64,000 nt of DNA from Parvularcula dongshanensis (GTDB taxonomy: Bacteria > Pseudomonadota > Alphaproteobacteria > Caulobacterales > Parvularculaceae): the NCBI RefSeq assembly GCF_014199615.1, contig NZ_JACHOB010000007.1, positions 1 through 64,000 of the forward strand, written 5' to 3'. The notes under the pieces are model-generated. The model was not told the DNA's origin. It ran no database searches and saw only the letters and a program-made list of their open reading frames with translations. Of the stretch, positions 1 through 64,000 are shown piece after piece; position 1 is the stretch's first letter; every line of letters starts with the position of its first letter. The translations under genes were made by a program, and so were the position numbers.

Positions 1-466
1 CTCCTTGGGCGAGGTGGTAGCCGCGGCCGATCGCGGAGAAGGTGAGGTCGATGACGGGCTGCTCGAAGAGGAGGGCAACGTCTTCCCAGCTGACGACCTC
101 CCGACCGCCCCGCCAAACCTCCTCAACCTCCCAAACCGCCTTCGCGAGCTCTGATCGCAAGCCGCCGGGGGCCATGGCGAGCGCGAAGTATCGGAACCTG
201 TCGATGACGAAGCGTCCCTCTAGCGGGTCGTCCTCTTCATCGTCTTTCGCTGCTTCCGGGTTCGGGCCCGCGTGCTCGCAGGCGTCCTTCGCAAAGCGAC
301 TCAGGATCGGCGACACGAGGTCGACGATGCGCGCCAGGTCGGCGTGCCGCAGCGTCGCGACGATGTGCCGACAGTAGAGCGACGTCGGGACGGGCAGACC
401 GCCGTAGGCGTCAGTCAGTGACTGCAGCGCCGCGGCGTCCCCGTCGGGGTGAGATTGTTCGTTCAT
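1..466 (-). CDS. Hypothetical protein, 3' end outside window
   Basis: The first 155 codons of a minus-strand gene; the end lies beyond the left edge. The ATG at 466 is preceded by a GGAGGT Shine-Dalgarno about 7 bases upstream, and codons are strongly GC-ending, so this is a real gene. The N-terminus reads MNEQSHPDGDAAALQSLTDA. There is an acidic stretch near residues 82-90 (KDDEEDDPLEGR) and otherwise a helical, soluble composition with no signal peptide or membrane segment. I do not recognise the family. Nothing upstream for about 300 bases is coding. Confidence 0.7.
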   Translation of the reverse strand, partial: MNEQSHPDGDAAALQSLTDAYGGLPVPTSLYCRHIVATLRHADLARIVDLVSPILSRFAKDACEHAGPNPEAAKDDEEDDPLEGRFVIDRFRYFALAMAPGGLRSELAKAVWEVEEVWRGGREVVSWEDVALLFEQPVIDLTFSAIGRGYHLAQG

Positions 467-791
467 GACTTGGACCTCCGCTCCTGGCGGTGGTCCCGAA
501 CCGGGTGTTCGTAACCCTGCATAGGCACAAGGCGCCGCCGCCTTTGGGCGGTGCCTTGGACATACGCGGCGGCCACCCGGTCACGAGTGGTGACCGGTGC
601 CTATGACGGGAGGTTACGACGCCTCACGGTCGGGACGTACCGACTGCCCGTTCTGCGTACGTCGATCCGGTGGCGGGGACAACGCCGAATGGCGCCGCGC
701 GCTTTCGCCGAACGAGGCATAGGGGGTTCTACCCAGTCGACGAGAGTGGCGGTTCGGAACAAACTCCGCCCCTAGGTGGACCGCATCGGCG
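467..791. other. Intergenic, no gene seen
   Basis: Short open frames exist here on both strands, but none has a ribosome binding site or protein-like composition. The minus-strand Shine-Dalgarno of the left-edge gene sits at its left border. Confidence 0.5.
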
Positions 792-1085
792 TTAGCCGAG
801 GAACGCGTAGGCCGTGCTGAGGACGAGGAGGAAGGCACCGACCTGCAGGATCGTCGCCTGAATCGCAGCCGTCATCTCGCTGAGCTCTTTTTGGAAGCTT
901 CGCTCGAACTTCTCGAGCTCGTCGTTGACGAATGTCTTGGTTGCGTAATCTCGCACCTGCCTAAGATCGCACGATCCTCCCGGATATGCCATTGAGCGAG
1001 GCAGCCAACCAACCAACGGGACCGGTGCGTTGCGTTCTGTGAAGTCGGGAGCAACGGGGCTGTCCGGTCGCCGTTCATTCTCCAA
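792..1085 (-). CDS. Small protein with C-terminal membrane helix
   Basis: A 97-codon minus-strand frame. The last 55 residues look authentic: an amphipathic, charged helix (residues about 45-70, with ELEKFERSFQKELSEMTAAI) followed by a hydrophobic C-terminal segment ending STAYAFLG, a coiled-coil-plus-tail-anchor layout. The N-terminal 40 residues have poor composition and there is no Shine-Dalgarno, so the true start is uncertain and the frame could be the surviving 3' end of a longer gene. The layout resembles DUF1640/CCDC90-type small coiled-coil membrane proteins, but only in general shape. Confidence 0.4.
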   Translation of the reverse strand: MENERRPDSPVAPDFTERNAPVPLVGWLPRSMAYPGGSCDLRQVRDYATKTFVNDELEKFERSFQKELSEMTAAIQATILQVGAFLLVLSTAYAFLG

Positions 1086-2655
1086 TCAGGACGGTAGGTG
1101 GACCCTGACGGGTGTCGCTATGGGGGACTGAGAGACCCTCTTTTGGCGGCGCTGCCGCGTCAATTCGCGACTTCTCGGGGGACCGCGCGGCGGCCCGTTC
1201 GAGTTGACGGCCGTGGCCTTTTAACCGCCAACAGCGCGAGGGCTGTCCACTGTCAGAAGGACGCCGTCGGCCCCCATGCGTGACGCGCAGCTGCCCTGCC
1301 GTGAGCCGCGCAGAGGCGCCGTGAAGCGCCCTGTAATTGGTAGTCTAGGGAAGCGAGAAAAGACGCCCTGGTCGCGCCGCCACCGTTTCTTCCTCCGCCT
1401 CTCGTAAGGCGCGAAAGGGGTCCTCGTGTCGAAGTTTCCCACTACCCCCGACCGTCCGAACCTGTCGGCTTTTGTGCGCTTCGAGACCGCCAATGGGTGA
1501 CCGGTGAGCAGTTCACAAAGATGATATTTTGATCTGCCGATGTCGGCTGAGACGCGCCTACCAGAAGGTTCTAAAATGCGCCGGAGGGAAACTCGCGGGA
1601 CCAAGTGAAGACGTTCGCTGAGTGAGCGTTCGGCCCGCCCTTAGGTGAAGACAGCTGTCCTGCCGGCGGGCGGAATGCAGCCCCCGGTGGTTCGAGAACG
1701 TCGTTGCATGCCCACCCCTGACAGGCGGCGCCGGCGGGGGTTCAGAAGGCAGTAAACCCGATCTCTTCGGACCCGGAAGAGCCTTTCATGTGCCAATAGA
1801 GGAACGGCCGTCGAGGTAGCTTCGGCCGTCCGTTCTGAGGCGCTTGTGGGGCCCCACCTTCCTTAAAAGGGCGTGTGATAGAGACGAAGGTTCGATGATC
1901 TCCGCGAACAGTCAGGTGTCGATCCTTCGCAAAAAGAGCGGACTGCAGCCGACACTCGCGGCCGAAAGTACGGCAGCTCGCTCGAGGCTCCTGCGATCGC
2001 CGATCAGGTGACAAGCGAGCGCATCGCCGACCTCGAAGACCGCTCAGAATTCGATCGAACGTCGCCCCTCAGCAACCAGCGAATGGGTCCGGACTGCGAC
2101 GTCCCAGCAAGTTCAAACCGTCCTCAGCGAGCATGGAAACCGAGTCGGTTCGGTCCCTTTTCTGTCGAGGTCTTTCGTCGCGAATTGCGAATGGGCTCGG
2201 CTCTCTTCTGAACCCTTCTTGCGGTTTAGCTGCGCCCGCAAACCGATGGAGACGGACCGCTCGACCGAATTTCCGCCCTCCGTCGACGGGCCTCGGCGGG
2301 TCCATAATGTCTCTATGCCTAGCGACCCCAAAGTTCGGACCGATTAGCAGATTAAATTACGAAGGAGGAACGCACACTTGCACTGCCTGCGGCCGAGACT
2401 CAGGTTCAATGTAAACAGATACTTACTACTGCAGAAAATTCGCGAACCTGCTGATTCCCTGAAAAACGCAAAATTTGAGGCGGTCGGAATTTCCAGCAAG
2501 CTGTTGTTCTTTCTGTGTTAAACATTTTTGATAGGTTGTATAACATTTTCTCGTCTGAATGAGCGAACTCGCGCATACAAATTCTCGCTTAAGGCGACTG
2601 TATACACGTCCGCTCTATGGAAACTCAGAACAGAGTTCGCTGGTAGGAGAGCGGT
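1086..2655. other. Long gene-poor stretch
   Basis: About 1.57 kb with no supportable gene. The short frames on both strands are Arg/Ser/Pro-rich and lack ribosome binding sites, which is typical of out-of-frame reading. Positions 2340-2640 are clearly AT-richer than the rest (for example the stretch around 2515-2550), which may hold the promoter of the RHH gene at 2656 or the edge of an inserted segment. I saw no iterons, tRNA or transposase remnant. Confidence 0.5.
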
Positions 2656-2979
2656 ATGGCCACGACGAAGATCCTGTCAGCGCGCATTCCAGCAAGCGAC
2701 CGCGACGCGCTTGCGGCGCTCGCTAGGTCTGCGGGCATGACGCTGACGGCCTACCTTCTCGCTGTCATTCAGGAGGAGGTTCGACGATCCGACGCAGCCG
2801 CTCGGCGGCGCTATGAGGCCGACATTCTGACCCGCGAGGAACCTTCGGAAGCGATCGTCAAGCTCGCCGCTGCGCTCCTCGAGAAACTCTCGCCGCTAGA
2901 AATGAGGGCGGCACTTCATGACGTTCGGCGGACCAGTTCTCGCGTAACACCGACCGGGGCAGCCGCCCCTCCGAGCTAA
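2656..2979 (+). CDS. Ribbon-helix-helix (Arc/CopG/MobC-like) protein
   Basis: A 107-aa soluble protein. Residues 1-45 have the ribbon-helix-helix pattern: a beta strand (KILSARIPASDRDAL), then helix A (ALAALARSAGM), the T-L-T-A-Y turn, and helix B (LLAVIQEEV). Such domains bind DNA as dimers, and occur in antitoxin-type repressors and in relaxase accessory proteins (MobC). The rest is a charged helix and a disordered tail. The start is supported by a TAGGAG about 7 bases before the ATG. No toxin or relaxase is adjacent, so its partner is unknown. The AT-rich region upstream is a plausible self-regulated promoter. Confidence 0.75.
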   Translation: MATTKILSARIPASDRDALAALARSAGMTLTAYLLAVIQEEVRRSDAAARRRYEADILTREEPSEAIVKLAAALLEKLSPLEMRAALHDVRRTSSRVTPTGAAAPPS

Positions 2980-3423
2980 CCCGACGGTTCCGTCGTAAGG
3001 CGATCCACGGCTGTCATGTTGACCATTCTGCCGACTCATCCCGGCGATCGAGCGGGACGGCGTCCTTCCGATTTTCAGTACGAAATCGCCTTCGTGGAGA
3101 CGGTTCGAACATTCAATATCGCTCTTATCGAGGCCCACCGTCTTGTCGAAGAAGAGTCAGTGCCATCCCTTCGATGGTGAGGGCGCCGCGACCGCCGTCG
3201 CGCATCAGTATGGGGGCTTCGTGTCCGCAAAGTTGGTCAGGTCGGCAACGCCGACGAGCGCTCTCGGCCTGCGTAGTTTCCGCCGAGCTAACGGTCTTGC
3301 ACAGGTCGAACAATCGTCGCGTCGTTCTGCTACCAGTGCGTTTGTTTGTGACACGGTCCGCACGAGATCCGAGACCCGCTAGGGCGGCATCGGCCAGCCG
3401 ATCCCGACGCGGAAACCGCGTGG
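2980..3423. other. Intergenic, largely non-coding
   Basis: No convincing gene except a possible 54-codon frame at 3016-3180. The right half (3180-3420) has no frame with normal codon use. Confidence 0.4.
3016..3180 (+). CDS. Possible small protein (54 aa)
   Basis: An open frame of 54 codons starting at ATG 3016 and ending TGA. The second half reads like a folded helix (IALIEAHRLVEEESVPSLRW), while the first half is Arg/Pro-rich. There is only a weak AAGG upstream. It could be a real small gene downstream of the RHH protein or a remnant of a longer gene. I recognise no family. Confidence 0.25.
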   Translation: MLTILPTHPGDRAGRRPSDFQYEIAFVETVRTFNIALIEAHRLVEEESVPSLRW

Positions 3424-4061
3424 ATGGGGGCGAGCGTCAACCGCGTCTACGACGCCTTTCTCGCCCTCGTGCCGGACCAGCGTGGCCTTGACTGTATACC
3501 CTACGAGGACGGGGTCGAGGACCGCGTCAGGGGGGCGAAGAGCGCTATGGCGATCGGCTTCCTGTTGCTGAAGTCCAGCCGGAAGGCGGAGGCCGTTCTG
3601 CTGCCGGAGGCGCTGCAGGGCTCGAAGCTCTTTGCGTCGGAGCACGACATGGTGCGCAGGGACCCCACGTCTCCAGCCGCTTCGACGAGGTTCGGCTTCT
3701 CGGCGGCGAACTCACCATCATCGACACGAAGCGCCGGCAGGGACGCGGACGACGCGTCTACCCCTCAGACCAGATCCAGCTCGACAGCTACGCCTACCTC
3801 CTTCGCTCGCGCGCGAACGGCCAGGCGCATCGCGTCGCGAGCCATGCCTACATCCGCTTCGTCGGCAAAGAAGGCACGAGCTTCGAACGCGTGCTCCTCT
3901 AGCCTGACGAGAAGACCATCGCGCGGCACCATCAACTTCACGCAATCCGCTCGGGCAAGGTCGACGCGCCCGGCGCGCGCTCCCAAGCTGCCTGCCGGGG
4001 CAGTAGACACCGTGAGGTCTGCAACCTTCAACCGAGAATACGATCGAGGGGGAACATCATC
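3424..4061 (+). pseudogene. Decayed Cas4-like PD-(D/E)XK nuclease
   Basis: Two reading frames join into one nuclease. Frame 1 (3424 to about 3660) has normal GC-ending codons (MGASVNRVYDAFLALVPDQ). From about 3660 the protein continues in frame 3 with RFDEVRLLGGELTIIDTK, the catalytic D...(I/E)xK core, then IQLDSYAYLL (the QxxxY motif). That frame meets an in-frame TAG at 3900-3902 and goes on with sensible sequence to CRGSRHREVC. This matches the C-terminal Cys cluster of Cas4/RecB-like nucleases (CxxC-x5-C) except that the second Cys is Ser. With one frameshift, one nonsense codon and one lost iron-sulfur ligand, it is most likely dead. There is no CRISPR array or cas gene in the window. 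Confidence 0.6.
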
Positions 4062-4434
4062 ATGATCATCGAAGCGAACCACGTCGCGATCGCCGGGGGG
4101 CTCCTCGCCGCGGTCGGCTTCGGGGGGCGCCATAGCGCTGAACCGCGCGCTCTGGCTCCGCAGGAACGGGGCGGGCGTCGTCGTCTGGCGGACGGCGGGG
4201 CATGCCTACGCTCACCAGGTGAAGCGCCTCCTCGCGCTCCTCGCCATCCTCGCTGGGGCGGGTGTCGGGATCGGCTTCGGCCTCGTGGTAGACGGAGACC
4301 TCTACGTGGAAGCGGACTGGGCCTGGCGCTGGCTCGGCACACCCCTCGTCGTCCTCTTCACGCTCTGGGTCGTGGTGCGGGTCCGCTGGTCCGTCACGAG
4401 CGGCAAGGGCTTAGGGGAGGGCCCGCTCCTGTGA
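4062..4434 (+). pseudogene. Membrane protein split by frameshift at a G run
   Basis: The ATG at 4062 follows a purine-rich GAGGGGG about 8 bases upstream and reads MIIEANHVAIAGGLLAAVGF. At the six-G run near 4123 the frame must shift to give AIALNRALWLRRNGAGVVVW, then a clear membrane protein (LLALLAILAGAGVGIGFGLV, later LGTPLVVLFTLWVVVRV) up to TGA 4432-4434. Together these give about 123 residues with three hydrophobic segments. It is either a true pseudogene or a sequencing indel. A truncated product could start at the internal ATG-equivalent GTG 4219. The stop overlaps the next gene's GTG. Confidence 0.5.
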
Positions 4435-4785
4435 CATCCCCGCCCCGCATCCGCCGCGTTCTCCTCGTCTGCAACCAGGCCGAGAACCGCAGCCGCACGG
4501 CGGCGGACATCTTCGAGCGGGACTACGAGACGCGCTGCGCCGCGATCTGGCCCGGGCTGCCCAAGACGCCCACCCCGAGACATCCGATGGGCGGACCTCT
4601 TCATCTGCATGGAGGAGCGCTACGCCCGCGAGGCGGAGCGGCGCGGGGCAGAGGTGGACCAGATGATCCTTCTCGGGATCGAGGACGACTACCTCTACGG
4701 GGCGGACGCCCTGAAGGCGCTCCTGCGGGAACGCTTCGCCGCGGCGCTCGCCGATCCCGACGACTGGCGGGCGCAGAGCGTGTGA
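4431..4785 (+). pseudogene. Tyrosine-phosphatase-like gene with frameshift
   Basis: It starts at GTG 4431, overlapping the previous stop (GTGA). The N-terminus RVLLVCNQAENRSRTAADIF matches the P-loop of small predicted protein-tyrosine phosphatases (V-C-x5-R-S/R-S/T), though the classical CX5R reads C-N-Q-A-E-N-R. The frame must shift by one near the C run at about 4575-4580; it then continues WADLFICMEERYAREAERRG and LLGIEDDYLYGADALKALL to TGA 4783-4785, the family's conserved WADLI.VM and D-D-Y end. With the shift repaired the protein is about 118 aa, the usual size. Whether the shift is real or an assembly error cannot be decided here. Confidence 0.6.
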
Positions 4786-4816
4786 TGCGAAGCCACCTGA
4801 CGATCGGACCCCAAGC

Positions 4817-5098
4817 ATGATGACGCTCCTCGACGTGACCGACCTCCCCGGCACCGGCGAGCGGACGTGCTCCGGCTACTGGAGGCGCGACGGCGAGCTC
4901 GTCGGCTTCGCGGCGCAGCTCACGACGGCAGGCGAGGGGCCGCGCGCCGTGCGGCTCTGGACCCACGGGAGTGGGGAAGACCGCTCGGCGCTCGAGGGAG
5001 AGTTCTGGTTCGTGCTGACGCGGGAGGTTCGGCGGGGGCTGTGGGCGCGGTATGCGGTCGAGGGGACCGCCGAAGACGTTAAAGAAGCAAGCTCGTGA
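4817..5098 (+). CDS. Hypothetical 93-aa protein
   Basis: An intact soluble protein (MMTLLDVTDLPGTGERTCSG...) with GC-ending codons, rich in Gly, Glu and Trp, with a beta-strand-like pattern (ELVGFAAQLTTAGEGPRAVR; GEFWFVLTREV). It has no signal or membrane helix and I recognise no family. Its TGA overlaps the next gene's GTG by 4 bp (GTGA), so it belongs to the same transcription unit as the following membrane proteins. Confidence 0.6.
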   Translation: MMTLLDVTDLPGTGERTCSGYWRRDGELVGFAAQLTTAGEGPRAVRLWTHGSGEDRSALEGEFWFVLTREVRRGLWARYAVEGTAEDVKEASS

Positions 5099-5691
5099 TC
5101 AAGGCTGCGCTCTTCCTCCTCGGCACGCTCGCGCTGGGCGTCGTGCTGCAGGTGGCCGGATCGATCGGCGTCACGACCGTCATGCCGGATACGGACGGCT
5201 CGCCCCGCGTCCTCGCTGCCGTCTCGGCCGAGCGGGACGGGCTTGAAGGGCTAGGCGCTCGCCTGCCGATCGCCGCGGAGACTCGCTACGAAGAACGACG
5301 CGTCGCGGCGGCAACCTACCTCGCGCTCAGCCCGCTCCTCAACGAACCATGGTCCAGGACCAAGGGCGCTGTGAGGCGCGCCGTATGGCTATCGGCCGCG
5401 GCGGGCATCGTCCTCGCGGCGCTCCGGTTGACGACGCTCGGGATCGCGCTTCCGACGCTCGTGGCTTGCGTCTTCGCCGGGTCGCTGATCGGCACGGTGA
5501 TCGTAAGGGTGCGGGGCGGGTGGGGCGGCCCGTCACCGAGCCTCTGGCGGGTCTGGTTGCCGGCGTCCGGCCTGACGATCCTGTTCCTCGCTGCGCCGGT
5601 ACCGGTCGATGCCGCGAGCGGCGTGCTTCTCATCGGCGCCGCCTCGTCGATCGCGGCCATGGTCACGGTCATTCGAAGGGCCGCCCTATGA
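5095..5691 (+). CDS. Multi-pass membrane protein, unknown
   Basis: 198 aa, starting at GTG 5095 by a GTGA overlap. Residues 1-28 are a signal-anchor-like helix (ALFLLGTLALGVVLQVAGSI). A soluble periplasmic-type segment (about 30-95) follows, with RYEERRVAAATYLALSPLL, and then four further hydrophobic stretches between about 96 and 195. I know no family with this layout. It is translationally coupled on both sides (ATGA with the gene at 5688), which suggests a shared complex with its small membrane neighbour. Confidence 0.6.
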   Translation: MIKAALFLLGTLALGVVLQVAGSIGVTTVMPDTDGSPRVLAAVSAERDGLEGLGARLPIAAETRYEERRVAAATYLALSPLLNEPWSRTKGAVRRAVWLSAAAGIVLAALRLTTLGIALPTLVACVFAGSLIGTVIVRVRGGWGGPSPSLWRVWLPASGLTILFLAAPVPVDAASGVLLIGAASSIAAMVTVIRRAAL

Positions 5692-6062
5692 ACGAGATCG
5701 GGTTCGGAGGCGGCGAGGTCTTCCTCCTCTACGTCGTGACGATCGGCGTTATAGCGCTCGGCGTCTTCCTTCTGGACTGGTACGGCCGACCTGACGGGTC
5801 GGCGGCTTCGGTGAGAGCGGGGCGGCGCAGCGTGCCGACCTGGTCGGACGCCAAGGGCAGGGTGCTGATGACGGAGGTGGGACCGACGGTCTTCACCGCC
5901 GGGGACGAGGCGGCCGTGCGGCGCCGCTTCCGGCTCGTCTTCTCGAACGTCTCCGCGCGGCAGCGCGCCGCGATCGTCAGGCGGCACATGAAGGAGCTCG
6001 GTCTGTCCGAGGTCGAAGCGATGCGGTTCGCCTGCGAGCTGCTCCGGTACGAACGGCACTGA
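5688..6062 (+). CDS. Small membrane-anchored protein
   Basis: 124 aa. The ATG at 5688 overlaps the previous stop (ATGA). One N-terminal membrane helix (residues about 10-28, VFLLYVVTIGVIALGVFLLD) is followed by a basic cytoplasmic domain with a short helical C-terminus (SARQRAAIVRRHMKELGLSE). A downstream ATG-rich alternative is not needed because the coupling fixes the start. I recognise no function. Its neighbours are another membrane protein and an M50-type peptidase. Confidence 0.65.
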   Translation: MNEIGFGGGEVFLLYVVTIGVIALGVFLLDWYGRPDGSAASVRAGRRSVPTWSDAKGRVLMTEVGPTVFTAGDEAAVRRRFRLVFSNVSARQRAAIVRRHMKELGLSEVEAMRFACELLRYERH

Positions 6063-6073
6063 GGAGGAGGCGA

Positions 6074-6817
6074 ATGGTCGGCATCGATGTTGGATCTGGG
6101 ACGAACCGGGCCACCGCGCGGCAGTCGCCTTCCGGGCGAGGCTGGCTTCTGGCTGCAGTCGCGGTCGTGTCGATCCTGGCGTGGCAGACAGAGACCGGCC
6201 GCCTCGCCCTCTACCCCTTCACGATCCTCGCGACGTGGTTCCACGAGATGGGGCACGGCTTGGCAGGCATGCTCACCGGCAGAACCTTTGAACGCCTCGT
6301 CATCTTCCCCAACGGATCGGGCTACGCGCTGACCGTCCGCTTCGGCGGCGAGTGGCGGCTCGCGAGCGCCTTCGTGTCCGCCGCCGGTCCTCTCGGTCCG
6401 GCCGTCGCGGGCTCGCTCCTCATCCTCGCCTCGCGCCGGATCGGGGCGACGCGGGCTTGCCTCGCCTGGCTCGGGCTCGCGCTTCTGATCTCGACGCTGA
6501 TCTGGGTCCGCTCGCCGATCGGATGGGTGGTCCTTCCTGCAATGGGCGTCGGGCTCGTCCTTCTTGCGACCTACGGCAGCGCGACGTGGCAGAGGCTCGG
6601 CGTCCAGGTCGTCGGGGTCCAGGCCGGGATCAGCGCGTGGCAGCAGTTCGGCTACCTCTTCAGCTCGTCGGCCGACATCGGGGGACGGCTCTCGCGGTCC
6701 GACACGGGCGCGATCGCCGAGGCCCTGTTCCTGCCCTACTGGGTCTGGGGCGCGGCCGTCAGCGCGCTGATCGTGACCCTCCTGACGCTCAGCGCTCGAC
6801 ACGCCCTCCGCCCCTGA
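6074..6817 (+). CDS. M50-like membrane metalloprotease (M50B type)
   Basis: 247 aa. A strong GAGGAGGAGG precedes the ATG at 6074. The zinc-binding HEMGH motif sits at residues 57-61 inside the second membrane helix (TILATWFHEMGHGLAGMLTG), as in the PF13398/M50B family of intramembrane peptidase homologues. About six hydrophobic segments follow. M50 enzymes cleave membrane-embedded substrates such as anti-sigma factors, while many PF13398 members have no known substrate. A second metal ligand (usually an Asp near the third conserved helix) is not evident to me, so activity is uncertain. It sits between small membrane proteins and a NERD-domain protein. Confidence 0.8.
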   Translation: MVGIDVGSGTNRATARQSPSGRGWLLAAVAVVSILAWQTETGRLALYPFTILATWFHEMGHGLAGMLTGRTFERLVIFPNGSGYALTVRFGGEWRLASAFVSAAGPLGPAVAGSLLILASRRIGATRACLAWLGLALLISTLIWVRSPIGWVVLPAMGVGLVLLATYGSATWQRLGVQVVGVQAGISAWQQFGYLFSSSADIGGRLSRSDTGAIAEALFLPYWVWGAAVSALIVTLLTLSARHALRP

Positions 6818-6877
6818 CGATGCGCGAGGACGAGTGATGCGGACAGCGACGAACGCAATGGTGGAGCCGAACGAAGA

Positions 6878-7729
6878 ATGAAACCGAAGGGGATCCTCAC
6901 GGCGAGCTTCCGCCGCAGACCGACGTGGGTGTCGGTCCTGACGCTCGGCTATGCGGGCATGTTCGAGCCTGAAGTCGACCTCGACAACCGCCCCGACTAC
7001 GTGCCGACGCCTCTTCGTCGACCGGGGGAGACGGTGGAGCTTGCCTGCCTCGCACGGAGCGACGCCGCGATGTTCGGTCTGGCGATTGCTCTATTCCCGG
7101 CGGTGGGCGGCGTTCTGGCTTTGTGGCTGGCCGGCTACCAGGGGTATGGGACGCTCCACTTGTGGATTGCGCTGATCCTACTCACAAGCACCGGGGCGGC
7201 GATCTACCTCTGGAACCTGAGGCGGATCGGCGCTCTCGGGCGCGGGTACTGGGCCGAGCGCCGCGTGGGCGAGTACCTGAACCGCCTCGAGCGGGACGGC
7301 GCGCGTGTCCTTCACTACCTGCAGGGCGACGGCTTCAACGTCGATCACGTCGTCATCCACAGGGCCGGGGTCTTCGCGATCGAGACGAAAGCTGCGCGGC
7401 CGCGCCGCAAAGGACGCCCCGCCGCGATCCGCTACGAGAACGACACGCTGACGATGGGCGGCACGCCGATGAAGGGCGACGCTCTGCGGCAGGCCAAAGG
7501 ATCGGCCGAGTTCGTCGGGCAGCTGCTCGTCGATGTCGGCGAGCGTCCTGAAGTCCAGCCGGTCCTTCTGTGCCCGGACCGCTTCATCGGCGGGACGCCG
7601 AGGAACCCGGGCGACGTTTGGGTGCTCAATCCAAAGGCCTTCCCAAAGTGGCTTCGGCGGAAGCCGGCGGCGATGACGGACGAAGACGTCAGCAGGACCT
7701 TCCGCCTCCTCATCGCAAGGCAATCCTAG
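6878..7729 (+). CDS. NERD-domain protein with two membrane helices
   Basis: 283 aa. Two hydrophobic helices (residues about 63-86 and 92-113) precede a NERD (nuclease-related) domain at about 122-235: GYWAERRVGEYLNRL, then NVDHVVIHRAGVFAIETK. D156, E169 and K171 fit the D...ExK active site of the PD-(D/E)XK fold. The final 45 residues (DVWVLNPKAFPKWLRRK) are typical of NERD proteins. The upstream GGAG is modest. The gene ends with TAG, so TAG is an ordinary stop in this genome. NERD domains occur in plasmid and defence genes but biochemistry is sparse. It is the last gene of the plus-strand block that began at 3424. Confidence 0.8.
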   Translation: MKPKGILTASFRRRPTWVSVLTLGYAGMFEPEVDLDNRPDYVPTPLRRPGETVELACLARSDAAMFGLAIALFPAVGGVLALWLAGYQGYGTLHLWIALILLTSTGAAIYLWNLRRIGALGRGYWAERRVGEYLNRLERDGARVLHYLQGDGFNVDHVVIHRAGVFAIETKAARPRRKGRPAAIRYENDTLTMGGTPMKGDALRQAKGSAEFVGQLLVDVGERPEVQPVLLCPDRFIGGTPRNPGDVWVLNPKAFPKWLRRKPAAMTDEDVSRTFRLLIARQS

Positions 7730-7730
7730 T

Positions 7731-7972
7731 GTTGGGTTGCAGAAGTCGATGCGACTAACGGCCGAACGCCACGTAAACGTACTGCCTCACTCGCGGCGAC
7801 TGCGTAAGAGGTTGAGGCGACCATCGGCTTCGGGATCCTGCTGATTAGAGAGATGGCGCTGAGGAAAGACCGTGCTCTTTGCGGCGTGGCAGCTCGACAT
7901 AGAAGAAGGGGCTTTGCGAATGTCCAGACGCATGGTCTTGTGTTCAGTCACATCGACTTATGCAGTCCGACA
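7731..7972. repeat. 242-bp direct repeat, copy A
   Basis: Aligns without gaps to 18123-18364, with 206 of 242 bases identical by my count. Neither copy holds an intact long gene. A common short peptide frame around the segment reading MVLCSV.STYA survives in both. It lies directly behind the NERD gene. The remaining 170 bases up to 8144 show nothing else. Confidence 0.8.
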
Positions 7973-8144
7973 ATCGCTCACGGCACGATAACGAATAGCA
8001 GATTTATGGGGTCTTTTGATCGGTTCGGTGCAACCAAATCCGGACGCGGAATGACGACTGGTCATCGGACAAAGAGCGAAAGCCGAACACGACGAGCGAC
8101 CCCTCCTCAACCCGGATCGAGTAAGACAGAAGGTCTAGTCGATA

Positions 8145-11000
8145 TCAAGACCGTTTCCTCTTTACGCTCTCCAAGTTGCTGCGGACATTCCTTGTAGTCG
8201 GATGTTCGTCTCCGACGGTCCGCTGACAGATGTCGAGCGCGGTCCGAAGGAGCGGCTCGGCTTCCTCGTAGCGGCCTTGAGCGATCAGGTTGGTGGCGAG
8301 GTTGTCGAAGCTCGTCGCTGTGTTGGGATGCCCTTCGCCAAAGGCCCGCTCACAGATGTCAATCGTCGTCCGGTAGAGCGGTTCGGCTTCCTCGTAACGG
8401 CCTTGAGCGTCCAGGTTGGTGGCGAGGTTGTTGTAGGTGGCAGCGGTGACAGGATGTTCCTCGCTGAGAACCTGCTGGCGGATCTCGAGCGCCACTCGGT
8501 AGAGCGGTTCGGCCTCCTGGTAGCGGCCCTGAGCCTTCAGGTTCGTGGCAAGGTTGTCGTAGCTACTGGCCGTGTTGGGATGTTCCTTGCCGAGAACCCG
8601 CTGACAGATGGCAAGCGCCCTCTGGTGGAAGGGTTCGGCCTCCCGGTAGCGGCCCTGAGCGTTCAAGTTGTTGGCGAAGGTGTCGTAGCTACTGGCCGTA
8701 AGGGGATGTTCCTCGCCAAGGACTCGCTGATAGATACCGAGCGCCTTCTGGTGGAAGGGTTCGGCCTCTCGGTAGCGGCCCTGAGCGTCCAAGTTGACAG
8801 CGAGGTTATCGCAGCTCGTCGCCGTGTCTGGATGCCCGTCGCCGAGGACTCGCTGACAGATGCCCAGCGCCCTTTGATGGAGCGGTTCGGCCTCCCGGTA
8901 GCGGCCTTGAGCGTTCAAGTTGCCGGCGAGGTTGTCGTAGCTCGTCGCCGTTTTGAGATGCTCCTCGCCTAAGGCCCGCTGACGGATCTCGAGTGCGGTC
9001 CGGTAGAGCGGTTCGGCCTCCTGGTAGCGGCTTTGCGCCCTCAGGTTTGTGGCGAGGTTATCGTAGCCCGTCGCTGTGTTGGGATGCCCCTCGCCTAAGA
9101 CCCGATGACATATATCGAGCGCCTTCCGGTGGAGCGGTTCGGCTTCCTGGTAGCGGCCTTGAGCGTTCAGATTGGAAGCGACGTTGTTGTAGCTGGCAGC
9201 GGTGATGGTATCTTCCTTGCCGTAAACCCGCTGACGGATCTCAAGCGCCGTCCGGAGGAGCGGTTCGGCCTCTTGGTAGCGGCCTTGAGCGGTCAGGTTG
9301 ATGGCGAGGTTGTCGTAGCTTGTCGCCGTGTCCTTATGGTCCGATCCGAAGACATCGATGCAAAGTCCAAGCGCTCCTCGCCATAAAACTTCACCGACTT
9401 GCCGAAAAAGTGCATCCCGAGCTTCTTCTCCTACGACGGCATTCAGCCATTCGACGTAGCCGTCCGCTCCCCGGCGGATCCGGATCGCAGCTGCTTCCAA
9501 AACCAACTCGCTCTCGACAGGGTTGTACGCCCGTCTATTATCCTTGTCCCGTGCACCACCCCGTTCAAGCAGGTGGTCGATCAGTCGATCTTCTGCTGCG
9601 TTCCGGTCCATGCCGAGATTAGGCGCGGTGATCTCGTCGAAGACGGCCCGATGGACCTCGGCGATCTTGCCGTGGACGGACAGCGTACCGTCTGCTCCCT
9701 GATCAACGAAGGAGACGTTGGAAAAGAATACGTAGGGATCGCCAGCGAGACCAGTCTGGAAGGACCCTACGACGAACCGCACCGTCTCGACGTCGAAGCG
9801 GCCGAGCAGGCACAGCACGCCGAAGGTCAGCTTCACGGCCTGGTTGTCGCCGTGATCTCTCAAAACCCGTTCGACGACCTCCCGCAGCTTGCTCTCGATT
9901 CCCTCAGCGCGGACACAGACCATCTCCGGCGTGACCGGGTGCCCGCGACGCGCATACTGTCGGTGAAGCCCGATCAGCGTGTCGAGCAGCACCGGATAGA
10001 CCCGCTCGCCTTCGGTTTCGAGTGCCGTCGCGCTGTCGATCATGGCGGCGCGTAGGGCTTCGTCTTCGATGCCGGCTTCGCGCAGCCAGTCCTCTGCGTA
10101 GTTCCGTTCAAGGCCCGTCACGTCGTAGTGGTCGGCTTTCGAGACGGCGAGGAAGCGGGAGTTGCTCCACGGCAGGGGACCCCGCATGAAGAAGACGGCG
10201 AGGCACCGCGTGGTCTCCTCCAGCAAGGATCGAAGCGCCCGGTCCACCGGCTGCTCCTGACCGCGCGCGCTGGAAATCCCGCCGGTGAAGATGCTCTCAT
10301 ACTCGTCGAGCAACAGCACGACGACGAGCCGCTCATCCTCTGCGCGAAGCCGCTTCAACTCGGCCGCGAAGACCAAGATCAACTCCTCAACGAGTTTGCT
10401 CTCGTCGGCGCCCGATGCACCCTTGAGAAAGGTAGCGACGTGTTCCTGCCTCTTGCAGATCCAAGCGAGCTTGGACTTGTCCACGGTCCACTTCGATAGT
10501 TTCGTCAGGACAATGCCCAGACCTGGTATCTTGCGGACTTCCTCCTGGATGGCTTCGCGCGCGAAATCGACCCCGTCCCGCACGCCCTCGGCGATCGTGT
10601 CGCTGCTGTTCGACAGCCATGCGCGCGATAGCTTCAACGGCTGCTCGATGCCCCGGAGTTCGTTCCACACGAACGCCAGGCAGAGGTCGAAACCGGGGAA
10701 GTCGAAGCCCTGATCGGCGAGTTCATTGCGGATTGCGGCTAGCAACCGCAACGGGTCGGTACGAACGGCACTCTCGACGTTTCGATCGAAGGCGAGGTAG
10801 GCGCAGGCGACACGCCGCCCCTGGCTGTCATAGGCCTTCGCCTTCGCCAGCGCGGCAAGTTCCCGACAGAGCGCCGATTTACCTGCACCGCCCTCGCCGT
10901 GGAACACGCGCAATGCCGTGCGATCATCCGGCACCGCGTTGATAGCGCTCCTAAAGAACTCTTTCGCCTCGGCGCGATTGACAAAGATCCGCTCTTGCAT
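8145..11000 (-). CDS. STAND-like P-loop ATPase with nine 42-aa TPRs
   Basis: 951 aa. Walker A GEGGAGKS is at residues 35-42 and Walker B RLVVVLLLDEYES at about 224-236, followed by a helical middle part with a winged-helix-like region (to about 550). Residues 557-934 are nine near-perfect 42-residue kinesin-light-chain-type TPRs (consensus TA.SYDNLA.NL.AQGRY.EAEPL), with half a repeat after them. This order (NTPase, then repeat sensor) is that of STAND proteins, which recognise a ligand with the repeats and switch by nucleotide-driven oligomerisation. There is no N-terminal effector domain, because Walker A starts at residue 35. Possible roles are defence or signalling. Only a weak GGGGG precedes the ATG. 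Confidence 0.85.
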   Translation of the reverse strand: MQERIFVNRAEAKEFFRSAINAVPDDRTALRVFHGEGGAGKSALCRELAALAKAKAYDSQGRRVACAYLAFDRNVESAVRTDPLRLLAAIRNELADQGFDFPGFDLCLAFVWNELRGIEQPLKLSRAWLSNSSDTIAEGVRDGVDFAREAIQEEVRKIPGLGIVLTKLSKWTVDKSKLAWICKRQEHVATFLKGASGADESKLVEELILVFAAELKRLRAEDERLVVVLLLDEYESIFTGGISSARGQEQPVDRALRSLLEETTRCLAVFFMRGPLPWSNSRFLAVSKADHYDVTGLERNYAEDWLREAGIEDEALRAAMIDSATALETEGERVYPVLLDTLIGLHRQYARRGHPVTPEMVCVRAEGIESKLREVVERVLRDHGDNQAVKLTFGVLCLLGRFDVETVRFVVGSFQTGLAGDPYVFFSNVSFVDQGADGTLSVHGKIAEVHRAVFDEITAPNLGMDRNAAEDRLIDHLLERGGARDKDNRRAYNPVESELVLEAAAIRIRRGADGYVEWLNAVVGEEARDALFRQVGEVLWRGALGLCIDVFGSDHKDTATSYDNLAINLTAQGRYQEAEPLLRTALEIRQRVYGKEDTITAASYNNVASNLNAQGRYQEAEPLHRKALDICHRVLGEGHPNTATGYDNLATNLRAQSRYQEAEPLYRTALEIRQRALGEEHLKTATSYDNLAGNLNAQGRYREAEPLHQRALGICQRVLGDGHPDTATSCDNLAVNLDAQGRYREAEPFHQKALGIYQRVLGEEHPLTASSYDTFANNLNAQGRYREAEPFHQRALAICQRVLGKEHPNTASSYDNLATNLKAQGRYQEAEPLYRVALEIRQQVLSEEHPVTAATYNNLATNLDAQGRYEEAEPLYRTTIDICERAFGEGHPNTATSFDNLATNLIAQGRYEEAEPLLRTALDICQRTVGDEHPTTRNVRSNLESVKRKRS
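8199..9332 (-). repeat. Nine 126-bp tandem repeats inside the TPR gene
   Basis: The DNA encoding the nine TPRs repeats every 126 bases with little divergence (cores such as GCGGCCTTGAGCG recur in each unit), which points to recent unit duplication or gene conversion. It is protein-coding, not a CRISPR. Confidence 0.85.
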
Positions 11001-11283
11001 GGTGGCCCCCGAACCAAGCGTTGAACGACGTTAGCTGAAATCGCCGGTCCCGCGAACTACCGAGCGATCTTGTCAGGGCGCCACTTATGTCCGCCGCAGT
11101 TTGGTAGAAGCGCGAGGTAGGCGTGAGCCGAACTCACGATCCCTGACACAAACCGTCCGTTCGCGAGAACGGTACAAATCAACCGATCGGGCCCGTTCGC
11201 GACATCCAATGTTCGTTTCGATTAAGCGGCGACGTTAACAACGGGCACGAACTCATTCCGGGAAGGACGGCGCAAGCTCGCGC
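11001..11283. other. Intergenic between two minus-strand genes
   Basis: 283 bp with no frame worth calling. It should hold the promoter of the TPR ATPase, but I could not identify clear -35/-10 boxes. Confidence 0.4.
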
Positions 11284-12033
11284 TCAGTGGATGGTCGCTA
11301 ACTCCGCTTGATCGCGGAACGCCGAGGCTGTGGGGGCCGGATCGGGCTCAGCATACGCCATGACCTGGGCGAGGGTTGGAGCGGTTCGGTGACGAAGGAC
11401 GATGGCGGGCTCAGCTTCCCCTCGCCGACACACCTCTACCCCGCCGGGGAGTAGCGGCAGAAAGGTCGGCGTTCGATCAGGAGTATCGAGCACCTGCAGG
11501 GTAAGAAGGTCGAGGACGGAGTTCTCGTGAGGATGAGACAACTTCAGGCGCAGGGAGCACACCGCGGACTCAAGGAGTTCAGGATGTATGACGGCCGGAT
11601 CCATCCATAGGTGCTGCAGAACGACCGTCGTCCCCGCAGGAGCGGGAGCATGCCGCCCCGCCGGTTCAGCGTCGGTCAGGGCTAGGATGACGTGTTCCAG
11701 CGGCAGAGGCGACGCGTCGATCGTCCAAAGAAGATCTTCCAACGTCAAGTCGTTCGAAGCGAAGGCAGAAGCAAGACATGTCAGGACGATGCGCCCTTCG
11801 AGGCGAACACGAACGCGGCTCATCTTGTACCAGAACCAAGGACCGTCGTGGTTCCGGCCGCGGGGGTGGCCGCCGATGGATAGGTAGGTTCGGCGGGCGT
11901 GCTCGAGTTCGAGGACCGCGTCCTCGCAGGAGAACGGGTGCTTTCGCCAGGCGGCGGGAAGGGTTTCGGCATCGTACTCGTAGGGGGGGGATGCGAAGGG
12001 CAGCTCAGGCACTGGAAAGCTTCGATCGGTCAT
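11284..12033 (-). CDS. Hypothetical protein, 249 aa
   Basis: I chose the start at 12033 (MTDRSFPVPELPFASPPYEY) because GAGGAGG lies 5 bases before it; a longer frame begins 13 codons earlier without a site. It is a soluble protein with no signal. The middle (GRIVLTCLASAFASNDLTLE; HVILALTDAEPAG) alternates strands and helices, and the C-terminus is a short helix. No motif is recognisable to me. A promoter-like pair of boxes covered by an imperfect palindrome lies about 65-95 bases upstream. Confidence 0.65.
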   Translation of the reverse strand: MTDRSFPVPELPFASPPYEYDAETLPAAWRKHPFSCEDAVLELEHARRTYLSIGGHPRGRNHDGPWFWYKMSRVRVRLEGRIVLTCLASAFASNDLTLEDLLWTIDASPLPLEHVILALTDAEPAGRHAPAPAGTTVVLQHLWMDPAVIHPELLESAVCSLRLKLSHPHENSVLDLLTLQVLDTPDRTPTFLPLLPGGVEVCRRGEAEPAIVLRHRTAPTLAQVMAYAEPDPAPTASAFRDQAELATIH

Positions 12034-12096
12034 TTCGTCCTCCTCTGAAGCTCGATCAGGACACCAATGCACCGTCTTCGCAAGTGGACGGGGACT

Positions 12097-12125
12097 ACTA
12101 TATCAGGTCGGTGTTCGACGTTGAA
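12097..12125 (-). promoter_or_regulatory. Candidate promoter with palindrome over -35
   Basis: On the minus strand TTCAAC (12120-12125), a 17-base spacer and TATAGT (12097-12102). The near-palindrome GTTCGACGTTGAAC (12113-12126) covers the -35 box, as a repressor site would. It lies 64 bases before the start of the gene at 12033. Confidence 0.4.
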
Positions 12126-12227
12126 CGAGAATGTATGAATATGGACTGATGGTTTTTTGGGTCTGTTGCTCCGAATACGCGTTCACTTGCCGAGGTTCTG
12201 GCCACCACAGTCGACTCTCGCGATGGT

Positions 12228-13361
12228 TCAGTCCCGGTCCTGGTCGGCGAGGTCGAGAACGACGGGGCAGTGGTCCGATAGCGCTTCGTAGGCGGCCGGC
12301 GGAGACGCTTCGGGGAAGCGTTCTCCGTTCCGCGCCGCGCAGATTCCGCTGACCGAAGCGAGCCGCGCCTCGCGCTCCGCCATGTCGGACGCGACGACGA
12401 TCTGATCGAGCGCCCCGCACTGGCCGCGGTAGTATTCCGTGCAGGGGATGTCGGTCGGCATCAGCACGAAGCCCGGGGCTTCGTTCGCGGCGACCTTGGC
12501 GAGCGCTTCGATCTCGCTTGGGCCTTCCATGATGCCATCAGCGCCCATGGTGTTGAAGTCGCCCATGACGATGAGGTCCCGGTCGCGCTCCGCAGCGAAG
12601 AGGCGGGAGAACAGCCCTTCGAGCCGATCGTAGGCTTCCTGCCGGGTCCGGAAGTCCTTCTCGTTCCTGCCGCTGTCGAGGTGGACGGAGACGAGAGAGA
12701 AGTCCGCGCCGCCTTCGGTCAAGGATCGCACGTAGGCCGCCCGGCCGGGGCGGAGGTTGCCGGCGCAAGGGTCGGTGGGGCCGAGCGAGGCGCCGTTCAT
12801 CTCCCAAGCGTCGCTTGTCCGCTCGAGGCGGACGCGATCGGCGTTGTAGAGGAAGCCCGTATGCTGCTGACCTTCGCCGCCGCAGTCCTGAAGGTCGACC
12901 CGCCAGTCGCCGCCGGCGTAGTCCGCAAGCGCGTCGGTTACGACCGCCCAGGCGACGTCCGCCGCAGCGGTCGCCTTGATCTCCTGAAGCGCGACGACGT
13001 CGGCGTCGAGGTAAGCGAGCGTGCAGGCGAGCCAGTTCAGATCGGTGCCAGCGTCCTCCCTCGGCGTTCCGTCCGGGAACCAGCGGATGTTCCACGTCGC
13101 AACGCGCAGCTCGCCGTCGCGCGGGCCGCCTTCGAAGCGCGCGCCAGAGCGCACGGCATCGTCGCATGCGGCGGGCGACGCGAAGGCGACCGACGACTGG
13201 TCGTCGGCGTCATTCCCGCCGGCGGTTCCGGAATCCGCCGAGGGCAGGGCGCTCCGAGGCGCGTCGCTGCGTGCAGCGCCGTCTGGCGAAGGCTGCGTGC
13301 AGGCAGCGAGAGCCAGGCTCATGACCGAGAAGTAGAAGCGGAGGGGGAGGCGCTGGCGCAT
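12228..13361 (-). CDS. EEP-family lipoprotein (nuclease/phosphatase), paralogue 1
   Basis: 377 aa from MRQRLPLRFY. A lipobox LALAAC places the lipidated Cys at residue 21, so the protein is exported and membrane-anchored. A low-complexity linker precedes an endonuclease/exonuclease/phosphatase domain with all landmarks: VATWNIRWF (Asn), ALQEIK (Glu), VSVHLDSG (His), VMGDFNTM (Asp and Asn), ALDQIVV (Asp) and LSDHCPVV (Asp-His). Family members hydrolyse phosphodiesters (DNA, RNA, lipids); extracellular members often act as DNases. Four extra Cys may form disulfides. The gene at 16903 is about nine-tenths identical. Confidence 0.85.
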   Translation of the reverse strand: MRQRLPLRFYFSVMSLALAACTQPSPDGAARSDAPRSALPSADSGTAGGNDADDQSSVAFASPAACDDAVRSGARFEGGPRDGELRVATWNIRWFPDGTPREDAGTDLNWLACTLAYLDADVVALQEIKATAAADVAWAVVTDALADYAGGDWRVDLQDCGGEGQQHTGFLYNADRVRLERTSDAWEMNGASLGPTDPCAGNLRPGRAAYVRSLTEGGADFSLVSVHLDSGRNEKDFRTRQEAYDRLEGLFSRLFAAERDRDLIVMGDFNTMGADGIMEGPSEIEALAKVAANEAPGFVLMPTDIPCTEYYRGQCGALDQIVVASDMAEREARLASVSGICAARNGERFPEASPPAAYEALSDHCPVVLDLADQDRD

Positions 13362-13572
13362 GGTCTTGGTTTGCCGTCGTTTGGGCGTGCCAGGCAACAA
13401 GTCCCGGCGGCGGTGAAGTTGCCAGCCTCCTCCGTACGATAGCAGCTTCGACAGGGCCCGCGGAACGAACCGCGCTCGAAGCTGGTCGCGACCGGTTGCG
13501 CGTTGCTGCTGAGCCGCGGCGCAGTAGGAGGAGAGGGGGCCCGTCGGGGCGTAGCCCGACAGGGAGAGGACG

Positions 13573-13968
13573 ATGCCGATCTTGTTTCAGAAGCGGATCT
13601 ACCGCGCGGACCTGCGCGCTAACCGTCACGTCTGGTACGTGTTCGGGGACAACGAGGCCCGGACCGGTAAGGGCGGTCAGGCCCGCGAGATGCGGGACGA
13701 GCCGAACGCGATCGGCATCGCGACGAAGCGGACACCGTCGAGCGCCGATGACGCCTACTGGTCGGACGAGGACTACAGCCGCAACGTGGCATGCCTCGAG
13801 CACGACTTCCGCCCAGTGGAGGCTGCGCTTCGCCGAGGCGAGCTCGTCGTCTGGCCCCTCGACGGCATCGGCACGGACCGCGCGGACCTTGCCAACCGCG
13901 CGCCGCGGACCTTCGAGAAGCTGCAGGCGCTCCAGCGGGGCCTCCGGTCGATCGACCCGTCTCGCTAA
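13573..13968 (+). CDS. Conserved hypothetical, phage-type family
   Basis: 131 aa. A GGGAGAGGA lies 3-10 bases before the ATG. The sequence WYVFGDNEARTGKGGQAREM followed by DEPNAIGIATKR resembles a small family I recall from phages and accessory regions (annotated DUF7831), of unknown function. Conserved features are a G-D-N-E motif, a Gly-rich loop and an acidic WSDEDY. It is soluble and intact, and runs divergently from EEP paralogue 1. Confidence 0.65.
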   Translation: MPILFQKRIYRADLRANRHVWYVFGDNEARTGKGGQAREMRDEPNAIGIATKRTPSSADDAYWSDEDYSRNVACLEHDFRPVEAALRRGELVVWPLDGIGTDRADLANRAPRTFEKLQALQRGLRSIDPSR

Positions 13969-14448
13969 GCGATACGGACGGCGCGGCGTGATCCGTCCAG
14001 TCCGCTCAGCGTCTGTTCACTCGGATAGGCGAACAGGGCGGAATGTGGAAACATCGTCTCTCCATCCCTCTCATTGCGGCTGGCGGGTGGCTCTTCGCGC
14101 CGGTCGCGGCGGAGGAGGTCAATGGCAGCTCGCCGTGGTTGGTGAGTCACGAGGTACAAACGCTCCTTGGCCTAGAGCGCTTGTCAGATCCATCCATCGA
14201 TCCCACCGACGGCTCATGTTGCCAGGGCGGACGTCTTCTACCGAACATCGATGCCCGCTTACGGCTCCACCGAACGACGCTACCGGATGTCGAAATCCCA
14301 TCTGATGTCGCTAACGGGTCTCCGAGCCTCATCGGTCGCCGGGTAAAGATGACGGCTAGCTACGAATCTTGCCGAAGGCGGAGGTTCGTGTTCGCCGAAC
14401 AAGCGGCAGGCATCGGCCGGGAAAGACCCGTTCGCCCTGTCCCGCCAC
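13969..14448. other. Intergenic, no confident gene
   Basis: 480 bp. A plus-strand frame at 14043-14477 begins with a signal-peptide-like sequence (MWKHRLSIPLIAAGGWLFAP), but the remainder has poor composition and runs into the antisense of the kinase gene. I do not annotate it as a gene. Confidence 0.4.
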
Positions 14449-15498
14449 TCACCCCCGGGCGGGCACGTCCAGCGTGAAGCAGGTCAGTGCCTCGTCCGAG
14501 GTGACGTCCAGACGACCGCCATGCGCCTCGGCTACCTGCGCGCAGATGTAGAGGCCGAGCCCGAGACCCTGCGGGCTGGTCCTCGCCTCGCCCTTGAAGA
14601 AGGGTTGGAACAGCGTCTCTCGCGCATGGTCCGAGATCGGCTCGCCGCGGTTGCAGACGGACAGGCTCAGCCGCCCGTCGGCGTCGCCGAGCGTCACCTC
14701 AATCGGGCTCCCGCGCGTCCCGTGCGTGACCGCGTTGCCCAAGAGGTTCGAGAAGACCTGCATCACCCGGTCGCCGTCGCAGACAGGCGCCCCGCCGAGG
14801 TCCATATCGAGTTCGATCCGCGCGTCCGGATAGGCCTGCTCGATCTCCTCGATCACGTGCCGGACGCGCGCATCGAGGTCGGCGCAAGGTTCCCTGTCCA
14901 GGCCGAGCCCGTCGCCTAAGCGGACGCGCGCGAAGTCCATCATGTTGCCGATCAGCTCCTCCATGCGGACCGTGCTGGCTCGCATCTGGCGCAGGACGTC
15001 GTGGGAACGTGGACCGTCCGCCTCCTTCGCGAGGAGCCGGATGCCCGCCACGACGGCGCCAAGGGGGTTGCGCAGGTCGTGGCCAAGCACGGCGAGGAGT
15101 TGCTCGCGCAGGTCCGCCTCCTCGCGCTGGTCGGTGATGGTCTGCTCGCGCACCTTGTCCTCGGTCACGTCGCGCGCCGATGCGTAGATGTGCTCGCCCT
15201 CGGGGACGGCGACCCAGGACAGCCAGCGGTGGCCGCCGTCCTTGGTCCGGTAGCGGTTCTCGAAGCGGCGCACCGGCTCACCGGACAGGGTCCGCGCGAA
15301 GGCGGCGTGCGTCGGCTCGACGTCGTCTGAGTGCAAGAAGGAGCTGAAGGGCTGACCGACGATCTCCTCTGGCGACCAGCCGAGCGTCGGCGTCCAGCTC
15401 GGGTTGACTGCAACGAAGCGGCGCTCCCGGTCGACGATGCACATGAGGTCCGGCGTCACCCGCCACGTGCGGGTCGCGACGTGCTCCTCGTCCAACAC
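14449..15498 (-). CDS. PAS-domain sensor histidine kinase
   Basis: About 349 aa. I place the start at GTG 15498, which has GGGGAGG just upstream; a longer frame goes back 12 codons without a site. Residues about 8-115 are a PAS domain (ending with a PAC-like segment, ASARDVTED). The H-box LLAVLGHDLRNPLGAV has phospho-acceptor His at about 140, the N-box is VFSNLLGNAVTHG and the G-box GLGLGLYICAQVAEAHGG. There are no membrane helices, so it senses a cytoplasmic signal through PAS. No response regulator is adjacent, so it is an orphan kinase. The architecture is standard and the function of the cue is unknown. Confidence 0.85.
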   Translation of the reverse strand: MLDEEHVATRTWRVTPDLMCIVDRERRFVAVNPSWTPTLGWSPEEIVGQPFSSFLHSDDVEPTHAAFARTLSGEPVRRFENRYRTKDGGHRWLSWVAVPEGEHIYASARDVTEDKVREQTITDQREEADLREQLLAVLGHDLRNPLGAVVAGIRLLAKEADGPRSHDVLRQMRASTVRMEELIGNMMDFARVRLGDGLGLDREPCADLDARVRHVIEEIEQAYPDARIELDMDLGGAPVCDGDRVMQVFSNLLGNAVTHGTRGSPIEVTLGDADGRLSLSVCNRGEPISDHARETLFQPFFKGEARTSPQGLGLGLYICAQVAEAHGGRLDVTSDEALTCFTLDVPARG

Positions 15499-15851
15499 AC
15501 GTGCCTCCCCTCGGCTCACCTTAGAGGCGACCACCGCCCTCGCGCCCCTGTGATGTTTAGCCTACCGCTTCCCCGGCGGCAAACGAACGCCCGGAGGACG
15601 GACAGCATCGGTCATCGGCTGCTCGGCTACGGGAAAGGAAGAAGCCCGTTCGGTAGAGCCGGCTGCGATGAGAGTTCCTCGCCGAAGTAGGATGTTACTT
15701 CGCGACGCCGCTTTGCACGGAATGGCCCATTAGCGACATTTGGTGTTCATTCGGATCGATCGGGGGGATCGACAGCCGGACCGGGATCTGCTGGCCGGCT
15801 GCGGTATCCGAGGAACGCGTTCATAGAGCTAGATAAAGAAGGAGAACCGGC
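15499..15851. other. Intergenic between divergent genes
   Basis: 353 bp with no gene. It must contain promoters for the kinase (leftward) and the secreted protein (rightward). AAGGAGAA at about 15839 is the ribosome binding site of the latter. Confidence 0.4.
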
Positions 15852-16763
15852 ATGGGGCCATTGTCATGGATCGCTGCTGGCGCGTTGTCGGCAGCATGTC
15901 TCTTCCAGTCCGCGGCGGCAGAGGCCGTCGACTGTCGCACGTTGAACGACGCCCCGGGCGGCCGGAACCAACTTCTCGAGCAGTACGGCCACTGTTCGCT
16001 AGCGGACGTGATGATCCTCGAAGTCGACGGTAACGAGGAGGACCGCGCCTTGGTGCTCCGCGCTCGAGAACTTGAGGTCGGGATGCGTTTGAGTCGCGCC
16101 GGCTATGGAATCTTACGGGAAGACGGATCTGTGCGCGACGAGGCGGTACGGGAGTGGCAAAAGGCGCACGGACGAGAAGCGACAGGCGAGCTCACGATCG
16201 CTGACATCGTGGCGATGGACGACCTCGACGATGCGTTTCCGCCTGAGGAGATCTACTTGCCGCTCAGCGGTGAGGGGCCCGACGTGTTCGCCGCGGATGG
16301 TTGGATTAGAGCGCAGGGCACATGGATCCTCGAGGGCGAGACGATTGCGTTCCCGCTCAATAGGCACATCTACGACTGCGACATCGCCAGCGGGTCCTGC
16401 ACGCACGCCGAGACGGTCCTAGCAACGATCGGACAGGCCAACCATCTGCGGCTGTCGCTCGAGACGCTTCGCATCACGTCGTGGAATCCGCCGGTCCTGA
16501 CCCTAGAACCCACCGGGCCGCAAGGGTGCCGGCGTCCCGTCATGACGATCAATACGGAAGCGAAGGAGGTCTTCGAGGTCACCACCCAGGCTGGCGACTG
16601 CGAAGGCGGCTTTGAGCGGCTCGAACGCCCGAGGGTCGCTCGTCTCGTCGGCTCACAAGAGGTGGGGTATGAGGTTATGGAGGAGAACCGACGTTCGACC
16701 TTCGAGCACATGCCAACGGCCGTTCGGTCGTTGCTAGAACGTGCCGGACAGGTTGTAGAGTAG
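15852..16763 (+). CDS. Secreted protein with peptidoglycan-binding-like segment
   Basis: 303 aa. A signal peptide (residues 1-23, SAACLFQSAAAEA) is followed by Cys-containing mature sequence. Residues about 80-120 (RLSRAGYGILREDGSVRDEA, VREWQKAHG, TGELT) match the pattern of PG_binding_1 domains. Several further Cys (CDIASGSC, CRR, DCEGG) suggest disulfides in the periplasm. AAGGAG precedes the ATG at good spacing. The rest has no known fold that I can name. It is flanked by the kinase and EEP paralogue 2. Confidence 0.65.
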   Translation: MGPLSWIAAGALSAACLFQSAAAEAVDCRTLNDAPGGRNQLLEQYGHCSLADVMILEVDGNEEDRALVLRARELEVGMRLSRAGYGILREDGSVRDEAVREWQKAHGREATGELTIADIVAMDDLDDAFPPEEIYLPLSGEGPDVFAADGWIRAQGTWILEGETIAFPLNRHIYDCDIASGSCTHAETVLATIGQANHLRLSLETLRITSWNPPVLTLEPTGPQGCRRPVMTINTEAKEVFEVTTQAGDCEGGFERLERPRVARLVGSQEVGYEVMEENRRSTFEHMPTAVRSLLERAGQVVE

Positions 16764-16902
16764 GCAGTGATTCCGAATGGTCGATCGTGCTTACGCGGTC
16801 GATCGACGTCGTCCGCGCCCCCTGAGCTGACGGGTGCGCGCTGAGCGGTGTTGCCGTTCGGTCGTTGAGCTTCCGTCGCCAACGCCGGAACCGGTGGCCA
16901 GC

Positions 16903-18036
16903 TCAGTCCCGGTCCTCATCGGCGAGGTCGAGCACGACGGGGCAGTGGTCCGACAGCACTTCGTAGGCGGCCGGTGGTGACGCTTCGGGGAAGCGCTCTC
17001 CGTTTCGCGCCGCGCAGATCCCGCTGACCGAAACGAGCCGCGCCTCGCGCTCCGCTATGCCGGCCGCGACGACGATATGATCGAGCGCGCCGCACTGGCC
17101 GCGGTAGTATTCCGTGCAGGGGATGTCGGTCGGCATCAGCACGAAACCAGGCGCTTCGTTCGCGGCGATCTGGCTCAGCGCTTCGATCTCGCTTGGGCCT
17201 TCCATGATGCCGTCAGCGCCCATGGTGTTGAAGTCGCCCATGACGATGAGGTCCCGGTCGCGCTCAGAGGCGAAGAGGCGGGAGAACAGCCCGTCGAGCC
17301 GATCGTAGGCCTCTTGGCGGGTCCGGAAGTCCTTCTCGCCCCTGCCGCTGTCGAGGTGGACGGCAACGAGGGAGAAGTCCGCCCCGCCTTCGGTCAAGGA
17401 TCGCACGTAGGCCGCCCGGCCGGGGCGGAGGTTGCCGGCGCAGGGATCGATGGGGCCGAGCGAGGCGCCGTTCATCTCCCACGCGTCGGACGCGCGCTCG
17501 AGTCGGACGCGGTCGGCGTCGTAGAGGAAGCCCGTATGCTGCTGTCCTTCGCCGCCGCAGTCCTGAAGGTCGACCTGCCACTCGCCGCCGGCGTAGTCCC
17601 GAAACGCGTCCGTCACGACCGCCCAGGCGACATCGCTGGCCGCGGTCGTCTTGATCTCTTGAAGCGCGATGACGTCCGCATCCAGGAAGGCAAGTGTGCA
17701 AGCGAGCCAGCCCAGGTCGGTGCCGGCGTCCTCCCTCGGCGTTCCGTCCGGGAACCAGCGGATGTTCCACGTCGCAAGGCGCAGCTCGCCGTCGTTCCGG
17801 CCGCCCTCGAAGCGCGCGCCAGAGCGCACGGCATCGTCGCAGGCGGCGGGCGAGGCGAAGGCGACCGACGACTGGTCGTCGGCGTCATCCCCGCCGGCGG
17901 TTCCTGGACCCGCTGAGGGCAGGGCGCTCCGAGGCGCGTCGCTGCGTGCAGCGCCGTCTGGCGCAGGCTGCGTGCAGCCCGCGAGAGCCAGGCTCATGAC
18001 CGAGACGTAGAGGCGGAGGGGGAGGTGCTGGCGCAT
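16903..18036 (-). CDS. EEP-family lipoprotein, paralogue 2
   Basis: 377 aa from MRQHLPLRLY; an ATG two codons earlier is also possible. The lipobox LALAGC and the same EEP catalytic set as paralogue 1 are present: TWNIRWF, ALQEIK, VAVHLDSG, GDFNTM, ALDHIVV and SDHCPVV. The D-Q of the late Asp motif is D-H here. About nine in ten residues match the gene at 12228, and the DNA is similar over the whole reading frame and a few bases beyond its 3' end, so one arose by duplication. The repeat copy B begins 86 bases upstream of the start. Confidence 0.85.
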   Translation of the reverse strand: MRQHLPLRLYVSVMSLALAGCTQPAPDGAARSDAPRSALPSAGPGTAGGDDADDQSSVAFASPAACDDAVRSGARFEGGRNDGELRLATWNIRWFPDGTPREDAGTDLGWLACTLAFLDADVIALQEIKTTAASDVAWAVVTDAFRDYAGGEWQVDLQDCGGEGQQHTGFLYDADRVRLERASDAWEMNGASLGPIDPCAGNLRPGRAAYVRSLTEGGADFSLVAVHLDSGRGEKDFRTRQEAYDRLDGLFSRLFASERDRDLIVMGDFNTMGADGIMEGPSEIEALSQIAANEAPGFVLMPTDIPCTEYYRGQCGALDHIVVAAGIAEREARLVSVSGICAARNGERFPEASPPAAYEVLSDHCPVVLDLADEDRD

Positions 18037-18122
18037 GGGCATGGTCTGCCGCCGTTGCGCGAGCCTAGCAAGAACTCCCCTCGATGAAGTCGAAGGCGTC
18101 GGTTTCCCCTAGAAGGGAAGCT

Positions 18123-18364
18123 GTTGAGTTGCAGAAGTCAATGCGACTGACGGCCGAACATCACGTGAACCAACTGCCTCACTCAAGGCGACTGCGTAAG
18201 AAGTCGAGGCGACCATTGGCCTTTAGATCTTGCCGATTAGAGAGACGGCGCTGGAGAAGGTCCGTGCTCTTTGCGGCGTAGCGGCTCGTGATAGAAGGAG
18301 GGGCCTTGCACATGTTCGGACGCATGGTCTTGTGTTCAGTCGCATCGACTTATGCAATCCGACA
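18123..18364. repeat. 242-bp direct repeat, copy B
   Basis: Same orientation as copy A at 7731-7972 and gapless over 242 bases. In this copy a 65-codon frame (18084-18281) is open across the left half, whereas copy A has stops in that frame, so the repeat is probably not under protein selection in at least one place. Positions 18365-18468 hold nothing else. Confidence 0.8.
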
Positions 18365-18468
18365 GCGGGCATGGCGGCGGAGAAGGAGCGGAGACCGACG
18401 ACTACGGACGACTACGGCAGGGCGAACGGCGACGGTAGAGAGCCGCCGGAAGCACGCTTTCCGCAACG

Positions 18469-18912
18469 CTAATTTTGTGAGGCCGGAAGCGTTTGCCTCA
18501 TGGCATCGATGACGCTCTTCTGGAACAAGCTCGCGTCGACACAGATGGAGAGGTTGTTCTGAAGGTCGGCAACGGCTTCATCCGGTGCCATCTCGAAGTT
18601 CGCGATGTACTGTGTGATACGGGTTTCGATCATACCCGTCGTCATAGGAGCAGGCGCGTCGTAGTGCAGGCTGCCGATGAAGAGCGAGACCATCTCCGCA
18701 CCGTTCGCAAGGTTCCTTCGGAACTCCGCTGACGCCGGCTTATCAGGTTCGAACAACTCAGCTTCCACACGGTACGATGCCGCGCAGTTGGCAAACAGCT
18801 CGACGACGCCGTAAGCTTCTTCTGGTTTGTTGTATTTCTCGCTCAGTTCGACAAACATCGCCATCTGCGCGTCTGTCGGTTCCTCGACTTGTACAATCGC
18901 TGCGAACATCAT
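18469..18912 (-). CDS. Hypothetical protein, 147 aa
   Basis: Starts MMFAAIVQVEEPTDAQMAMF, with GGGGCGGA just before the first ATG. It is mostly helical and acidic with three Cys (NCAASY, SICVDASLF). The short hydrophobic N-terminus could be a clipped signal peptide but is too weak to be sure. No motif is recognised. It stands alone between the repeat and the hairpin-rich intergenic region. Confidence 0.6.
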   Translation of the reverse strand: MMFAAIVQVEEPTDAQMAMFVELSEKYNKPEEAYGVVELFANCAASYRVEAELFEPDKPASAEFRRNLANGAEMVSLFIGSLHYDAPAPMTTGMIETRITQYIANFEMAPDEAVADLQNNLSICVDASLFQKSVIDAMRQTLPASQN

Positions 18913-19337
18913 TCCGCCCCCTAGAACGGCCAGGAGTGTGGGGGCGAGGTGATCAGCCTGTCAATTCGGCTCTCGAACTCGCACCGACAAGCTTCCCGGT
19001 CTGTTGCTCCCAGTTAGAACTGACAGCTTAACCGCAAAATAGAAGTGTCACCGCCATACGGGGAGGGCGAGGAAGCCCTCGATCGAATGGTAAACGAAAG
19101 CGTCGGACCGGCAAAGCACGAGGTTTCATTTTGGAAGCCGCTGACGCGGCTAGCAGACCGCGCGTCAGCGCGGCGCCTTCCTGGCACGAGTGCCGCGCAG
19201 CGGCCCTGACGATAGGACCCAAACCCTCAGCGTCGCGAAGCGACCCTGTTTGCCAGGCATTTTCACCAGGATAGGCTTCAGGTTCTGCAGAGAAATGAGG
19301 CAGTACGAGCCCCAGTCCGTTCGGTCGCCGCCTTGCG
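18913..19337. other. Intergenic at boundary of the mercury cluster
   Basis: 425 bp without a gene. It marks the change from the accessory region to the metal-resistance block, and contains four short GC-rich hairpins (see 19137-19244). Confidence 0.5.
19137..19244. repeat. Array of four GC-rich hairpins
   Basis: GCCGCTGACGCGGC (19137-19150), CCGCGCGTCAGCGCGG (19158-19173), GCCGCGCAGCGGC (19192-19204) and GTCGCGAAGCGAC (19232-19244) each fold as a 5-6 bp stem with a 3-4 base loop. The loops of the first two (TGAC and GTCA) are complementary. The array lies 94 bases beyond the end of the oxidoreductase gene and may act as its transcription end or as a REP-like element. Confidence 0.5.
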
Positions 19338-20690
19338 TCAGCCTAGCATAGAACTCACATCCGAGCCGTGCGTCGGGTAGGCGCTCTGCATGCGCCGAAG
19401 GTTCGCAGCTTTCAGTCCGGAACGCATGGCCAGCGCGAACAGGTTCGCGACCTCCGCTTGTCCGTAGCCGAACAGGTGAACGCCGAGCAGTTCGTCCGTC
19501 GTCTTGTCCACGATCACCTTCGTCGCGCCGACCTTCGCGCCGATCCTCTGGTTCGAGTACCAGGCGGACGTTTCGTTGAAGCGGACGTCCACGTCGCGGT
19601 CTGACTGGCGGGCGTCCTCCTCGGACATGCCGATCCGCACGATCTCGGGCAGGGTGAAGGCCACGCTCGGCACGCCCGCGTAGTCCGCCGTCCGGTGATC
19701 GCCCTTCAGGACGTTCGACGCGGCGACCGCACCCTCGTGCACGGCGACAGGGGTGAGCGGCAGCCCGTCCGTCGCGGCGCAGTCGCCTGCGGCGTAGACG
19801 TTCGGGTTCGTTGTCGAACGCAGGTGCTCGGTCACCGTGATGCGTCCATCCCCGTGCGCGACGTCAGCCGCTTCCAAGTTCAAGTGCCCGATCTCCGGCA
19901 CGCGTCCCGCGCCGTTGACGACCAGGTCGGCCTCGATCTCGATGCTCCCTCGGTCCCGGTCCAAAGTCGCGACGAGACCGCCCCCACGCCGTTCGACCTT
20001 CGCGAGCGACGCGCCGAAGGCGAAGTCGATGCCTGCTTCCTTCGAGCTTTCGACGAGCCGGTCGACGAGGTCGGGATCGAATGCCTTCAATGGCCGCTTG
20101 CCCCGATCCGCGACGGTGACGGACGCCCCGGCCCGCGCGGCGATGTGCGCGAACTCCATCGAGACGTAGCCGCCGCCGACGAAGAGGATGCGGCGAGGCA
20201 GCTCTTCCAGCTCCAAGAACTCCGTCGAGTCCGTCAGGTGTTCGGCGCCGGGAACGTCGAGAGACCGAGGTCGCTGCCCGGTCGCGACCAGGACTTTCGC
20301 GGCTTCGACTTCTCGCTCGCCGATCTGCAACGCCGCCGGCCCCACGAACTGGACCGCTCCGTGCAGCGTGACGACGCCTGCCTCGTCCAGGCTGCCCTCC
20401 ATCTTCTTGGGGACGGGATCGGTGAAGGAGCGCTTGTGCGCCATGAGATCGGCCCATTCGATGCGAGGGGTATCGCCGATGCCTTTCCCTGCCATCAGGC
20501 GCGCCGCCTCCACGACCTCCGCTCCCCGCCGCAACATCTTCTTCGGGTCGCACCCTCGCAACGCGCAGGTGCCGCCGTAGGGCCGCTCGTCGACGACGGC
20601 GACGGACAGGCCGGCGTTGACGCACTTCTTCGCGGCGTTCAGGCCCGCCATGCCGACGCCGATGACGACGAGGCCGAACTTGTCAGGCAC
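19338..20690 (-). CDS. Class I pyridine-nucleotide-disulfide oxidoreductase (MerA-like position)
   Basis: 450 aa. It has an FAD site GVGMAG (residues 11-16), a redox pair in GGTCALRGCDPKK (C42, C47), a second Rossmann site GGGYVSMEFA and the FAD motif YAAGDCAA, plus the C-terminal dimerisation domain. The fold is that of glutathione or mercuric reductase. It lacks both the N-terminal HMA domain and the C-terminal vicinal Cys pair of MerA (the end reads THGSDVSSMLG), so Hg(II) reduction is uncertain. Its place directly after merT and the GDCCVxC protein (8-bp overlap) implies a mercury role. A general disulfide reductase is the alternative. Confidence 0.8.
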   Translation of the reverse strand: MPDKFGLVVIGVGMAGLNAAKKCVNAGLSVAVVDERPYGGTCALRGCDPKKMLRRGAEVVEAARLMAGKGIGDTPRIEWADLMAHKRSFTDPVPKKMEGSLDEAGVVTLHGAVQFVGPAALQIGEREVEAAKVLVATGQRPRSLDVPGAEHLTDSTEFLELEELPRRILFVGGGYVSMEFAHIAARAGASVTVADRGKRPLKAFDPDLVDRLVESSKEAGIDFAFGASLAKVERRGGGLVATLDRDRGSIEIEADLVVNGAGRVPEIGHLNLEAADVAHGDGRITVTEHLRSTTNPNVYAAGDCAATDGLPLTPVAVHEGAVAASNVLKGDHRTADYAGVPSVAFTLPEIVRIGMSEEDARQSDRDVDVRFNETSAWYSNQRIGAKVGATKVIVDKTTDELLGVHLFGYGQAEVANLFALAMRSGLKAANLRRMQSAYPTHGSDVSSMLG

Positions 20691-20892
20691 AACAGCTTCC
20701 TTCCTGGATTGGGGGGCAGGGCGTGTCGCCGAACGAGCAGTAGACGCAGCAACCGCCCTTGTTCGGGCGCAGGACCACCCCGCAGCCCTTGCAGTCGTAG
20801 AAGAACTGGCAGGCGTCGATCGGCATCTCGTCCGTGCTCCGGTGCCCGCAGGACGGGCAGGTCAGCGTCGAGGTCAGTTTGATGTCGGTCAT
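20683..20892 (-). CDS. GDCCVxC-type small Cys-rich protein
   Basis: 69 aa from MTDIKLTSTLTCPSCG. It has ten Cys, including two CxxC zinc-knuckle-like pairs (TCPSCG; CKGCG), then GGCCVYCSFGDTPCPP and a C-terminal SCCA. This matches the small GDCCVxC-domain family usually found beside merT. A role in binding Hg(II) or passing it on is inferred from the thiols and the neighbours. It overlaps the oxidoreductase by 8 bp and follows merT by 10 bp. Confidence 0.85.
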   Translation of the reverse strand: MTDIKLTSTLTCPSCGHRSTDEMPIDACQFFYDCKGCGVVLRPNKGGCCVYCSFGDTPCPPIQEGSCCA

Positions 20893-20902
20893 GGGGCCTC
20901 GG

Positions 20903-21265
20903 TCACAGGGTCTGGGCCCACCGCAGGAGGTCGCGCTCGAAGGCGGGGAGGATGAGGGCGGCGGCAAGGACGGCGGTGCCGAGCGTCAGAAGGACGATGA
21001 CACGCATCCTGGGCCGCCCACCCCGGAATGCGCGGAACGCCGCCCAACCGAGAAGGCCGACCGCCGCGAGCAGGAACCAGGGGCGGAGCGGAGCGAGCAC
21101 GGTCAGGCTTCCGGCGAGCGCCGCGCCGACGCCGAGCTGGATCAGCACCAGCGGCAGCACGCAGCACGACGCGCCGACAGCAGCCAGGACGCCAGCCACG
21201 ATGCCGCTGGACGCTGCCGCGCCGCCGTCGCTTCGGCCGCTTCGTTCGGGATCTGTCGTTTCCAT
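20903..21265 (-). CDS. merT: Mercuric transporter MerT
   Basis: 120 aa from METTDPERSG; a longer frame starts 15 codons earlier inside the promoter and is unlikely. Three membrane helices are visible (about 21-42, 49-75, 87-110). The vicinal Cys pair in VGASCCVLP (residues 34-35) in the first helix is the Hg(II)-binding motif of MerT, which brings mercury from the periplasm to the cytoplasm. The usual second Cys pair between helices 2 and 3 is absent, as in some short MerT variants. merP is also missing. It is transcribed divergently from merR. Confidence 0.85.
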   Translation of the reverse strand: METTDPERSGRSDGGAAASSGIVAGVLAAVGASCCVLPLVLIQLGVGAALAGSLTVLAPLRPWFLLAAVGLLGWAAFRAFRGGRPRMRVIVLLTLGTAVLAAALILPAFERDLLRWAQTL

Positions 21266-21280
21266 CCCATCGCCTGTACG

Positions 21281-21299
21281 ACCTGTAGCCACTACAGGT
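21281..21299. promoter_or_regulatory. MerR operator in the merT promoter
   Basis: The perfect dyad ACCTGTAG-CCA-CTACAGGT. On the minus strand it fills a 19-base spacer between TTGAAC (-35) and TACAGG (-10), the over-long spacing that MerR-family activators correct by untwisting DNA. It also lies 26 bases before merR, so it can regulate both directions. Confidence 0.8.
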
Positions 21300-21325
21300 T
21301 CAACCCCCATCTGACCGAGGCGGCG

Positions 21326-21745
21326 ATGCAGGACGGCTTACCCATCGGACGCCTTGCCGAGCGGACAGGCGTGAAGGTGGAGACCATCCGCTACTACGAA
21401 CGGATCGGGATCATGCCGATGCCCGACCGAACTCAGAGCGGGCATCGCCGCTACGGCTCGGCGCATATCGCTCGCTTGCGGTTCATCAAACGCGGGCGCG
21501 AGCTTGGCTTCCCCTTAGAGGACGTGCGTTCCCTTCTCGGGCTTGAGGATGGCCCGCCGTCATGCGCCGAGGTCCACGAGGTCGCTATCCGGCACCTAGA
21601 CAGCGTTCGGCAGCGTATCGAGAACTTGCGGTCGCTGGAACGGACGCTTGCGAGCGCCGCCGACGCCTGCGCGCTTGGCGACGTACCGGACTGTCCTGTC
21701 ATCGACGCGCTGAGTTCGAACCAGACCATAGGCACTTGGGACTAG
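21326..21745 (+). CDS. merR: Mercury-responsive MerR regulator
   Basis: 139 aa starting at ATG 21326 (MQDGLPIGRLAERTGVKVET). A winged HTH of the MerR type (IRYYERIG, HRRY) is followed by a dimerisation helix. C80, C115 and C123 line up with the three Hg(II) ligands of Tn501 MerR (82, 117, 126) in the contexts PPSC, DACALGDVPDC and CPVI, so mercury is the likely inducer. The last Cys spacing is one residue shorter. Its operator lies just upstream. The adjacent divergent genes are merT, the GDCCVxC protein and the oxidoreductase. Confidence 0.88.
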   Translation: MQDGLPIGRLAERTGVKVETIRYYERIGIMPMPDRTQSGHRRYGSAHIARLRFIKRGRELGFPLEDVRSLLGLEDGPPSCAEVHEVAIRHLDSVRQRIENLRSLERTLASAADACALGDVPDCPVIDALSSNQTIGTWD

Positions 21746-21797
21746 CTGCGCGTCCAGGACGGTCAGGGTCAATTCGTGTCTGCGTTCGACCTCGCCG

Positions 21798-22595
21798 TTA
21801 CAGCTTCAAGATTCGCCGCGCGCCGTTCGCGACGACGATGAAGATGAAGGCGCCCGCGAGCAGATCCGGCCAAGCCGCGCCCGTCGCCCAGACGATGAGC
21901 GCCGAGGCGATGACGAGGCCGTTCACCTTGATGTCATTGGAGGTGAAGATCCAGCTCGCCTCGACGTGCGCCTCGCCGCGACCGGCCTTCCTAAGCACGA
22001 GGAGAGTGACGACGTTGCCGATCAGCGCTAGGGTCGCGACGACGATCATCACGGTCACGCCCGGCAGCTCGTCCCCCGTGACGAAGCGGCGGACAACCTC
22101 GATCAGTCCGAACAGCGCCAGGCCGAGCTGCAGGTAGCCGCTGGACCGGGCGAGGCGCTTCTTGCGCAGCGCCGTGCCGCCGACGGCCGCGAGGCTGAGG
22201 GCGTAGACGAGCGCGTCGGCCAGCATGTCGAGCGAGTCCGCGACGAGGCCCATCGAGTCCGCGATCAGGCCCGCCGCCAGCTCGCCGACGAAGAAGGCGG
22301 CATTGATGGCGAGAGCGATGGCGAGGGGGCCGCGCTGGCGTGCGTCTTCAGCTTCTGGTAGCGGCGTGTCGGCCTCCGTCTCGCCCGCCTGCTTTGCACC
22401 CATGCCGAGCGTCCGCATCGCCTCGGCGACCGGCGCGACCTCGCCCTCGTGCCATACCTGTACCTGGCGCGCATCGAGATCGAAGCGAAGGTCCTGAACG
22501 CTTTGCACGTCCGCGAGCCGCATTCGGATCGCTTGCTCCTCGGACGGACAGTCCATGCCGGGAACGGTGAAGATGGTCCTGTTCGGCATGGTCAT
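21798..22595 (-). CDS. CDF cation exporter with N-terminal HMA-like domain
   Basis: 265 aa from MTMPNRTIFTVPGMDCPSEE. Residues 1-70 are an HMA-like ferredoxin fold in which only one Cys of the GMDCxxC motif remains (GMDCPSEE). Then come six membrane helices of the cation diffusion facilitator family, with SLDMLADALVY and the second metal-site helix EASWIFTSNDIKVN. The usual C-terminal cytoplasmic domain is lacking. It should export a divalent metal using the proton gradient. It overlaps the upstream antiporter gene by 4 bp and is the last gene of the czc operon. Confidence 0.85.
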   Translation of the reverse strand: MTMPNRTIFTVPGMDCPSEEQAIRMRLADVQSVQDLRFDLDARQVQVWHEGEVAPVAEAMRTLGMGAKQAGETEADTPLPEAEDARQRGPLAIALAINAAFFVGELAAGLIADSMGLVADSLDMLADALVYALSLAAVGGTALRKKRLARSSGYLQLGLALFGLIEVVRRFVTGDELPGVTVMIVVATLALIGNVVTLLVLRKAGRGEAHVEASWIFTSNDIKVNGLVIASALIVWATGAAWPDLLAGAFIFIVVANGARRILKL

Positions 22596-23593
22596 CTTAG
22601 CCCCAAAATGAGTGCGGCGACGAGGTAGACGAACAAGGCGCCTCCGAAGGCGTATAGCTGCCCCCGCCTGAACCCTGCCGTGCCAGTTGCGTCCTTCGTT
22701 CGCTTGATCGCGACCGCGTAGTAGGCCGGCATGAACGCAGCGAAGACGACGGAAAGGGCGGTCAGCGGTACGTCCTGCAAGCTGAGCCCGACGAGCGCCG
22801 GCGGGACGAGGGCGAGGGTCATCGTCACCGAGTTGTCGCCCAGCGTGCTGGTGATGCCTGCGTCCACCTCGCCGCGCCGCGTGACCTTCCACGTCGCGAA
22901 CACCTCCGGCAGGGTCGCGACCGGCGCGGTGACGAGCAGCCCGCCGACGATGAGCGGGATGCCAAGCGCCTCGACGATGCGCTCGGTCGCCGTCACCGCG
23001 AGGTAGGTGCTGACCGCGATCGCGACGATGCCGGCGACGGCAAGCATGACCTCCTTGCGTTCCCAGGAGACGTCCTCGCGGTCGGGCCGGTTCCGGAACG
23101 CAGCGTTGGCGAGGTAGGCGAGGTAGGCCGGTCCGATGATGGCGGCGTCGATCGGCTGCAAGCCCTGCCAAGGCGGCGGCAGGACGAGGAGGCCGACCAG
23201 AAGCACGACGAGCGTGTTGGGTACGGCGTGAACGATGATCGCTTCTTCCGAGACGGCGATCATCTTCTGATCGCGGTGCCGGACGTGACCTTCGTGGCCG
23301 GGCAACTCCTTCTTCCGCGTCGCGACGTAACCGGTCGCGACCATCAGCGGGATAGCGATGACGTTGCTGCCGAAGGCCACACCGAGCCCGATGTCGCCGA
23401 CACCTTGGATCGCGCTGACCAGGTTGATGCCGACCTCGGGGGATGCCGAGGCCAGGCCGACGAGCGCCCCGCCTGCGACGGCGGAGATGCGGAGCTGAGC
23501 GCGTGCCTTCTTCAGGACGGCTGCCGCCTGCTCCGCGCCCCAGTGCGCTGCCCAGAGTGAGACTCCGAGGAGGGCGAACCAGAGTACGATCAT
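22592..23593 (-). CDS. Ca2+/cation antiporter (sodium/calcium exchanger family)
   Basis: 333 aa with ten or so hydrophobic segments arranged as two halves. The inverted alpha repeats are GGALVGLASASPEVGINLVS and, in the second half, GGLLVTAPVATLPEVFATW, the acidic G-x-S/T-x-P-E signature of CaCA exchangers. A long loop (GHEGHVRHRDQK) separates helices in the first half. It exchanges a divalent cation for Na+ or H+ across the inner membrane; which metal is not clear. It overlaps the methyltransferase stop by 4 bp, so the two are co-translated. Confidence 0.8.
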   Translation of the reverse strand: MIVLWFALLGVSLWAAHWGAEQAAAVLKKARAQLRISAVAGGALVGLASASPEVGINLVSAIQGVGDIGLGVAFGSNVIAIPLMVATGYVATRKKELPGHEGHVRHRDQKMIAVSEEAIIVHAVPNTLVVLLVGLLVLPPPWQGLQPIDAAIIGPAYLAYLANAAFRNRPDREDVSWERKEVMLAVAGIVAIAVSTYLAVTATERIVEALGIPLIVGGLLVTAPVATLPEVFATWKVTRRGEVDAGITSTLGDNSVTMTLALVPPALVGLSLQDVPLTALSVVFAAFMPAYYAVAIKRTKDATGTAGFRRGQLYAFGGALFVYLVAALILGLR

Positions 23594-24267
23594 GGCTCGC
23601 CATTTCCGAGAGAGGTCAGGCCCTGTGCCTTCTCGCCGACGTAGCTGTAGGCAGCGCCCAAGAGGTGTTCACGGAACGAGCGCCTATCGAAATGCTGGTC
23701 GGCTGCGGTCCAAGGCCTGAAGTCCTCGTAGTCCCTGCTCACCCCGAACGGCTTCGTCGCGACAACGCCAGCCTCGACGAGCCAGTCCGGCCAGCCTTCC
23801 GGATGCTTCAGCCCGAGAAGGCCAACTCGACCGCCGACAGGTAGGCGCTCGGCCAACCCCTCGATCACCTCATCGTAGGCAGGCACCATCTCGAGACCGA
23901 AGGTGGAGAGCACCGCCGCAGCCTCGTCAGGGAGCTGATAGTCCCTCACGTCGGCCTGAACGAGTTGGACGTTGGCGAGACCGGCGGCGCGCACTCGCTC
24001 TCTCGCTTCAGAGAGCATCCCTTCGGAGAGGTCTACGCCGATGACGGCGCCTCGCGACCCGACGGCTGACGAGAGTTCCTCCAAGTTCACGCCTGTGCCG
24101 CAGCACAGGTCGACCACCGTCGCACCTTCGGACAGGCCCAGTTCCGCCACCAGCCGACTCTGATGGCGACCGAAGCCAAGCGCGCGGAACGCCAAGGTCA
24201 GGGCGTCGTAGTGACCCGCGCGACGATCGTAGAGGTGCTGGACCTGTCCAGCATCGAGGATTCCCAT
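23590..24267 (-). CDS. Class I SAM-dependent methyltransferase
   Basis: 225 aa. Motif I is VVDLCCGTGVNLEEL (residues 51-65), followed by an acidic end of strand 2 (VIGVDLSEGM) and motif IV-like QADVRDYQLPD. It resembles ubiquinone/menaquinone-type and metalloid-type methyltransferases, but the Cys pattern of ArsM is not present and the substrate cannot be named. TGATG overlap with the CDF gene upstream and 4-bp overlap with the antiporter downstream put it firmly inside the metal operon, where a methyltransferase is unusual. Confidence 0.75.
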   Translation of the reverse strand: MGILDAGQVQHLYDRRAGHYDALTLAFRALGFGRHQSRLVAELGLSEGATVVDLCCGTGVNLEELSSAVGSRGAVIGVDLSEGMLSEARERVRAAGLANVQLVQADVRDYQLPDEAAAVLSTFGLEMVPAYDEVIEGLAERLPVGGRVGLLGLKHPEGWPDWLVEAGVVATKPFGVSRDYEDFRPWTAADQHFDRRSFREHLLGAAYSYVGEKAQGLTSLGNGEP

Positions 24268-25175
24268 CAGGCCGGGCCGAGCCGGGCGCCGGCTCCCTGA
24301 CCTTCCGTCACGTCGATCTCGGCGGTGACGTGATCGACGTCGAACCGCTCGTGCAGCAAGGCCTTCACCGCCTCGCGCATGGCGCGGTGCTCCGTGCCCG
24401 CCTCCGCGTCGATCTCAAGCGTCAGCATCGGCCGCTCTTCGGTGATGGACCAGGCGTGGATGTGCCGCACTTCCGTCACGCCGGGGACGCCCTCGAGGAT
24501 CGCGGCCTTGATCTTCTCCGCCTCCAATCCTTCCGGAGCGCTCTCCAGAAGGATGCTCGCGCTCTCCTTCACCACTCGGTAGGCGGCTCTCAGGATCAAC
24601 GCCGTGACGAAGACCGACAGGATCGGGTCGATCGGCATCCAGCCGGTCAGCATGATGACGATCGAGGCGACGATCGCGCCGACCGAGCCCAGGAGGTCGC
24701 CCAGCACGTGCAGCGCGGCGGCGCGGACGTTGAGGTTCGAGCCCTCGCCTCGGGTCAGCATCCAGAAGGCGACGATGTTCACCGCGAGCCCGGCGACGGC
24801 GACCCAGAACATGAGCCCGCCCAAGACCTCGACGGGCTCGCGGAACCGCTTGACCGCCTCGTAGAAGATCCACGCCGCGATCAGGAACAGTGACAGCCCG
24901 TTCACGAAGGCGGCGAGCACCGAGAAGCGGTCGTAGCCGTAGCTGCGCTTCCAGGTCGCCGGTCGCCGCGAGAGACGGATCGCCCCCCAGGCGAGCAGGA
25001 GGGAGGCGAAGTCGGTCAGCATGTGACCGGCATCAGCGATGAGGGCGAGCGAGCCGGATACTATGCCGCCGAAGACCTCGGCCAACATGAAGCTGCCGGT
25101 CAGCACGGCGGCGATGGCGATCTTCCTCTCGTTGCTCGCCGTGGCGCTGACGCCGTGATCGTGTCCTTGTCCCAT
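24267..25175 (-). CDS. czcD: Cation diffusion facilitator, CzcD type
   Basis: 302 aa. The His-rich N-terminus MGQGHDHG is followed by six membrane helices. The zinc-binding pairs are in ALIADAGHMLTDF (helix 2: the H and two D) and in AALHVLGDLLGS (helix 5: HxxxD). The C-terminal cytoplasmic domain (VRHIHAWSITEERPMLTLEI) is the usual metal-sensing dimer domain. It exports Zn2+/Cd2+/Co2+ from the cytoplasm. It lies 10 bases beyond the czcA stop and belongs to the czc operon. Confidence 0.9.
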   Translation of the reverse strand: MGQGHDHGVSATASNERKIAIAAVLTGSFMLAEVFGGIVSGSLALIADAGHMLTDFASLLLAWGAIRLSRRPATWKRSYGYDRFSVLAAFVNGLSLFLIAAWIFYEAVKRFREPVEVLGGLMFWVAVAGLAVNIVAFWMLTRGEGSNLNVRAAALHVLGDLLGSVGAIVASIVIMLTGWMPIDPILSVFVTALILRAAYRVVKESASILLESAPEGLEAEKIKAAILEGVPGVTEVRHIHAWSITEERPMLTLEIDAEAGTEHRAMREAVKALLHERFDVDHVTAEIDVTEGQGAGARLGPA

Positions 25176-25185
25176 GTCTGCCTCC

Positions 25186-28100
25186 TCAGGCGTTCGCCGT
25201 CCGCAGAGGCGCCGGGCCGAGCCGGGTTCGACTATTGTCCTCCGTCGGCTTCGGCGCGAACCATCGATGCAGTGCCGGCAGGACGAGCAGCGTCAGCACG
25301 GTGGAGGTGACGAGGCCGCCGACCACGACCGTCGCAAGCGGTCGCTGCACCTCCGCGCCGACCCCGCTCGCGAAGAGGAGGGGGCCAAGGCCGAGCGCGG
25401 TCGTCAGAGCTGTCATCAAGACGGGACGTGCCCGCAGCACCGCGCCGTCCACCGCGAGCGCGTCGAGCGGGCGGCCCTCTCTCGCGAAGCGGTCGAGATA
25501 GCTCACCAGCACCATGCCGTTGCCAAGGGCAATGCCGAACAGGGCGATGAAGCCGACCGTGGCAGGCACGGATACGGGCAAGCCGACGATCCACAGCGCG
25601 ATCGCGCCGCCGACCAAGGCGAGCGGGATGTTCAGGAGGATCAGGAGTGCCGACTTCAGCCGCCCGAAGGTCACGAGCAGGATGAGGAGGACGATGCCGA
25701 GCGTGATCGGGATGACCACGGCGAAGCGCTTGTTGGCCTGTTGTTGCAACTCGAACTGCCCGCCCCAGACGACGCGGTAGCCGGGCGGTAGTTCCAGTCC
25801 ATCCGCCGTCAGGCCTTGCGCCTCCTCGACGAAGGACCCGATGTCGCGTCCTCGCACGTTAGCCTGAACCGTGATGAAGCGCTGCCCGTCCTCGCGAGTG
25901 ATCTGACGCGGACCGACGACCTGACGCACGTCCGCCACGGCCTCGAGCGGGACGAGCGCGCCCCCCGGTGCCTTGATTACCAGGCGCCCGACCGCCTCGG
26001 GCGTGTCGCGCGACGCCGCCTCGTAGCGGACCACGACGGGGAACTGCCGCACTCCCTCGAAGAGCGTGCCCGCCTCCTCGCCGCCGATCGCCGCGCGGAC
26101 GGTCGACAGAGCCTGCTCGACCGTGATGCCGAAGCGGGAAAGCGCCTGGCGATCGAGATCGACCTGAAGCTGTGGGGCGCCCGTCACCTGGTCCATCTGG
26201 ACGTCCGCCGCCCCCGGCACGTCCTGCAGGATGCCCTGCAGCGTGCCCGCCGCCGCGATCAGCTCGTCCGTGTCAGGGCCGAAGATCTTGACGGCGAGTT
26301 CCGCCTTCGTGCCGGTCAATAGCTCGTCGACCGACATGGCGATGGGCTGGCTGACGTTGACGAGGATACCGGGGAAGTCCGACAGCTCTTCGGACAGCGC
26401 CGCCCGGAGATCGTCCGGCGAGAAGCCGGGTCGCCATTCGTCCCTCGGCTTCAAGGCGAGGAAGCTCTCGCCGCTGTTGGTCGGGTCGGCATGCGCGCCG
26501 ACTTCGCCCCTGCCGATCCTGGTGACGACGCGGTCGACTTCGGGGAAGGCATCCAGGATGCGCTTCTCGACCCGCGTCATCGTCGCCTCCGCCTCGGTCA
26601 GGGAGATCGACGGAGCCATGGTCGTTCGCAGGAGGATGTCTCCTTCCTCGAGCGTCGGCGTGAACTCCGACCCCAAGCGGGGAAAGACCAACGCGCCCGC
26701 GACGAGGATGATCCCTGCGAGGCCGAGCGCCGCCATGCGCCGCCGCACGAAGAAGGCAGCGTAAGGACGGATAGAGCGACCGATTCGTCCCTCGTCGTCC
26801 GTCGTGCCTCCGGTCTTCGGCTGCATGACCCAGCCCGCGATGGCGGGCGCGATCAGGCCGGCGTAGATCAGCGAGCCGGTCATTGCGAGCGCGGCCGAAG
26901 CGGCGAGGGGCCTGAACGTCTTCCCCTCGACGCCCTGCAGGGCGAAGAGCGGCAGGAAGACGACGATCACGACGGCCACGGCCGCGAGGAGCGGGCCGAT
27001 CACTTCCGTTACGGCTTCGGCGACGGCCGTGCGACGGTCCTCGCCCTGGCTTTCCCGCAACACGCGGTCGACGTTCTCCGCGATGACAATCGCGCCGTCG
27101 ACCATCATCCCGATGGCGATGGCGACGCCGCCGAGCGACATGAGGTTGGCCGAGACGCCGAGCAGCTTCATGCCGAGGAAGGCGAAGCCGACCGAGAACG
27201 GAATCGACAGGACGACGACGAGGCTCGGCCGCCAGCCGCCCAAGAACGCGAAGATGAGGACGGCGACGAGCAGGGCACCCTGCCACAAGGCCGTCGTCAC
27301 CGTGGACGACGCCGCGTTCACGAGCGTCGCTTGGTCGTAGTAGGCGACCGCGCGTACGCCGTCGGGCAGCGTCTCGTTGATCTCGGCGAAGCGCTCGCTG
27401 GCTCGCGCGATCACGTCGGAGGTGTTCGTTCCGTAGAGCTTGAGGACGATGCCCGCGACGACCTCGCCCTCTCCGTCCGCCGTGGCGAGACCCTGGCGCA
27501 CGCCGCCGCCGATCGCGATCTCGGCCACGTCGGAGACGCGAACAGGTGTGCCGTCCACGGTCTTCAGGATGGCGGCCCCGAGGTCGGGAATGTCCTCGGC
27601 CAGGCCGATGCCGCGCACGACGTACTGCTCCGAATCGACTTCCAAGTACTGGGCGCCAGCGGTGCGGTTGCCCGCCTCTAACGCCGTCACCACGTCGGAG
27701 ACGGTGAGATCGTAGCGGAGAAGAGCGTCCGGCCGAATACGGACCTGGTACTGCTTCTCGTAGCCGCCGAGCGACAGGACCTCGGTCACGCCGGGCACGG
27801 ACTGCAGCTGGTACTTGATCAGCCAGTCCTGGATCTCGCGCATCTCGATCAGGCTGCGGTCACCGGTTTCGTCGACCAGCTGGTAGTAGAGGATGATGCC
27901 GAGGCCCGTGCTGATCGGGCCCATCTGCGGCTCGCCAAACCCTTCGGGGATCGCGTTCCTCGCCTCGGCCAAGCGCTCGCCGACGACCTGCCGAGCGAAG
28001 TAGACGTCCGTTCCGTCCTCGAAGTAAATGTTGAGGACGGAGAGGCCGAAGTTCGAGACCGAGCGGATCTCCTCGACCTTCGGCAGTCCGGACATGGACG

Positions 28101-28308
28101 TTTCCAGCGGGTAGGTGACGTAGCGTTCGACCTCCTCCGGCGCGAGGCCTTCAGTCTCCGTGAAGACCTGAACGAGGGAGGGTGTGACGTCGGGAAAGGC
28201 GTCGACCGGCAGGGAGCGGAATGCCCAGATGCCGGCGATGGTGATCGCGACGGCGGCGAGCCCGGCAAGGAGCCGCCCGCCCGCGACGCGGTACATGAAG
28301 TTCTGCAT
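25186..28308 (-). CDS. czcA: CzcA-type heavy-metal RND transporter
   Basis: 1040 aa, the usual length of HME-RND pumps. There are twelve membrane helices, with the first starting near residue 12 (RLLAGLAAVAITIAGIWAF), and two large periplasmic loops. The helix-4 signature reads GMMVDGAIVIAENVDRV; the Asp there is part of the proton relay. It moves divalent cations (Zn/Co/Cd type) from the periplasm or cytoplasm through the outer-membrane channel together with CzcB and CzcC. It is preceded by czcB with 39 bases between. The end of the protein is followed at 10 bases by czcD. Confidence 0.92.
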   Translation of the reverse strand: MQNFMYRVAGGRLLAGLAAVAITIAGIWAFRSLPVDAFPDVTPSLVQVFTETEGLAPEEVERYVTYPLETSMSGLPKVEEIRSVSNFGLSVLNIYFEDGTDVYFARQVVGERLAEARNAIPEGFGEPQMGPISTGLGIILYYQLVDETGDRSLIEMREIQDWLIKYQLQSVPGVTEVLSLGGYEKQYQVRIRPDALLRYDLTVSDVVTALEAGNRTAGAQYLEVDSEQYVVRGIGLAEDIPDLGAAILKTVDGTPVRVSDVAEIAIGGGVRQGLATADGEGEVVAGIVLKLYGTNTSDVIARASERFAEINETLPDGVRAVAYYDQATLVNAASSTVTTALWQGALLVAVLIFAFLGGWRPSLVVVLSIPFSVGFAFLGMKLLGVSANLMSLGGVAIAIGMMVDGAIVIAENVDRVLRESQGEDRRTAVAEAVTEVIGPLLAAVAVVIVVFLPLFALQGVEGKTFRPLAASAALAMTGSLIYAGLIAPAIAGWVMQPKTGGTTDDEGRIGRSIRPYAAFFVRRRMAALGLAGIILVAGALVFPRLGSEFTPTLEEGDILLRTTMAPSISLTEAEATMTRVEKRILDAFPEVDRVVTRIGRGEVGAHADPTNSGESFLALKPRDEWRPGFSPDDLRAALSEELSDFPGILVNVSQPIAMSVDELLTGTKAELAVKIFGPDTDELIAAAGTLQGILQDVPGAADVQMDQVTGAPQLQVDLDRQALSRFGITVEQALSTVRAAIGGEEAGTLFEGVRQFPVVVRYEAASRDTPEAVGRLVIKAPGGALVPLEAVADVRQVVGPRQITREDGQRFITVQANVRGRDIGSFVEEAQGLTADGLELPPGYRVVWGGQFELQQQANKRFAVVIPITLGIVLLILLVTFGRLKSALLILLNIPLALVGGAIALWIVGLPVSVPATVGFIALFGIALGNGMVLVSYLDRFAREGRPLDALAVDGAVLRARPVLMTALTTALGLGPLLFASGVGAEVQRPLATVVVGGLVTSTVLTLLVLPALHRWFAPKPTEDNSRTRLGPAPLRTANA

Positions 28309-28347
28309 GATCGTGTCCTGATGCGTTGAGAGAGCGGGGCTGCTGGC

Positions 28348-29559
28348 CTAGTGGCCGTGCCCGTCGCCGAAGCCGGCCTTCTCGAGTTCAGCCTTGAGGG
28401 TGAACGCCCCCTCGGCGACGAAGGCCTGGCCGCGTTCGAGCCCGGAGACGATCTCCACCTCGTCCCCGACCTGCCGCCCCGTCTCAACGCCGACGGCACC
28501 GAACCCGTGATCGGTCGGCACGAAGACGACCTCACCGCCTTCGAACGCCACGACCGCGCCCTTAGGCACGGTCAGCGCCTGCTCTGAACTGCCGGTCTCG
28601 AGGCTCGCTGTGACGAACTGACCGGGTCGCAACGCTCGTTGCTCATTCTCTAGGATGACGCGAGCCGTGGCGGTGCGAGAGCCCTCCGAGAGCTGCGGCA
28701 TGACGAAAGCCACTTCGCCGATGGCGATCTGACGGCCATTCTCGCCGTTCAAGACGACGCCGGCACCCGGTTCGATCCGGCCGAGGTCGGCGGCATAGAC
28801 CTGAACGTCCGCCCAGACGACGCTGTCGTCGGCGACGACGAAAGCGGGCGCGCCGCCCTCGGTGCCTCCCTGGACGGACTGGCCTAGGCTGAGCGTCCGT
28901 TCGATCACGCGGCCGGCAATCGGCGAAGTGATCCGGTAACGCCCTGCCGCCCCGTCGGAGCCGCTAACCAAGCTTTCGATCTGATCGTGATCGATGCCTG
29001 CCGCGTGAAGAGCCGTCTCGGCCGCCTCCCGGCGCGCGGTGGCCATGGCGGCCTCCTGCTCGGCCTCGGCGAACTCCGCCTGCGAGGTGATCGCTTGATC
29101 GAGCAGCTCGCGCTCACGGGCCAGCGTCGAGTCGGCGAAGCGCTCGGCAGCGCGGGCCCCGTGGTAGTCGGCCATGAGGGCCGCGAGGCGCCCGCTGTCG
29201 AGCACGGCGAGAACCTCGCCAGCCTCGACGAGGTCGCCCTCCGTCGCTTCGAGAGAGCGGACCACGCCGTCGACGCGCGGTGCGATGTAGGCGACCCGGT
29301 CGGCGGCGAACTTGATCTCGGCCGGCAGCTCGGTCCGCTGGCCGAGCGCGGAGAGGCTTGCTCGTTGGATCTCTATGCCAAGCGCCGCGGCGTCTGCCTG
29401 GTCGATCTCGACCTCGTCGCCGCCCTCTTCGTGCTCCTCGTCCGTGCCTTGGCCGATCGCTGTCTCGGCGTCAGCTTCCGGTTCCTGGGAATTGCTGTCG
29501 CCGCAGGCGGCCAGGGCGACGAGGAGGGCGATCATGGATGCGGTTCTGAGCACGGTCAT
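28348..29559 (-). CDS. czcB: CzcB-type periplasmic adaptor lipoprotein
   Basis: 403 aa. The signal ends in ALLVALAAC, with a lipidated Cys at residue 19. The barrel-sandwich halves (VAYIAPRVDGVVRSLEATEG and RYRITSPIAGRVIERTL), a helical hairpin between them and a beta-barrel are visible. The acidic, His-poor linker (EPEADAETAIGQGTDEEHEE) may bind metal weakly, and the C-terminus GFGDGHGH is His-rich. It bridges CzcA and CzcC in the periplasm. It overlaps the czcC stop by 4 bp. Confidence 0.9.
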   Translation of the reverse strand: MTVLRTASMIALLVALAACGDSNSQEPEADAETAIGQGTDEEHEEGGDEVEIDQADAAALGIEIQRASLSALGQRTELPAEIKFAADRVAYIAPRVDGVVRSLEATEGDLVEAGEVLAVLDSGRLAALMADYHGARAAERFADSTLARERELLDQAITSQAEFAEAEQEAAMATARREAAETALHAAGIDHDQIESLVSGSDGAAGRYRITSPIAGRVIERTLSLGQSVQGGTEGGAPAFVVADDSVVWADVQVYAADLGRIEPGAGVVLNGENGRQIAIGEVAFVMPQLSEGSRTATARVILENEQRALRPGQFVTASLETGSSEQALTVPKGAVVAFEGGEVVFVPTDHGFGAVGVETGRQVGDEVEIVSGLERGQAFVAEGAFTLKAELEKAGFGDGHGH

Positions 29560-30893
29560 CGATCCGTCTCCTGACAGAATGTAGGTGAGAATGGCGGTAG
29601 TCCGGCCAGGGCGCTGACGTCCGCTTCAGCGTCCCTGGCAGCGAAGCCAGCAGCGATGACGGCGCGCTGAACGCCGATGAAGGTCGCCTGCGCGTCGAGG
29701 GCCGTCGTCAGGTCGAACTTGCCGGCGCGGTAGCCGGTCCGGGCCGCGTCGGCTGCGGCCCGGGCGGCAGGCAATGCCTCATCGGCCAGCGCCGCGCGCC
29801 TCCTGTCCGTCGTGCGAGCGGTGACAAGCGCCCTCTGGGCCTGACCCATCAGCCGGGCAGCCGTAGTGCCCGCACGATAGTCCGCGCCGCGGGCGCGAGC
29901 CGCTGCGGCGCGCCGGTTGCCCTGGTTCCGGTCGAAGAGCGGCAGAGGAACACTCACTCCAGCGACAAGCGCTTCCGTCCCGTCACCTTCGAAGCGCCTG
30001 ACGCCAAGGGTCGCCGTCAGGTCGGGATAAGCGTTCGCCCTCGCGGCCCGCCTCTCGGTGAAGCGAGCCTCACGGTCGGCCTCAGCGAAACGCAGCTCTG
30101 GATGGTCTCGCACCCGCTCGGCTACGAGACTGGGCGAGGGCAGAGTGATCGGCGCCAGGAGGTCGGCGGTCTGGATGGCGGCGGGCTCGCTGCCGCCCCA
30201 GAAGCTCGACAGCGCAAAGGCGAGCGCCTCGGCCTGAGCCCGTGCGGCCGCTGCAGCAGCGTCTGCGTCTGCCCGAGCGGCGACAGCGCGGTCGAGCGCG
30301 GTGCCAGGGCTTTTTCCGGCCTCGACACGAGCGCCGACCGCGTCGGCAAGTTGCCCAGACAAGACAGCGGCTTCTTCGGCGAGTGCGGCTGCCTGCTCGG
30401 CAGCGGCGAGCTCGTAGAAGACGGACGCCGCCTCGCGCTCCAGAGCCCGCAACGTCGCGTCGCGGTCAGCCTCGGCAAGGGCGGCGCGAGCGAGCGCGGC
30501 ACGCCGCTCTGCACGCCGCTTCCCGCCCAGACGGAAAGTCTGGCCGATCGACACCGTCGTCTCGGCGAAGTCGTAGCCCGGTAGAGGACTTGCGCCGCCG
30601 AAAGCGTCACCGGCAAAGTTCTCAGCTTCGACGGAGAGGACAGGGTTGGTCCACAGACCGGCCTGCTGAGCCTCATGGCCCTGCGCGACAGCTTCCAGGG
30701 CTGCGCTTTGCACCTCCGGTGATGCGGCGCGGACGGCTTCCAAAACCGCTGGCAGGGAATATGGCTCGTTCGCCGGCAAGAGGTTGCCGATCTGTTCCGT
30801 CGCACCGGAGCAAACCTCCTGTGCGACCGCTGGCACGGCCGTCAGGTTGGCGAGAACCGCGATCGCGGCTCCGCCAAGATAGGGGGATGGCAT
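29556..30893 (-). CDS. czcC: CzcC-type outer-membrane efflux channel
   Basis: 445 aa. A signal peptide (to about residue 24, AVPAVAQE) is followed by two repeats of long coiled-coil helices typical of TolC-like channels. The helices are Ala/Arg/Glu-rich (for example AALARAALAEADRDATLRAL) and separated by beta segments that enter the outer membrane. It forms the exit duct of the CzcCBA pump. The first gene after the small leader protein at 30948, it is separated from it by 54 bases and probably shares its transcript. Confidence 0.88.
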   Translation of the reverse strand: MPSPYLGGAAIAVLANLTAVPAVAQEVCSGATEQIGNLLPANEPYSLPAVLEAVRAASPEVQSAALEAVAQGHEAQQAGLWTNPVLSVEAENFAGDAFGGASPLPGYDFAETTVSIGQTFRLGGKRRAERRAALARAALAEADRDATLRALEREAASVFYELAAAEQAAALAEEAAVLSGQLADAVGARVEAGKSPGTALDRAVAARADADAAAAAARAQAEALAFALSSFWGGSEPAAIQTADLLAPITLPSPSLVAERVRDHPELRFAEADREARFTERRAARANAYPDLTATLGVRRFEGDGTEALVAGVSVPLPLFDRNQGNRRAAAARARGADYRAGTTAARLMGQAQRALVTARTTDRRRAALADEALPAARAAADAARTGYRAGKFDLTTALDAQATFIGVQRAVIAAGFAARDAEADVSALAGLPPFSPTFCQETDR

Positions 30894-30947
30894 AGAAGTT
30901 CCTTCGCGTGAATGACCATTGGACGCGCCAGATGGCGCAGCGTCAGG

Positions 30948-31316
30948 TCAGACGCGAGGGGGCCGGAAGAGGCCGTCGGGGCGAGACGGGAGCGGTCCGG
31001 CCCGATGCACGAGCACAAAGCCGGAGACGACCGGTGCGCCGATCCGATCGAGATCAGAGGAGATGCCGAGCGCATGTCCGTGACAAGGCCCACAAGGTGC
31101 GTGAGCTGGATGGTCTTGCTCACCCTTCTCGACCTGACCTTCCGACGAGTCGTCGTTAGGCTCGACATCGAGGAGGCTGTGCACCCCGGCGGGATCCTCG
31201 CCCGCATGCGCGAACGCCTCGGACGTCTCGTGCGCAGCGACGGCCGCGCTGCAGAGCTGCCACATGATGGCAGTCAGCAACGCGACGATCCTGAAGAGGC
31301 GTCCGTGAGGGCTCAT
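30948..31316 (-). CDS. Small exported Cys/His protein ahead of czcC
   Basis: 122 aa. A hydrophobic N-terminal segment (FRIVALLTAIMWQLCSAAVA) is a probable signal peptide ending at AVAAHET. The mature part is His- and Asp-rich with one Cys pair in HAPCGPCHGH (CxxC flanked by His). CzcI and DUF2946-like proteins share this size, position and motif and are thought to bind metal in the periplasm. The sequence match itself is weak, so this is an inference from position. No strong Shine-Dalgarno is visible, and the start could be later. Confidence 0.6.
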   Translation of the reverse strand: MSPHGRLFRIVALLTAIMWQLCSAAVAAHETSEAFAHAGEDPAGVHSLLDVEPNDDSSEGQVEKGEQDHPAHAPCGPCHGHALGISSDLDRIGAPVVSGFVLVHRAGPLPSRPDGLFRPPRV

Positions 31317-31375
31317 AGAGGCTACCTAGGCACGAATCCGCTGAAGAGGAAGTTCACGCACCGCGATCAACCAAG

Positions 31376-32185
31376 TCACGAAAGGAAGAGCAGCTTGATC
31401 GGCATCCAAAGCCCCATCGCGATCATCACCAGGTTCTCGGTCAGACTGACAAACCCCAGCGGGACGTTGGACCCCCCGCCCACGCAGGCGCACTTCAGCT
31501 CCCGCTTCTTCACGTAGACGGCCTTGAACACGGAGTAGGCCCCGACGGTACCGATGAAGAGCGCGATGGGCGAGCCGATGAGGCCGAGGATCCCGCCCGC
31601 GATCATCAGAACGGCGGCGATCCCTTCCGCGAACGGGTAGACGTACCCGTAGGTGGGGCTGCGCTGTGCCAGCACGTCGTAGTTCAAGAACATCGTCGAG
31701 AATCTCTCGACGTCGCGGAGCTTTTGCACCGCTAGCATCGCCATCGAGAACGCAGCGAACCACTCGACGCCGCGCACGGAGAAGATCGTCCCAAAGGCGT
31801 AAAAGGAGGTCGCCAGGGCCATCAGCGCGGCGACGCCGAAAATAACCAGGACGGGGGTGTAGGTCGTCTCCTTGTCGGCCTGGGTCGTGATGCCGAACCG
31901 CTCGCGCAGGGCGTCGTAGCCGCCGATGCGCTCGCCGCCGATGAAGGTCTGGGGCGTGGTGTCCACGTCGTGCTCCGCCTTGAAGGCGTCGGTCTCCTCC
32001 CGCGTCGTCAGCCAGTGGTCCTCGACCTCGTAGCCGCGGCGCTCCAGCAGCCACTTGGACTTCCGCCCGTAGGGGCAGACGTGCTTCTCCATCACCATGC
32101 GGTGCAGGACGGCCTTCTTGGCGGCCTGGTCGTCCGTCTGGACGGAGGGCGCGCTTTGGTCGCTGGGCGTCGCAATCGCTGACAT
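31376..32185 (-). CDS. Glutaredoxin-MauE membrane fusion protein
   Basis: 269 aa. Residues 26-100 are a glutaredoxin-like domain with a monothiol C37-P-Y-G motif and the TTPQTFIGG cis-Pro region. Residues about 108-265 are four to five membrane helices of the MauE/DoxX redox type (FSVRGVEWFAAFSMAMLAVQ). A Cys pair in ELKCACVGGG near residue 231 could relay electrons. MauE proteins feed disulfide or thiol reducing power to periplasmic proteins, here probably metal-handling ones. GGAG precedes the ATG at good spacing and a CsoR-type box fills the promoter spacer just upstream. Confidence 0.82.
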   Translation of the reverse strand: MSAIATPSDQSAPSVQTDDQAAKKAVLHRMVMEKHVCPYGRKSKWLLERRGYEVEDHWLTTREETDAFKAEHDVDTTPQTFIGGERIGGYDALRERFGITTQADKETTYTPVLVIFGVAALMALATSFYAFGTIFSVRGVEWFAAFSMAMLAVQKLRDVERFSTMFLNYDVLAQRSPTYGYVYPFAEGIAAVLMIAGGILGLIGSPIALFIGTVGAYSVFKAVYVKKRELKCACVGGGSNVPLGFVSLTENLVMIAMGLWMPIKLLFLS

Positions 32186-32204
32186 GATCTATCTCCACAT
32201 TCTG

Positions 32205-32221
32205 ATACCGTTAGGGGGTAT
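32205..32221 (-). promoter_or_regulatory. CsoR-type box, MauE-glutaredoxin promoter
   Basis: ATACCGTTAGGGGGTAT, perfect in both half-sites (ATACC-N7-GGTAT). On the minus strand it exactly fills the 17-base spacer between TTACAT and CAGAAT. The start codon of the MauE fusion is 20 bases downstream. Confidence 0.7.
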
Positions 32222-32292
32222 ATGTAATGGACGGTGCTTCGTGCGAGGAGAGGCGAGGTGCTACCCGTGACGACGCTGCGAACGTTCCCCCG

Positions 32293-33504
32293 TCATCCAG
32301 CGCCGATCCATCCGACCATGAGCCCGCCGGCAAGCCACAGGTATGCGAACATCGCGAGGTAGAAGAGGACGGTCTCGGCGATGCCGTCGCCGGTCGTCAG
32401 CTCGATGCCCTTCGTCGCGATCTTCCACGCGAAGAACCCGGCCGTCAGCGTAAGGAACGCCGCGTTCAGCCAGAACGTATAGTCGATCTTGAAGAACTCA
32501 CGGTCCGTGACCGAGCGCACGTCTTCAGCGGACGGCAGGAGACCGAGCAGGTCGAAGCCGTAGTGCAGAATCAGCGCCGTTGCGACAAGCACAACGAGAA
32601 AGACGCTGAGGATATAGAGCGCCATCTTCCAGCCGTAGTATTTCGCGTTCACACGCAAAACCGGGATTACAACGAGGTCGGAGAAGATGAACGCCATGAT
32701 GCCCGCGAAGGCGACGCCGTTGCCATAGAGGACGGCAGCGAGCGGGATGTTTCCCATCGAGCCGATGAAGGTAAAGAAAGCCGCTACCGGGCCGACGAGA
32801 GACTGCGCGACGAGTGCCCAAAAGCCGGGATCCTCTCCGCCAACGAACAGCCACTCGAAAAAGCTTCTCGGCACGAAGGCCGCGACGATGCCCGCCACGG
32901 TGAAGCCGATGGTCACGTCTTTCCAGACCATCGCCCACTCCATGTGGTAGCGGTTTGCGATCTGCCGCCAGCCAGCCTTGGAGCGAATCTTCTTCTTCCA
33001 GTTCGGGGTCTCGCCTTCCTCTCCGTCATCGCCTTGCTGCTCCTTGGCGTGCTCGCGCGCTTCCTCGATCGGCGCGAGCTTCCGGGTGACACTGACGACG
33101 AGCCACATGCCGAGGATCAGGAGAGCGCCGCCGATATACTCGCCGACCACGAACTGCCATCCGAGGAAGATACCGATGATGATGCCGAGCTCGACGACGA
33201 GGTTGGTGGATGCGAGCAGGAAAGCGAGCGAGGGTACGAGCCCGGCGCCCTTGGCGAAGAGCGCCCTCGTGCCTGATAGCGCCGCGAAGCTGCAAGACGA
33301 GGAGACGAAACCGAAGAAGGTGCCCAACGCAACCGACTTCGGCCCGTCTTCACCCATCGTCTTCTGCATGCGCTCGCGTGTAACGAGCACCTGGATCATG
33401 GACGAAATAAGATAGCCTAGGCCGAACGCCCAGAATGCCGTCCAGAATAGGCCAAGCGCCGTGATGGCGCTCTCGTTCCAGATCTGGAGAAAACCGTCGT
33501 CCAT
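32293..33504 (-). CDS. DUF318/ArsP-like permease
   Basis: 403 aa with about eight to ten membrane helices in two halves joined by a charged cytoplasmic loop (residues about 150-190, with EEAREHAKEQQGDDGEEGET). The motif GTFFGFVSSSCSFAALSGTR in the first half and GSMGNIPLAAVLYGNGVAF in the second are the conserved repeats of the DUF318/ArsP permease family. ArsP exports methylated arsenicals; other members are linked to metal stress. The S-S-C-S Cys sits in the first repeat. No arsenic gene is near, so the substrate is open. Divergent from csoR number 1, with 325 bases between. Confidence 0.8.
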   Translation of the reverse strand: MDDGFLQIWNESAITALGLFWTAFWAFGLGYLISSMIQVLVTRERMQKTMGEDGPKSVALGTFFGFVSSSCSFAALSGTRALFAKGAGLVPSLAFLLASTNLVVELGIIIGIFLGWQFVVGEYIGGALLILGMWLVVSVTRKLAPIEEAREHAKEQQGDDGEEGETPNWKKKIRSKAGWRQIANRYHMEWAMVWKDVTIGFTVAGIVAAFVPRSFFEWLFVGGEDPGFWALVAQSLVGPVAAFFTFIGSMGNIPLAAVLYGNGVAFAGIMAFIFSDLVVIPVLRVNAKYYGWKMALYILSVFLVVLVATALILHYGFDLLGLLPSAEDVRSVTDREFFKIDYTFWLNAAFLTLTAGFFAWKIATKGIELTTGDGIAETVLFYLAMFAYLWLAGGLMVGWIGAG

Positions 33505-33829
33505 TGCATCGCCTCGATTCGTTAGTAGCGTGAGAGAGGGGCGGCAGGTCTGTTCTCCCGTCCTTGATCAGGTAGTGCCTCGTCTGGAACGATCGTTATC
33601 GCAGCGATTTTCTCGAGCTTGGCGATGCACCGGGAGACATTCTCCGTATGCATCCGGCACCAGTCGTACTTTCCCTCCCGGCGAAGACCTTCATCTCTAC
33701 TCCAGGGTTCGTCGGCTCCTTCACGAGCTCGCGCGACGATCTAGTGAGGACAACCCCAGGGGGGTATAGGTTCCGAGCGCTTTCTTCCCGATGTGATACC
33801 GTTGAAGCACGAAGGCGCGAGGAAGCAGG
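33505..33829. other. Divergent promoter region of permease and csoR1
   Basis: 325 bp without a gene. It contains the box at 33751-33767 and should carry promoters in both directions. Confidence 0.5.
33751..33767 (+). promoter_or_regulatory. CsoR-type box, csoR1 promoter
   Basis: CAACCCCAGGGGGGTAT: the right half-site GGTAT is intact and the left one has two changes from ATACC. It lies 62 bases before the csoR1 GTG, consistent with self-repression. Confidence 0.5.
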
Positions 33830-34093
33830 GTGGCGAAAGAAACGATCGACAGGCTGCGACGGATCGAAGGCCAGGTGCGCGGCATCGCGGGCATGATCGA
33901 GGACGGGCGCTACTGCATCGACGTGCTGCACCAGCTCTCCGCCGTAAAAGCCGCCCTGCGCCGCGTCGAGAGCGAGGTGCTCAAGAACCACGCTGCGACC
34001 TGCGTCGAGGACGCGGTGCGCTCGGGCGACCCGGAGGCGCAGCGCGAGAAGGTCGCAGAACTGATCGACCTCTTCGAGAAGCAGCGGCGCTAG
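33830..34093 (+). CDS. csoR: CsoR-family copper-sensing repressor 1
   Basis: 87 aa starting at GTG 33830, the start that lines up with CsoR2. It is an all-helical DUF156 protein. C29, H54 and C58 (in RYCIDVLHQ and KNHAATCV) are the Cu(I) ligands, with the same spacing as in M. tuberculosis CsoR (36, 61, 65). Apo-CsoR represses and Cu(I) releases it from DNA. Conserved Arg-rich helix RRIEGQVRGI contacts DNA. It differs from CsoR2 at many positions but shares all ligands. A GGGTAT box lies upstream. Confidence 0.9.
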   Translation: MAKETIDRLRRIEGQVRGIAGMIEDGRYCIDVLHQLSAVKAALRRVESEVLKNHAATCVEDAVRSGDPEAQREKVAELIDLFEKQRR

Positions 34094-34103
34094 GCGCGCC
34101 TCC

Positions 34104-34318
34104 CGCGCCGCAGGCGTAGACGCCGTCGTAGCCGACGCGCAGCGGCGTGCCCGTGTCCAACTCGAAGACGAGGCTCGCCGCCTCGCCGTCCAAGCGATCG
34201 ATCGCGAGCCGCGCACCGGACGCCTCGAGCGTGGCGCCGTCAGTGATCGAGGCGTCTCCGGCCGTCAGCGGCACGAGGTTGCCCATCGGCTTCATAACGC
34301 CCTGGCTGTTCCTGCGGC
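34104..34318 (-). pseudogene. Duplicated 3' fragment of the DUF305 gene
   Basis: On the minus strand it reads GVMKPMGNLVPLTAGDASIT and later GTPLRVGYDGVY, matching the last 70 residues of the DUF305 protein at 35631 with about nine in ten residues kept. There is no start codon or N-terminal part, and the frame runs on through the antisense of csoR1. The same 200 or so bases occur at about 35634-35831 in the same orientation, so the sorbosone-dehydrogenase gene lies between two direct repeats. Confidence 0.8.
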
Positions 34319-34351
34319 GAGCAACGAAGACGTCTGCCCCGCACCCGGCTG

Positions 34352-35560
34352 TCACTCGGCCGGCACGAGGTGCAGCAGCTGCCCGCCCTTGCCGTGCTTC
34401 TCGTCCTCGAGGATCCAGACGGTGCCGTCCGGGCCCTGCTCGATCTCGCGCAGGCGGTTGCTGAACACCCAGCGCTCGGACTCGCAGACCTTCCGGCCAT
34501 CCCAGTGGCAGTCCATGGTCACGCGAACGAGTGCCCTGGAGTTGAGGCCGGTGACGAGCGGGCTGCCCTCCCAGCCAGGAAAAGCGCCGCCGGTGTACCA
34601 GATCATGGCCGAGGGGGTGATGACGGGGTTCCAGAACTCGTCGGGTCGCCTGAACTTTTCCCTCGTGTCGTGCTCGGGGATGTCCGACCCGTCGTAGTTG
34701 TCGCCGTTCGAGACGACCGGCCAGCCGTAGTTCTCGCCCCGCTCGATCAGCTGGAACTCGTCGCCGCCCTTGGGGCCCGTCTCGGTCTCATAGAGCTCCC
34801 CGTCCGGTGCGAAGGCAAGGCCAAGCAGATTCCTATGGCCGTAGGACCAGATTTGGTCGGTCGGGCTGCCCCGGTCCGCGAAGGGGTTCCCAGGCGCCGC
34901 CTCGCCGCCCGGGGTCAGACGCAAAACCGCGCCAAGGTTCGAAGAGAGATCCTGCGCGGGCTCTTTCTTCGCGCGCTCGCCCGAAGTCAGGTAGAGGTAG
35001 CTGCCGTCCGGACTGAACGCCATCTTGTAGCTGTACTGCTTGCAGCCCGTGACGAACTAGGACTGCCGCCAGATCGTCTCGAAACCGTCCAATCGCATCG
35101 TGTCCAGGTCCAAACGTCCCCGTCCCATTGCCCCGCCGCGCGTGTCGCCATCGCCTGCCTCCGCGTAGGTCAGGTAGACGATGCCGTTCCGATCGAAGTC
35201 CGGATGCAGCGCCACGTCGCCGAGCCCGCCCTGGCCGCAATCCTCGACCGCTGGCAGGCCCTCAATGGGAGCTGAGACCGCTCCGTCTTGCGTGACGAGA
35301 TGCAACTCGCCCGGCTTCTCCGTCACAAGCATCCGACCGTCGGGCAGGAAGGTCATCGCCCAAGGCTGGTTCAACTGCGCCAGCGCGCGGACTTCGAAGG
35401 GGCGGGAGATGGGTTCGTCACGCGTTAGCTGCGTCGTACTTGCCGTCGCGGCGGCAGAGCTTCCTGCAGGAGTGACCGTGTCGTCTGCCGCCTCCGTCGC
35501 GGCGCAGGCCGTCAGCACCAATGCGGCGGTCGTCAGGGTGGCAGTCGTACGGATCATCAT
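34352..35560 (-). pseudogene. Sorbosone/glucose dehydrogenase (PQQ-type), amber-interrupted
   Basis: One 402-codon frame cut by TAG at 35057-35059. AAGGAGG sits 6 bases before the ATG at 35560, and the signal peptide ends in a lipobox ALVLTAC. The beta-propeller signatures QPWAMTFLPDGRMLVTEKPG, QGGLGDVALHPDF and (after the stop) IWSYGHRNLLGLAFAPDGEL, LIERGENYGWP identify a glucose/sorbosone dehydrogenase (PF07995), a periplasmic PQQ enzyme for sugars. Reading continues in frame past the TAG (FVTGCKQYSYKMAFSPDG), so a single base change explains it. The second half begins MAFSPDG and could not be exported alone. Both ends of the gene are intact. Confidence 0.8.
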
Positions 35561-35630
35561 GGTCTTCCTCCTTGAAAGGTGGGATTTCGGCTGGACGTAG
35601 GCAGCCAAGCAGACGGCAGGTTAGCCCCTT

Positions 35631-36536
35631 TCAGGCCGCGCAGACGTAGACGCCGTCGTAGCCGACGCGGAGCGGCGTGCCCGCGTCCAGCTCGAAGACG
35701 AGGCTCGCAGCGTCACCGTCCAAGCGATCGATCGCGAGCCGCGCGCCGGGCGCCTCGAGCGTGGCGCCGTCAGTGATCGAGGCGTCCCGGGCCGTCAGCG
35801 GCACGAGGTTGCCCATCAGCTTCATTACGCCCTGACCGTCCGAGCCGATCGCGACGAGGGCCTGCTGGCCTTCGGAGAAGCGGAACTCGCAGGCGGGGCT
35901 CGGCACGACGCGTGCGACCTCCTCCGGCGTCATGCCGCCTACGTCGAGCGACGAGACGCCGGGCTGCGACAAGGCTGCCCGAACGGACCGAACCACCGGC
36001 GTCGACCCCTCCGCCTCGCCCAGCGGGTAGCCGTCAGTCGCTTCCCCGTCCTCGCGGATGGACCGGATCAGGTACTCCATCTCGGCGATCTCCTTCTCCT
36101 GCGCGGCGATGATCTCATCGGCGAGCTTGCGCGCTCGGGGGTCGGTGATGTCCGCGCGCTCGGACACCATGATCGCGATGGAGTGGTGCGGTATCATCGA
36201 CTTCATCCAGCTCTGGTCCTCGACCGTGACCTGGCTGCGCATGAAGTACAGACCCACCAGCCACAGGACGCCCGACGCGACGAACAGCGCGATGTTGACG
36301 CGGCGGTCCTTGTACATGTGCAGCATGAAGGCGAGCATGATCGCCAGCATGGTCCCGAACATCAGCGTGGACATGAAGAAGCGCGTCTCGGAGAGGTGGA
36401 AGTCCCCCCAGCGGTAGATGTTCAGGTACATGAAGAAGTACATGAACACCGTCGAGGTCAGCACCATCGTGAGCAGACGGCCGTAGCTCTTCCAATCGAT
36501 GCTCTTCTCGTCCGAGCCGTGATCGCCGTGGTCCAT
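35631..36536 (-). CDS. DUF305 protein with membrane region and extra C-terminal domain
   Basis: 301 aa from MDHGDHGSDEKSIDW, with GAGGGAA upstream. Residues about 18-95 hold three to four membrane helices. A DUF305 domain with the SMIPHHSIAIMVSE metal-type His pair follows (about 100-150). A beta-rich C-terminal domain (about 195-301: VVPSPACEFRF; DGATLEAPGARLAIDRLDGD) is not part of typical DUF305. DUF305 proteins are found with copper and other metal systems and are thought to bind metal in the periplasm. The C-terminal 70 residues recur as a fragment at 34104. A CsoR-type box is 44 bases upstream. Confidence 0.8.
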   Translation of the reverse strand: MDHGDHGSDEKSIDWKSYGRLLTMVLTSTVFMYFFMYLNIYRWGDFHLSETRFFMSTLMFGTMLAIMLAFMLHMYKDRRVNIALFVASGVLWLVGLYFMRSQVTVEDQSWMKSMIPHHSIAIMVSERADITDPRARKLADEIIAAQEKEIAEMEYLIRSIREDGEATDGYPLGEAEGSTPVVRSVRAALSQPGVSSLDVGGMTPEEVARVVPSPACEFRFSEGQQALVAIGSDGQGVMKLMGNLVPLTARDASITDGATLEAPGARLAIDRLDGDAASLVFELDAGTPLRVGYDGVYVCAA

Positions 36537-36579
36537 GGTTCCCTCGTTCTCTTCGTGCGAGCGCGTGACGTTGCCGCCC

Positions 36580-36596
36580 TTACCCCTACCAGGTAG
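36580..36596 (-). promoter_or_regulatory. CsoR-type box, DUF305 promoter
   Basis: TTACCCCTACCAGGTAG: each half-site differs by one base or two from ATACC-N7-GGTAT. It lies 44 bases before the DUF305 start codon and behind the ATP-grasp gene. Confidence 0.4.
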
Positions 36597-36670
36597 GAGT
36601 GCCTTGTTGCGGGAACGGCTCCTAGCCCCTCCTGGTTCCCCCCTCCGCGAGGTTCGCGCACAGGGCGATG

Positions 36671-37921
36671 TCAGCCTACGAAGACCGGTGCGAAACCGCC
36701 GCCTTCGGTCAGCATGTTGGTCGCCTGCCCCTGGTAGATGCGCGCCGCCGCGAGAAGGACGGTGCCGGCATGCGTGTAGAGACGGACGTCGACCTTTCGT
36801 CTCACGGTCTCGCCATCTAGCTCGACGGAGCGTTCCGGCGCGGGGACGAAGGACTGGGCGACGTAATCGGCGTCGACGATGTCCCTGAAGACCGAGCGGG
36901 TCAGCTTCGCGCCGCGATAGACGCCCTTGCTGGCATGGCTGGCTACGGGTTTGAAGAACAGAGACTTCCGCGCTGTCCACAGACTTTCCGCGTCGCTCGC
37001 TGTGACGGCGACCGTCCGCGGGATGAGCCGTAGAGCGGAGAGGTCGGCATCGCTCGCCCCCAGGCCGCGCATACGATCGGGGTCCGAGAGAAGGGTCAGG
37101 TTCCGCTTGTGCGCGAGGAGGGCATGGTGCCGAGGCGAAGGCGAGACCAGAGCGGTTGCCTCATCATAAGCCCATCGCAGCGAAGCATGCCCTGGGTCGG
37201 ACAGGCCGAAGTCGGTCGATCTGTTGTAGACGAGGTCGACTGCACCCTTCCCACCGACCAGTCGATCGCCAGCCGCCGAGAGGCGCGACGGATCAGCGAC
37301 CTCGACAGCGATGCCGTGCCGTTCGAGCATGGCCTTCGCGAGCTCGAACTCCGGATGGAGGAACTGTGCCGAAGGCGCATCGTCGACGATCGCGACGCTT
37401 TTGAGGCTGCTTGTACGCCCGGCGAGCCACCATTCCCGACGGAAGGCTTGGGTCACGCCTTCCTCGAAGCGTTCAGCGGGCTCCTGGTCGTTCCAGCAAT
37501 GGCAAGCGGCTTCCGCGGCCGCTGCGCACAAGAAAGCGCCGCCGGCGTTGGTGTTGATCTCGATGAGGCGTGGCCCTTCATCGGTCAGATGGAAGTCGTA
37601 CCCCATGAAGAGACCTTCGCCGTGCGACTGGCTGTCGAGCGCAGAAGGTGCCCACTGGGAGACCGCTTCGCGGTAGGCCGGCAGGCGCGAGAGGGCTTCG
37701 ACGACGCTGACGAGGTCGGTCATCGCCTCGAAGTCGGTTCGAGGGACGCGGACCGAGAAGCCCGCGAAGAGATGCGGTTTGTCGGCGAGATGGCGCCCGA
37801 AGAAGCCTTCCTCGCCCGCCAGGCGGTCGACCGCGTCGACCAGTTTCGGGCGTTCGATGCTCTCACAGCTGCAGACGCTGCGGAGGTCCGAGCGACAGTC
37901 CGGTGCCGCGAAGCGTTTCAT
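36671..37921 (-). CDS. ATP-grasp-like protein with reversed motif order
   Basis: 416 aa from MKRFAAPDC, overlapping the upstream membrane-protein gene by 4 bp. The Mg-binding motif RLIEINTNAGGAF (E121, N123) lies in the N-terminal third, while the ATP-binding LFFKPVASHASKG (K324) and VDVRLYTHAGTVLLAAARIY follow at 321-395. In ordinary ATP-grasp enzymes the Lys motif comes first, so this resembles the circularly permuted ATP-grasp (CP_ATPgrasp) group. These ligate a carboxylate to an amine or thiol (peptide or glutathione-like bonds). Substrate unknown; a thiol compound would suit a metal operon, but that is a guess. Last gene of the rhodopsin operon. Confidence 0.65.
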   Translation of the reverse strand: MKRFAAPDCRSDLRSVCSCESIERPKLVDAVDRLAGEEGFFGRHLADKPHLFAGFSVRVPRTDFEAMTDLVSVVEALSRLPAYREAVSQWAPSALDSQSHGEGLFMGYDFHLTDEGPRLIEINTNAGGAFLCAAAAEAACHCWNDQEPAERFEEGVTQAFRREWWLAGRTSSLKSVAIVDDAPSAQFLHPEFELAKAMLERHGIAVEVADPSRLSAAGDRLVGGKGAVDLVYNRSTDFGLSDPGHASLRWAYDEATALVSPSPRHHALLAHKRNLTLLSDPDRMRGLGASDADLSALRLIPRTVAVTASDAESLWTARKSLFFKPVASHASKGVYRGAKLTRSVFRDIVDADYVAQSFVPAPERSVELDGETVRRKVDVRLYTHAGTVLLAAARIYQGQATNMLTEGGGFAPVFVG

Positions 37922-38379
37922 GTCGGCGACGCGGCACAGAGCATTCGCCTGCTCAGCGGGATCAGGGCCAGCGGCACGAGGAGCCACTGAAGGACGGGGG
38001 ACACACCGATCCCAAGGCCAGGCAGGATCGGCATCAGCTCGCCGTAGGACCAGCGATCCCAGACCTCCGTCGCCAGGTACTCCGCGATGAGGGTGATCCC
38101 CACGCCGACGATCAGGAACGTCGCTATCGTCTTCGTCGCCGGGGAAGCGATCCAGTGGCGACTTCGGCCCGCGACTGCAGCGCACCAGAACGCGACGAGC
38201 ACGATCCCGACGTCGCCGAAGGTTGCGATCGTGCACGTCTTGACCGCCTCCCAATGCGGCGCATCAGGTATGTCGCCGTAGAGCGGCACCTGCCAGAACT
38301 CCCAAACGAAGTTCAGAAGGAACCCGAACAGCGCGACGGGCACTTCGGGGGTGTCGAAGACCGACCGCTTCGCCATCAC
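37918..38379 (-). CDS. Membrane protein, four helices
   Basis: 153 aa, four hydrophobic segments (about 15-32, 48-68, 82-103, 123-143). Starts MMAKRSVFDTPEVPVALFGF; the second Met could be the real start. The first helix carries FLLNFVWEFWQVPLYGD, an aromatic-rich motif I have seen in small membrane proteins of unknown function. The stop overlaps the ATP-grasp gene by 4 bp (ATGA) and one base separates it from the MBL-rhodanese gene, so it is tightly coupled on both sides. Confidence 0.65.
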   Translation of the reverse strand: MMAKRSVFDTPEVPVALFGFLLNFVWEFWQVPLYGDIPDAPHWEAVKTCTIATFGDVGIVLVAFWCAAVAGRSRHWIASPATKTIATFLIVGVGITLIAEYLATEVWDRWSYGELMPILPGLGIGVSPVLQWLLVPLALIPLSRRMLCAASPT

Positions 38380-38380
38380 G

Positions 38381-39751
38381 TCAGCGTCCTTCGATCGTCC
38401 GGTAGCCGCCGGCCTTCCACGCTTTCATCGACCCGAGATAGACGTCGACGTCGGTCCAACCTGTCTGCAGCAGGATCGAGGCGGCGATCGAGGCGCGTGC
38501 GCCGCTCCCGCACATGACCGTGACGGGGGCGTTCTTCGCGAGGCTCTCCGCCGCGCTCGGCAACTCGCCGACATAGGCATGCTGAGCGCCTTCCACATGG
38601 CCCGCTTCGAACTCGTCGACCGATCGGACGTCGAGGAGCGTCCACCGATCGGCGCGCTGATCGACGCGCTCGTTGACGGCCTGCGTATCTACGAGGGGGA
38701 CCGACGCGAACGCCCTGTCCTTCGTCGCCACCGGCACGATGCCCGCGTGGTAGCCCACGACGCGGTCGTAGCCGATGCGCGCCAGCGTGCGGGTCGACCC
38801 CGCCGCTTGATCGGCGTCACGCGCGACCAGGACGATGTCGCGATCCGCGTCCAGGAACCAGCCCGCGAAGGCCGCGATCATGTCCGACGGGATGCAGTAG
38901 GCGCCGGGCACGTGCGCGCCGGCGAAGTCCGCGACGCCGCGCACGTCGACGAGTTGGGCGCCGCCGAGGTCGTAGAGCGCCTCGGGCCCCACGGGCGGCG
39001 GCAGCAAGTCGCGCGGGCTGCGCCCGCCGCCCTCGGCGTTGAGCTGCTCCATCAGCCGGAAGTAGGGGGGCTGGTAGTGATGCTCGGCGACCTTCGCGTC
39101 GATGAAGGCTTCCCGGTCCTCGATCCGAAGGCGGGGATTGTTCGCCCGCTCGTGCCCCAGCGTCGAGAACTCCCGGTCCGCCATGCCAGACCCGCAGACG
39201 GAGCCCGCCCCGTGGGCGGGATAGAGGATGGCCTGATCGCCGAGGCTCAGGATCTTCCGCAAACTGTCGAAGAGAAGTCCTGCCACCTCGCGCTTCCGGT
39301 CGGGGTAGAAGTCGGTCCGTCCGACGTCGCCGACGAACAGGGCGTCGCCGGTGAAGACGCCGACCGCGCCGTCGTCATAGGACGAATCGTGGAGGGCGTA
39401 GGACAAGCTGTCGTCCGTGTGGCCGGGCGTCTCCAGCACCTCGATCCGTGCGTCGCCGAATGCGAAGCCGTCACCCTGGCGGGCGGTGTCCGCATAAACG
39501 ATCGGCTCCGCAGGGTTCGGGCCGTGCCAGATTTTGGCGCCCGTCACGCTTGCCAGAGCGGGCGCGCCGGAGACGAGGTCTTCGTTCCGGTGCGTCTCGA
39601 AGATGTGGACGATCCGCATGCCGTTGCGGCGGGCAAGGTCCAGATAGGCTTCGATGTCGCGCCGCGGGTCGATGACGGCCGCCTCGCTGCCCGAGCCGAG
39701 GAAGTAGGACAGATGGGCGAGGCCGTCGGACTTGATTTTCTCGAGGATCAT
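38381..39751 (-). CDS. MBL-fold and double-rhodanese sulfur protein
   Basis: 456 aa. Residues 1-240 are a metallo-beta-lactamase domain of the persulfide-dioxygenase type. The usual T-H-x-H-x-D-H is here ETHRNEDLVSG, so the second His is replaced, but ETPGHTDDSLSY and FTGDALFVGDVGRTD are kept. Two rhodanese domains follow (about 255-355 and 365-456). The first has no catalytic Cys (VARDADQA); the second has the active Cys at 414 in VMCGSGARASI. Such fusions oxidise persulfide or move sulfane sulfur, which buffers copper and zinc toxicity. It sits between NmrA and the membrane protein in the rhodopsin operon. Confidence 0.8.
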   Translation of the reverse strand: MILEKIKSDGLAHLSYFLGSGSEAAVIDPRRDIEAYLDLARRNGMRIVHIFETHRNEDLVSGAPALASVTGAKIWHGPNPAEPIVYADTARQGDGFAFGDARIEVLETPGHTDDSLSYALHDSSYDDGAVGVFTGDALFVGDVGRTDFYPDRKREVAGLLFDSLRKILSLGDQAILYPAHGAGSVCGSGMADREFSTLGHERANNPRLRIEDREAFIDAKVAEHHYQPPYFRLMEQLNAEGGGRSPRDLLPPPVGPEALYDLGGAQLVDVRGVADFAGAHVPGAYCIPSDMIAAFAGWFLDADRDIVLVARDADQAAGSTRTLARIGYDRVVGYHAGIVPVATKDRAFASVPLVDTQAVNERVDQRADRWTLLDVRSVDEFEAGHVEGAQHAYVGELPSAAESLAKNAPVTVMCGSGARASIAASILLQTGWTDVDVYLGSMKAWKAGGYRTIEGR

Positions 39752-39769
39752 AAGGGTTTCCTTTCCGGA

Positions 39770-40486
39770 CTAGAGTTCGATGCCGACCATTGCGGCGACC
39801 TCGCGGGATAAGGCAGCCGGGCTTTCGTCGAAGGCGTTCTCCGTTCTGCCGAGAGACGGCTTTGCGCGTACCCAGTCATCGGTGACGACCGCATCGAGGA
39901 GGAAGTGAGCGAGGTCTGCGTTCCGTGTACGAAATACATCTGCAGGCAGGCGGCGATCCTGGACTTCGTAGCTTCCGCTGCGTGGCTTCTCGAGCAGCCA
40001 ACCGGGCCGGACCGCTGTCCAGTCGAGGCGAGAGTTCTCTAGCTGGTCCTCCATCTCCCGCATCTCTTCCAAGATCGCCGACAGGGCAGGAATCACGCTG
40101 GCGCGAAACCACGCAGGCAAGCGCTCGTCCTTCTCGACGAAGGCGGCCGAGATCACGCAGAGCCGTGACGCACCCGTCTCGGTCATTGCGGCGACGATGT
40201 TCGCGGTTCCTTTCGAGTAGAGCGGCGGGGGATCGGTCATCGCCGCAGGCGAGAAGCCGAGACCGAGCGCAGACACGACCCGGGGGTGGCCCTTCAGATG
40301 CTCGGTCAGATCGTCTTCCAGGACGTCGACCTGGCGGTGAACGGCCCCATCATCCTCCGCCCGATCCGGGACTGTGTGATCGAGCCCAAGCACCGTCAGT
40401 CCCCGGTCGACCGCTTGGTTGAGGACGTGCGTGCCGGTCTCGCCGCTTGCGCCGAAGACAACGAGGTCGAAGTTTTGGCTGCTCAT
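39770..40486 (-). CDS. NmrA/SDR-like NAD(P)-binding protein
   Basis: 238 aa. The N-terminus DLVVFGASGETGTHVLNQAV carries the G-x-S/A-x-x-x-T-G Rossmann motif of atypical short-chain dehydrogenases (NmrA/HSCARG type). There is no clear YxxxK catalytic pair. It would bind NAD(P) and may sense redox state or reduce a quinone. The gene starts by ATGA overlap with the membrane protein at 40483 and is followed 18 bases later by the MBL-rhodanese gene. Its role in the rhodopsin-copper operon is not clear. Confidence 0.75.
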   Translation of the reverse strand: MSSQNFDLVVFGASGETGTHVLNQAVDRGLTVLGLDHTVPDRAEDDGAVHRQVDVLEDDLTEHLKGHPRVVSALGLGFSPAAMTDPPPLYSKGTANIVAAMTETGASRLCVISAAFVEKDERLPAWFRASVIPALSAILEEMREMEDQLENSRLDWTAVRPGWLLEKPRSGSYEVQDRRLPADVFRTRNADLAHFLLDAVVTDDWVRAKPSLGRTENAFDESPAALSREVAAMVGIEL

Positions 40487-40893
40487 GGGCGCGTTCTCCA
40501 GCCGATACGACCACTTGCGTCGGATTTAAGTGTCAGGAAGGCGCCGACGGCGAGCGTCAAGTCCGCCCCGATACAGAGGCCGGCCCACCAACTAGGTGCC
40601 GGGGTTCCGAGCTGTGCGACCCCGACGTCAAAGCCAGCGTGGACGGCAAGAGCGACAGGCAGCACTAAGGGACGCCGGACGTAGCCGTAGAACGCCGCGC
40701 CGATGAAGAGCGCTGCGATACTCGTATTCACGGCCAGCGTCGCTGAGTCGGTGCCGATGGCGAAAACTGGGTAGAAGAAGGCGATCGCCATCAGGAGCGT
40801 TGCGTAAAAAGCTCTCTCCTTTCCGAGGCCTGTCCACCATGATACCGCGAGGAACGGGACGGCAAGACTGATTCCGATCAGGATGGGCTCCAT
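40483..40893 (-). CDS. Small multi-helix membrane protein
   Basis: 136 aa from MEPILIGISLAVPFLAVSWW, where AAGGAGGT sits 6 bases upstream; an earlier in-frame ATG has no site. Four to five hydrophobic segments are visible. The sequence AVHAGFDVGVAQLGTPAPSWW near residue 88 and the repeat-like GA stretches recall DUF4260/DoxX-like small membrane proteins, but I do not recognise a family firmly. It lies 2 bases behind the channel-like gene and overlaps the NmrA start. Confidence 0.6.
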   Translation of the reverse strand: MEPILIGISLAVPFLAVSWWTGLGKERAFYATLLMAIAFFYPVFAIGTDSATLAVNTSIAALFIGAAFYGYVRRPLVLPVALAVHAGFDVGVAQLGTPAPSWWAGLCIGADLTLAVGAFLTLKSDASGRIGWRTRP

Positions 40894-40895
40894 GG

Positions 40896-41300
40896 TCAGA
40901 CCTCCTTCTGGACCCATTGGAAGAACGCCGAGGCCGACATCGAGATGGAGAGGAAGCCCGTGAACGATTCCAGGCCTGCCAGAGAAGCAAGGTGGCCGGT
41001 GGGCATGACCTTGCCGAGTCCCAGCGTCGTGAAGGTCGCCATTGAGAAGTAGTAGATGTCCATGAAATCCGCCTCTGCAGGCTCCTTGAAGTCACCGAGT
41101 CCTAGGGCCCGGCCGAGTTCGTACGCTCCAGCGAAGGCACCCACTTCAGCTAAGTGTAGAGCGAGTAAGACCAGGCACAGGCCCGCAAAACCAGTCGGAC
41201 CACGGTTCCTGAGTTTTGGAACCGAGGCGGCGAGCACCGCGTAGTGCGTCGTCAGGATACCGACGAAGAGGACGGACGCGATCAGCAGTGCGGCGATCAC
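40896..41300 (-). CDS. Two-TM ion-channel-like protein
   Basis: 134 aa, three hydrophobic stretches. The pore region (residues 83-98) reads [18 protein letters not shown], which has the spacing of a K+-channel filter (T-T-V-G-Y-G-D) but with TTLGLGK in place of TVGYGD; it is followed by a second membrane helix ([19 protein letters not shown]). This is the layout of PF07885 (Ion_trans_2) channel modules. A substituted filter may change selectivity or remove it. It overlaps the copper ATPase start region by 4 bp upstream and is 2 bases before the next gene, all in the rhodopsin operon. Confidence 0.7.
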
Positions 41301-43693
41301 AGGGACTTCGTCCGCATGCGTAGCGCGTTTCCGATGACGGACACGGAGGACAGGCTCATGGCCGCTGCGGCGATCATCGGGTTGAGGAGGATGCCGGTGA
41401 ACGGATACAGGACACCCGCCGCGACCGGTACGCCGAGGCCATTGTAAACGAAGGCGAAGAACAGGTTCTGCCGGATGTTCCGCATGGTCATTCGGCTCAG
41501 GCGCTGCGCGGCGGCGACGCCCCGCAGGTCACCACGGACAAGTGTGACACCTGCGCTCTCCATCGCCACGTCGGTCCCCGTACCCATGGCGATCCCGACA
41601 TCGGCTCTGGCGAGGGCGGGCGCGTCGTTGATGCCGTCGCCCGCCATCGCGACCTTGCTGCCCGCTGCTTGAAGCTCGCCGACGATCCGGTGCTTGTCTT
41701 CGGGTGACACGTCGGCATGGACCGCGTCGATGCCGACCTCCGCCGCGACGGCCTCCGCCGTGCCCCTGGCATCACCGGTCAACATGACCACTTTGACGCC
41801 CGCCTCGTGGAGGAGGCGGATCGCTTCGGGTGTCGACGCCTTGATCGGATCGGCCACTGAAATGAGGCCCGCCGGTTGTCCGTCGACCGCGACGAACATG
41901 GCCGTCTCGCCGTTGCGCCTGCGCTCTTTCGCGCGCTTCTCGATATCCCGCGGGAGGCCGCCTTCACGCGCCATCATCTTAGCGTTGCCGATCGCGACGC
42001 GACGGCCGTCGACCCGGGCGTGGACGCCTTCACCGGTAACCGATTGAAAGTCCGAAGCTTCGCGCCTGGGGACGCCCCGTTCCTCCGCGCCACGAACGAT
42101 CGCCTCGGCGAGGGGATGTTCGGATGCGCGTTCGACTGCCGTGGTGAGCGAGAGAAGCTCTGTATCGTCGAAGGCCTCGGTCGGCTCGACGCCGACCAAG
42201 GCCGGGCGTCCCTCAGTCAAGGTCCCGGTCTTGTCGACGACCACCGTGTCGACCTTCTCGAAGGCTTCGAGCGCTTCGGCGTTCTTGATGAGGACGCCGT
42301 TCTGGGCGCCTTTGCCGGTGCCGACCATGATCGACATCGGTGTGGCCAGACCGAGCGCGCACGGACAGGCGATGATCAAGACCGCCACGGCGTTGACGAG
42401 GGCGAAGCTCAGTGCGGGTTCCGGTCCGAAGATCGCCCAGACGATGAAGGAGAGGATGGCGACGACGATGACGGCCGGTACGAAGATGCCGGCAACCCTG
42501 TCCACCGAGCGTTGGATCGGCGCGCGGCTCCGTTGGGCTTCGGCGACCATGCGCACGATCTGGGAAAGCGTCGTGTCCTCGCCGACCCGGTCTGCCGTCA
42601 TGACGAAGGCACCGGTGGCGTTGACGGTGCCGCCGGTGACCGTGTCGCCTTCGGCCTTTCGGATCGGGAGGGGCTCGCCCGTGATCATGCTCTCGTCGAC
42701 GGACGAGCTGCCTTCCAGCACCTTGCCGTCGACTGGCACCTTCTCGCCCGGTCGTACGCGAAGGCGATCGCCCTCGCGCAGCGCGTCGAGCGGCACTTCG
42801 GTCTCCACACCGCCCGGGTCGATGCGCGTCGCGGTCGGCGGCGTAAGCTCGAGAAGCGCTCGGATCGCGCCGGAGGTGGCGCTGCGAGCACGCAGCTCGA
42901 GTACCTGCCCGAGCAAAACAAGCGTGACGATGACCGCGGCTGCCTCGTAGTAGACGCCGACATTTCCGTCCGGGTTCCTGAAGGCGGGCGGGAAGACCCC
43001 TGGGGTTCCAGTCGCGACGATCGAGAAGAGGTAGGCCACGCCGACGCCAAGCGCGATCAGCGAGAACATGTTGAGGTTCCAAGTGCGGAAGGACTGCCAA
43101 CCCCGTACGAAGAACGGCCAGGCTCCCCAGAGAACGACCGGGGTGGCGAGCGCCAACTGGATCCACTGCGCCAAGTCGTCCGCGATGAACCGCTCGAACG
43201 GGCGATCCGGGATCATGTCGCCCATCGCGTAGATGAAGAGCGGGACGGTCAATACGGCCGACACCCAGAAACGGCGCGTCATGTCGCGAAGCTCGGTCCG
43301 GTCCTCTTTACCGACAGTGACGTCCTCGGGCTCCAGGGCCATGCCGCAGAGCGGGCAGGGACCTGGCTTGGGCGCTCGGACCTCCGGGTGCATCGGGCAG
43401 GTGTAGACCGACCCGTCGTAGCCCGGTGGGAGGGTGTCGTAGGCGCCAGCCGGCGCGGCCGGCGCAGCGGCGTCGCCGTGACAGCAGTCGTGCGTGACGT
43501 CGCCGACCTCATCGCCCTCGCGGACGAGATCCATGCCGCACTTACCACACACGGCAGGGTCGGTGCTTCGCACGTCCGGATGCATGGGACACGCGTAGAC
43601 GTCGCCAGCGTAACCCTCGGTGACCTGGTCACCTCGGACGACGGGACGGTCGTCGCTCGCTTCGAGCCCTGACCCGGCGTACGAAGCGTTCAC
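41297..43693 (-). CDS. copA: Copper-translocating P1B-type ATPase
   Basis: 798 aa starting at GTG 43693, which overlaps the rhodopsin stop (GTGA); an ATG 17 codons earlier lies inside the rhodopsin gene and is unlikely. Instead of HMA domains it has two HMBD/YHS-like motifs ([10 protein letters not shown]...CGKCGMDL and [10 protein letters not shown]...CPLCGMAL, residues about 33-57 and 97-122). The membrane Cys motif is [10 protein letters not shown], phosphorylation site DKTGTL, HP motif [10 protein letters not shown] and hinge [10 protein letters not shown]. It exports Cu+ from the cytoplasm. The translational coupling to a rhodopsin is unusual. Confidence 0.92.
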
Positions 43694-44559
43694 GATGCAT
43701 CCCCTTCGCGAGCCGCTTGGCGGGTACCTTGGGTGCCCCGCCAATCGCCGAGCGCCTGGGTAGCCGGCTCGTACCCGTCGAGCGCGCTCCGTCGCAGGGT
43801 GAACCGCGCGAGGATCACGCCGTAGACGAGCTTCGAGAAGATGTCGGCGGTCGTGAACAAGAACTGCCGCATCACGATAACGACCTCCCCCTCTCCGAAG
43901 GCAGGCAGCAAGTAGGCGATCGGGTAGAGGCCCCAGAAGAACAGGAAGTAGAAGAACAGGTTCTTCAGCCAGGGATGGAGCGTATCGGGGGTGTGCTGGC
44001 GCCCCTCACGCAGGACGCGCCAGACCCCCCAGACCAGGACGAGGAAAGGCAAGGTGCTCACGAAGCCCCAGACGAGCATCGTGCCCACGCTCGCGTGCTC
44101 GTAGAACTGCCCGATCAGGCCGGTCCAGATCATGCCGATCGCTGCGACCGTGAGGATCCCGAACCAACGGTGAAGTCGTTGCCTGGGCAGGTTCAATGCG
44201 AGCAGCAGCTGCGCGATCAGCAGCGGGATGGTGATGGTCCAGTTCGCGTAGCGATAGGCGTTCGAGAACACCTCGTCCTGGCGCGGCATCCAGCCGCCGA
44301 GAGTGTACAGGTATGCGGACTGCCAATCGGCGTACTCACGGTACAGGCTGAGGCCCGCCGCGATCATCACCACCGCGCCGAGCCAGCTTCCCAGCCGGTA
44401 CTTCGGCGCCAACTGCGTCGAAGACGCCAGGAAGAACACCGAGAAGGCGAGGTGCGCGCCGAAGCCCACCATCAGCAGGACGGCGACGAGCTGCCAGGCA
44501 GGATGCGGAAGCACCGCGAAGTTCTCGACGTTCAGATGAACGCTGCTCGAGTCGATCAT
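43690..44559 (-). CDS. Microbial rhodopsin, NTQ (anion-pump) motif
   Basis: 289 aa with seven membrane helices. Helix C reads [15 protein letters not shown] (103-117): N106, T110 and Q117 occupy the bacteriorhodopsin 85/89/96 positions, giving the NTQ motif of inward chloride pumps. Helix G holds [15 protein letters not shown], with the retinal Schiff-base Lys at 243 and Asp at 239. Close matches to sodium pump KR2 (TG.IGQFYE, WG.YP.AYL.P) place it in the NaR/ClR clade. It should pump Cl- inward on illumination. No retinal-synthesis gene is in the window. First gene of the operon with copA and the channel-like gene. Confidence 0.93.
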
Positions 44560-44602
44560 GTCGTTCTCCGTTTAGTCGCCGGCCGGTCCCGTCTGCCAAA
44601 AA

Positions 44603-44619
44603 ACACCCTACCCCCGTAC
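44603..44619 (-). promoter_or_regulatory. Weak CsoR-type box, rhodopsin promoter
   Basis: ACACCCTACCCCCGTAC has the ATACC-N7-GGTAT spacing with changes in both half-sites. It lies 44 bases before the rhodopsin ATG. A 12-base palindrome ATTCCATGGAAT follows at 44622-44633. Whether copper controls the rhodopsin depends on this box, so the call is tentative. Confidence 0.35.
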
Positions 44620-44657
44620 CCATTCCATGGAATCCGACGTATGGGAGTCGTTGAGGT

Positions 44658-45989
44658 TCACCCGTGCTCCTCGGCATGGCTCTTGGCCTCCTCGTGCGGC
44701 TCAGATCGAGCTAGGAACCACCGTTCCAGCGCAAACGTCGCCGCGACGCCGCCGTAAGCGACGGCGACGACGACCCAGTCCGACTGCAGCTTCACCGTGG
44801 TGAACGCCGCCAGGACTAGGCCGTCCAGGACGAGTGCGCTCGTCACGATCCAGGCCTTCGCATCGACCTCCTCTCGCAGGTGGCGAAGCACCCCCCAATG
44901 GATCGCCATGTCCATGATGAGGTAGAAGATCGCGCCGAGCGAGGCGATCCGGGTCAGATCGAAGAACACGGCGAGCAGGCCCGCCGCGACGACGGTGTAG
45001 ATCAGGAGGTGATGCTGAAGGTCGCCGGGCAGGTGGAAGTGCCGGTGGGGTATCAGCTTCATCTCCGTCAGCATGGTGAGCATGCGCGAGACCGCGAAGA
45101 CGCTCGCGAGCAGTCCGGACGCCGTAGCGATGAGCGCGACAGCGACGGTGAACCACTCGCCCCACTGGCCGACCGCGGGGCGGGAGGCCTCTGCCAGCGC
45201 GTAGTTCTTCGCTTCGACGATCTCAGGGACCGTCAGCGACGCCGCCACGCCGAATGCCACGATCAGGTAAACCGCGAGGCAGGTCGCGAGCGACCAGACG
45301 ATGGCCCGGCCGACGTTCTTAGTGGGGTCCTTCACCTCGCCGCCTGAGTTGGTGATGGTCGTGAAGCCCTTGTAGGCGAGGATGGCGAGCGCCGTGCCCG
45401 CGACGAAACCAAAGGCGTCCGTATCGTTCGCGATGCCATCGTCGTAGGGCACGAACTCGAAGCCGGCCGCCCACATCGCGACGAGGCCGAAGACGACGAT
45501 GCCGCCGATCTTGATGATCGCCGCCACCTGGCTGACGCCGCCGATCCACTTGTTGCCGGCCGCGTTCACGACGTAGGCGAAACCGATCAGGCCGACGGCT
45601 AAGAGAGCGACGAACAGGCCGTTTTCCTCGGCGCCGAAGGGACGGAGCGCGTAAGTGCCGAAGGTCCGGGCGACCAGGCTCTCGTTGATGATCATCGAGA
45701 ACGCCATGAGGAGCGCGCAGGCACCGGTCATCGTGCCCTCGCCATACGCCTTCTTGAGATAGGCGGCGATGCCGCCTGCCGACGGGAAGGCGTTCGACAT
45801 CTTCACGTAGGAGTATGCCGAGAAGCCGCTGATCACTGCGGCAAGCAGGAAAGCGAGAGGGAAGAGGTCGCCCGCGAGCTCGGCAACCTGCCCCGTAAGG
45901 ACGAATATGCCGGCTCCGATCATCACGCCGGTACCCATGGCGATTGTGCCCCAGAGGCTCAGGCTGCCTTCCTCGTAGTCGGTCTTCAT
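44658..45989 (-). CDS. APC-family permease
   Basis: 443 aa with about twelve membrane helices. The N-terminal GTIAMGTGVMIGAGIFVLTG is the helix-1 unwound segment of amino-acid/polyamine/organocation permeases, and YKGFTTITNSGGEVKDPTKNV sits at the helix 6-7 region. It imports or exchanges amino acids or amines; the substrate is not readable. His-rich C-terminus (EEAKSHAEEHG). The start overlaps the DUF411 stop (ATGA), and the gene is the last of the copper-oxidase operon; the rhodopsin starts 98 bases further on. Confidence 0.85.
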   Translation of the reverse strand: MKTDYEEGSLSLWGTIAMGTGVMIGAGIFVLTGQVAELAGDLFPLAFLLAAVISGFSAYSYVKMSNAFPSAGGIAAYLKKAYGEGTMTGACALLMAFSMIINESLVARTFGTYALRPFGAEENGLFVALLAVGLIGFAYVVNAAGNKWIGGVSQVAAIIKIGGIVVFGLVAMWAAGFEFVPYDDGIANDTDAFGFVAGTALAILAYKGFTTITNSGGEVKDPTKNVGRAIVWSLATCLAVYLIVAFGVAASLTVPEIVEAKNYALAEASRPAVGQWGEWFTVAVALIATASGLLASVFAVSRMLTMLTEMKLIPHRHFHLPGDLQHHLLIYTVVAAGLLAVFFDLTRIASLGAIFYLIMDMAIHWGVLRHLREEVDAKAWIVTSALVLDGLVLAAFTTVKLQSDWVVVAVAYGGVAATFALERWFLARSEPHEEAKSHAEEHG

Positions 45990-46534
45990 GGTGTCCCCTC
46001 TGACCCGTGGATCGCGAAGACGGAACGGTTGCCCGCACCGTCGAACAGGATGGTGCGGTATGTGGGCCGAGGGCCGTCCGGCACCTCCATACCCGGGCTG
46101 TTCGGCACCATGCCGGGCAGGGCGAGCCCGATGCCGTCGGGCCGTTCGCTCAGCAGGCGTTCAATGTCCGGCGCGGGGACGTGGCCTTCGATCACGTAGC
46201 CGCCGACCTCGGCGGTGTGACAGCTGGCGAGGTCGTCCGGCACGCAGAGGCGGCGGCGCACGGGGGCCAGGTCGGCATGCTCTACCACGCGGACGTCGAA
46301 CCCAGCCTCATCCGCGTAAGCTGCCCACTCGCCACAACACCCGCACCATGGCGTCTTGTGTACCAACATCGTCCTGTCGTGGGCGCCAACCTTCTCCGTG
46401 TCAGTTCCCCTGCGATCGCGTTCAACGAGGAAGACGACTGCCAGTACGACGAGGACCGAGAACGCTGTGAGGATGGTCAAAGGACCACGACTCGTCGCCG
46501 CACCGACCAAACCCTGATGTTCGGAGCGCGGCAT
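45986..46534 (-). CDS. DUF411 metal-binding protein, membrane-anchored
   Basis: 182 aa. A single membrane helix (about 19-37) anchors a periplasmic DUF411 domain: VHKTPWCGCCGEW (C64, C66, C67), then CVPDDLASCHTAEVGGYVIEG and the LPGMVPNSPGMEVP Met/Pro motif. DUF411 proteins bind copper or zinc through these Cys and Met residues and are common in copper operons. It overlaps the next gene upstream (its ATG is at 46534, the last base of the DUF2231 gene's stop) and the APC gene downstream. Confidence 0.88.
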   Translation of the reverse strand: MPRSEHQGLVGAATSRGPLTILTAFSVLVVLAVVFLVERDRRGTDTEKVGAHDRTMLVHKTPWCGCCGEWAAYADEAGFDVRVVEHADLAPVRRRLCVPDDLASCHTAEVGGYVIEGHVPAPDIERLLSERPDGIGLALPGMVPNSPGMEVPDGPRPTYRTILFDGAGNRSVFAIHGSEGTP

Positions 46535-47631
46535 CAGTGCGCGTGTCCCGGTTCGCCGTGTGGCGCTGGCTCGTCCGCCATTGATCCGGCTTCTTTGGAT
46601 GAGGAGGGTGCGGGCGTTCCAAAGCTCCAGTGCAGATGCGTGACGAGCCAGCCGTCCGGCGTCTCTTCCATGATGGCCGTCTCAACCAGCGGTCGCGCTT
46701 CGTCTCGGGCGACGGTGGTCACCTCGAAGGTGGTCAGCACCAAAGCGGCCGCTTCACCGAGCGAGCGGACGGAACGGCCGGTTCGCTGCATCTTCCGCGC
46801 GGTCGAGGCGGCGAGGTCCGATCCCATGTGGTGAGACGCGTAGGCGGCCAGACCATCCTCGACGCCGCCGCCCTCCGCGACGAGGAGTCCTTCAGAAAGC
46901 ACCGACCGCAACGCGACCTCGTCGCCGGCAGCGTAAGCTGCGGCGAGGCTCTCAGCGACCGCTTCGGGTGATGACTGGTCGACGTCGACCGTGGCCGGCT
47001 GCGTCGCCTCCGCGGTTCCCAACCCTTCGTCATCGTGCGAATGGCCGTCCACGCCGGACCCGGCTGCCCCCTCGTCGTCATGGTGACCTGGGTCGGCATC
47101 CTCACCGTGCGGGTGGCCGTCGCTCTCGACGGCGGAAGTGGTTCCCTCGCCATGGTCGTGGTCGTGGCCGTCGCCGCTCCCAGCTTCGGGAAGGCTCTCC
47201 ACCCCGAGGCCGTAGGAGTAGACTAGTTGACCGCCCCACCAGGCCGTGACGCTGAGAAGCGCCGCCGATACGATCACGCCGGAAGAGAGGGCCGTCGACG
47301 GCCTCCGAGCCCGCCGCCACCACCGCCAAGCGGCGAGCAGGACGACGAGCGTCCCGGTCGGCACCGCCCAGTTCCGGTGGGTGGTCATCGCCTCGTGGCT
47401 GGGGCCGTCATGGGCGACGGAGTAATAGGCTTGGAACCCGGCTGCGATCGTGAGGACGACGGAGACCCCTGCGAGGAAGAGGCTCCAGTCCGCAGCGGCC
47501 GATAGACCCGGCCTTTGCCGGAACCGCGGCAGGAGAGCGAGGCCGTAGAGGCCTGCGGCGACGACCGTCAGCGCGTAGGCGAAGTGGACGAGGACTGGGT
47601 GGATGTTGGGTTCGATCAGGTCGAGCGTCAT
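46534..47631 (-). CDS. DUF2231 - His-rich linker - NTF2-like fusion
   Basis: 365 aa. Residues 1-150 are a DUF2231 membrane domain with four helices and a conserved His (NIHPVLVHFAYAL). Residues about 153-212 form a disordered His/Asp/Glu-rich linker (GDGHDHDHGEG, GHHDDEG, GHSHDDEG). Residues about 215-345 look like an NTF2/SnoaL-like domain (SPEAVAESLAAAYAAGDEVA; WLVTHLHWSFG), and the last residues HGEPGHAH are again His-rich. The linker and tail should bind metal. I do not know another protein with this combination. It lies between copB and DUF411. Confidence 0.75.
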   Translation of the reverse strand: MTLDLIEPNIHPVLVHFAYALTVVAAGLYGLALLPRFRQRPGLSAAADWSLFLAGVSVVLTIAAGFQAYYSVAHDGPSHEAMTTHRNWAVPTGTLVVLLAAWRWWRRARRPSTALSSGVIVSAALLSVTAWWGGQLVYSYGLGVESLPEAGSGDGHDHDHGEGTTSAVESDGHPHGEDADPGHHDDEGAAGSGVDGHSHDDEGLGTAEATQPATVDVDQSSPEAVAESLAAAYAAGDEVALRSVLSEGLLVAEGGGVEDGLAAYASHHMGSDLAASTARKMQRTGRSVRSLGEAAALVLTTFEVTTVARDEARPLVETAIMEETPDGWLVTHLHWSFGTPAPSSSKEAGSMADEPAPHGEPGHAH

Positions 47632-47643
47632 GCTGGCTCTCCT

Positions 47644-48444
47644 TCAGTACCAAGAGCGGATACCGAGGACGAGACGGGCGTCGTTCGGATCGCCGCCTGA
47701 GTCCTGGGCGATCTGGCTGGTCTCTCCGAGCGCGGACGACCAGGCGACACCGACATAGGGCGCGAACTCACGCCTGATCTCGTAGCGCAGGCGCGTCCCG
47801 ACGCTGATACCCGTGAACCCGGCACCCAGGTCTTGATAGCCGACATCCTGGGCCGCTGCCTCGACTTCCAGCCGGGGCTGCAGGATCAGACGCTGCGTCA
47901 GCAGCACCTCGTACTCTGCCTCGAACCGGGCAGTCAGGTCGCCGTTCTCGGACAGGAACAACGCCCCATCCACCTCGAACCAGTAGGGCGCGAGGCCCTG
48001 GAGTCCGACCACTGCGTAGGTCTCGCCGGACGGCTCGAAGTCCTGCCGGATGCCCGCTTGCAAATCGAAGTACGCCGTGATCGCGCGAGAGTAGAGGAGT
48101 TGGACTTCGGCCTCCTCGAACGCGTTCTCGCCGAAGTCGTACTCGCCCTCGGACTTCACCCAGGCCTTGTTGATGTCGCCACCATAGTAGCCTTGCACGT
48201 CCCAAAGCCCGACGCCGTCCTCTCCAGTGTCCTGCCACTCCAACCGGTCGGTCATCAGGAGGCCGTAAGGCGTCTCTCCGTTCTCCTCTAGAACGCGGTC
48301 ACGGGCTCGAGCCATGACTGCTGGACCGTACACGTCGTCGGCCGCGTTCCACGGCGGGTTCTCGGGTGCCTCCTGGGCATGGGCTGGCATGACGGCTGAG
48401 CCGAACGAGATGAGCGCTGTGGTGAAAGCAAGGGGGCGCTTCAT
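47644..48444 (-). CDS. copB: CopB outer-membrane copper-resistance protein
   Basis: 266 aa with a signal peptide ending MPAHAQEA at residue 23. The mature protein is a beta-barrel of alternating strands (VQGYYGGDINKAWVKSEGEY, GFTGISVGTRLRYEIRREF) ending in an aromatic C-terminus (RSWY), as in CopB/PcoB. The usual Met/His-rich N-terminal region is short or missing. It sits in the outer membrane and works with CopA in copper tolerance. It overlaps the CopA stop by 4 bp. Confidence 0.9.
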   Translation of the reverse strand: MKRPLAFTTALISFGSAVMPAHAQEAPENPPWNAADDVYGPAVMARARDRVLEENGETPYGLLMTDRLEWQDTGEDGVGLWDVQGYYGGDINKAWVKSEGEYDFGENAFEEAEVQLLYSRAITAYFDLQAGIRQDFEPSGETYAVVGLQGLAPYWFEVDGALFLSENGDLTARFEAEYEVLLTQRLILQPRLEVEAAAQDVGYQDLGAGFTGISVGTRLRYEIRREFAPYVGVAWSSALGETSQIAQDSGGDPNDARLVLGIRSWY

Positions 48445-50456
48445 CGGCCACCCCCCATGCCGGGCATGTCTGTCATCGTGCCTGCCGGTTCCGACGCCTT
48501 CGGTCGCCCTTCCATGCCCCCATGATCCATGCCGTTCACCGGATCGACCAACGTCTCATCTGGGTTCGTCGCGACCGGTGGTCCCATGCCGACCATCTCG
48601 AGCGGCGGCCTCTCCTCGATCGGCAACACGCTGACGACCTGCATCATGCCGGCATGCATGTGGTAGAGGAGGTGGCAGTGGAACGCCCAGTCGCCGAGCT
48701 CGGGCGGGGTGATGTCCACCGAGAGCTTCTCGCCGGGCTTGGTCAGGATCGTGTGCAGGCCGGGAAGGTAGCGCTCGCCGTCCGGATCCCGGTCGTAGCC
48801 GGGAATGACGAGGTCGAAGAACATCCCGTGCAGGTGGATCGGGTGGGGCATCATCGTGTCGTTGACGAGGGTCAGCCGCACGCGCTCGCCCTGGTAGAAC
48901 TTGATGCTCTCCTTCACGTCCGAGAACTTCACCCCGTCGAACGCCCACATGTAGCGCTCCATGTTCGAGGTAAGGTGGATCTCGACCTCCCGCTCCGGAG
49001 GTCGGACGTCGGCGTTCGGACGCAGGCTGCGGAGTTGCGCGTAGGTGAGGGTCCGGTGCGGAACGTGCTCTAGCCCGATGCCAGGCTCGTCGAGCCGGTT
49101 GATGGGGTTCATCGCCGTCGTCGCCACGCCTGGGCCGTCGGGGTGACGGTGCGCCTCCATCTTCATCTCTCCGCCGCCCATGTTCATGCCAGCCATAGCG
49201 CCGCCCATCGCCGTGCCGTTCGAAGGCGGCTCCGGCTTCATCCCTTTCGTGGTCTCGGTCTCCGGGTAGGTCAGCGCATGTCCCTGACCTTCCATGCCAG
49301 GCTCGCTCGGGGTCGCGCCGGCCATCTCCATTCCGGCCATGCCGCCCATTCCAGACATGCCCATGTCCTTCATCGTCAGGAGGGGGCGGGGGCGCAGAGC
49401 AGGGGCCTCGGCGATCTGGCCGAGGCGGGGCGTCAACGTGGCGAGCGCCTGGTCCGACCCGTCGATCGACGCGGCGACGAAACGGTAGGCGCGATCCTTC
49501 GGCTCGACAATCACGTCGTACGTTTCGGCGGTGCCGATCTGGAACTCGTCCGTCTCGACGGGGCGCACGTCGAGGCCGTGGACGTTCACGACCGTCATCG
49601 GAAGGTCAGGAATGCGGACGTTGAAGATCGACATGGCCGAGGCGTTGATGATGCGCAGGCGCACGCGCTCGCCTGGCGCGAAGAGGCCCGTCCAGTCGTC
49701 AGTCGGGCCGTGGCCGTTGACGAGGTAGGTGTACTGGGCACCGGTCACGTCCGCGATGTCGGTCGGCGTCATGCGCATGCCGCCCCACATGGCGCGGTTC
49801 TCGATCGCGGCGCGGAAGCCGTCCTCCCGGGCGTCCGCGACGAGGTCGCCGACGGTCCGCTTTTGAAAGTTGAGCGTGTCGCCCATCTTCTTGAGTTCGG
49901 CGAAGAGGCGGTGCGGGTCTTCGAAGGTCCAGTCGGACAGGACCATGACGTACTCGCGGTCGTAGGGTGCGGCTTCCTCACCGGCGGCGTCGATGACCAT
50001 CGGGCCGTACAGGCCAAGCTGCTCTTGGAAGGCGCTGTGCGAGTGGTACCAGTAGGTTCCCGACTGGATCAGCGGGAAGCGGTACTCGAAGGTCGAACGC
50101 GGCGCGATGCCAGGGAAGCTGACGCCTGGGACGCCGTCCATATCGAAGGGGACGAGCAGACCGTGCCAGTGAACGGACGACCACTCGTCGAGTGTGTTGT
50201 GGACCCTCAGGGTGACCGTCTCGCCTTCCTTCAAACGAACGAGCGGCGCGGGCAGACTGCTATCGATCGCTACGCCCATCGCAGCGCGTCCATCGATCCG
50301 GACGGGAGAGCGCGCGATGCGGAAGTCGTAGGTCGTCTGGGTGGTCGGGTTCAGTCCTGTGTTTCCGCCGCGTGCGTCGCGCGCCCAAGCGGGCAGAAGA
50401 GCGGAAGCAGCGAGACCGCTGGCAGCGGTCCCCATGAAAGTGCGTCGTGTTTGCAT
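48441..50456 (-). CDS. copA: CopA multicopper oxidase (Tat-exported)
   Basis: 671 aa from MQTRRTFMGTAASGLAASAL, a twin-arginine signal; an ATG 13 codons earlier lacks the motif. All four copper-ligand segments are present: HWHGLLVPFDMDGVPG, YWYHSHSAFQEQ, HPIHLHGMFFDL and HCHLLYHMHAGMM. A Met-rich insert (MKDMGMSGMGGMAGMEM) and GMNMGGGEMKMEAH sit in the middle, as in plasmid CopA/PcoA. In the periplasm it oxidises Cu(I) to Cu(II) and sequesters copper. It follows the Cys-rich leader by 64 bases. Confidence 0.93.
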   Translation of the reverse strand: MQTRRTFMGTAASGLAASALLPAWARDARGGNTGLNPTTQTTYDFRIARSPVRIDGRAAMGVAIDSSLPAPLVRLKEGETVTLRVHNTLDEWSSVHWHGLLVPFDMDGVPGVSFPGIAPRSTFEYRFPLIQSGTYWYHSHSAFQEQLGLYGPMVIDAAGEEAAPYDREYVMVLSDWTFEDPHRLFAELKKMGDTLNFQKRTVGDLVADAREDGFRAAIENRAMWGGMRMTPTDIADVTGAQYTYLVNGHGPTDDWTGLFAPGERVRLRIINASAMSIFNVRIPDLPMTVVNVHGLDVRPVETDEFQIGTAETYDVIVEPKDRAYRFVAASIDGSDQALATLTPRLGQIAEAPALRPRPLLTMKDMGMSGMGGMAGMEMAGATPSEPGMEGQGHALTYPETETTKGMKPEPPSNGTAMGGAMAGMNMGGGEMKMEAHRHPDGPGVATTAMNPINRLDEPGIGLEHVPHRTLTYAQLRSLRPNADVRPPEREVEIHLTSNMERYMWAFDGVKFSDVKESIKFYQGERVRLTLVNDTMMPHPIHLHGMFFDLVIPGYDRDPDGERYLPGLHTILTKPGEKLSVDITPPELGDWAFHCHLLYHMHAGMMQVVSVLPIEERPPLEMVGMGPPVATNPDETLVDPVNGMDHGGMEGRPKASEPAGTMTDMPGMGGGR

Positions 50457-50520
50457 GATGTCCTCGAGGCTTGATATTCGTCCGGCGGAAGGCATGCGGC
50501 AAACGGCCGCCAGACGAGCG

Positions 50521-50967
50521 TCAAGCGATCAGGACATCGAACCTGCTGATGGGGGTCGGTGCAGCCGGCGGTGGACCCCGCGGAGCGTGAAGCACCCACC
50601 CCTCGCGGACAGCGACTATGGCTATAGAAAAAGCGGGAAGGATGGCATCGGAAGCTGCCGGACTATCGGACGCGCTGGCAGCCTCTGCGATGACCAGCGC
50701 CTTGGCAACCGTGCAGTGCTCACAATCATCGGGTGGACAATCCTCCGGGGGGCAGTCGCCAGTCGCCAACTGATTGTTCTTTAGGTGGTGACCGACCTGG
50801 TCGGCCTGATGGCCATCGCCGACATGTCGAGCCTTCTCAACGGTCGCTGACGCCCGCAACGCGATAGGCTCACCTTGCGCTGACAAACAGCCGCACAGTG
50901 CCTGCCCTAGCACCAGCAAAGCTGCTAGAGCTGGAAGCAACGGTCTGTCACTGCGGGGAAATCCCAC
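50521..50967 (-). CDS. Small exported Cys-rich protein ahead of CopA
   Basis: 148 aa from the GTG at 50967, which has GAGGAGG 9 bases upstream; an earlier GTG lies over that site. The hydrophobic N-terminus (LLPALAALLVLGQALCG) is a signal or lipoprotein signal (LCGC). The mature part has a Cys cluster GDCPPEDCPPDDCEHC (four Cys, acidic) then a hydrophobic helix. It is likely to bind metal in the periplasm. It has the same position and general type as the small proteins at 30948 and 60397. It is divergent from csoR2. Confidence 0.65.
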   Translation of the reverse strand: MGFPRSDRPLLPALAALLVLGQALCGCLSAQGEPIALRASATVEKARHVGDGHQADQVGHHLKNNQLATGDCPPEDCPPDDCEHCTVAKALVIAEAASASDSPAASDAILPAFSIAIVAVREGWVLHAPRGPPPAAPTPISRFDVLIA

Positions 50968-50999
50968 GTCGGCAACCCTCCTCACAATAGAAGCAACAT

Positions 51000-51016
51000 A
51001 TACCGTGCCCGGGTAG
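51000..51016. promoter_or_regulatory. CsoR-type box between csoR2 and copper operon
   Basis: ATACCGTGCCCGGGTAG, one change from ATACC-N7-GGTAT. On the minus strand TTGACG precedes it directly, as a -35 would. It lies 5 bases before the csoR2 ATG and 32 bases before the leader-protein start, so it can control both. Confidence 0.65.
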
Positions 51017-51021
51017 CGTCA

Positions 51022-51285
51022 ATGAACCAAGACACAATCAAGCGGCTTCGTCGCATCGAAGGCCAAGTCAGAGGTATCTCGGGCATGATCGAGGATGATC
51101 GCTATTGCATCGATATTCTCCACCAGATCACGGCCGTGAAAGCAGCTCTCCGTAAGGTCGAGAGCCAGATCTTGAAGGATCACGCAGCGACTTGTGTCGA
51201 GAGCGCGCTGTCTACGAAGGACTCCAAAGCGGGCCGCGAGAAGTTCGATGAGCTGATTGAGCTATTCGAGCGGCAGTCCCGTTAG
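51022..51285 (+). CDS. csoR: CsoR-family copper-sensing repressor 2
   Basis: 87 aa, same length and ligand set as CsoR1: C29, H54 and C58 (DRYCIDILHQ, KDHAATCV). The N-terminus MNQDTIKRLRRIEGQVRGIS is the DNA-contacting helix region. The start is a plain ATG with no obvious Shine-Dalgarno. It probably represses the divergent copper operon through the box at 51000, and itself. A second box follows its stop codon at 51287. Confidence 0.9.
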   Translation: MNQDTIKRLRRIEGQVRGISGMIEDDRYCIDILHQITAVKAALRKVESQILKDHAATCVESALSTKDSKAGREKFDELIELFERQSR

Positions 51286-51286
51286 G

Positions 51287-51303
51287 AAACCCTACCTGGG
51301 TAT
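51287..51303. promoter_or_regulatory. CsoR-type box with no gene after it
   Basis: AAACCCTACCTGGGTAT, one change from ATACC-N7-GGTAT, starting 2 bases after the csoR2 stop. No gene starts in the next 500 bases on either strand, so its purpose is not clear. Confidence 0.5.
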
Positions 51304-51812
51304 ATGCGCTGGGTCGAGAAGGCCAAGGGAGCTTCGGCAGGTGCCGTATTTGCTGGCAGAGCGGATTGCCGCCGACCGCGAGCCCCGCATCGAGAGCATG
51401 GCAGATCATGGCCAACGCGGGCGGCTCGGCTGTCGCGTGGCGGCTCGATTGAGCGGAAGGTAGGTCCGAGGTGCCACACAGGCGTTTTCTGAATGACACC
51501 CCTTCGCGGATATCTTTCATGACAGGCACCAAGAGCGAGGTGTTGATACGTTACGAGTCCTAATACTCAAAGAGGCATAATGGATCCCGAAAGTCTGATG
51601 AAAGGATCAGTTTTCGGATCTTGTGCCCAGCGCAGAGTGCCTGGAAAGCATTTGTCAAACTCAGCAACACAAACTTAAGTTCGCGGCAAGGAGCGGGTCG
51701 ACGGAAGATATCAACGCGGCGATGGGCTTTAAGATGTCCGGTGCTTGTAGCTCGTCTCGCCGTAACTTCTTTTGCTGACGCGTTCGGCCTTACCACATAC
51801 CGGCCGAGACCT
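51304..51812. other. Intergenic, no gene seen
   Basis: About 510 bp with several short frames but no start site or protein-like composition. 51540-51640 is AT-richer. It separates csoR2 from the convergent toxin gene. Confidence 0.5.
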
Positions 51813-52571
51813 TCACGCCTCCAACCCGTAGAAGCGTCCCAACAATGTGGCGCCGTCGTCCAGCGCCAAACCGGGGACGACCGCAGAAGGATCGTACCCG
51901 TCGGTCTCGACGTCGTTTATGAAGGCGGTCAAGTCACTTCTGATTTGGTCGGCGACGTCGATCTTTCCGGTCGCGGGAAGTAGCTGGGTGAGCCGGAAAA
52001 CATCGGCACGATGCTTCCTGATATCCTTTGAGGCGACCCGTTCACCCGCTGCGTGGCGTCGGGAGAGATCAAGGAAAGCCCGGGCCTTGAACGGGATGAG
52101 GGTCGCCGCGTCGATTAAGCTGAGCCCGTTCTTTGCGACGCGTCGTTCGAGCAGCAGGTTGTAGTAGTCGTCGTCGACGAGAATTGCAGACAGGCTTAGC
52201 GCTTCATCTTCGATTGGAATTGGCGATAGGGTCGCATCCTCCGGCAAGAGAGGAACGTCTGGCCTCCGGGCGAACAACTCGATCATCGCAGGGTAGTCCG
52301 CCCGCTCAGGCTTGTGAAAACGGTAGAACTCCTTGCGCCCACTAGATCGTTCTCTCGCGCTATAGCCCCCAGCGTCCAGGAACTCCTGAAACCGGGCTGC
52401 GAAGGCGCTGTCGACGACCTCGATGCAGAGGACCACGTCGAGATCTTTCGTTGCGCGGAAATCGATACCGGCTTCGCCGAACAGCACGTCGCACGCGGCG
52501 CCGCCAATCAGCGCATAGCTATCACCGAAGTCGGCGAAGTGCTCCGTGAAGCGAGCAAGCCCTTTCACCAT
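51813..52571 (-). CDS. Nucleotidyltransferase toxin-like (AbiEii type)
   Basis: 252 aa. The N-terminal ALIGGAACDVLFGEAGIDFR with TKDLDVVLCI (residues 41-50; D43 and D45 as metal ligands) is the nucleotidyltransferase fold of AbiEii/GSPII toxins, which modify tRNA and stop growth or phage. The rest is helical with DKXIRKHRADVFRL-like charged ends. The 7-bp overlap with the upstream gene means coupled expression. No other domains. Whether the toxin is active is not readable from sequence. Confidence 0.75.
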   Translation of the reverse strand: MVKGLARFTEHFADFGDSYALIGGAACDVLFGEAGIDFRATKDLDVVLCIEVVDSAFAARFQEFLDAGGYSARERSSGRKEFYRFHKPERADYPAMIELFARRPDVPLLPEDATLSPIPIEDEALSLSAILVDDDYYNLLLERRVAKNGLSLIDAATLIPFKARAFLDLSRRHAAGERVASKDIRKHRADVFRLTQLLPATGKIDVADQIRSDLTAFINDVETDGYDPSAVVPGLALDDGATLLGRFYGLEA

Positions 52572-53578
52572 TCTAAATTCTCCAGCATATCGTAGGCCGC
52601 GCCCGACACGCGTTCATCGGGGTCGTTCCAGAACTGCGCGTAAAGGGAGAGGGGGTCCACGATCCTGTCCCGGGAGAGCAATCGCGGATCGTAGCGCCAA
52701 ACTTCAAGCCTGGCTTCAGCCTCAACATAGACATCAACTTCTTCGCATGTGCGATCGCCCTTCAGCCGCTTCGCTTCGTGTTGACTCACCGCGTAGCATC
52801 GCAATTCGTTAGCATCGATCATGGAGAGTTCTCCGAGTGCGGACAGCCCTCCAAGTTGTAGCGGTTCCGGATCACGCCGCCACCGCACGCGGTGCTCGCG
52901 AAGAACAGGGGTGGTGAGCAGCGTCTTCGCACTGTCGATCAGCGTTTTCGGATCGGACCGAAACCGCAGAAGCTTTACACGGCCAGATCGTTGGATCCGG
53001 CCCAAAGAGAAGCCGGCCAACTCGTCGAACGCGCGTCCGACAGTCATGGCTGAGTAGCCCAGGTGGCCCGCCAGTTCGCTGACGGGCATCGGCCAGTCCT
53101 CAGGGTTCAGAAGGTAATGGAAGAAGACGGCTTGCGTTGCGGGCGCCATCTGGTCGCGCTTCGGCGGTGCCGGCGATATGAAGTGCTCTCGAAGATCGAT
53201 CGCTAATTCGGGAAAGTAGAGCTGGTTGCCAGGCACGATGAACGGCACGCCGGCCTCGATGAGGCGGTCACGGAAAGTCGAGGACATCGACGAAGAGGCG
53301 AACGCGACAGGCCCCTCGTAGACGTTTCGGACCTGTCGAACATGCTTCTCGATGTTCGACGGACGAGGTTCTGCGTCGCCGTGGAAGCTCATCACCAGGC
53401 AGGCTATGCGCTCGATAACGAGCTCAGCGAAGTCGTAGCCTCTCGCCAAGAAGACCGGTAGCCCGTCTGCGCCGCCCCATGCCCGAACTTTCACCCGGGT
53501 GTGAAGCACCTTCTCCAGGTAAGCCCGGAGAGGTGTCGCCAACCGGTCGTGTTCGATATGTCGTTCGCTATCTAACAT
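52565..53578 (-). CDS. AbiEi-like antitoxin / winged-helix regulator
   Basis: 337 aa. Residues about 60-110 and 150-215 are compatible with a DNA-binding, winged-helix part (VSELAGHLGYSAMTVGRAFDEL is a clear helix-turn-helix at about 170). The C-terminal domain (CEEVDVYVEAEARLEVWRYD) is the AbiEi-like antitoxin region. It is translated first, overlaps the nucleotidyltransferase by 7 bp and probably represses its own promoter through the inverted repeat at 53586-53633. AbiEi antitoxins of type IV systems neutralise without binding the toxin. Confidence 0.7.
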   Translation of the reverse strand: MLDSERHIEHDRLATPLRAYLEKVLHTRVKVRAWGGADGLPVFLARGYDFAELVIERIACLVMSFHGDAEPRPSNIEKHVRQVRNVYEGPVAFASSSMSSTFRDRLIEAGVPFIVPGNQLYFPELAIDLREHFISPAPPKRDQMAPATQAVFFHYLLNPEDWPMPVSELAGHLGYSAMTVGRAFDELAGFSLGRIQRSGRVKLLRFRSDPKTLIDSAKTLLTTPVLREHRVRWRRDPEPLQLGGLSALGELSMIDANELRCYAVSQHEAKRLKGDRTCEEVDVYVEAEARLEVWRYDPRLLSRDRIVDPLSLYAQFWNDPDERVSGAAYDMLENLEW

Positions 53579-53585
53579 TGGAACC

Positions 53586-53633
53586 GGACACTAACACGCT
53601 ATATGTTATCATTCAACGGCGGTGTTAGTGTCC
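53586..53633. promoter_or_regulatory. 12-bp inverted-repeat operator of the AbiE pair
   Basis: GGACACTAACAC (53586-53597) and its exact complement GTGTTAGTGTCC (53622-53633) with 24 bases between, including TATATG and TTATCA promoter-like sequence. It begins 8 bases upstream of the antitoxin ATG, so the antitoxin's binding there would block transcription. Confidence 0.75.
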
Positions 53634-53692
53634 TGAGCCAACGTCAACTTCTGCATTGTCGGTAAAGGGGGGGAAGCCGGAACGTCCGGCGT

Positions 53693-54190
53693 TCAGCGAT
53701 CATGCCCCATCCCGTTACGCATGCCCTCGGGCATCATCTCGTGCATCGACGCCATGCAACGCTCGTGTTCTTGGCCTTCGATGTCGCAGATCGCGCTGAT
53801 CCGGTAGGTACTGTCTCGGCCCTTCTCGAGCATGAAGTGAACCTCGTCCCCGGCTTCTAGCGCGGCCAGATCTACACCGCGCTTCGCTTCGAAGAACATG
53901 GTCATTGCGGCCATGCCGACGCCCTCAATCGCGTCATGGTCGATACGGACGCGGTTACCATCCTCGTCGATCTCGACGACGCGGCCCTTGCCCATGCCCA
54001 TCGACATATCACCACGCATCATGGCGTCATGATCCATGCGGTCCATGTTCTGCATGTCGGCTGCCTGCATCGGCATGGCAGCCGCTCTGTCGGTGGGTGC
54101 GGTCGTCGCCGGTTCGTCGACGCTCGCATCTTCAACGCCGCAGGCGGCGAGAAGCAGGGTCGCCGCGCTCATCGTCAAGATCGTTCTCAT
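53693..54190 (-). CDS. CusF-domain copper-binding lipoprotein
   Basis: 165 aa from MRTILTMSAATLLLAAC (lipidated Cys at 17). A Met/His-rich stretch (MPMQAADMQNMDRMDHDAMM) precedes a CusF domain (about 75-140: RVVEIDEDGNRVRIDHDAI; MTMFF, the Met-x-Met copper ligand region). CusF carries Cu(I) or Ag(I) in the periplasm to the CusCBA pump. It starts by 4-bp overlap with cusA and is the last gene of the operon. Further Met pairs near the C-terminus (MASMHEMMPEGMRNGM) add copper sites. Confidence 0.85.
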   Translation of the reverse strand: MRTILTMSAATLLLAACGVEDASVDEPATTAPTDRAAAMPMQAADMQNMDRMDHDAMMRGDMSMGMGKGRVVEIDEDGNRVRIDHDAIEGVGMAAMTMFFEAKRGVDLAALEAGDEVHFMLEKGRDSTYRISAICDIEGQEHERCMASMHEMMPEGMRNGMGHDR

Positions 54191-57100
54191 ATCGTTTCTC
54201 CTATGGGTAGGGCAGGATCGCGCGGAAGATCGCGGTCCCGTCCGGCGCGCGCGGACAAAGACCGGCCGACCCAGAGACCGACGATCACGGGGATGACGAT
54301 CAGAGTCAGGAGGGTGGTCGTCACCATGCCGCCCAGCATGGGCAGGGCGATCCGGCGCATGACGTCCGCGCCGAGGCCGTCGGTGACGAAGATCGGGGCG
54401 AGGCCGACGATGATCGTCGTCACCGTCATCAGCTTGGGCCGGACGCGGGCGACAGCGCCCGCCGTGACCGCTCGGGTGAGGCCGGCCTCGTCCGAAGGCT
54501 TCGCCTCGCGAAGCTGCTGGTCGATGTAGAGAAGCATGACGACGGCCGTCTCGACCGCGATGCCGCCGAGCGCGATGAAGCCGACGGCGACCGCGACCGA
54601 CATCTCGTAGCCCGCGAGGTAGACGGCCCAGAGCCCACCGATCAGGCCGAAAGGCAGCGACAGGAGGACGATCAGCGTGCGGTCCAGCCTGCCGAAGTGC
54701 AAGAGGAGCAAGAGGAAGACGAGGAGCGCCGCCGCCGGGACCGCGATGGACAACCGCGCTCGCGCCTCCTGGAGCTGCTCGTACTGCCCGGACCACTGCA
54801 GCGCGTAGCCCGGCGGCAGGTCCACGGCCTCGGCAACGACGGCGCGGGCCTCCTCGACGTAGCCCCCGAGGTCGCGATCCGCGATGTCCACGAAGACCCA
54901 GCCGGTGAGCCGCGCGTTCTCCGAGCGGATCATGGGCGGCCCGTCCGCGTAGGACACGCTCGCCACTTCGCCCAAAGGGTAGTGCGCCCCCTCCGGTCCC
55001 GGCACCAAGACGCGCGCGATGTCCTCGGGCGTCTCGCGATAGGGGCGATCGTAGCGCAAGGTGACGCCGTAACGCTCGCGCCCCTCGACGGCTTCGGTCA
55101 GGACCGTCCCGCCGAGCGCAGTCTGCACGACCATCTGGAACGTGCCCATGTCGATGCCCCGGCGCGCGAGCTCCGAGCGGTCCGGCTCGACCTCGATGTA
55201 GCGCCCGCCGAGCACGCGGTCGGCGAAGGCGGAGCGGGTGCCAGGCACGTCCGCCACTACACGCTCGACTGCTTGGGCGACCTCCGCGATCACGGAGAGG
55301 TCGTCGCCGGTCACCTTGATCCCCACCGGCGTGCGCACGCCGGTCGAGACCATGTCCATGCGGATCTTGATGGGGTAGCCGAAGGAGTTGACGAGGCCCG
55401 GCATCTGGGTGGCGCGGTTCAGCTCGCCGATGATGTCCTCCACGTCCACGCCGTCGCGCCATTCGGACTTCGGGCGAAGCTCGATCCACGTCTCGATCAT
55501 CGTCAGCGGCGCGGGGTCGGTCGCCGTGTCCGCCCGCCCAGCCTTGCCGAAGACGTTCTCGACCTCCGGCACGGTCAGCATGGCGCGGTTAGTCTGCTGC
55601 AGGATCTGACGGATCTTAGTCTGGCTGACCGAGGGCAGGGTGGTCGGCATGTAGAGCAGCTCGCCTTCGTAAAGCGGCGGCATGAACTCCGAGCCGATGC
55701 GCGTCGCGGGCCACAGCGCGCTGAGCATGAGGAGCCCGGTGACGACGAGCGTCGCCCAGCGCTTGCGCAGCGCGAGCGCCAGCGCGGGCCGGTAGGCCCG
55801 CACGAAGAGCCGATTGACCGGGTTCTCGTCCTCCCGCCTGATCCGGTCGCGCAGGAACAGGACCATCAGCACGGGGACGAGCGTGACCGACAGCGCCGCG
55901 GCGAACGCCATCGCGTAGGTCTTAGTGTAGGCCAGCGGGCTGAACAGGCGGAAGCTCTCGCCCGTCAGCGCGAAGACCGGCAGGAAGCTGACGACGATGA
56001 CGAGCAGCGAGAAGAAGATGCCGGGCCCGACCTCGCGGGCCGCGTCCACGACGATCCGCTGGCGCTCACGCTCGCCGACCCGCCCCTCCTCGCTCCCTGA
56101 TTGGGCCTCGGACAGCTTCCGCGCCGCGTTCTCGACCATGACGATGGAGGCGTCGACCATCGCACCGATGGCGATGGCGATGCCGCCGAGCGACATGATG
56201 TTCGCGGTCACGCCCTGCGCGTTCATCACGAGGAAGGCGGCGAGGACGCCCAAGGGCAGGGTGATGACGGCGACCAGCGCGGCGCGGGCGTGCAACAGGA
56301 AGATCAGCGTCACCAGCGCGACGGCGATGCCCTCCTCGATCAGCTTGTGCTCCAGGTAGCTGACGGCCCCTTCGATCAGCGGCCCCCGGTCGTAGACCGA
56401 GACGACCTCGACGCCCGCGGGCAGGCCGGGCGCGAGCTCGGCCAGGCGGGCGCGGACATCTCGCGTCACGGCCAGCGCGTTCTCGCCGTCGCGCATGACG
56501 ACGATGCCCGCGACGACGTCGCCCTGGCCGTTGAGGTCCACGGCGCCCCGGCGCAGCGCCGGCCCCTCGACGATCCGTCCGAGGTCGGACAGCGTGACCG
56601 GCGTGCCGTCGCGCGCGCTGACGACGACCTGTTCGAGGTCCGCCACCTCGTTCACGTAGCCGGATGCGCGGACGACGTACTCGGTCTCGGCCTGCTCGAT
56701 CGTCCGCCCGCCGACCTCGCCAGAGGCCGAGCGCACCGCCTCGGCGACGCGCGTGATCGGCACGTCGAAGGCGCGCAGGCGCAGGGGGTCGATCAGCACC
56801 TGGTACTCGCGCTCGTAGCCGCCGACCGAGGCGACCTCCGCGACCCCGTCCAGCGCGACGAGTTCCAGCTTCAGGTAGTAGTCCTGGATCGTGCGCAGGT
56901 CCGCGAGGCTCCGCTCGCCCGTCCGGTCCAAAAGCGCGTACTGGTAGACCCAGCCGACCCCCGTGGCGTCCGGCCCCATCTGCACGTCGGCCGCGTCCGG
57001 CAGGTCCGTACGGACCCGCGCCAGCGCGTTCGCCACCCGGTCGCGCGCCCAGTAGAGGTCCGTGCCGTCCTCGAAGACGATCGTCACGAAGCTCGTCCCG

Positions 57101-57399
57101 AACATGGACGCGGCGCGCACGTCCTCCGTGCGCGGCAGGCCGAGCAGCGCGGAGGAGAGGGGGTAGGTGACGAGGTCCTCGACCACCTGCGGGGACTGCC
57201 CGGGGAAGTCCGTGCGGACGATGACCTGCGTGTCGGTCAGGTCGGGGATCGCGTCGAGCGGCGTGCGGAGGACCGCGAGGGTGCCCGCGACCGCCAAGGC
57301 GAAGCTGAGCGCGAGCACGATCAGCCGGTTTCGCACGGACCAGCCGATGATGCGCGCCACCCAGGAGCGCGAAGGATCCTGCCCTGCGAGGTCGGCCAT
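54187..57399 (-). CDS. cusA: CusA-type Cu/Ag RND transporter
   Basis: 1070 aa, the normal length. Twelve membrane helices, first at about residue 27. Helix 4 has GAMVDASIVMVENAARKL, the CusA form (compare DGA in CzcA at 25186). FMPPLYEGELLYMPTTLPS and other Met-containing segments are in the periplasmic region. It pumps Cu(I)/Ag(I) from the periplasm to outside through CusBC. Translationally linked to cusB (1 bp shared) and to the CusF gene (4 bp). Confidence 0.92.
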   Translation of the reverse strand: MADLAGQDPSRSWVARIIGWSVRNRLIVLALSFALAVAGTLAVLRTPLDAIPDLTDTQVIVRTDFPGQSPQVVEDLVTYPLSSALLGLPRTEDVRAASMFGTSFVTIVFEDGTDLYWARDRVANALARVRTDLPDAADVQMGPDATGVGWVYQYALLDRTGERSLADLRTIQDYYLKLELVALDGVAEVASVGGYEREYQVLIDPLRLRAFDVPITRVAEAVRSASGEVGGRTIEQAETEYVVRASGYVNEVADLEQVVVSARDGTPVTLSDLGRIVEGPALRRGAVDLNGQGDVVAGIVVMRDGENALAVTRDVRARLAELAPGLPAGVEVVSVYDRGPLIEGAVSYLEHKLIEEGIAVALVTLIFLLHARAALVAVITLPLGVLAAFLVMNAQGVTANIMSLGGIAIAIGAMVDASIVMVENAARKLSEAQSGSEEGRVGERERQRIVVDAAREVGPGIFFSLLVIVVSFLPVFALTGESFRLFSPLAYTKTYAMAFAAALSVTLVPVLMVLFLRDRIRREDENPVNRLFVRAYRPALALALRKRWATLVVTGLLMLSALWPATRIGSEFMPPLYEGELLYMPTTLPSVSQTKIRQILQQTNRAMLTVPEVENVFGKAGRADTATDPAPLTMIETWIELRPKSEWRDGVDVEDIIGELNRATQMPGLVNSFGYPIKIRMDMVSTGVRTPVGIKVTGDDLSVIAEVAQAVERVVADVPGTRSAFADRVLGGRYIEVEPDRSELARRGIDMGTFQMVVQTALGGTVLTEAVEGRERYGVTLRYDRPYRETPEDIARVLVPGPEGAHYPLGEVASVSYADGPPMIRSENARLTGWVFVDIADRDLGGYVEEARAVVAEAVDLPPGYALQWSGQYEQLQEARARLSIAVPAAALLVFLLLLLHFGRLDRTLIVLLSLPFGLIGGLWAVYLAGYEMSVAVAVGFIALGGIAVETAVVMLLYIDQQLREAKPSDEAGLTRAVTAGAVARVRPKLMTVTTIIVGLAPIFVTDGLGADVMRRIALPMLGGMVTTTLLTLIVIPVIVGLWVGRSLSARAGRDRDLPRDPALPIGETI

Positions 57400-59081
57400 C
57401 AGTGCGCGTGCCTCAGGGGGGCTTCGGCGTCAGCGTCGCGCTCCAAGGGCGCGGCGCGGGGAGCTACGGGGTCGCGCGGCTCGGGGCTCGCCATCGGGTC
57501 GGGCCAGGGGACGACCGTGAAGGCCTCCTCGCCGTAAGGGTTCACGGGTGTACCGCCCTCCTGCAGCCACAGCCGCCCTTCCCCGGTACGGTAGAGCGTC
57601 AGCCCGGCCTCGTCGTAGCGGGCGGGCGCCCCCTGCAAGAGCCAAGGGCGCTGGGCGTCCGTCAGCGCGGCCAGCGCGGCCTGCACCCCGGCCGCGTCCG
57701 TCGCCGCTTGGGCCCGCCGCACGGCGGCCTGAGACGCGGCGATGATCGGCTCGAGCCGCGTGCCCGCGTAGCGGGCCCGCAGCGTGTCCCCGACCTCGAC
57801 GGTCGCGGCCAGGAAGCTCGGCTGGACGTCGTAGCCGTCCACCAGCGCCTCGTGCAGGTAGAGCGCCGCGTCAGGGAAGTGCGTGACCGCCGCCAGCGCC
57901 TCTGCGTCGAGGGGCAGCTCCGAGAGCGGCGTGTCCGGCCCCGCCACCACGGCGGCGGGCGAGGCGTAGTCGGCGAGGCCCTCCGTCAGGCTCGCCTCGC
58001 TGTCGAGCAGGAACTGGCCGGACACGACGACCTGCTCGCCGGGGCTCAGGCCGGCCGTCACCTCGGTCAGGCCGAGCGCGCTGAGGCCGGTGACCACGCC
58101 GCGCGGCGCGAAGCGGCCCTCGCCGAGCGCCAGCACCACGTGCGCGCCGCGCCCGTCGCGCAGGACCGCCTCGGACGGCACGGCCAGACGCTGTGCGGCG
58201 TCCACCGCGAACGCGACGTCCGCGTAGGCGCCTGGCATCAGCCGCCCCGCCGCGTTGTCCAAGACCAGCCGCGCCTCGCCCGTGCGCGTCTCGGGGTCCA
58301 CGGTCGGGTGCACGTAGTCCACCACGGTCTCGATCGGCCCGGCGAAGCCCTGGACGGTGACGACGGCGGGCGTGCCGACCTCGATCTCGGGCAGGTCGCC
58401 GGGCTCGATCGCCGCCGTCACCCAGACGGTCGCGTAGTCCTGGATCACCATGATCGGGTCGCCGGGACGCAGGTAGCTGCCCTCGCGGACGCTGAGTTCT
58501 GCGACGATGCCACCGGCCTCGGCGAAGACCGGCACGCCGTCGCCAGCGCCCGCGCCTGCCAACGTGCTGATGGCGCGCGATTGTACGCCCAGGGAGCGCA
58601 ACCGCGCCTCGGCCGATGTACGACGCGCGCCCCGCGCCGCGCGGTAGTCGGCGAGCGCCGCAGTGATGTCGGGGCTGTAGAGCCGATAGAGGAGCTGGCC
58701 TGCCTCCACCGCGTCGCCCTCGGCGGCGACGGCGAGATCCTCGATCCAGCCCTCCACGCGGCTCGCGACCACCGTCTCGGTCCGCTCGTTCGCCGTCACC
58801 GTGCCGTAGGCGCGCACGATGCGCCCGAAGTCGCGGACGGCCGCGGGGGCGGTGACGACGCCCATGGTCTGGATCACCTCGGGGCTGACGCTGACGTAGC
58901 CCTCGCCGGTCCCGTCGGGTTCGACGTCAACCGGCACGAGGTCCATGCCGCAGATCGGGCAGGTCCCGAACTCGTCCGACACGTAGTGGGGGTGCATCGG
59001 GCAGGTCCACCGCTCCGTCTCCTGCGCGGCGGCAGCGCTCACCGAGAGGAAGGCGGCGAGGACGATCAGGAGCGTTCTCAT
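57399..59081 (-). CDS. cusB: CusB-type adaptor with N-terminal metal-binding domain
   Basis: 560 aa, longer than the usual 400. A signal peptide (to about residue 20) is followed by an HMBD/YHS-like domain: WTCPMHPHYVSDEFGTCPICGMDLVP (Cys at 27, 42 and 45). The barrel-sandwich and hairpin region (EGWIEDLAVAAEGDAVEAGQ, VFAEAGGIVAELSVREGSYL) lies at about 70-290. The extra C-terminal 170 residues, around LYLHEALVDGYDVQPSF, look like a DUF3347-type helical domain. It links CusA and CusC and binds copper. Confidence 0.88.
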   Translation of the reverse strand: MRTLLIVLAAFLSVSAAAAQETERWTCPMHPHYVSDEFGTCPICGMDLVPVDVEPDGTGEGYVSVSPEVIQTMGVVTAPAAVRDFGRIVRAYGTVTANERTETVVASRVEGWIEDLAVAAEGDAVEAGQLLYRLYSPDITAALADYRAARGARRTSAEARLRSLGVQSRAISTLAGAGAGDGVPVFAEAGGIVAELSVREGSYLRPGDPIMVIQDYATVWVTAAIEPGDLPEIEVGTPAVVTVQGFAGPIETVVDYVHPTVDPETRTGEARLVLDNAAGRLMPGAYADVAFAVDAAQRLAVPSEAVLRDGRGAHVVLALGEGRFAPRGVVTGLSALGLTEVTAGLSPGEQVVVSGQFLLDSEASLTEGLADYASPAAVVAGPDTPLSELPLDAEALAAVTHFPDAALYLHEALVDGYDVQPSFLAATVEVGDTLRARYAGTRLEPIIAASQAAVRRAQAATDAAGVQAALAALTDAQRPWLLQGAPARYDEAGLTLYRTGEGRLWLQEGGTPVNPYGEEAFTVVPWPDPMASPEPRDPVAPRAAPLERDADAEAPLRHAH

Positions 59082-60328
59082 CGGACGGTCTCCTCATCGA
59101 TCGCGAGCAAGGCGTTCGCCCGGGCCGCCGCCGCCGTTCGCCGCGCGCGCTCGGTCGCGACCTCCGCTTCGAGCCCAAGCCGCGCGATCTCGCCGTCGAG
59201 CACGGCGGAGTAGTCGCCGTAGCCCGCCTCGTAGGCGCGCCGCTGCGCCGCGATGCGGTCTGCCAAAGCCTCGGCCTGCTGTTCTAGGGCGGTCACGCTC
59301 TCTTCTGCCGCACGCGCCTCTGCGATGAGCCCCTCGTACCGGGCGCGCGTCATCCTTGCCGCCGCTTGCAGCCGCGCCTCGGCGGCGGCCTTCTCCGAGC
59401 GCGCGGCGCGCAGGCGCGGGGCCTGAGACCGGCTCGCATAGAGCGGGACGGTCAGCGTCACCTGCGCGGACACCCAGTCGTCGCCAGGGAAGGGAACGGT
59501 CGCGCCGTCGGCGGACGCCTCGCGCTGCTGGTAGGTCAGCCCGACGCTCCAGTCCGGCCGGTAGGCCCCGCGCGCGAGATCGACGCCCGCCTCGGCCCGG
59601 TCGATGCCGCGCGCGGCGAGCGCCACGTCGTAGAAGGCCTGAGCCGCGCCGGACCAGGCGAGGATCGGCACGTCCGGCGCCTGCGTCCCTTGGGGAACCA
59701 AGCCGACGAGTTCGGCTAGCTGCGCTTCCACGCGCGCAGACTGGCCCGTTAATAACGCGCGTCGCTGCGCGACGCCTGCCCGCTCGGCGTCCACCGCGCC
59801 GAGCCGGAAGGCTACGGCCTGCCCCCCGGCAAGCTCTGCTTCGATCGCCTCGGCCAGCTCGGCATAGGTCGCGTCCTGCCGCGCTAGGACGTCGCCGCGT
59901 TCGACGAGCGCCGTCCGCTCCGCAAGCAAAGCGATCAACTCCGCGCGGAGCCGCGTCCGCTCGGCCGCCAGGCGGACCTCTGTCGCGGATGCCTCGGCGA
60001 GGCCCTGTGCGGTGCGGGCGCGGCGGGTGAGGGCGTCAGGGATCTGCTGGCTCGCGCCGAGCGCCTTGTTGGTGGGCAGGAACCGATCGAAGCCCGGATC
60101 GACGAGCGGCAGGTTGTTGACGCCCGCGCTGAGGACAGGGTCGGGCAGGGCGCCTGCGGCCCGTGCCCGGTCGCGCTGTGCCGACGCTTCCAACCGGATG
60201 GCGGAGAGCGTCGGGTAGTCGTCGAGCCGGGCCGCGACCTCAGCGAAGGGCTGCGCCAACGCGGGCGATGCGATCGCGACCAAGATCGCGATGAGGGGCA
60301 GGGCGAGCCTGCGAGCGTGTGAGAACAT
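59078..60328 (-). CDS. cusC: CusC-type outer-membrane efflux channel
   Basis: 416 aa. A signal peptide (residues 1-25, ending ASPALAQP) is followed by two pairs of long Ala/Arg-rich helices with short beta segments between, as in TolC/CusC. The exit duct of the Cus pump. It overlaps the cusB start by 4 bp and is preceded by the small Cys-rich protein at 60397 with 68 bases between. Confidence 0.87.
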   Translation of the reverse strand: MFSHARRLALPLIAILVAIASPALAQPFAEVAARLDDYPTLSAIRLEASAQRDRARAAGALPDPVLSAGVNNLPLVDPGFDRFLPTNKALGASQQIPDALTRRARTAQGLAEASATEVRLAAERTRLRAELIALLAERTALVERGDVLARQDATYAELAEAIEAELAGGQAVAFRLGAVDAERAGVAQRRALLTGQSARVEAQLAELVGLVPQGTQAPDVPILAWSGAAQAFYDVALAARGIDRAEAGVDLARGAYRPDWSVGLTYQQREASADGATVPFPGDDWVSAQVTLTVPLYASRSQAPRLRAARSEKAAAEARLQAAARMTRARYEGLIAEARAAEESVTALEQQAEALADRIAAQRRAYEAGYGDYSAVLDGEIARLGLEAEVATERARRTAAAARANALLAIDEETVR

Positions 60329-60396
60329 GGAACGGTCCAGCTGAACGAGCGAAGGCCCACACGCAGGGAGCGCGCGGGCGGGCTAAGCTCGGTCCG

Positions 60397-60777
60397 CTAG
60401 ACCGTGATCTTGACGTGAAGCTCGACCGGGCTCGCGCGCGGCGGTGCCGTCGATAGGAGTCGAACGAAGCGACGGGGTGCCCGCGAGGTTGCACTGGAAG
60501 TGTAGGTCAGCTCGTCGCTGATGATCGCGACGAGGCTTCCATCCACGGTCTTCTGCGGTTGCAGGACGTCGCGTCCGCCCGGCGCGCAATCCTCGCATCC
60601 GTCGCAATCGGCGTGCTCGGTCGGCTCTGGCTCCGGCACCGGGCCGTGACCGCAATCATGGCTGGCGGATGTCGCGTCGAGCGGCGAGGACGCCGCCTCG
60701 GCCCCGCAGCACGCCAGGAGCGGCGCGAGTACGAACGCGATCAGAGCGATCGCGAGGAGGGCGGGACGGTTCTGCAC
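60397..60777 (-). CDS. Small exported Cys/His-rich protein ahead of cusC
   Basis: 126 aa from GTG 60777. Signal peptide LLAIALIAFVLAPLLACCG; mature part with DCGHGP, EHADCDGCEDCAPGG (CxxC and CxxC-like pairs with His), then a beta-rich tail. No Shine-Dalgarno is visible because the CsoR-type box sits 7 bases upstream; a leaderless transcript is possible. It probably binds copper in the periplasm. It has the same size and position as the proteins at 30948 and 50521. Confidence 0.65.
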   Translation of the reverse strand: MQNRPALLAIALIAFVLAPLLACCGAEAASSPLDATSASHDCGHGPVPEPEPTEHADCDGCEDCAPGGRDVLQPQKTVDGSLVAIISDELTYTSSATSRAPRRFVRLLSTAPPRASPVELHVKITV

Positions 60778-60783
60778 GGTGAC

Positions 60784-60800
60784 ATACCTAGCGAGGGTAT
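60784..60800 (-). promoter_or_regulatory. CsoR-type box, cus promoter
   Basis: ATACCTAGCGAGGGTAT, perfect in both half-sites. It lies only 7 bases before the GTG start of the leader gene, overlapping the likely -10 (TAGGTA on the minus strand with TTGTTT upstream at 16 bases). Confidence 0.7.
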
Positions 60801-61042
60801 CTCAATAAACAACTACTGGCACGTTGCGGTGCGACCCTGACCGGGAGTGAGACGTTCGCACTCTTCGATTGAAAGACAGCTTCGGCCCGGGCCGGTGTAT
60901 CTGGTCGAAGCCATGGTTGCTCACCCGGAGCAGGCTATTCAGAACACAGTCCGACTGGTTGATCGTCCAGCAGGCCTACCGCCACCCAACGATCTGAGAC
61001 TTGTGATTAGACCATCGAGGAATTGCTGCGAAAGGGTGGAAG

Positions 61043-64000
61043 ATGGTAGTCGCCCAACCGATTGAAGCGCCGGAAGCACCTCAGGCCCGGCAGGCTGTCG
61101 CTTCGCTCGGTGGCTATGCCTATCAGCTCTACGCATCGGCTCTGGCTTGGCTCAGGCTACCAACCGATGCGGTACTCTTCCTCGAGATCGCCGAAGACTA
61201 CGCGACCGTTGCCGCGGACGCGATGACCGGAACTCAGGTCAAGCAAGAACAAGGCACAATCACGCTCAACAGCCCTGGCGTAATCCAGGCCATCGATGAT
61301 TTCGTTCAACTGGTTCGCGATAACCCGGATCGGCTCGTTCAGTTCGAGTTTCTGACGACGGCAGAGCCTACCACAGAGCGGGCGTTGGGTGACCGGGTCG
61401 ATGGGTTAGGGGGCATCGCGGCTTGGCGCTCGGTCGCTGAGGGAGGTCCCATAGGTCCGCTTCGTTCCCGGCTAGAAGCGATGGAACTTAAACCGGGGAC
61501 AAAGGCTTACCTCGCAGGTTTGGACGATGGCGGCTTTCGAAGCGACCTAGTTCAGCGCATCACTTGGGCAACGGGTGCCCCGTCCAGTGAGGCCTTGTTC
61601 AAGCGGTTCCAGGACGGGCTTTTGGATCTGGGCAGACCACGCGGCATCCCCGCGAAGGTCGCTGATGGCGCCGCCTACCAAATCTGCGGATGGCTCCTGC
61701 GGTTCATCACGGAGGACGAGGAGCGGCGGCTCTCGGCCGCCGACCTTCTCCGCCTCTTCGACGAGGTCACGCGCGAGACCGTGCCGTCCGGTACGGTCTC
61801 TCGGGTAGCAACCGCGTTGGGACAAAGCCTTCCCGCTCAAGCGACAGGGTTACAGGTTGCGGGATCCGTGCTGGAACCGCTACCTGATCAGGGGAGCAGC
61901 GGCCTCGTCATTGCCCGCCCGACGTTGGAAGCGGACTGCAAGCGAGCGGTCAGAGGGTCCGCTGGCCTATGGCTCCATGGCGGTGTCGGATACGGCAAGA
62001 CTACGACTGCTACTCGCGTTGCAGCTCCCTTGGAACGACCATGGTTCGTACTGCGCCTCCGGTCGCAGCCGCCTGAGATCGCGAGGGCATGGCTCGACCA
62101 AGCGCGCATCGAGACCTCTGTCGCGGTGCCAGGTGGCGTCCTGATCGACGATTTGCCGCCAGAACTCTTCGTGGTGGGAGACGCCCTTACAAGACTCGCA
62201 GATGGTCTTCGTACCGACGACGTGCCATTCATCGTCACATCAGGTCTGCCGCCGGAATTAGCGAACCGCGACCGACTTGGCCTGCCAGCAGATGCCGTCC
62301 ATCGCGTTCCGGAATTGACGGAAGCCGAGGTCGCAAGCCTGGTCGAACTCGCCGGTGGCGACCCCGTCCTTTGGGCGAAGTACGTGTACCTCTCCAGCGG
62401 CGGAGGGCATCCGCAGCTCGCGCAGGCACTCACGATCGACCTGCGAGACAGAGGGTGGCCATTGGAAGAGGTGCAAAGCCTCGACGCGTTGCTCGGCGTC
62501 AACGCCGGGCTCGAAGCCACCAGAGAGGTTGCCCGTCGGCGGTTGATGACGTCGCTCTGCGACGAGCATCGGGCGATGCTGTACCGGTCCAGCATCGTCA
62601 TCGGGACGGTCACAAACGACATCAGGTCGGCCATCGCCGGGGTCAGCCCCGCGGTGCGCTTTCCGGGCGATGCAGCGACCGCCCTATCAGGCTCCTGGTT
62701 AGAGCCAGCGTCGAACGGCTACCGGGTCTCTCCGCTCGTCAGCCGGGCCGGTCATCAAGGGCTCGGGCAGGGGGAGGTCGTCGCCACCCATGCGGCAGTT
62801 GCTAGAAGCCTCGTGGAGGGGCCACAGATCGAAGGTGGCGACATTCCGAGGATCATCGTTCACGGGTTGGCGGGGGACGCGGAAGACGTCCTGTCATTCA
62901 TCAGCATGGGGCTGCTCACGCTCTATCACGACGAAGCTAAGCGGTTGGCCGTTATCGCGCCGATGGCGACTCTTCGTACCGATCAGCCGCTGCACCGCCG
63001 GTCGCCTTACGTAGCAGCGATGCTGCGGGCCGCACAGCTTTTCCTGGCCGCAGCCGACGAAGATCAGTCAGTGACAGGATTCCGCGAGATCGAAGCGGCC
63101 TTCAACGACGAAGTAGAGGCGATTGAGGCATCAGACCTCCGAGATATGCTACGCGCGCTCATCGGGTCAAAAGTTCTTCTGTGTGCTGGCTACGCCGCTA
63201 AGTCAGAGAACTTTGTCGACACTCTTGAGCGGATGGCGGAAACACCTAGCGAGTTGCCCAAAACTATAGAAGGACCCGACGGTGAGGCGCTCGAAATCAC
63301 GCCCTTCCTGGCCTCGTTCCAAGTATCTGGAAGCCCATCGGTTGAAGCCGCAACGCAAGCTATCCATTCGCTCCTTGAAAGCGATAGCGAAACGGCTTCG
63401 GACGTTCTCACGCTCCTCCGCGAGCCGGTCTACGACTTCTACGTAAGCCTCCTGACCCCATGGAGCAGGGCGGTGAAATCGGGGGATCCGTTGAACGACG
63501 CCGCTACTGACGCTTACGTCGGTCTAGCAGAGGCATTGCAGGATGCAGGACATAAAAAACTAGCCACGCTGGGCTTTTGCGCAGCCGCAACCGCAGCTGA
63601 CGAAACCAATGGCGATCAGGACCGCGCTCTGACCATCCTCGACAAGGCGAATGTCTACGCCGCCGACGACCCTGAAATCCTTCGCGTTCGATCCAGAGTT
63701 CTCCTTCACGCCGACCGGATCGACGAGCAGCTCGCCCTCGTCGAAGACGATCTTGACAAGCTCGCCAGCAACAATCCGATCGCGGCAGCGTTCTTCTTAA
63801 GGGAGGTCGCGATCGGACAGAGCCGAAACGACCGTCCCGCCGATGCTGCAGCGACGCTACTAAAGGCTGTTGAGAAGGGCGGAGGAAAGATCGGCTTACC
63901 ACTGAAGGCGTGCCTTCTAGTCGATGCTGGTGTCGAGTTCTGGCGGGCTGGACAGGTAGCGAGTGCGATCGCTCCTCTCGGACGAGGCTACGAGGTGACA
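61043..64000 (+). CDS. Nuclease-STAND NTPase, Avs-like (3' end outside window)
   Basis: At least 986 aa, open to the window edge. The ATG at 61043 has GGGTGGA just upstream. Residues 20-70 resemble a Cap4/DUF4297-type PD-(D/E)XK nuclease: GGYAYQLYA, then VLFLEIAEDYATV and GTQVKQE (E48, D52, Q65-x-K67). The STAND NTPase has Walker A GGVGYGKT (313-320) and Walker B VLIDDL (about 366-371). The C-terminal 400 residues are helical repeats of TPR type. This order (nuclease, STAND NTPase, repeats) is that of Avs antiphage proteins, which sense a phage protein and degrade DNA. Confidence 0.8.
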   Translation, partial: MVVAQPIEAPEAPQARQAVASLGGYAYQLYASALAWLRLPTDAVLFLEIAEDYATVAADAMTGTQVKQEQGTITLNSPGVIQAIDDFVQLVRDNPDRLVQFEFLTTAEPTTERALGDRVDGLGGIAAWRSVAEGGPIGPLRSRLEAMELKPGTKAYLAGLDDGGFRSDLVQRITWATGAPSSEALFKRFQDGLLDLGRPRGIPAKVADGAAYQICGWLLRFITEDEERRLSAADLLRLFDEVTRETVPSGTVSRVATALGQSLPAQATGLQVAGSVLEPLPDQGSSGLVIARPTLEADCKRAVRGSAGLWLHGGVGYGKTTTATRVAAPLERPWFVLRLRSQPPEIARAWLDQARIETSVAVPGGVLIDDLPPELFVVGDALTRLADGLRTDDVPFIVTSGLPPELANRDRLGLPADAVHRVPELTEAEVASLVELAGGDPVLWAKYVYLSSGGGHPQLAQALTIDLRDRGWPLEEVQSLDALLGVNAGLEATREVARRRLMTSLCDEHRAMLYRSSIVIGTVTNDIRSAIAGVSPAVRFPGDAATALSGSWLEPASNGYRVSPLVSRAGHQGLGQGEVVATHAAVARSLVEGPQIEGGDIPRIIVHGLAGDAEDVLSFISMGLLTLYHDEAKRLAVIAPMATLRTDQPLHRRSPYVAAMLRAAQLFLAAADEDQSVTGFREIEAAFNDEVEAIEASDLRDMLRALIGSKVLLCAGYAAKSENFVDTLERMAETPSELPKTIEGPDGEALEITPFLASFQVSGSPSVEAATQAIHSLLESDSETASDVLTLLREPVYDFYVSLLTPWSRAVKSGDPLNDAATDAYVGLAEALQDAGHKKLATLGFCAAATAADETNGDQDRALTILDKANVYAADDPEILRVRSRVLLHADRIDEQLALVEDDLDKLASNNPIAAAFFLREVAIGQSRNDRPADAAATLLKAVEKGGGKIGLPLKACLLVDAGVEFWRAGQVASAIAPLGRGYEVT

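Follow-up and report, generated by a model that had tools for sequence, protein, structure and literature searches.

Rhodopsins with the NTQ motif carry Cl- inward in the light and make the inside of the cell more negative; to our knowledge, the physiological role of the bacterial chloride pumps is poorly understood. The cop-type copper-resistance operons carry CopA, CopB and a CsoR-family repressor. A published link between rhodopsins and copper was not found in titles and abstract openings, in which subscription journals were thinly covered. Three rhodopsins of Parvularcula oceani, for which a depth of 800 m was given as the site of discovery, were described in the main text of Inoue et al. 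(2016, PMC5118547), namely PoNaR (NDQ), PoClR (NTQ), and PoXeR (DTL); illumination of E. coli with PoClR raised the pH, more quickly with CCCP and not at all in sulfate. That main text contains none of the terms copper, gene cluster, or upstream. For NmClR of Nonlabens marinus (PDB 5b2n, 5g28), PMC4999514 reports N98, T102, Q109, R95, N92, T228, D231, and K235 as residues that bind or guide Cl-.

The window analysed here is a stretch of 64,000 nucleotides from the 3.13-Mb genome of the marine bacterium Parvularcula dongshanensis, a congener of P. oceani, P. maris, and P. mediterranea. The reading favoured with moderate confidence is that a known NTQ Cl- pump has become accessory cargo, captured in a variable slot of a mobile, probably CsoR-controlled copper operon.

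The rhodopsin gene (43690..44559, minus strand, ATG start) encodes a protein of 289 aa with a Pfam Bac_rhodopsin match (E 1.8e-36). N106, T110, Q117, R103, D239, and K243 were all present in the protein sequence, and its N-T-Q residues took the positions of BR D85-T89-D96, as is the rule for ClR. The Schiff-base Lys K243, the counter-ion Asp D239 and the helix C Arg R103 were invariant across nine aligned rhodopsin rows. A PDB search gave ClR in all six top rows (E 7.4e-57 for 5b2n to 8.9e-56), and NaR structures matched only from E 1.5e-37, so that the kinship with ClR was closer than that with NaR and the proton pumps. In the rhodopsin tree, six NTQ rows stood apart from three NDQ rows with a support of 100/100; the order of branching within the six NTQ rows was not resolved. 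The chloride-pump call made from the NTQ motif in a first-pass annotation agreed with the family match, the best PDB relatives and these residues, and the protein is predicted to be a light-driven inward Cl- pump of known type. As a predicted protein the pump is not new: P. oceani has two NTQ rhodopsins, and the one encoded on contig NZ_JPHU01000023 was 100% identical to it. The P. oceani genome held four rhodopsin genes (NTQ on contig 23, NTQ at 159k and NDQ at 33k on contig 4, and DTL at 292k on contig 2), compared with three in the main text of Inoue et al. (2016, PMC5118547).

The source genome had three rhodopsins, which were the NTQ protein of the window, a second NTQ protein on contig C1 (67% identical), and an NDQ protein on C2. 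The product of blh, the retinal-making gene, was found on C4 by a search that matched none of the 14 control genomes. C6 had a match to lycopene cyclase with 294.1 bits, in a family that also matched 10 of the 14 controls. On the basis of these two matches, the host can probably make retinal.

The genes around the rhodopsin were arranged on the minus strand as a copper operon. Upstream, it consisted of the CopA multicopper oxidase (48441..50495, TIGR01480), CopB (47644..48444), a DUF2231 membrane protein (46534..47631), a DUF411 protein (45986..46534), and an APC-family permease (44658..45989). Downstream came a Cu+ P-type ATPase (41297..43693). It contained two HMBD stretches, and its match to the copper-translocating P-type ATPases of TIGR01511 scored 603.7 bits, well over the cut-off of 397. 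CPC, the metal motif of Cu+ P1B-type ATPases, was found in its sequence, which places it in that class. The ATPase GTG (43693-43691) and the rhodopsin TGA (43692-43690) overlapped as GTGA, and a ribosome-binding-like AAGGGG was located upstream of the GTG at 43693; the frame begins at TTG 43744 in the mechanical ORF list, so that the GTG is an inferred start. The ATPase gene overlapped by 4 bases a gene for a two-TM channel-like protein (40896..41300, minus strand) with a Pfam Ion_trans_2 match and a filter-like TTLGLG. It was followed on the same strand by a 144-aa protein without a Pfam or NCBIfam match (40483..40917), an NAD(P)-binding protein (39770..40486, NAD_binding_10), a metallo-beta-lactamase/rhodanese protein with homologs in relatives' copper loci (38381..39751), and M153, a 153-aa protein without a family match (37918..38379); a further close frame ran from 36671 to about 37900, its start being assumed. 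The arrangement reported by the first-pass annotation was thus recovered in each part: the copper ATPase beside the rhodopsin, the overlap of the rhodopsin stop with the ATPase start, the overlap of the ATPase with a two-TM channel-like gene, and five more closely spaced genes. RND genes were also present in the window (25186-28308 and 54187-57399). A 951-aa protein with AAA and TPR repeats was found at 8145-11000, for which no copper connection was seen.

A CsoR-family metal-sensing repressor gene (51022..51285, plus strand; Pfam Trns_repr_metal) was divergent from copA, and a CsoR-type operator-like palindrome, TACC-N7-GGTA, was located at 51001..51015 beside a promoter-like site before copA. 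The palindrome was found in the matching place in P. oceani and in two related loci (L106 and L107), elsewhere in L109, before the ATPase instead in L108 and L113, and not in L105. It occurred 4 times in the window against 0.67 in single-base shuffles, a count reached in 1 of 100 shuffles with the spacing fixed post hoc; the loose form TACC-N4-9-GGTA occurred 5 times against a shuffle mean of 4.0, which is the chance level. Weak scans gave 2 promoter-like sites (1.5 in shuffles) and 3 terminator-like sites (5.7 in shuffles). From the repressor gene and the palindrome, the operon is probably CsoR-controlled, and the near-chance results of the promoter and operator scans slightly lower the confidence in capture as accessory cargo. 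Further palindromes were found at 32206 (before a glutaredoxin/MauE gene), at 36581 (before a DUF305 gene with an assumed start), and at 60785 (upstream of the frame 60397-60777), and the palindromes of the window look as if one CsoR regulon covered the island. A Bacillus-type CsoR operator before the rhodopsin was rejected, since one exact 10-base half was present but the two-half pattern was absent; equally many half-site matches at <=2 mismatches arose in 16 of 100 shuffles.

From copA to M153, 10 of the 11 gene junctions measured between -22 and +18 bases, and the sole wide one was the 98-base gap between the permease and the rhodopsin. This gap directly upstream of the rhodopsin speaks for a gene that entered the operon at random and is expressed independently of copper, as do the closest paralogs, whose neighbourhoods lack these copper genes. 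We consider such a pure passenger somewhat unlikely, because its 4-base overlap with the ATPase gene requires a precise junction and the weak scan detected neither a promoter-like nor a terminator-like site in the gap. A TACC-N7-GGTA palindrome was likewise absent from the gap. For the captured, copper-controlled gene that we favour, the same gap is a point against, as it could hold a promoter of a type outside the models of the scan, and the rhodopsin would then escape control by copper.

Comparison with P. oceani contig 23 showed that positions 31000..46090 of the window were almost identical to it, with three substitutions and one one-base insertion in about 15 kb, and the rhodopsin within this block was unchanged. 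Beyond the block, the identity was 97-98% up to 48 kb and 76-94% up to 50559, and below 31 kb it was 79-81%. Other compared loci of the same two genomes were 71-86% identical, save one 89-base stretch at 94%. Because only four differences were found in 15 kb against 71-86% identity at the other loci, the block is a recent transfer between sister species, and the pattern is consistent with a segment of the copper cluster having been replaced by homologous recombination. Mixed DNA in an assembly could also give two species 15 kb in common with merely four differences; such an artefact or contamination is highly improbable, as the flanks were homologous, collinear, stepwise divergent and different between the two genomes, and the contamination estimate of the assembly was 0.9%. 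The P. oceani comparison also showed a 196-base stretch that apparently occurs twice in the window (34109-34304 and 35639-35834, about 93% identity).

The window is part of contig C7 (131,163 bases), whose ends had no overlap with each other. The contig is predicted to be plasmid- or chromid-like because it encodes RepC, ParA-type, and SopB-HTH proteins. Among plasmid records, the rhodopsins found were all distant, with 27.7-30.2% identity in 3 records, and the copper cluster matched 60 plasmid records, none of which covered 80% of it; the best 20 of the 60 were nearly all ATPase pieces. Viral contigs gave 27 pattern matches, none of them related, in a single-protein search in which only close relatives are detectable.

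The Cu ATPase and the permease were searched in 81 genomes, source genome included, and were matched in 70 and 60 of them, respectively. Twenty copper loci, picked among the stronger ATPase matches, were mapped in 17 genomes, three of which contributed two loci each. A permease homolog was present near the ATPase in 14 of the 20; the order permease, slot, ATPase was found in eight, and the ATPase came first in the other six. The slot of the eight loci held an M153-like protein in three (L106, L107, and L109; M153 homologs of 48-50% identity), a small two-TM-looking protein in four (L110, L111, L112, and L119), and an Ion_trans_2-like protein in one (L115). In the window, M153 stands further downstream and not in this slot. 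A rhodopsin was found in none of the 20 loci, hence in none of the eight with the slot, and the loci of two further P. oceani copper ATPases, on contig 21 (89% protein identity) and contig 6 (75%), were read without a rhodopsin. As eight slots hold other small membrane proteins and all 20 loci are free of it, the rhodopsin appears to have arrived late at a position that various small membrane proteins can occupy. The gene order in relatives, which the first-pass annotation had named as a check on its functional link, therefore went against that link, the same kind of operon being without a rhodopsin in 20 of 20 loci.

Among 398 genomes drawn from the taxonomic order of the host, 16 had a rhodopsin match (E up to 1e-30); the 23 matches comprised 8 NTQ, 4 NDQ, and 10 DTE genes and one decayed NTQ-clade remnant. 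The remnant, in genome G853 (locus L201, about 7926-8249), matched only at residues 163-270. The 8 intact NTQ genes came from six genomes, two each from the source genome and P. oceani and the others from G400, G406, G453, and G1076. Copper-operon genes flanked 2 of the 23 matches, namely the rhodopsin of the window and its twin in P. oceani, and these are one event because both copies share the one almost identical block. Earlier searches had matched 9 of 398 phylum genomes, 9 of 81 relatives, and 36 of 385 class genomes. They provided 56 rhodopsin loci, repeats included, with flanks of mostly about 1.5 kb; the class part did not extend to weaker matches without loci, and the NTQ contexts surveyed came from outside the Sphingomonadales, Fulvimarina, and Flavobacteriia. 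Copper-operon genes were found at one of these 56 loci, again the P. oceani twin. The neighbourhood is thus unusual, as had been claimed, and in neither survey did the pair recur in independent lineages as a conserved module would. Since the copper neighbours amount to one event, a functional rhodopsin-copper link is weakly supported, and the link put forward by the first-pass annotation did not hold as a conserved feature.

The remaining NTQ rhodopsins had varied neighbours. BipA was near those on C1 of the source genome and on P. oceani contig 4, and a GMC oxidoreductase was beside that of P. mediterranea. The P. maris gene was grouped with blh, an NDQ rhodopsin, and TrkH, all in one direction (L009, 9998-14053), and blh adjoined the G1076 gene by eye. 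A TrkH-like frame was also seen by eye after the NDQ rhodopsin of the source genome (L006). In G453, the NTQ rhodopsin was 79-139 bases, depending on the start chosen, downstream of a ZnuD-like TonB receptor (L043, 5833-9318), which was preceded by a small His-containing protein without a family match; the ZnuD-like match, at 405.7 bits, fell short of the cut-off of 950. The G453 locus is a possible second metal-linked rhodopsin. The statement that rhodopsins are usually solitary or next to carotenoid genes thus held in part, for the blh neighbours in P. maris and G1076 and failed for the receptor neighbour in G453.

The pump might have been recruited because light-driven Cl- import directly aids copper tolerance, for example by powering PMF-driven RND efflux or K+ entry through the channel-like neighbour. 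The overlap with the ATPase start, the transfer of the block as one with the rhodopsin unchanged, the nearby RND pumps and channel-like gene, and the receptor neighbour in G453 are in line with such a module. We regard it as unlikely, given a single transfer event that is too recent for retention to indicate selection, the 20 related copper loci without a rhodopsin, and the low score of the G453 receptor.

Under capture as accessory cargo, transcription starting at the promoter in front of copA would read through into the rhodopsin and so cover it together with its copper neighbours. With retinal and light, Cl- import would hyperpolarise the membrane, and this respiration-independent potential may be used by secondary transporters, including RND efflux, while copper harms respiration. 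The pump would neither move nor charge-balance copper and would not be a conserved part of copper detoxification. The proposal of the first-pass annotation that anion uptake could balance Cu+ export was rejected because the sign is wrong, both processes driving the inside negative; "support" of copper handling through added membrane potential for secondary transporters is possible. As a speculation, the channel-like gene might carry a compensating cation flow; its Ion_trans_2 homologs are present in relatives' copper loci without a rhodopsin. The scarcity of light at the 800-m depth given for P. oceani in the main text of PMC5118547 counts against the favoured reading.

A bolder and doubtful proposition is that a transferable operon makes a Cl- pump on copper demand and feeds metal efflux with a light-driven potential, as a photo-assisted metal-resistance cassette. 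If true, rhodopsin phototrophy would be tied to metal stress, and a rhodopsin could move between species as the cargo of a resistance operon. The copper-linked copy, which is also present in identical form in P. oceani, offers a direct handle for growth tests of the role of chloride pumps.

Among the known systems, PoClR is a published Cl- pump with the NTQ motif from the same genus, and by the main text of PMC5118547 the assayed gene could be either of the two P. oceani NTQ copies. NmClR shares 108 of 263 aligned columns (41%) with the window rhodopsin, and its Cl- residues correspond to the identical residues N106, T110, Q117, R103, N100, T236, D239, and K243, although its host, unlike that of the window rhodopsin, is flavobacterial. 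With the cop-type copper-resistance operons, the window operon shares the multicopper oxidase, CopB, DUF411, the Cu ATPase, and the CsoR-family gene; unlike them, it has an added rhodopsin in the slot between the permease and the ATPase.
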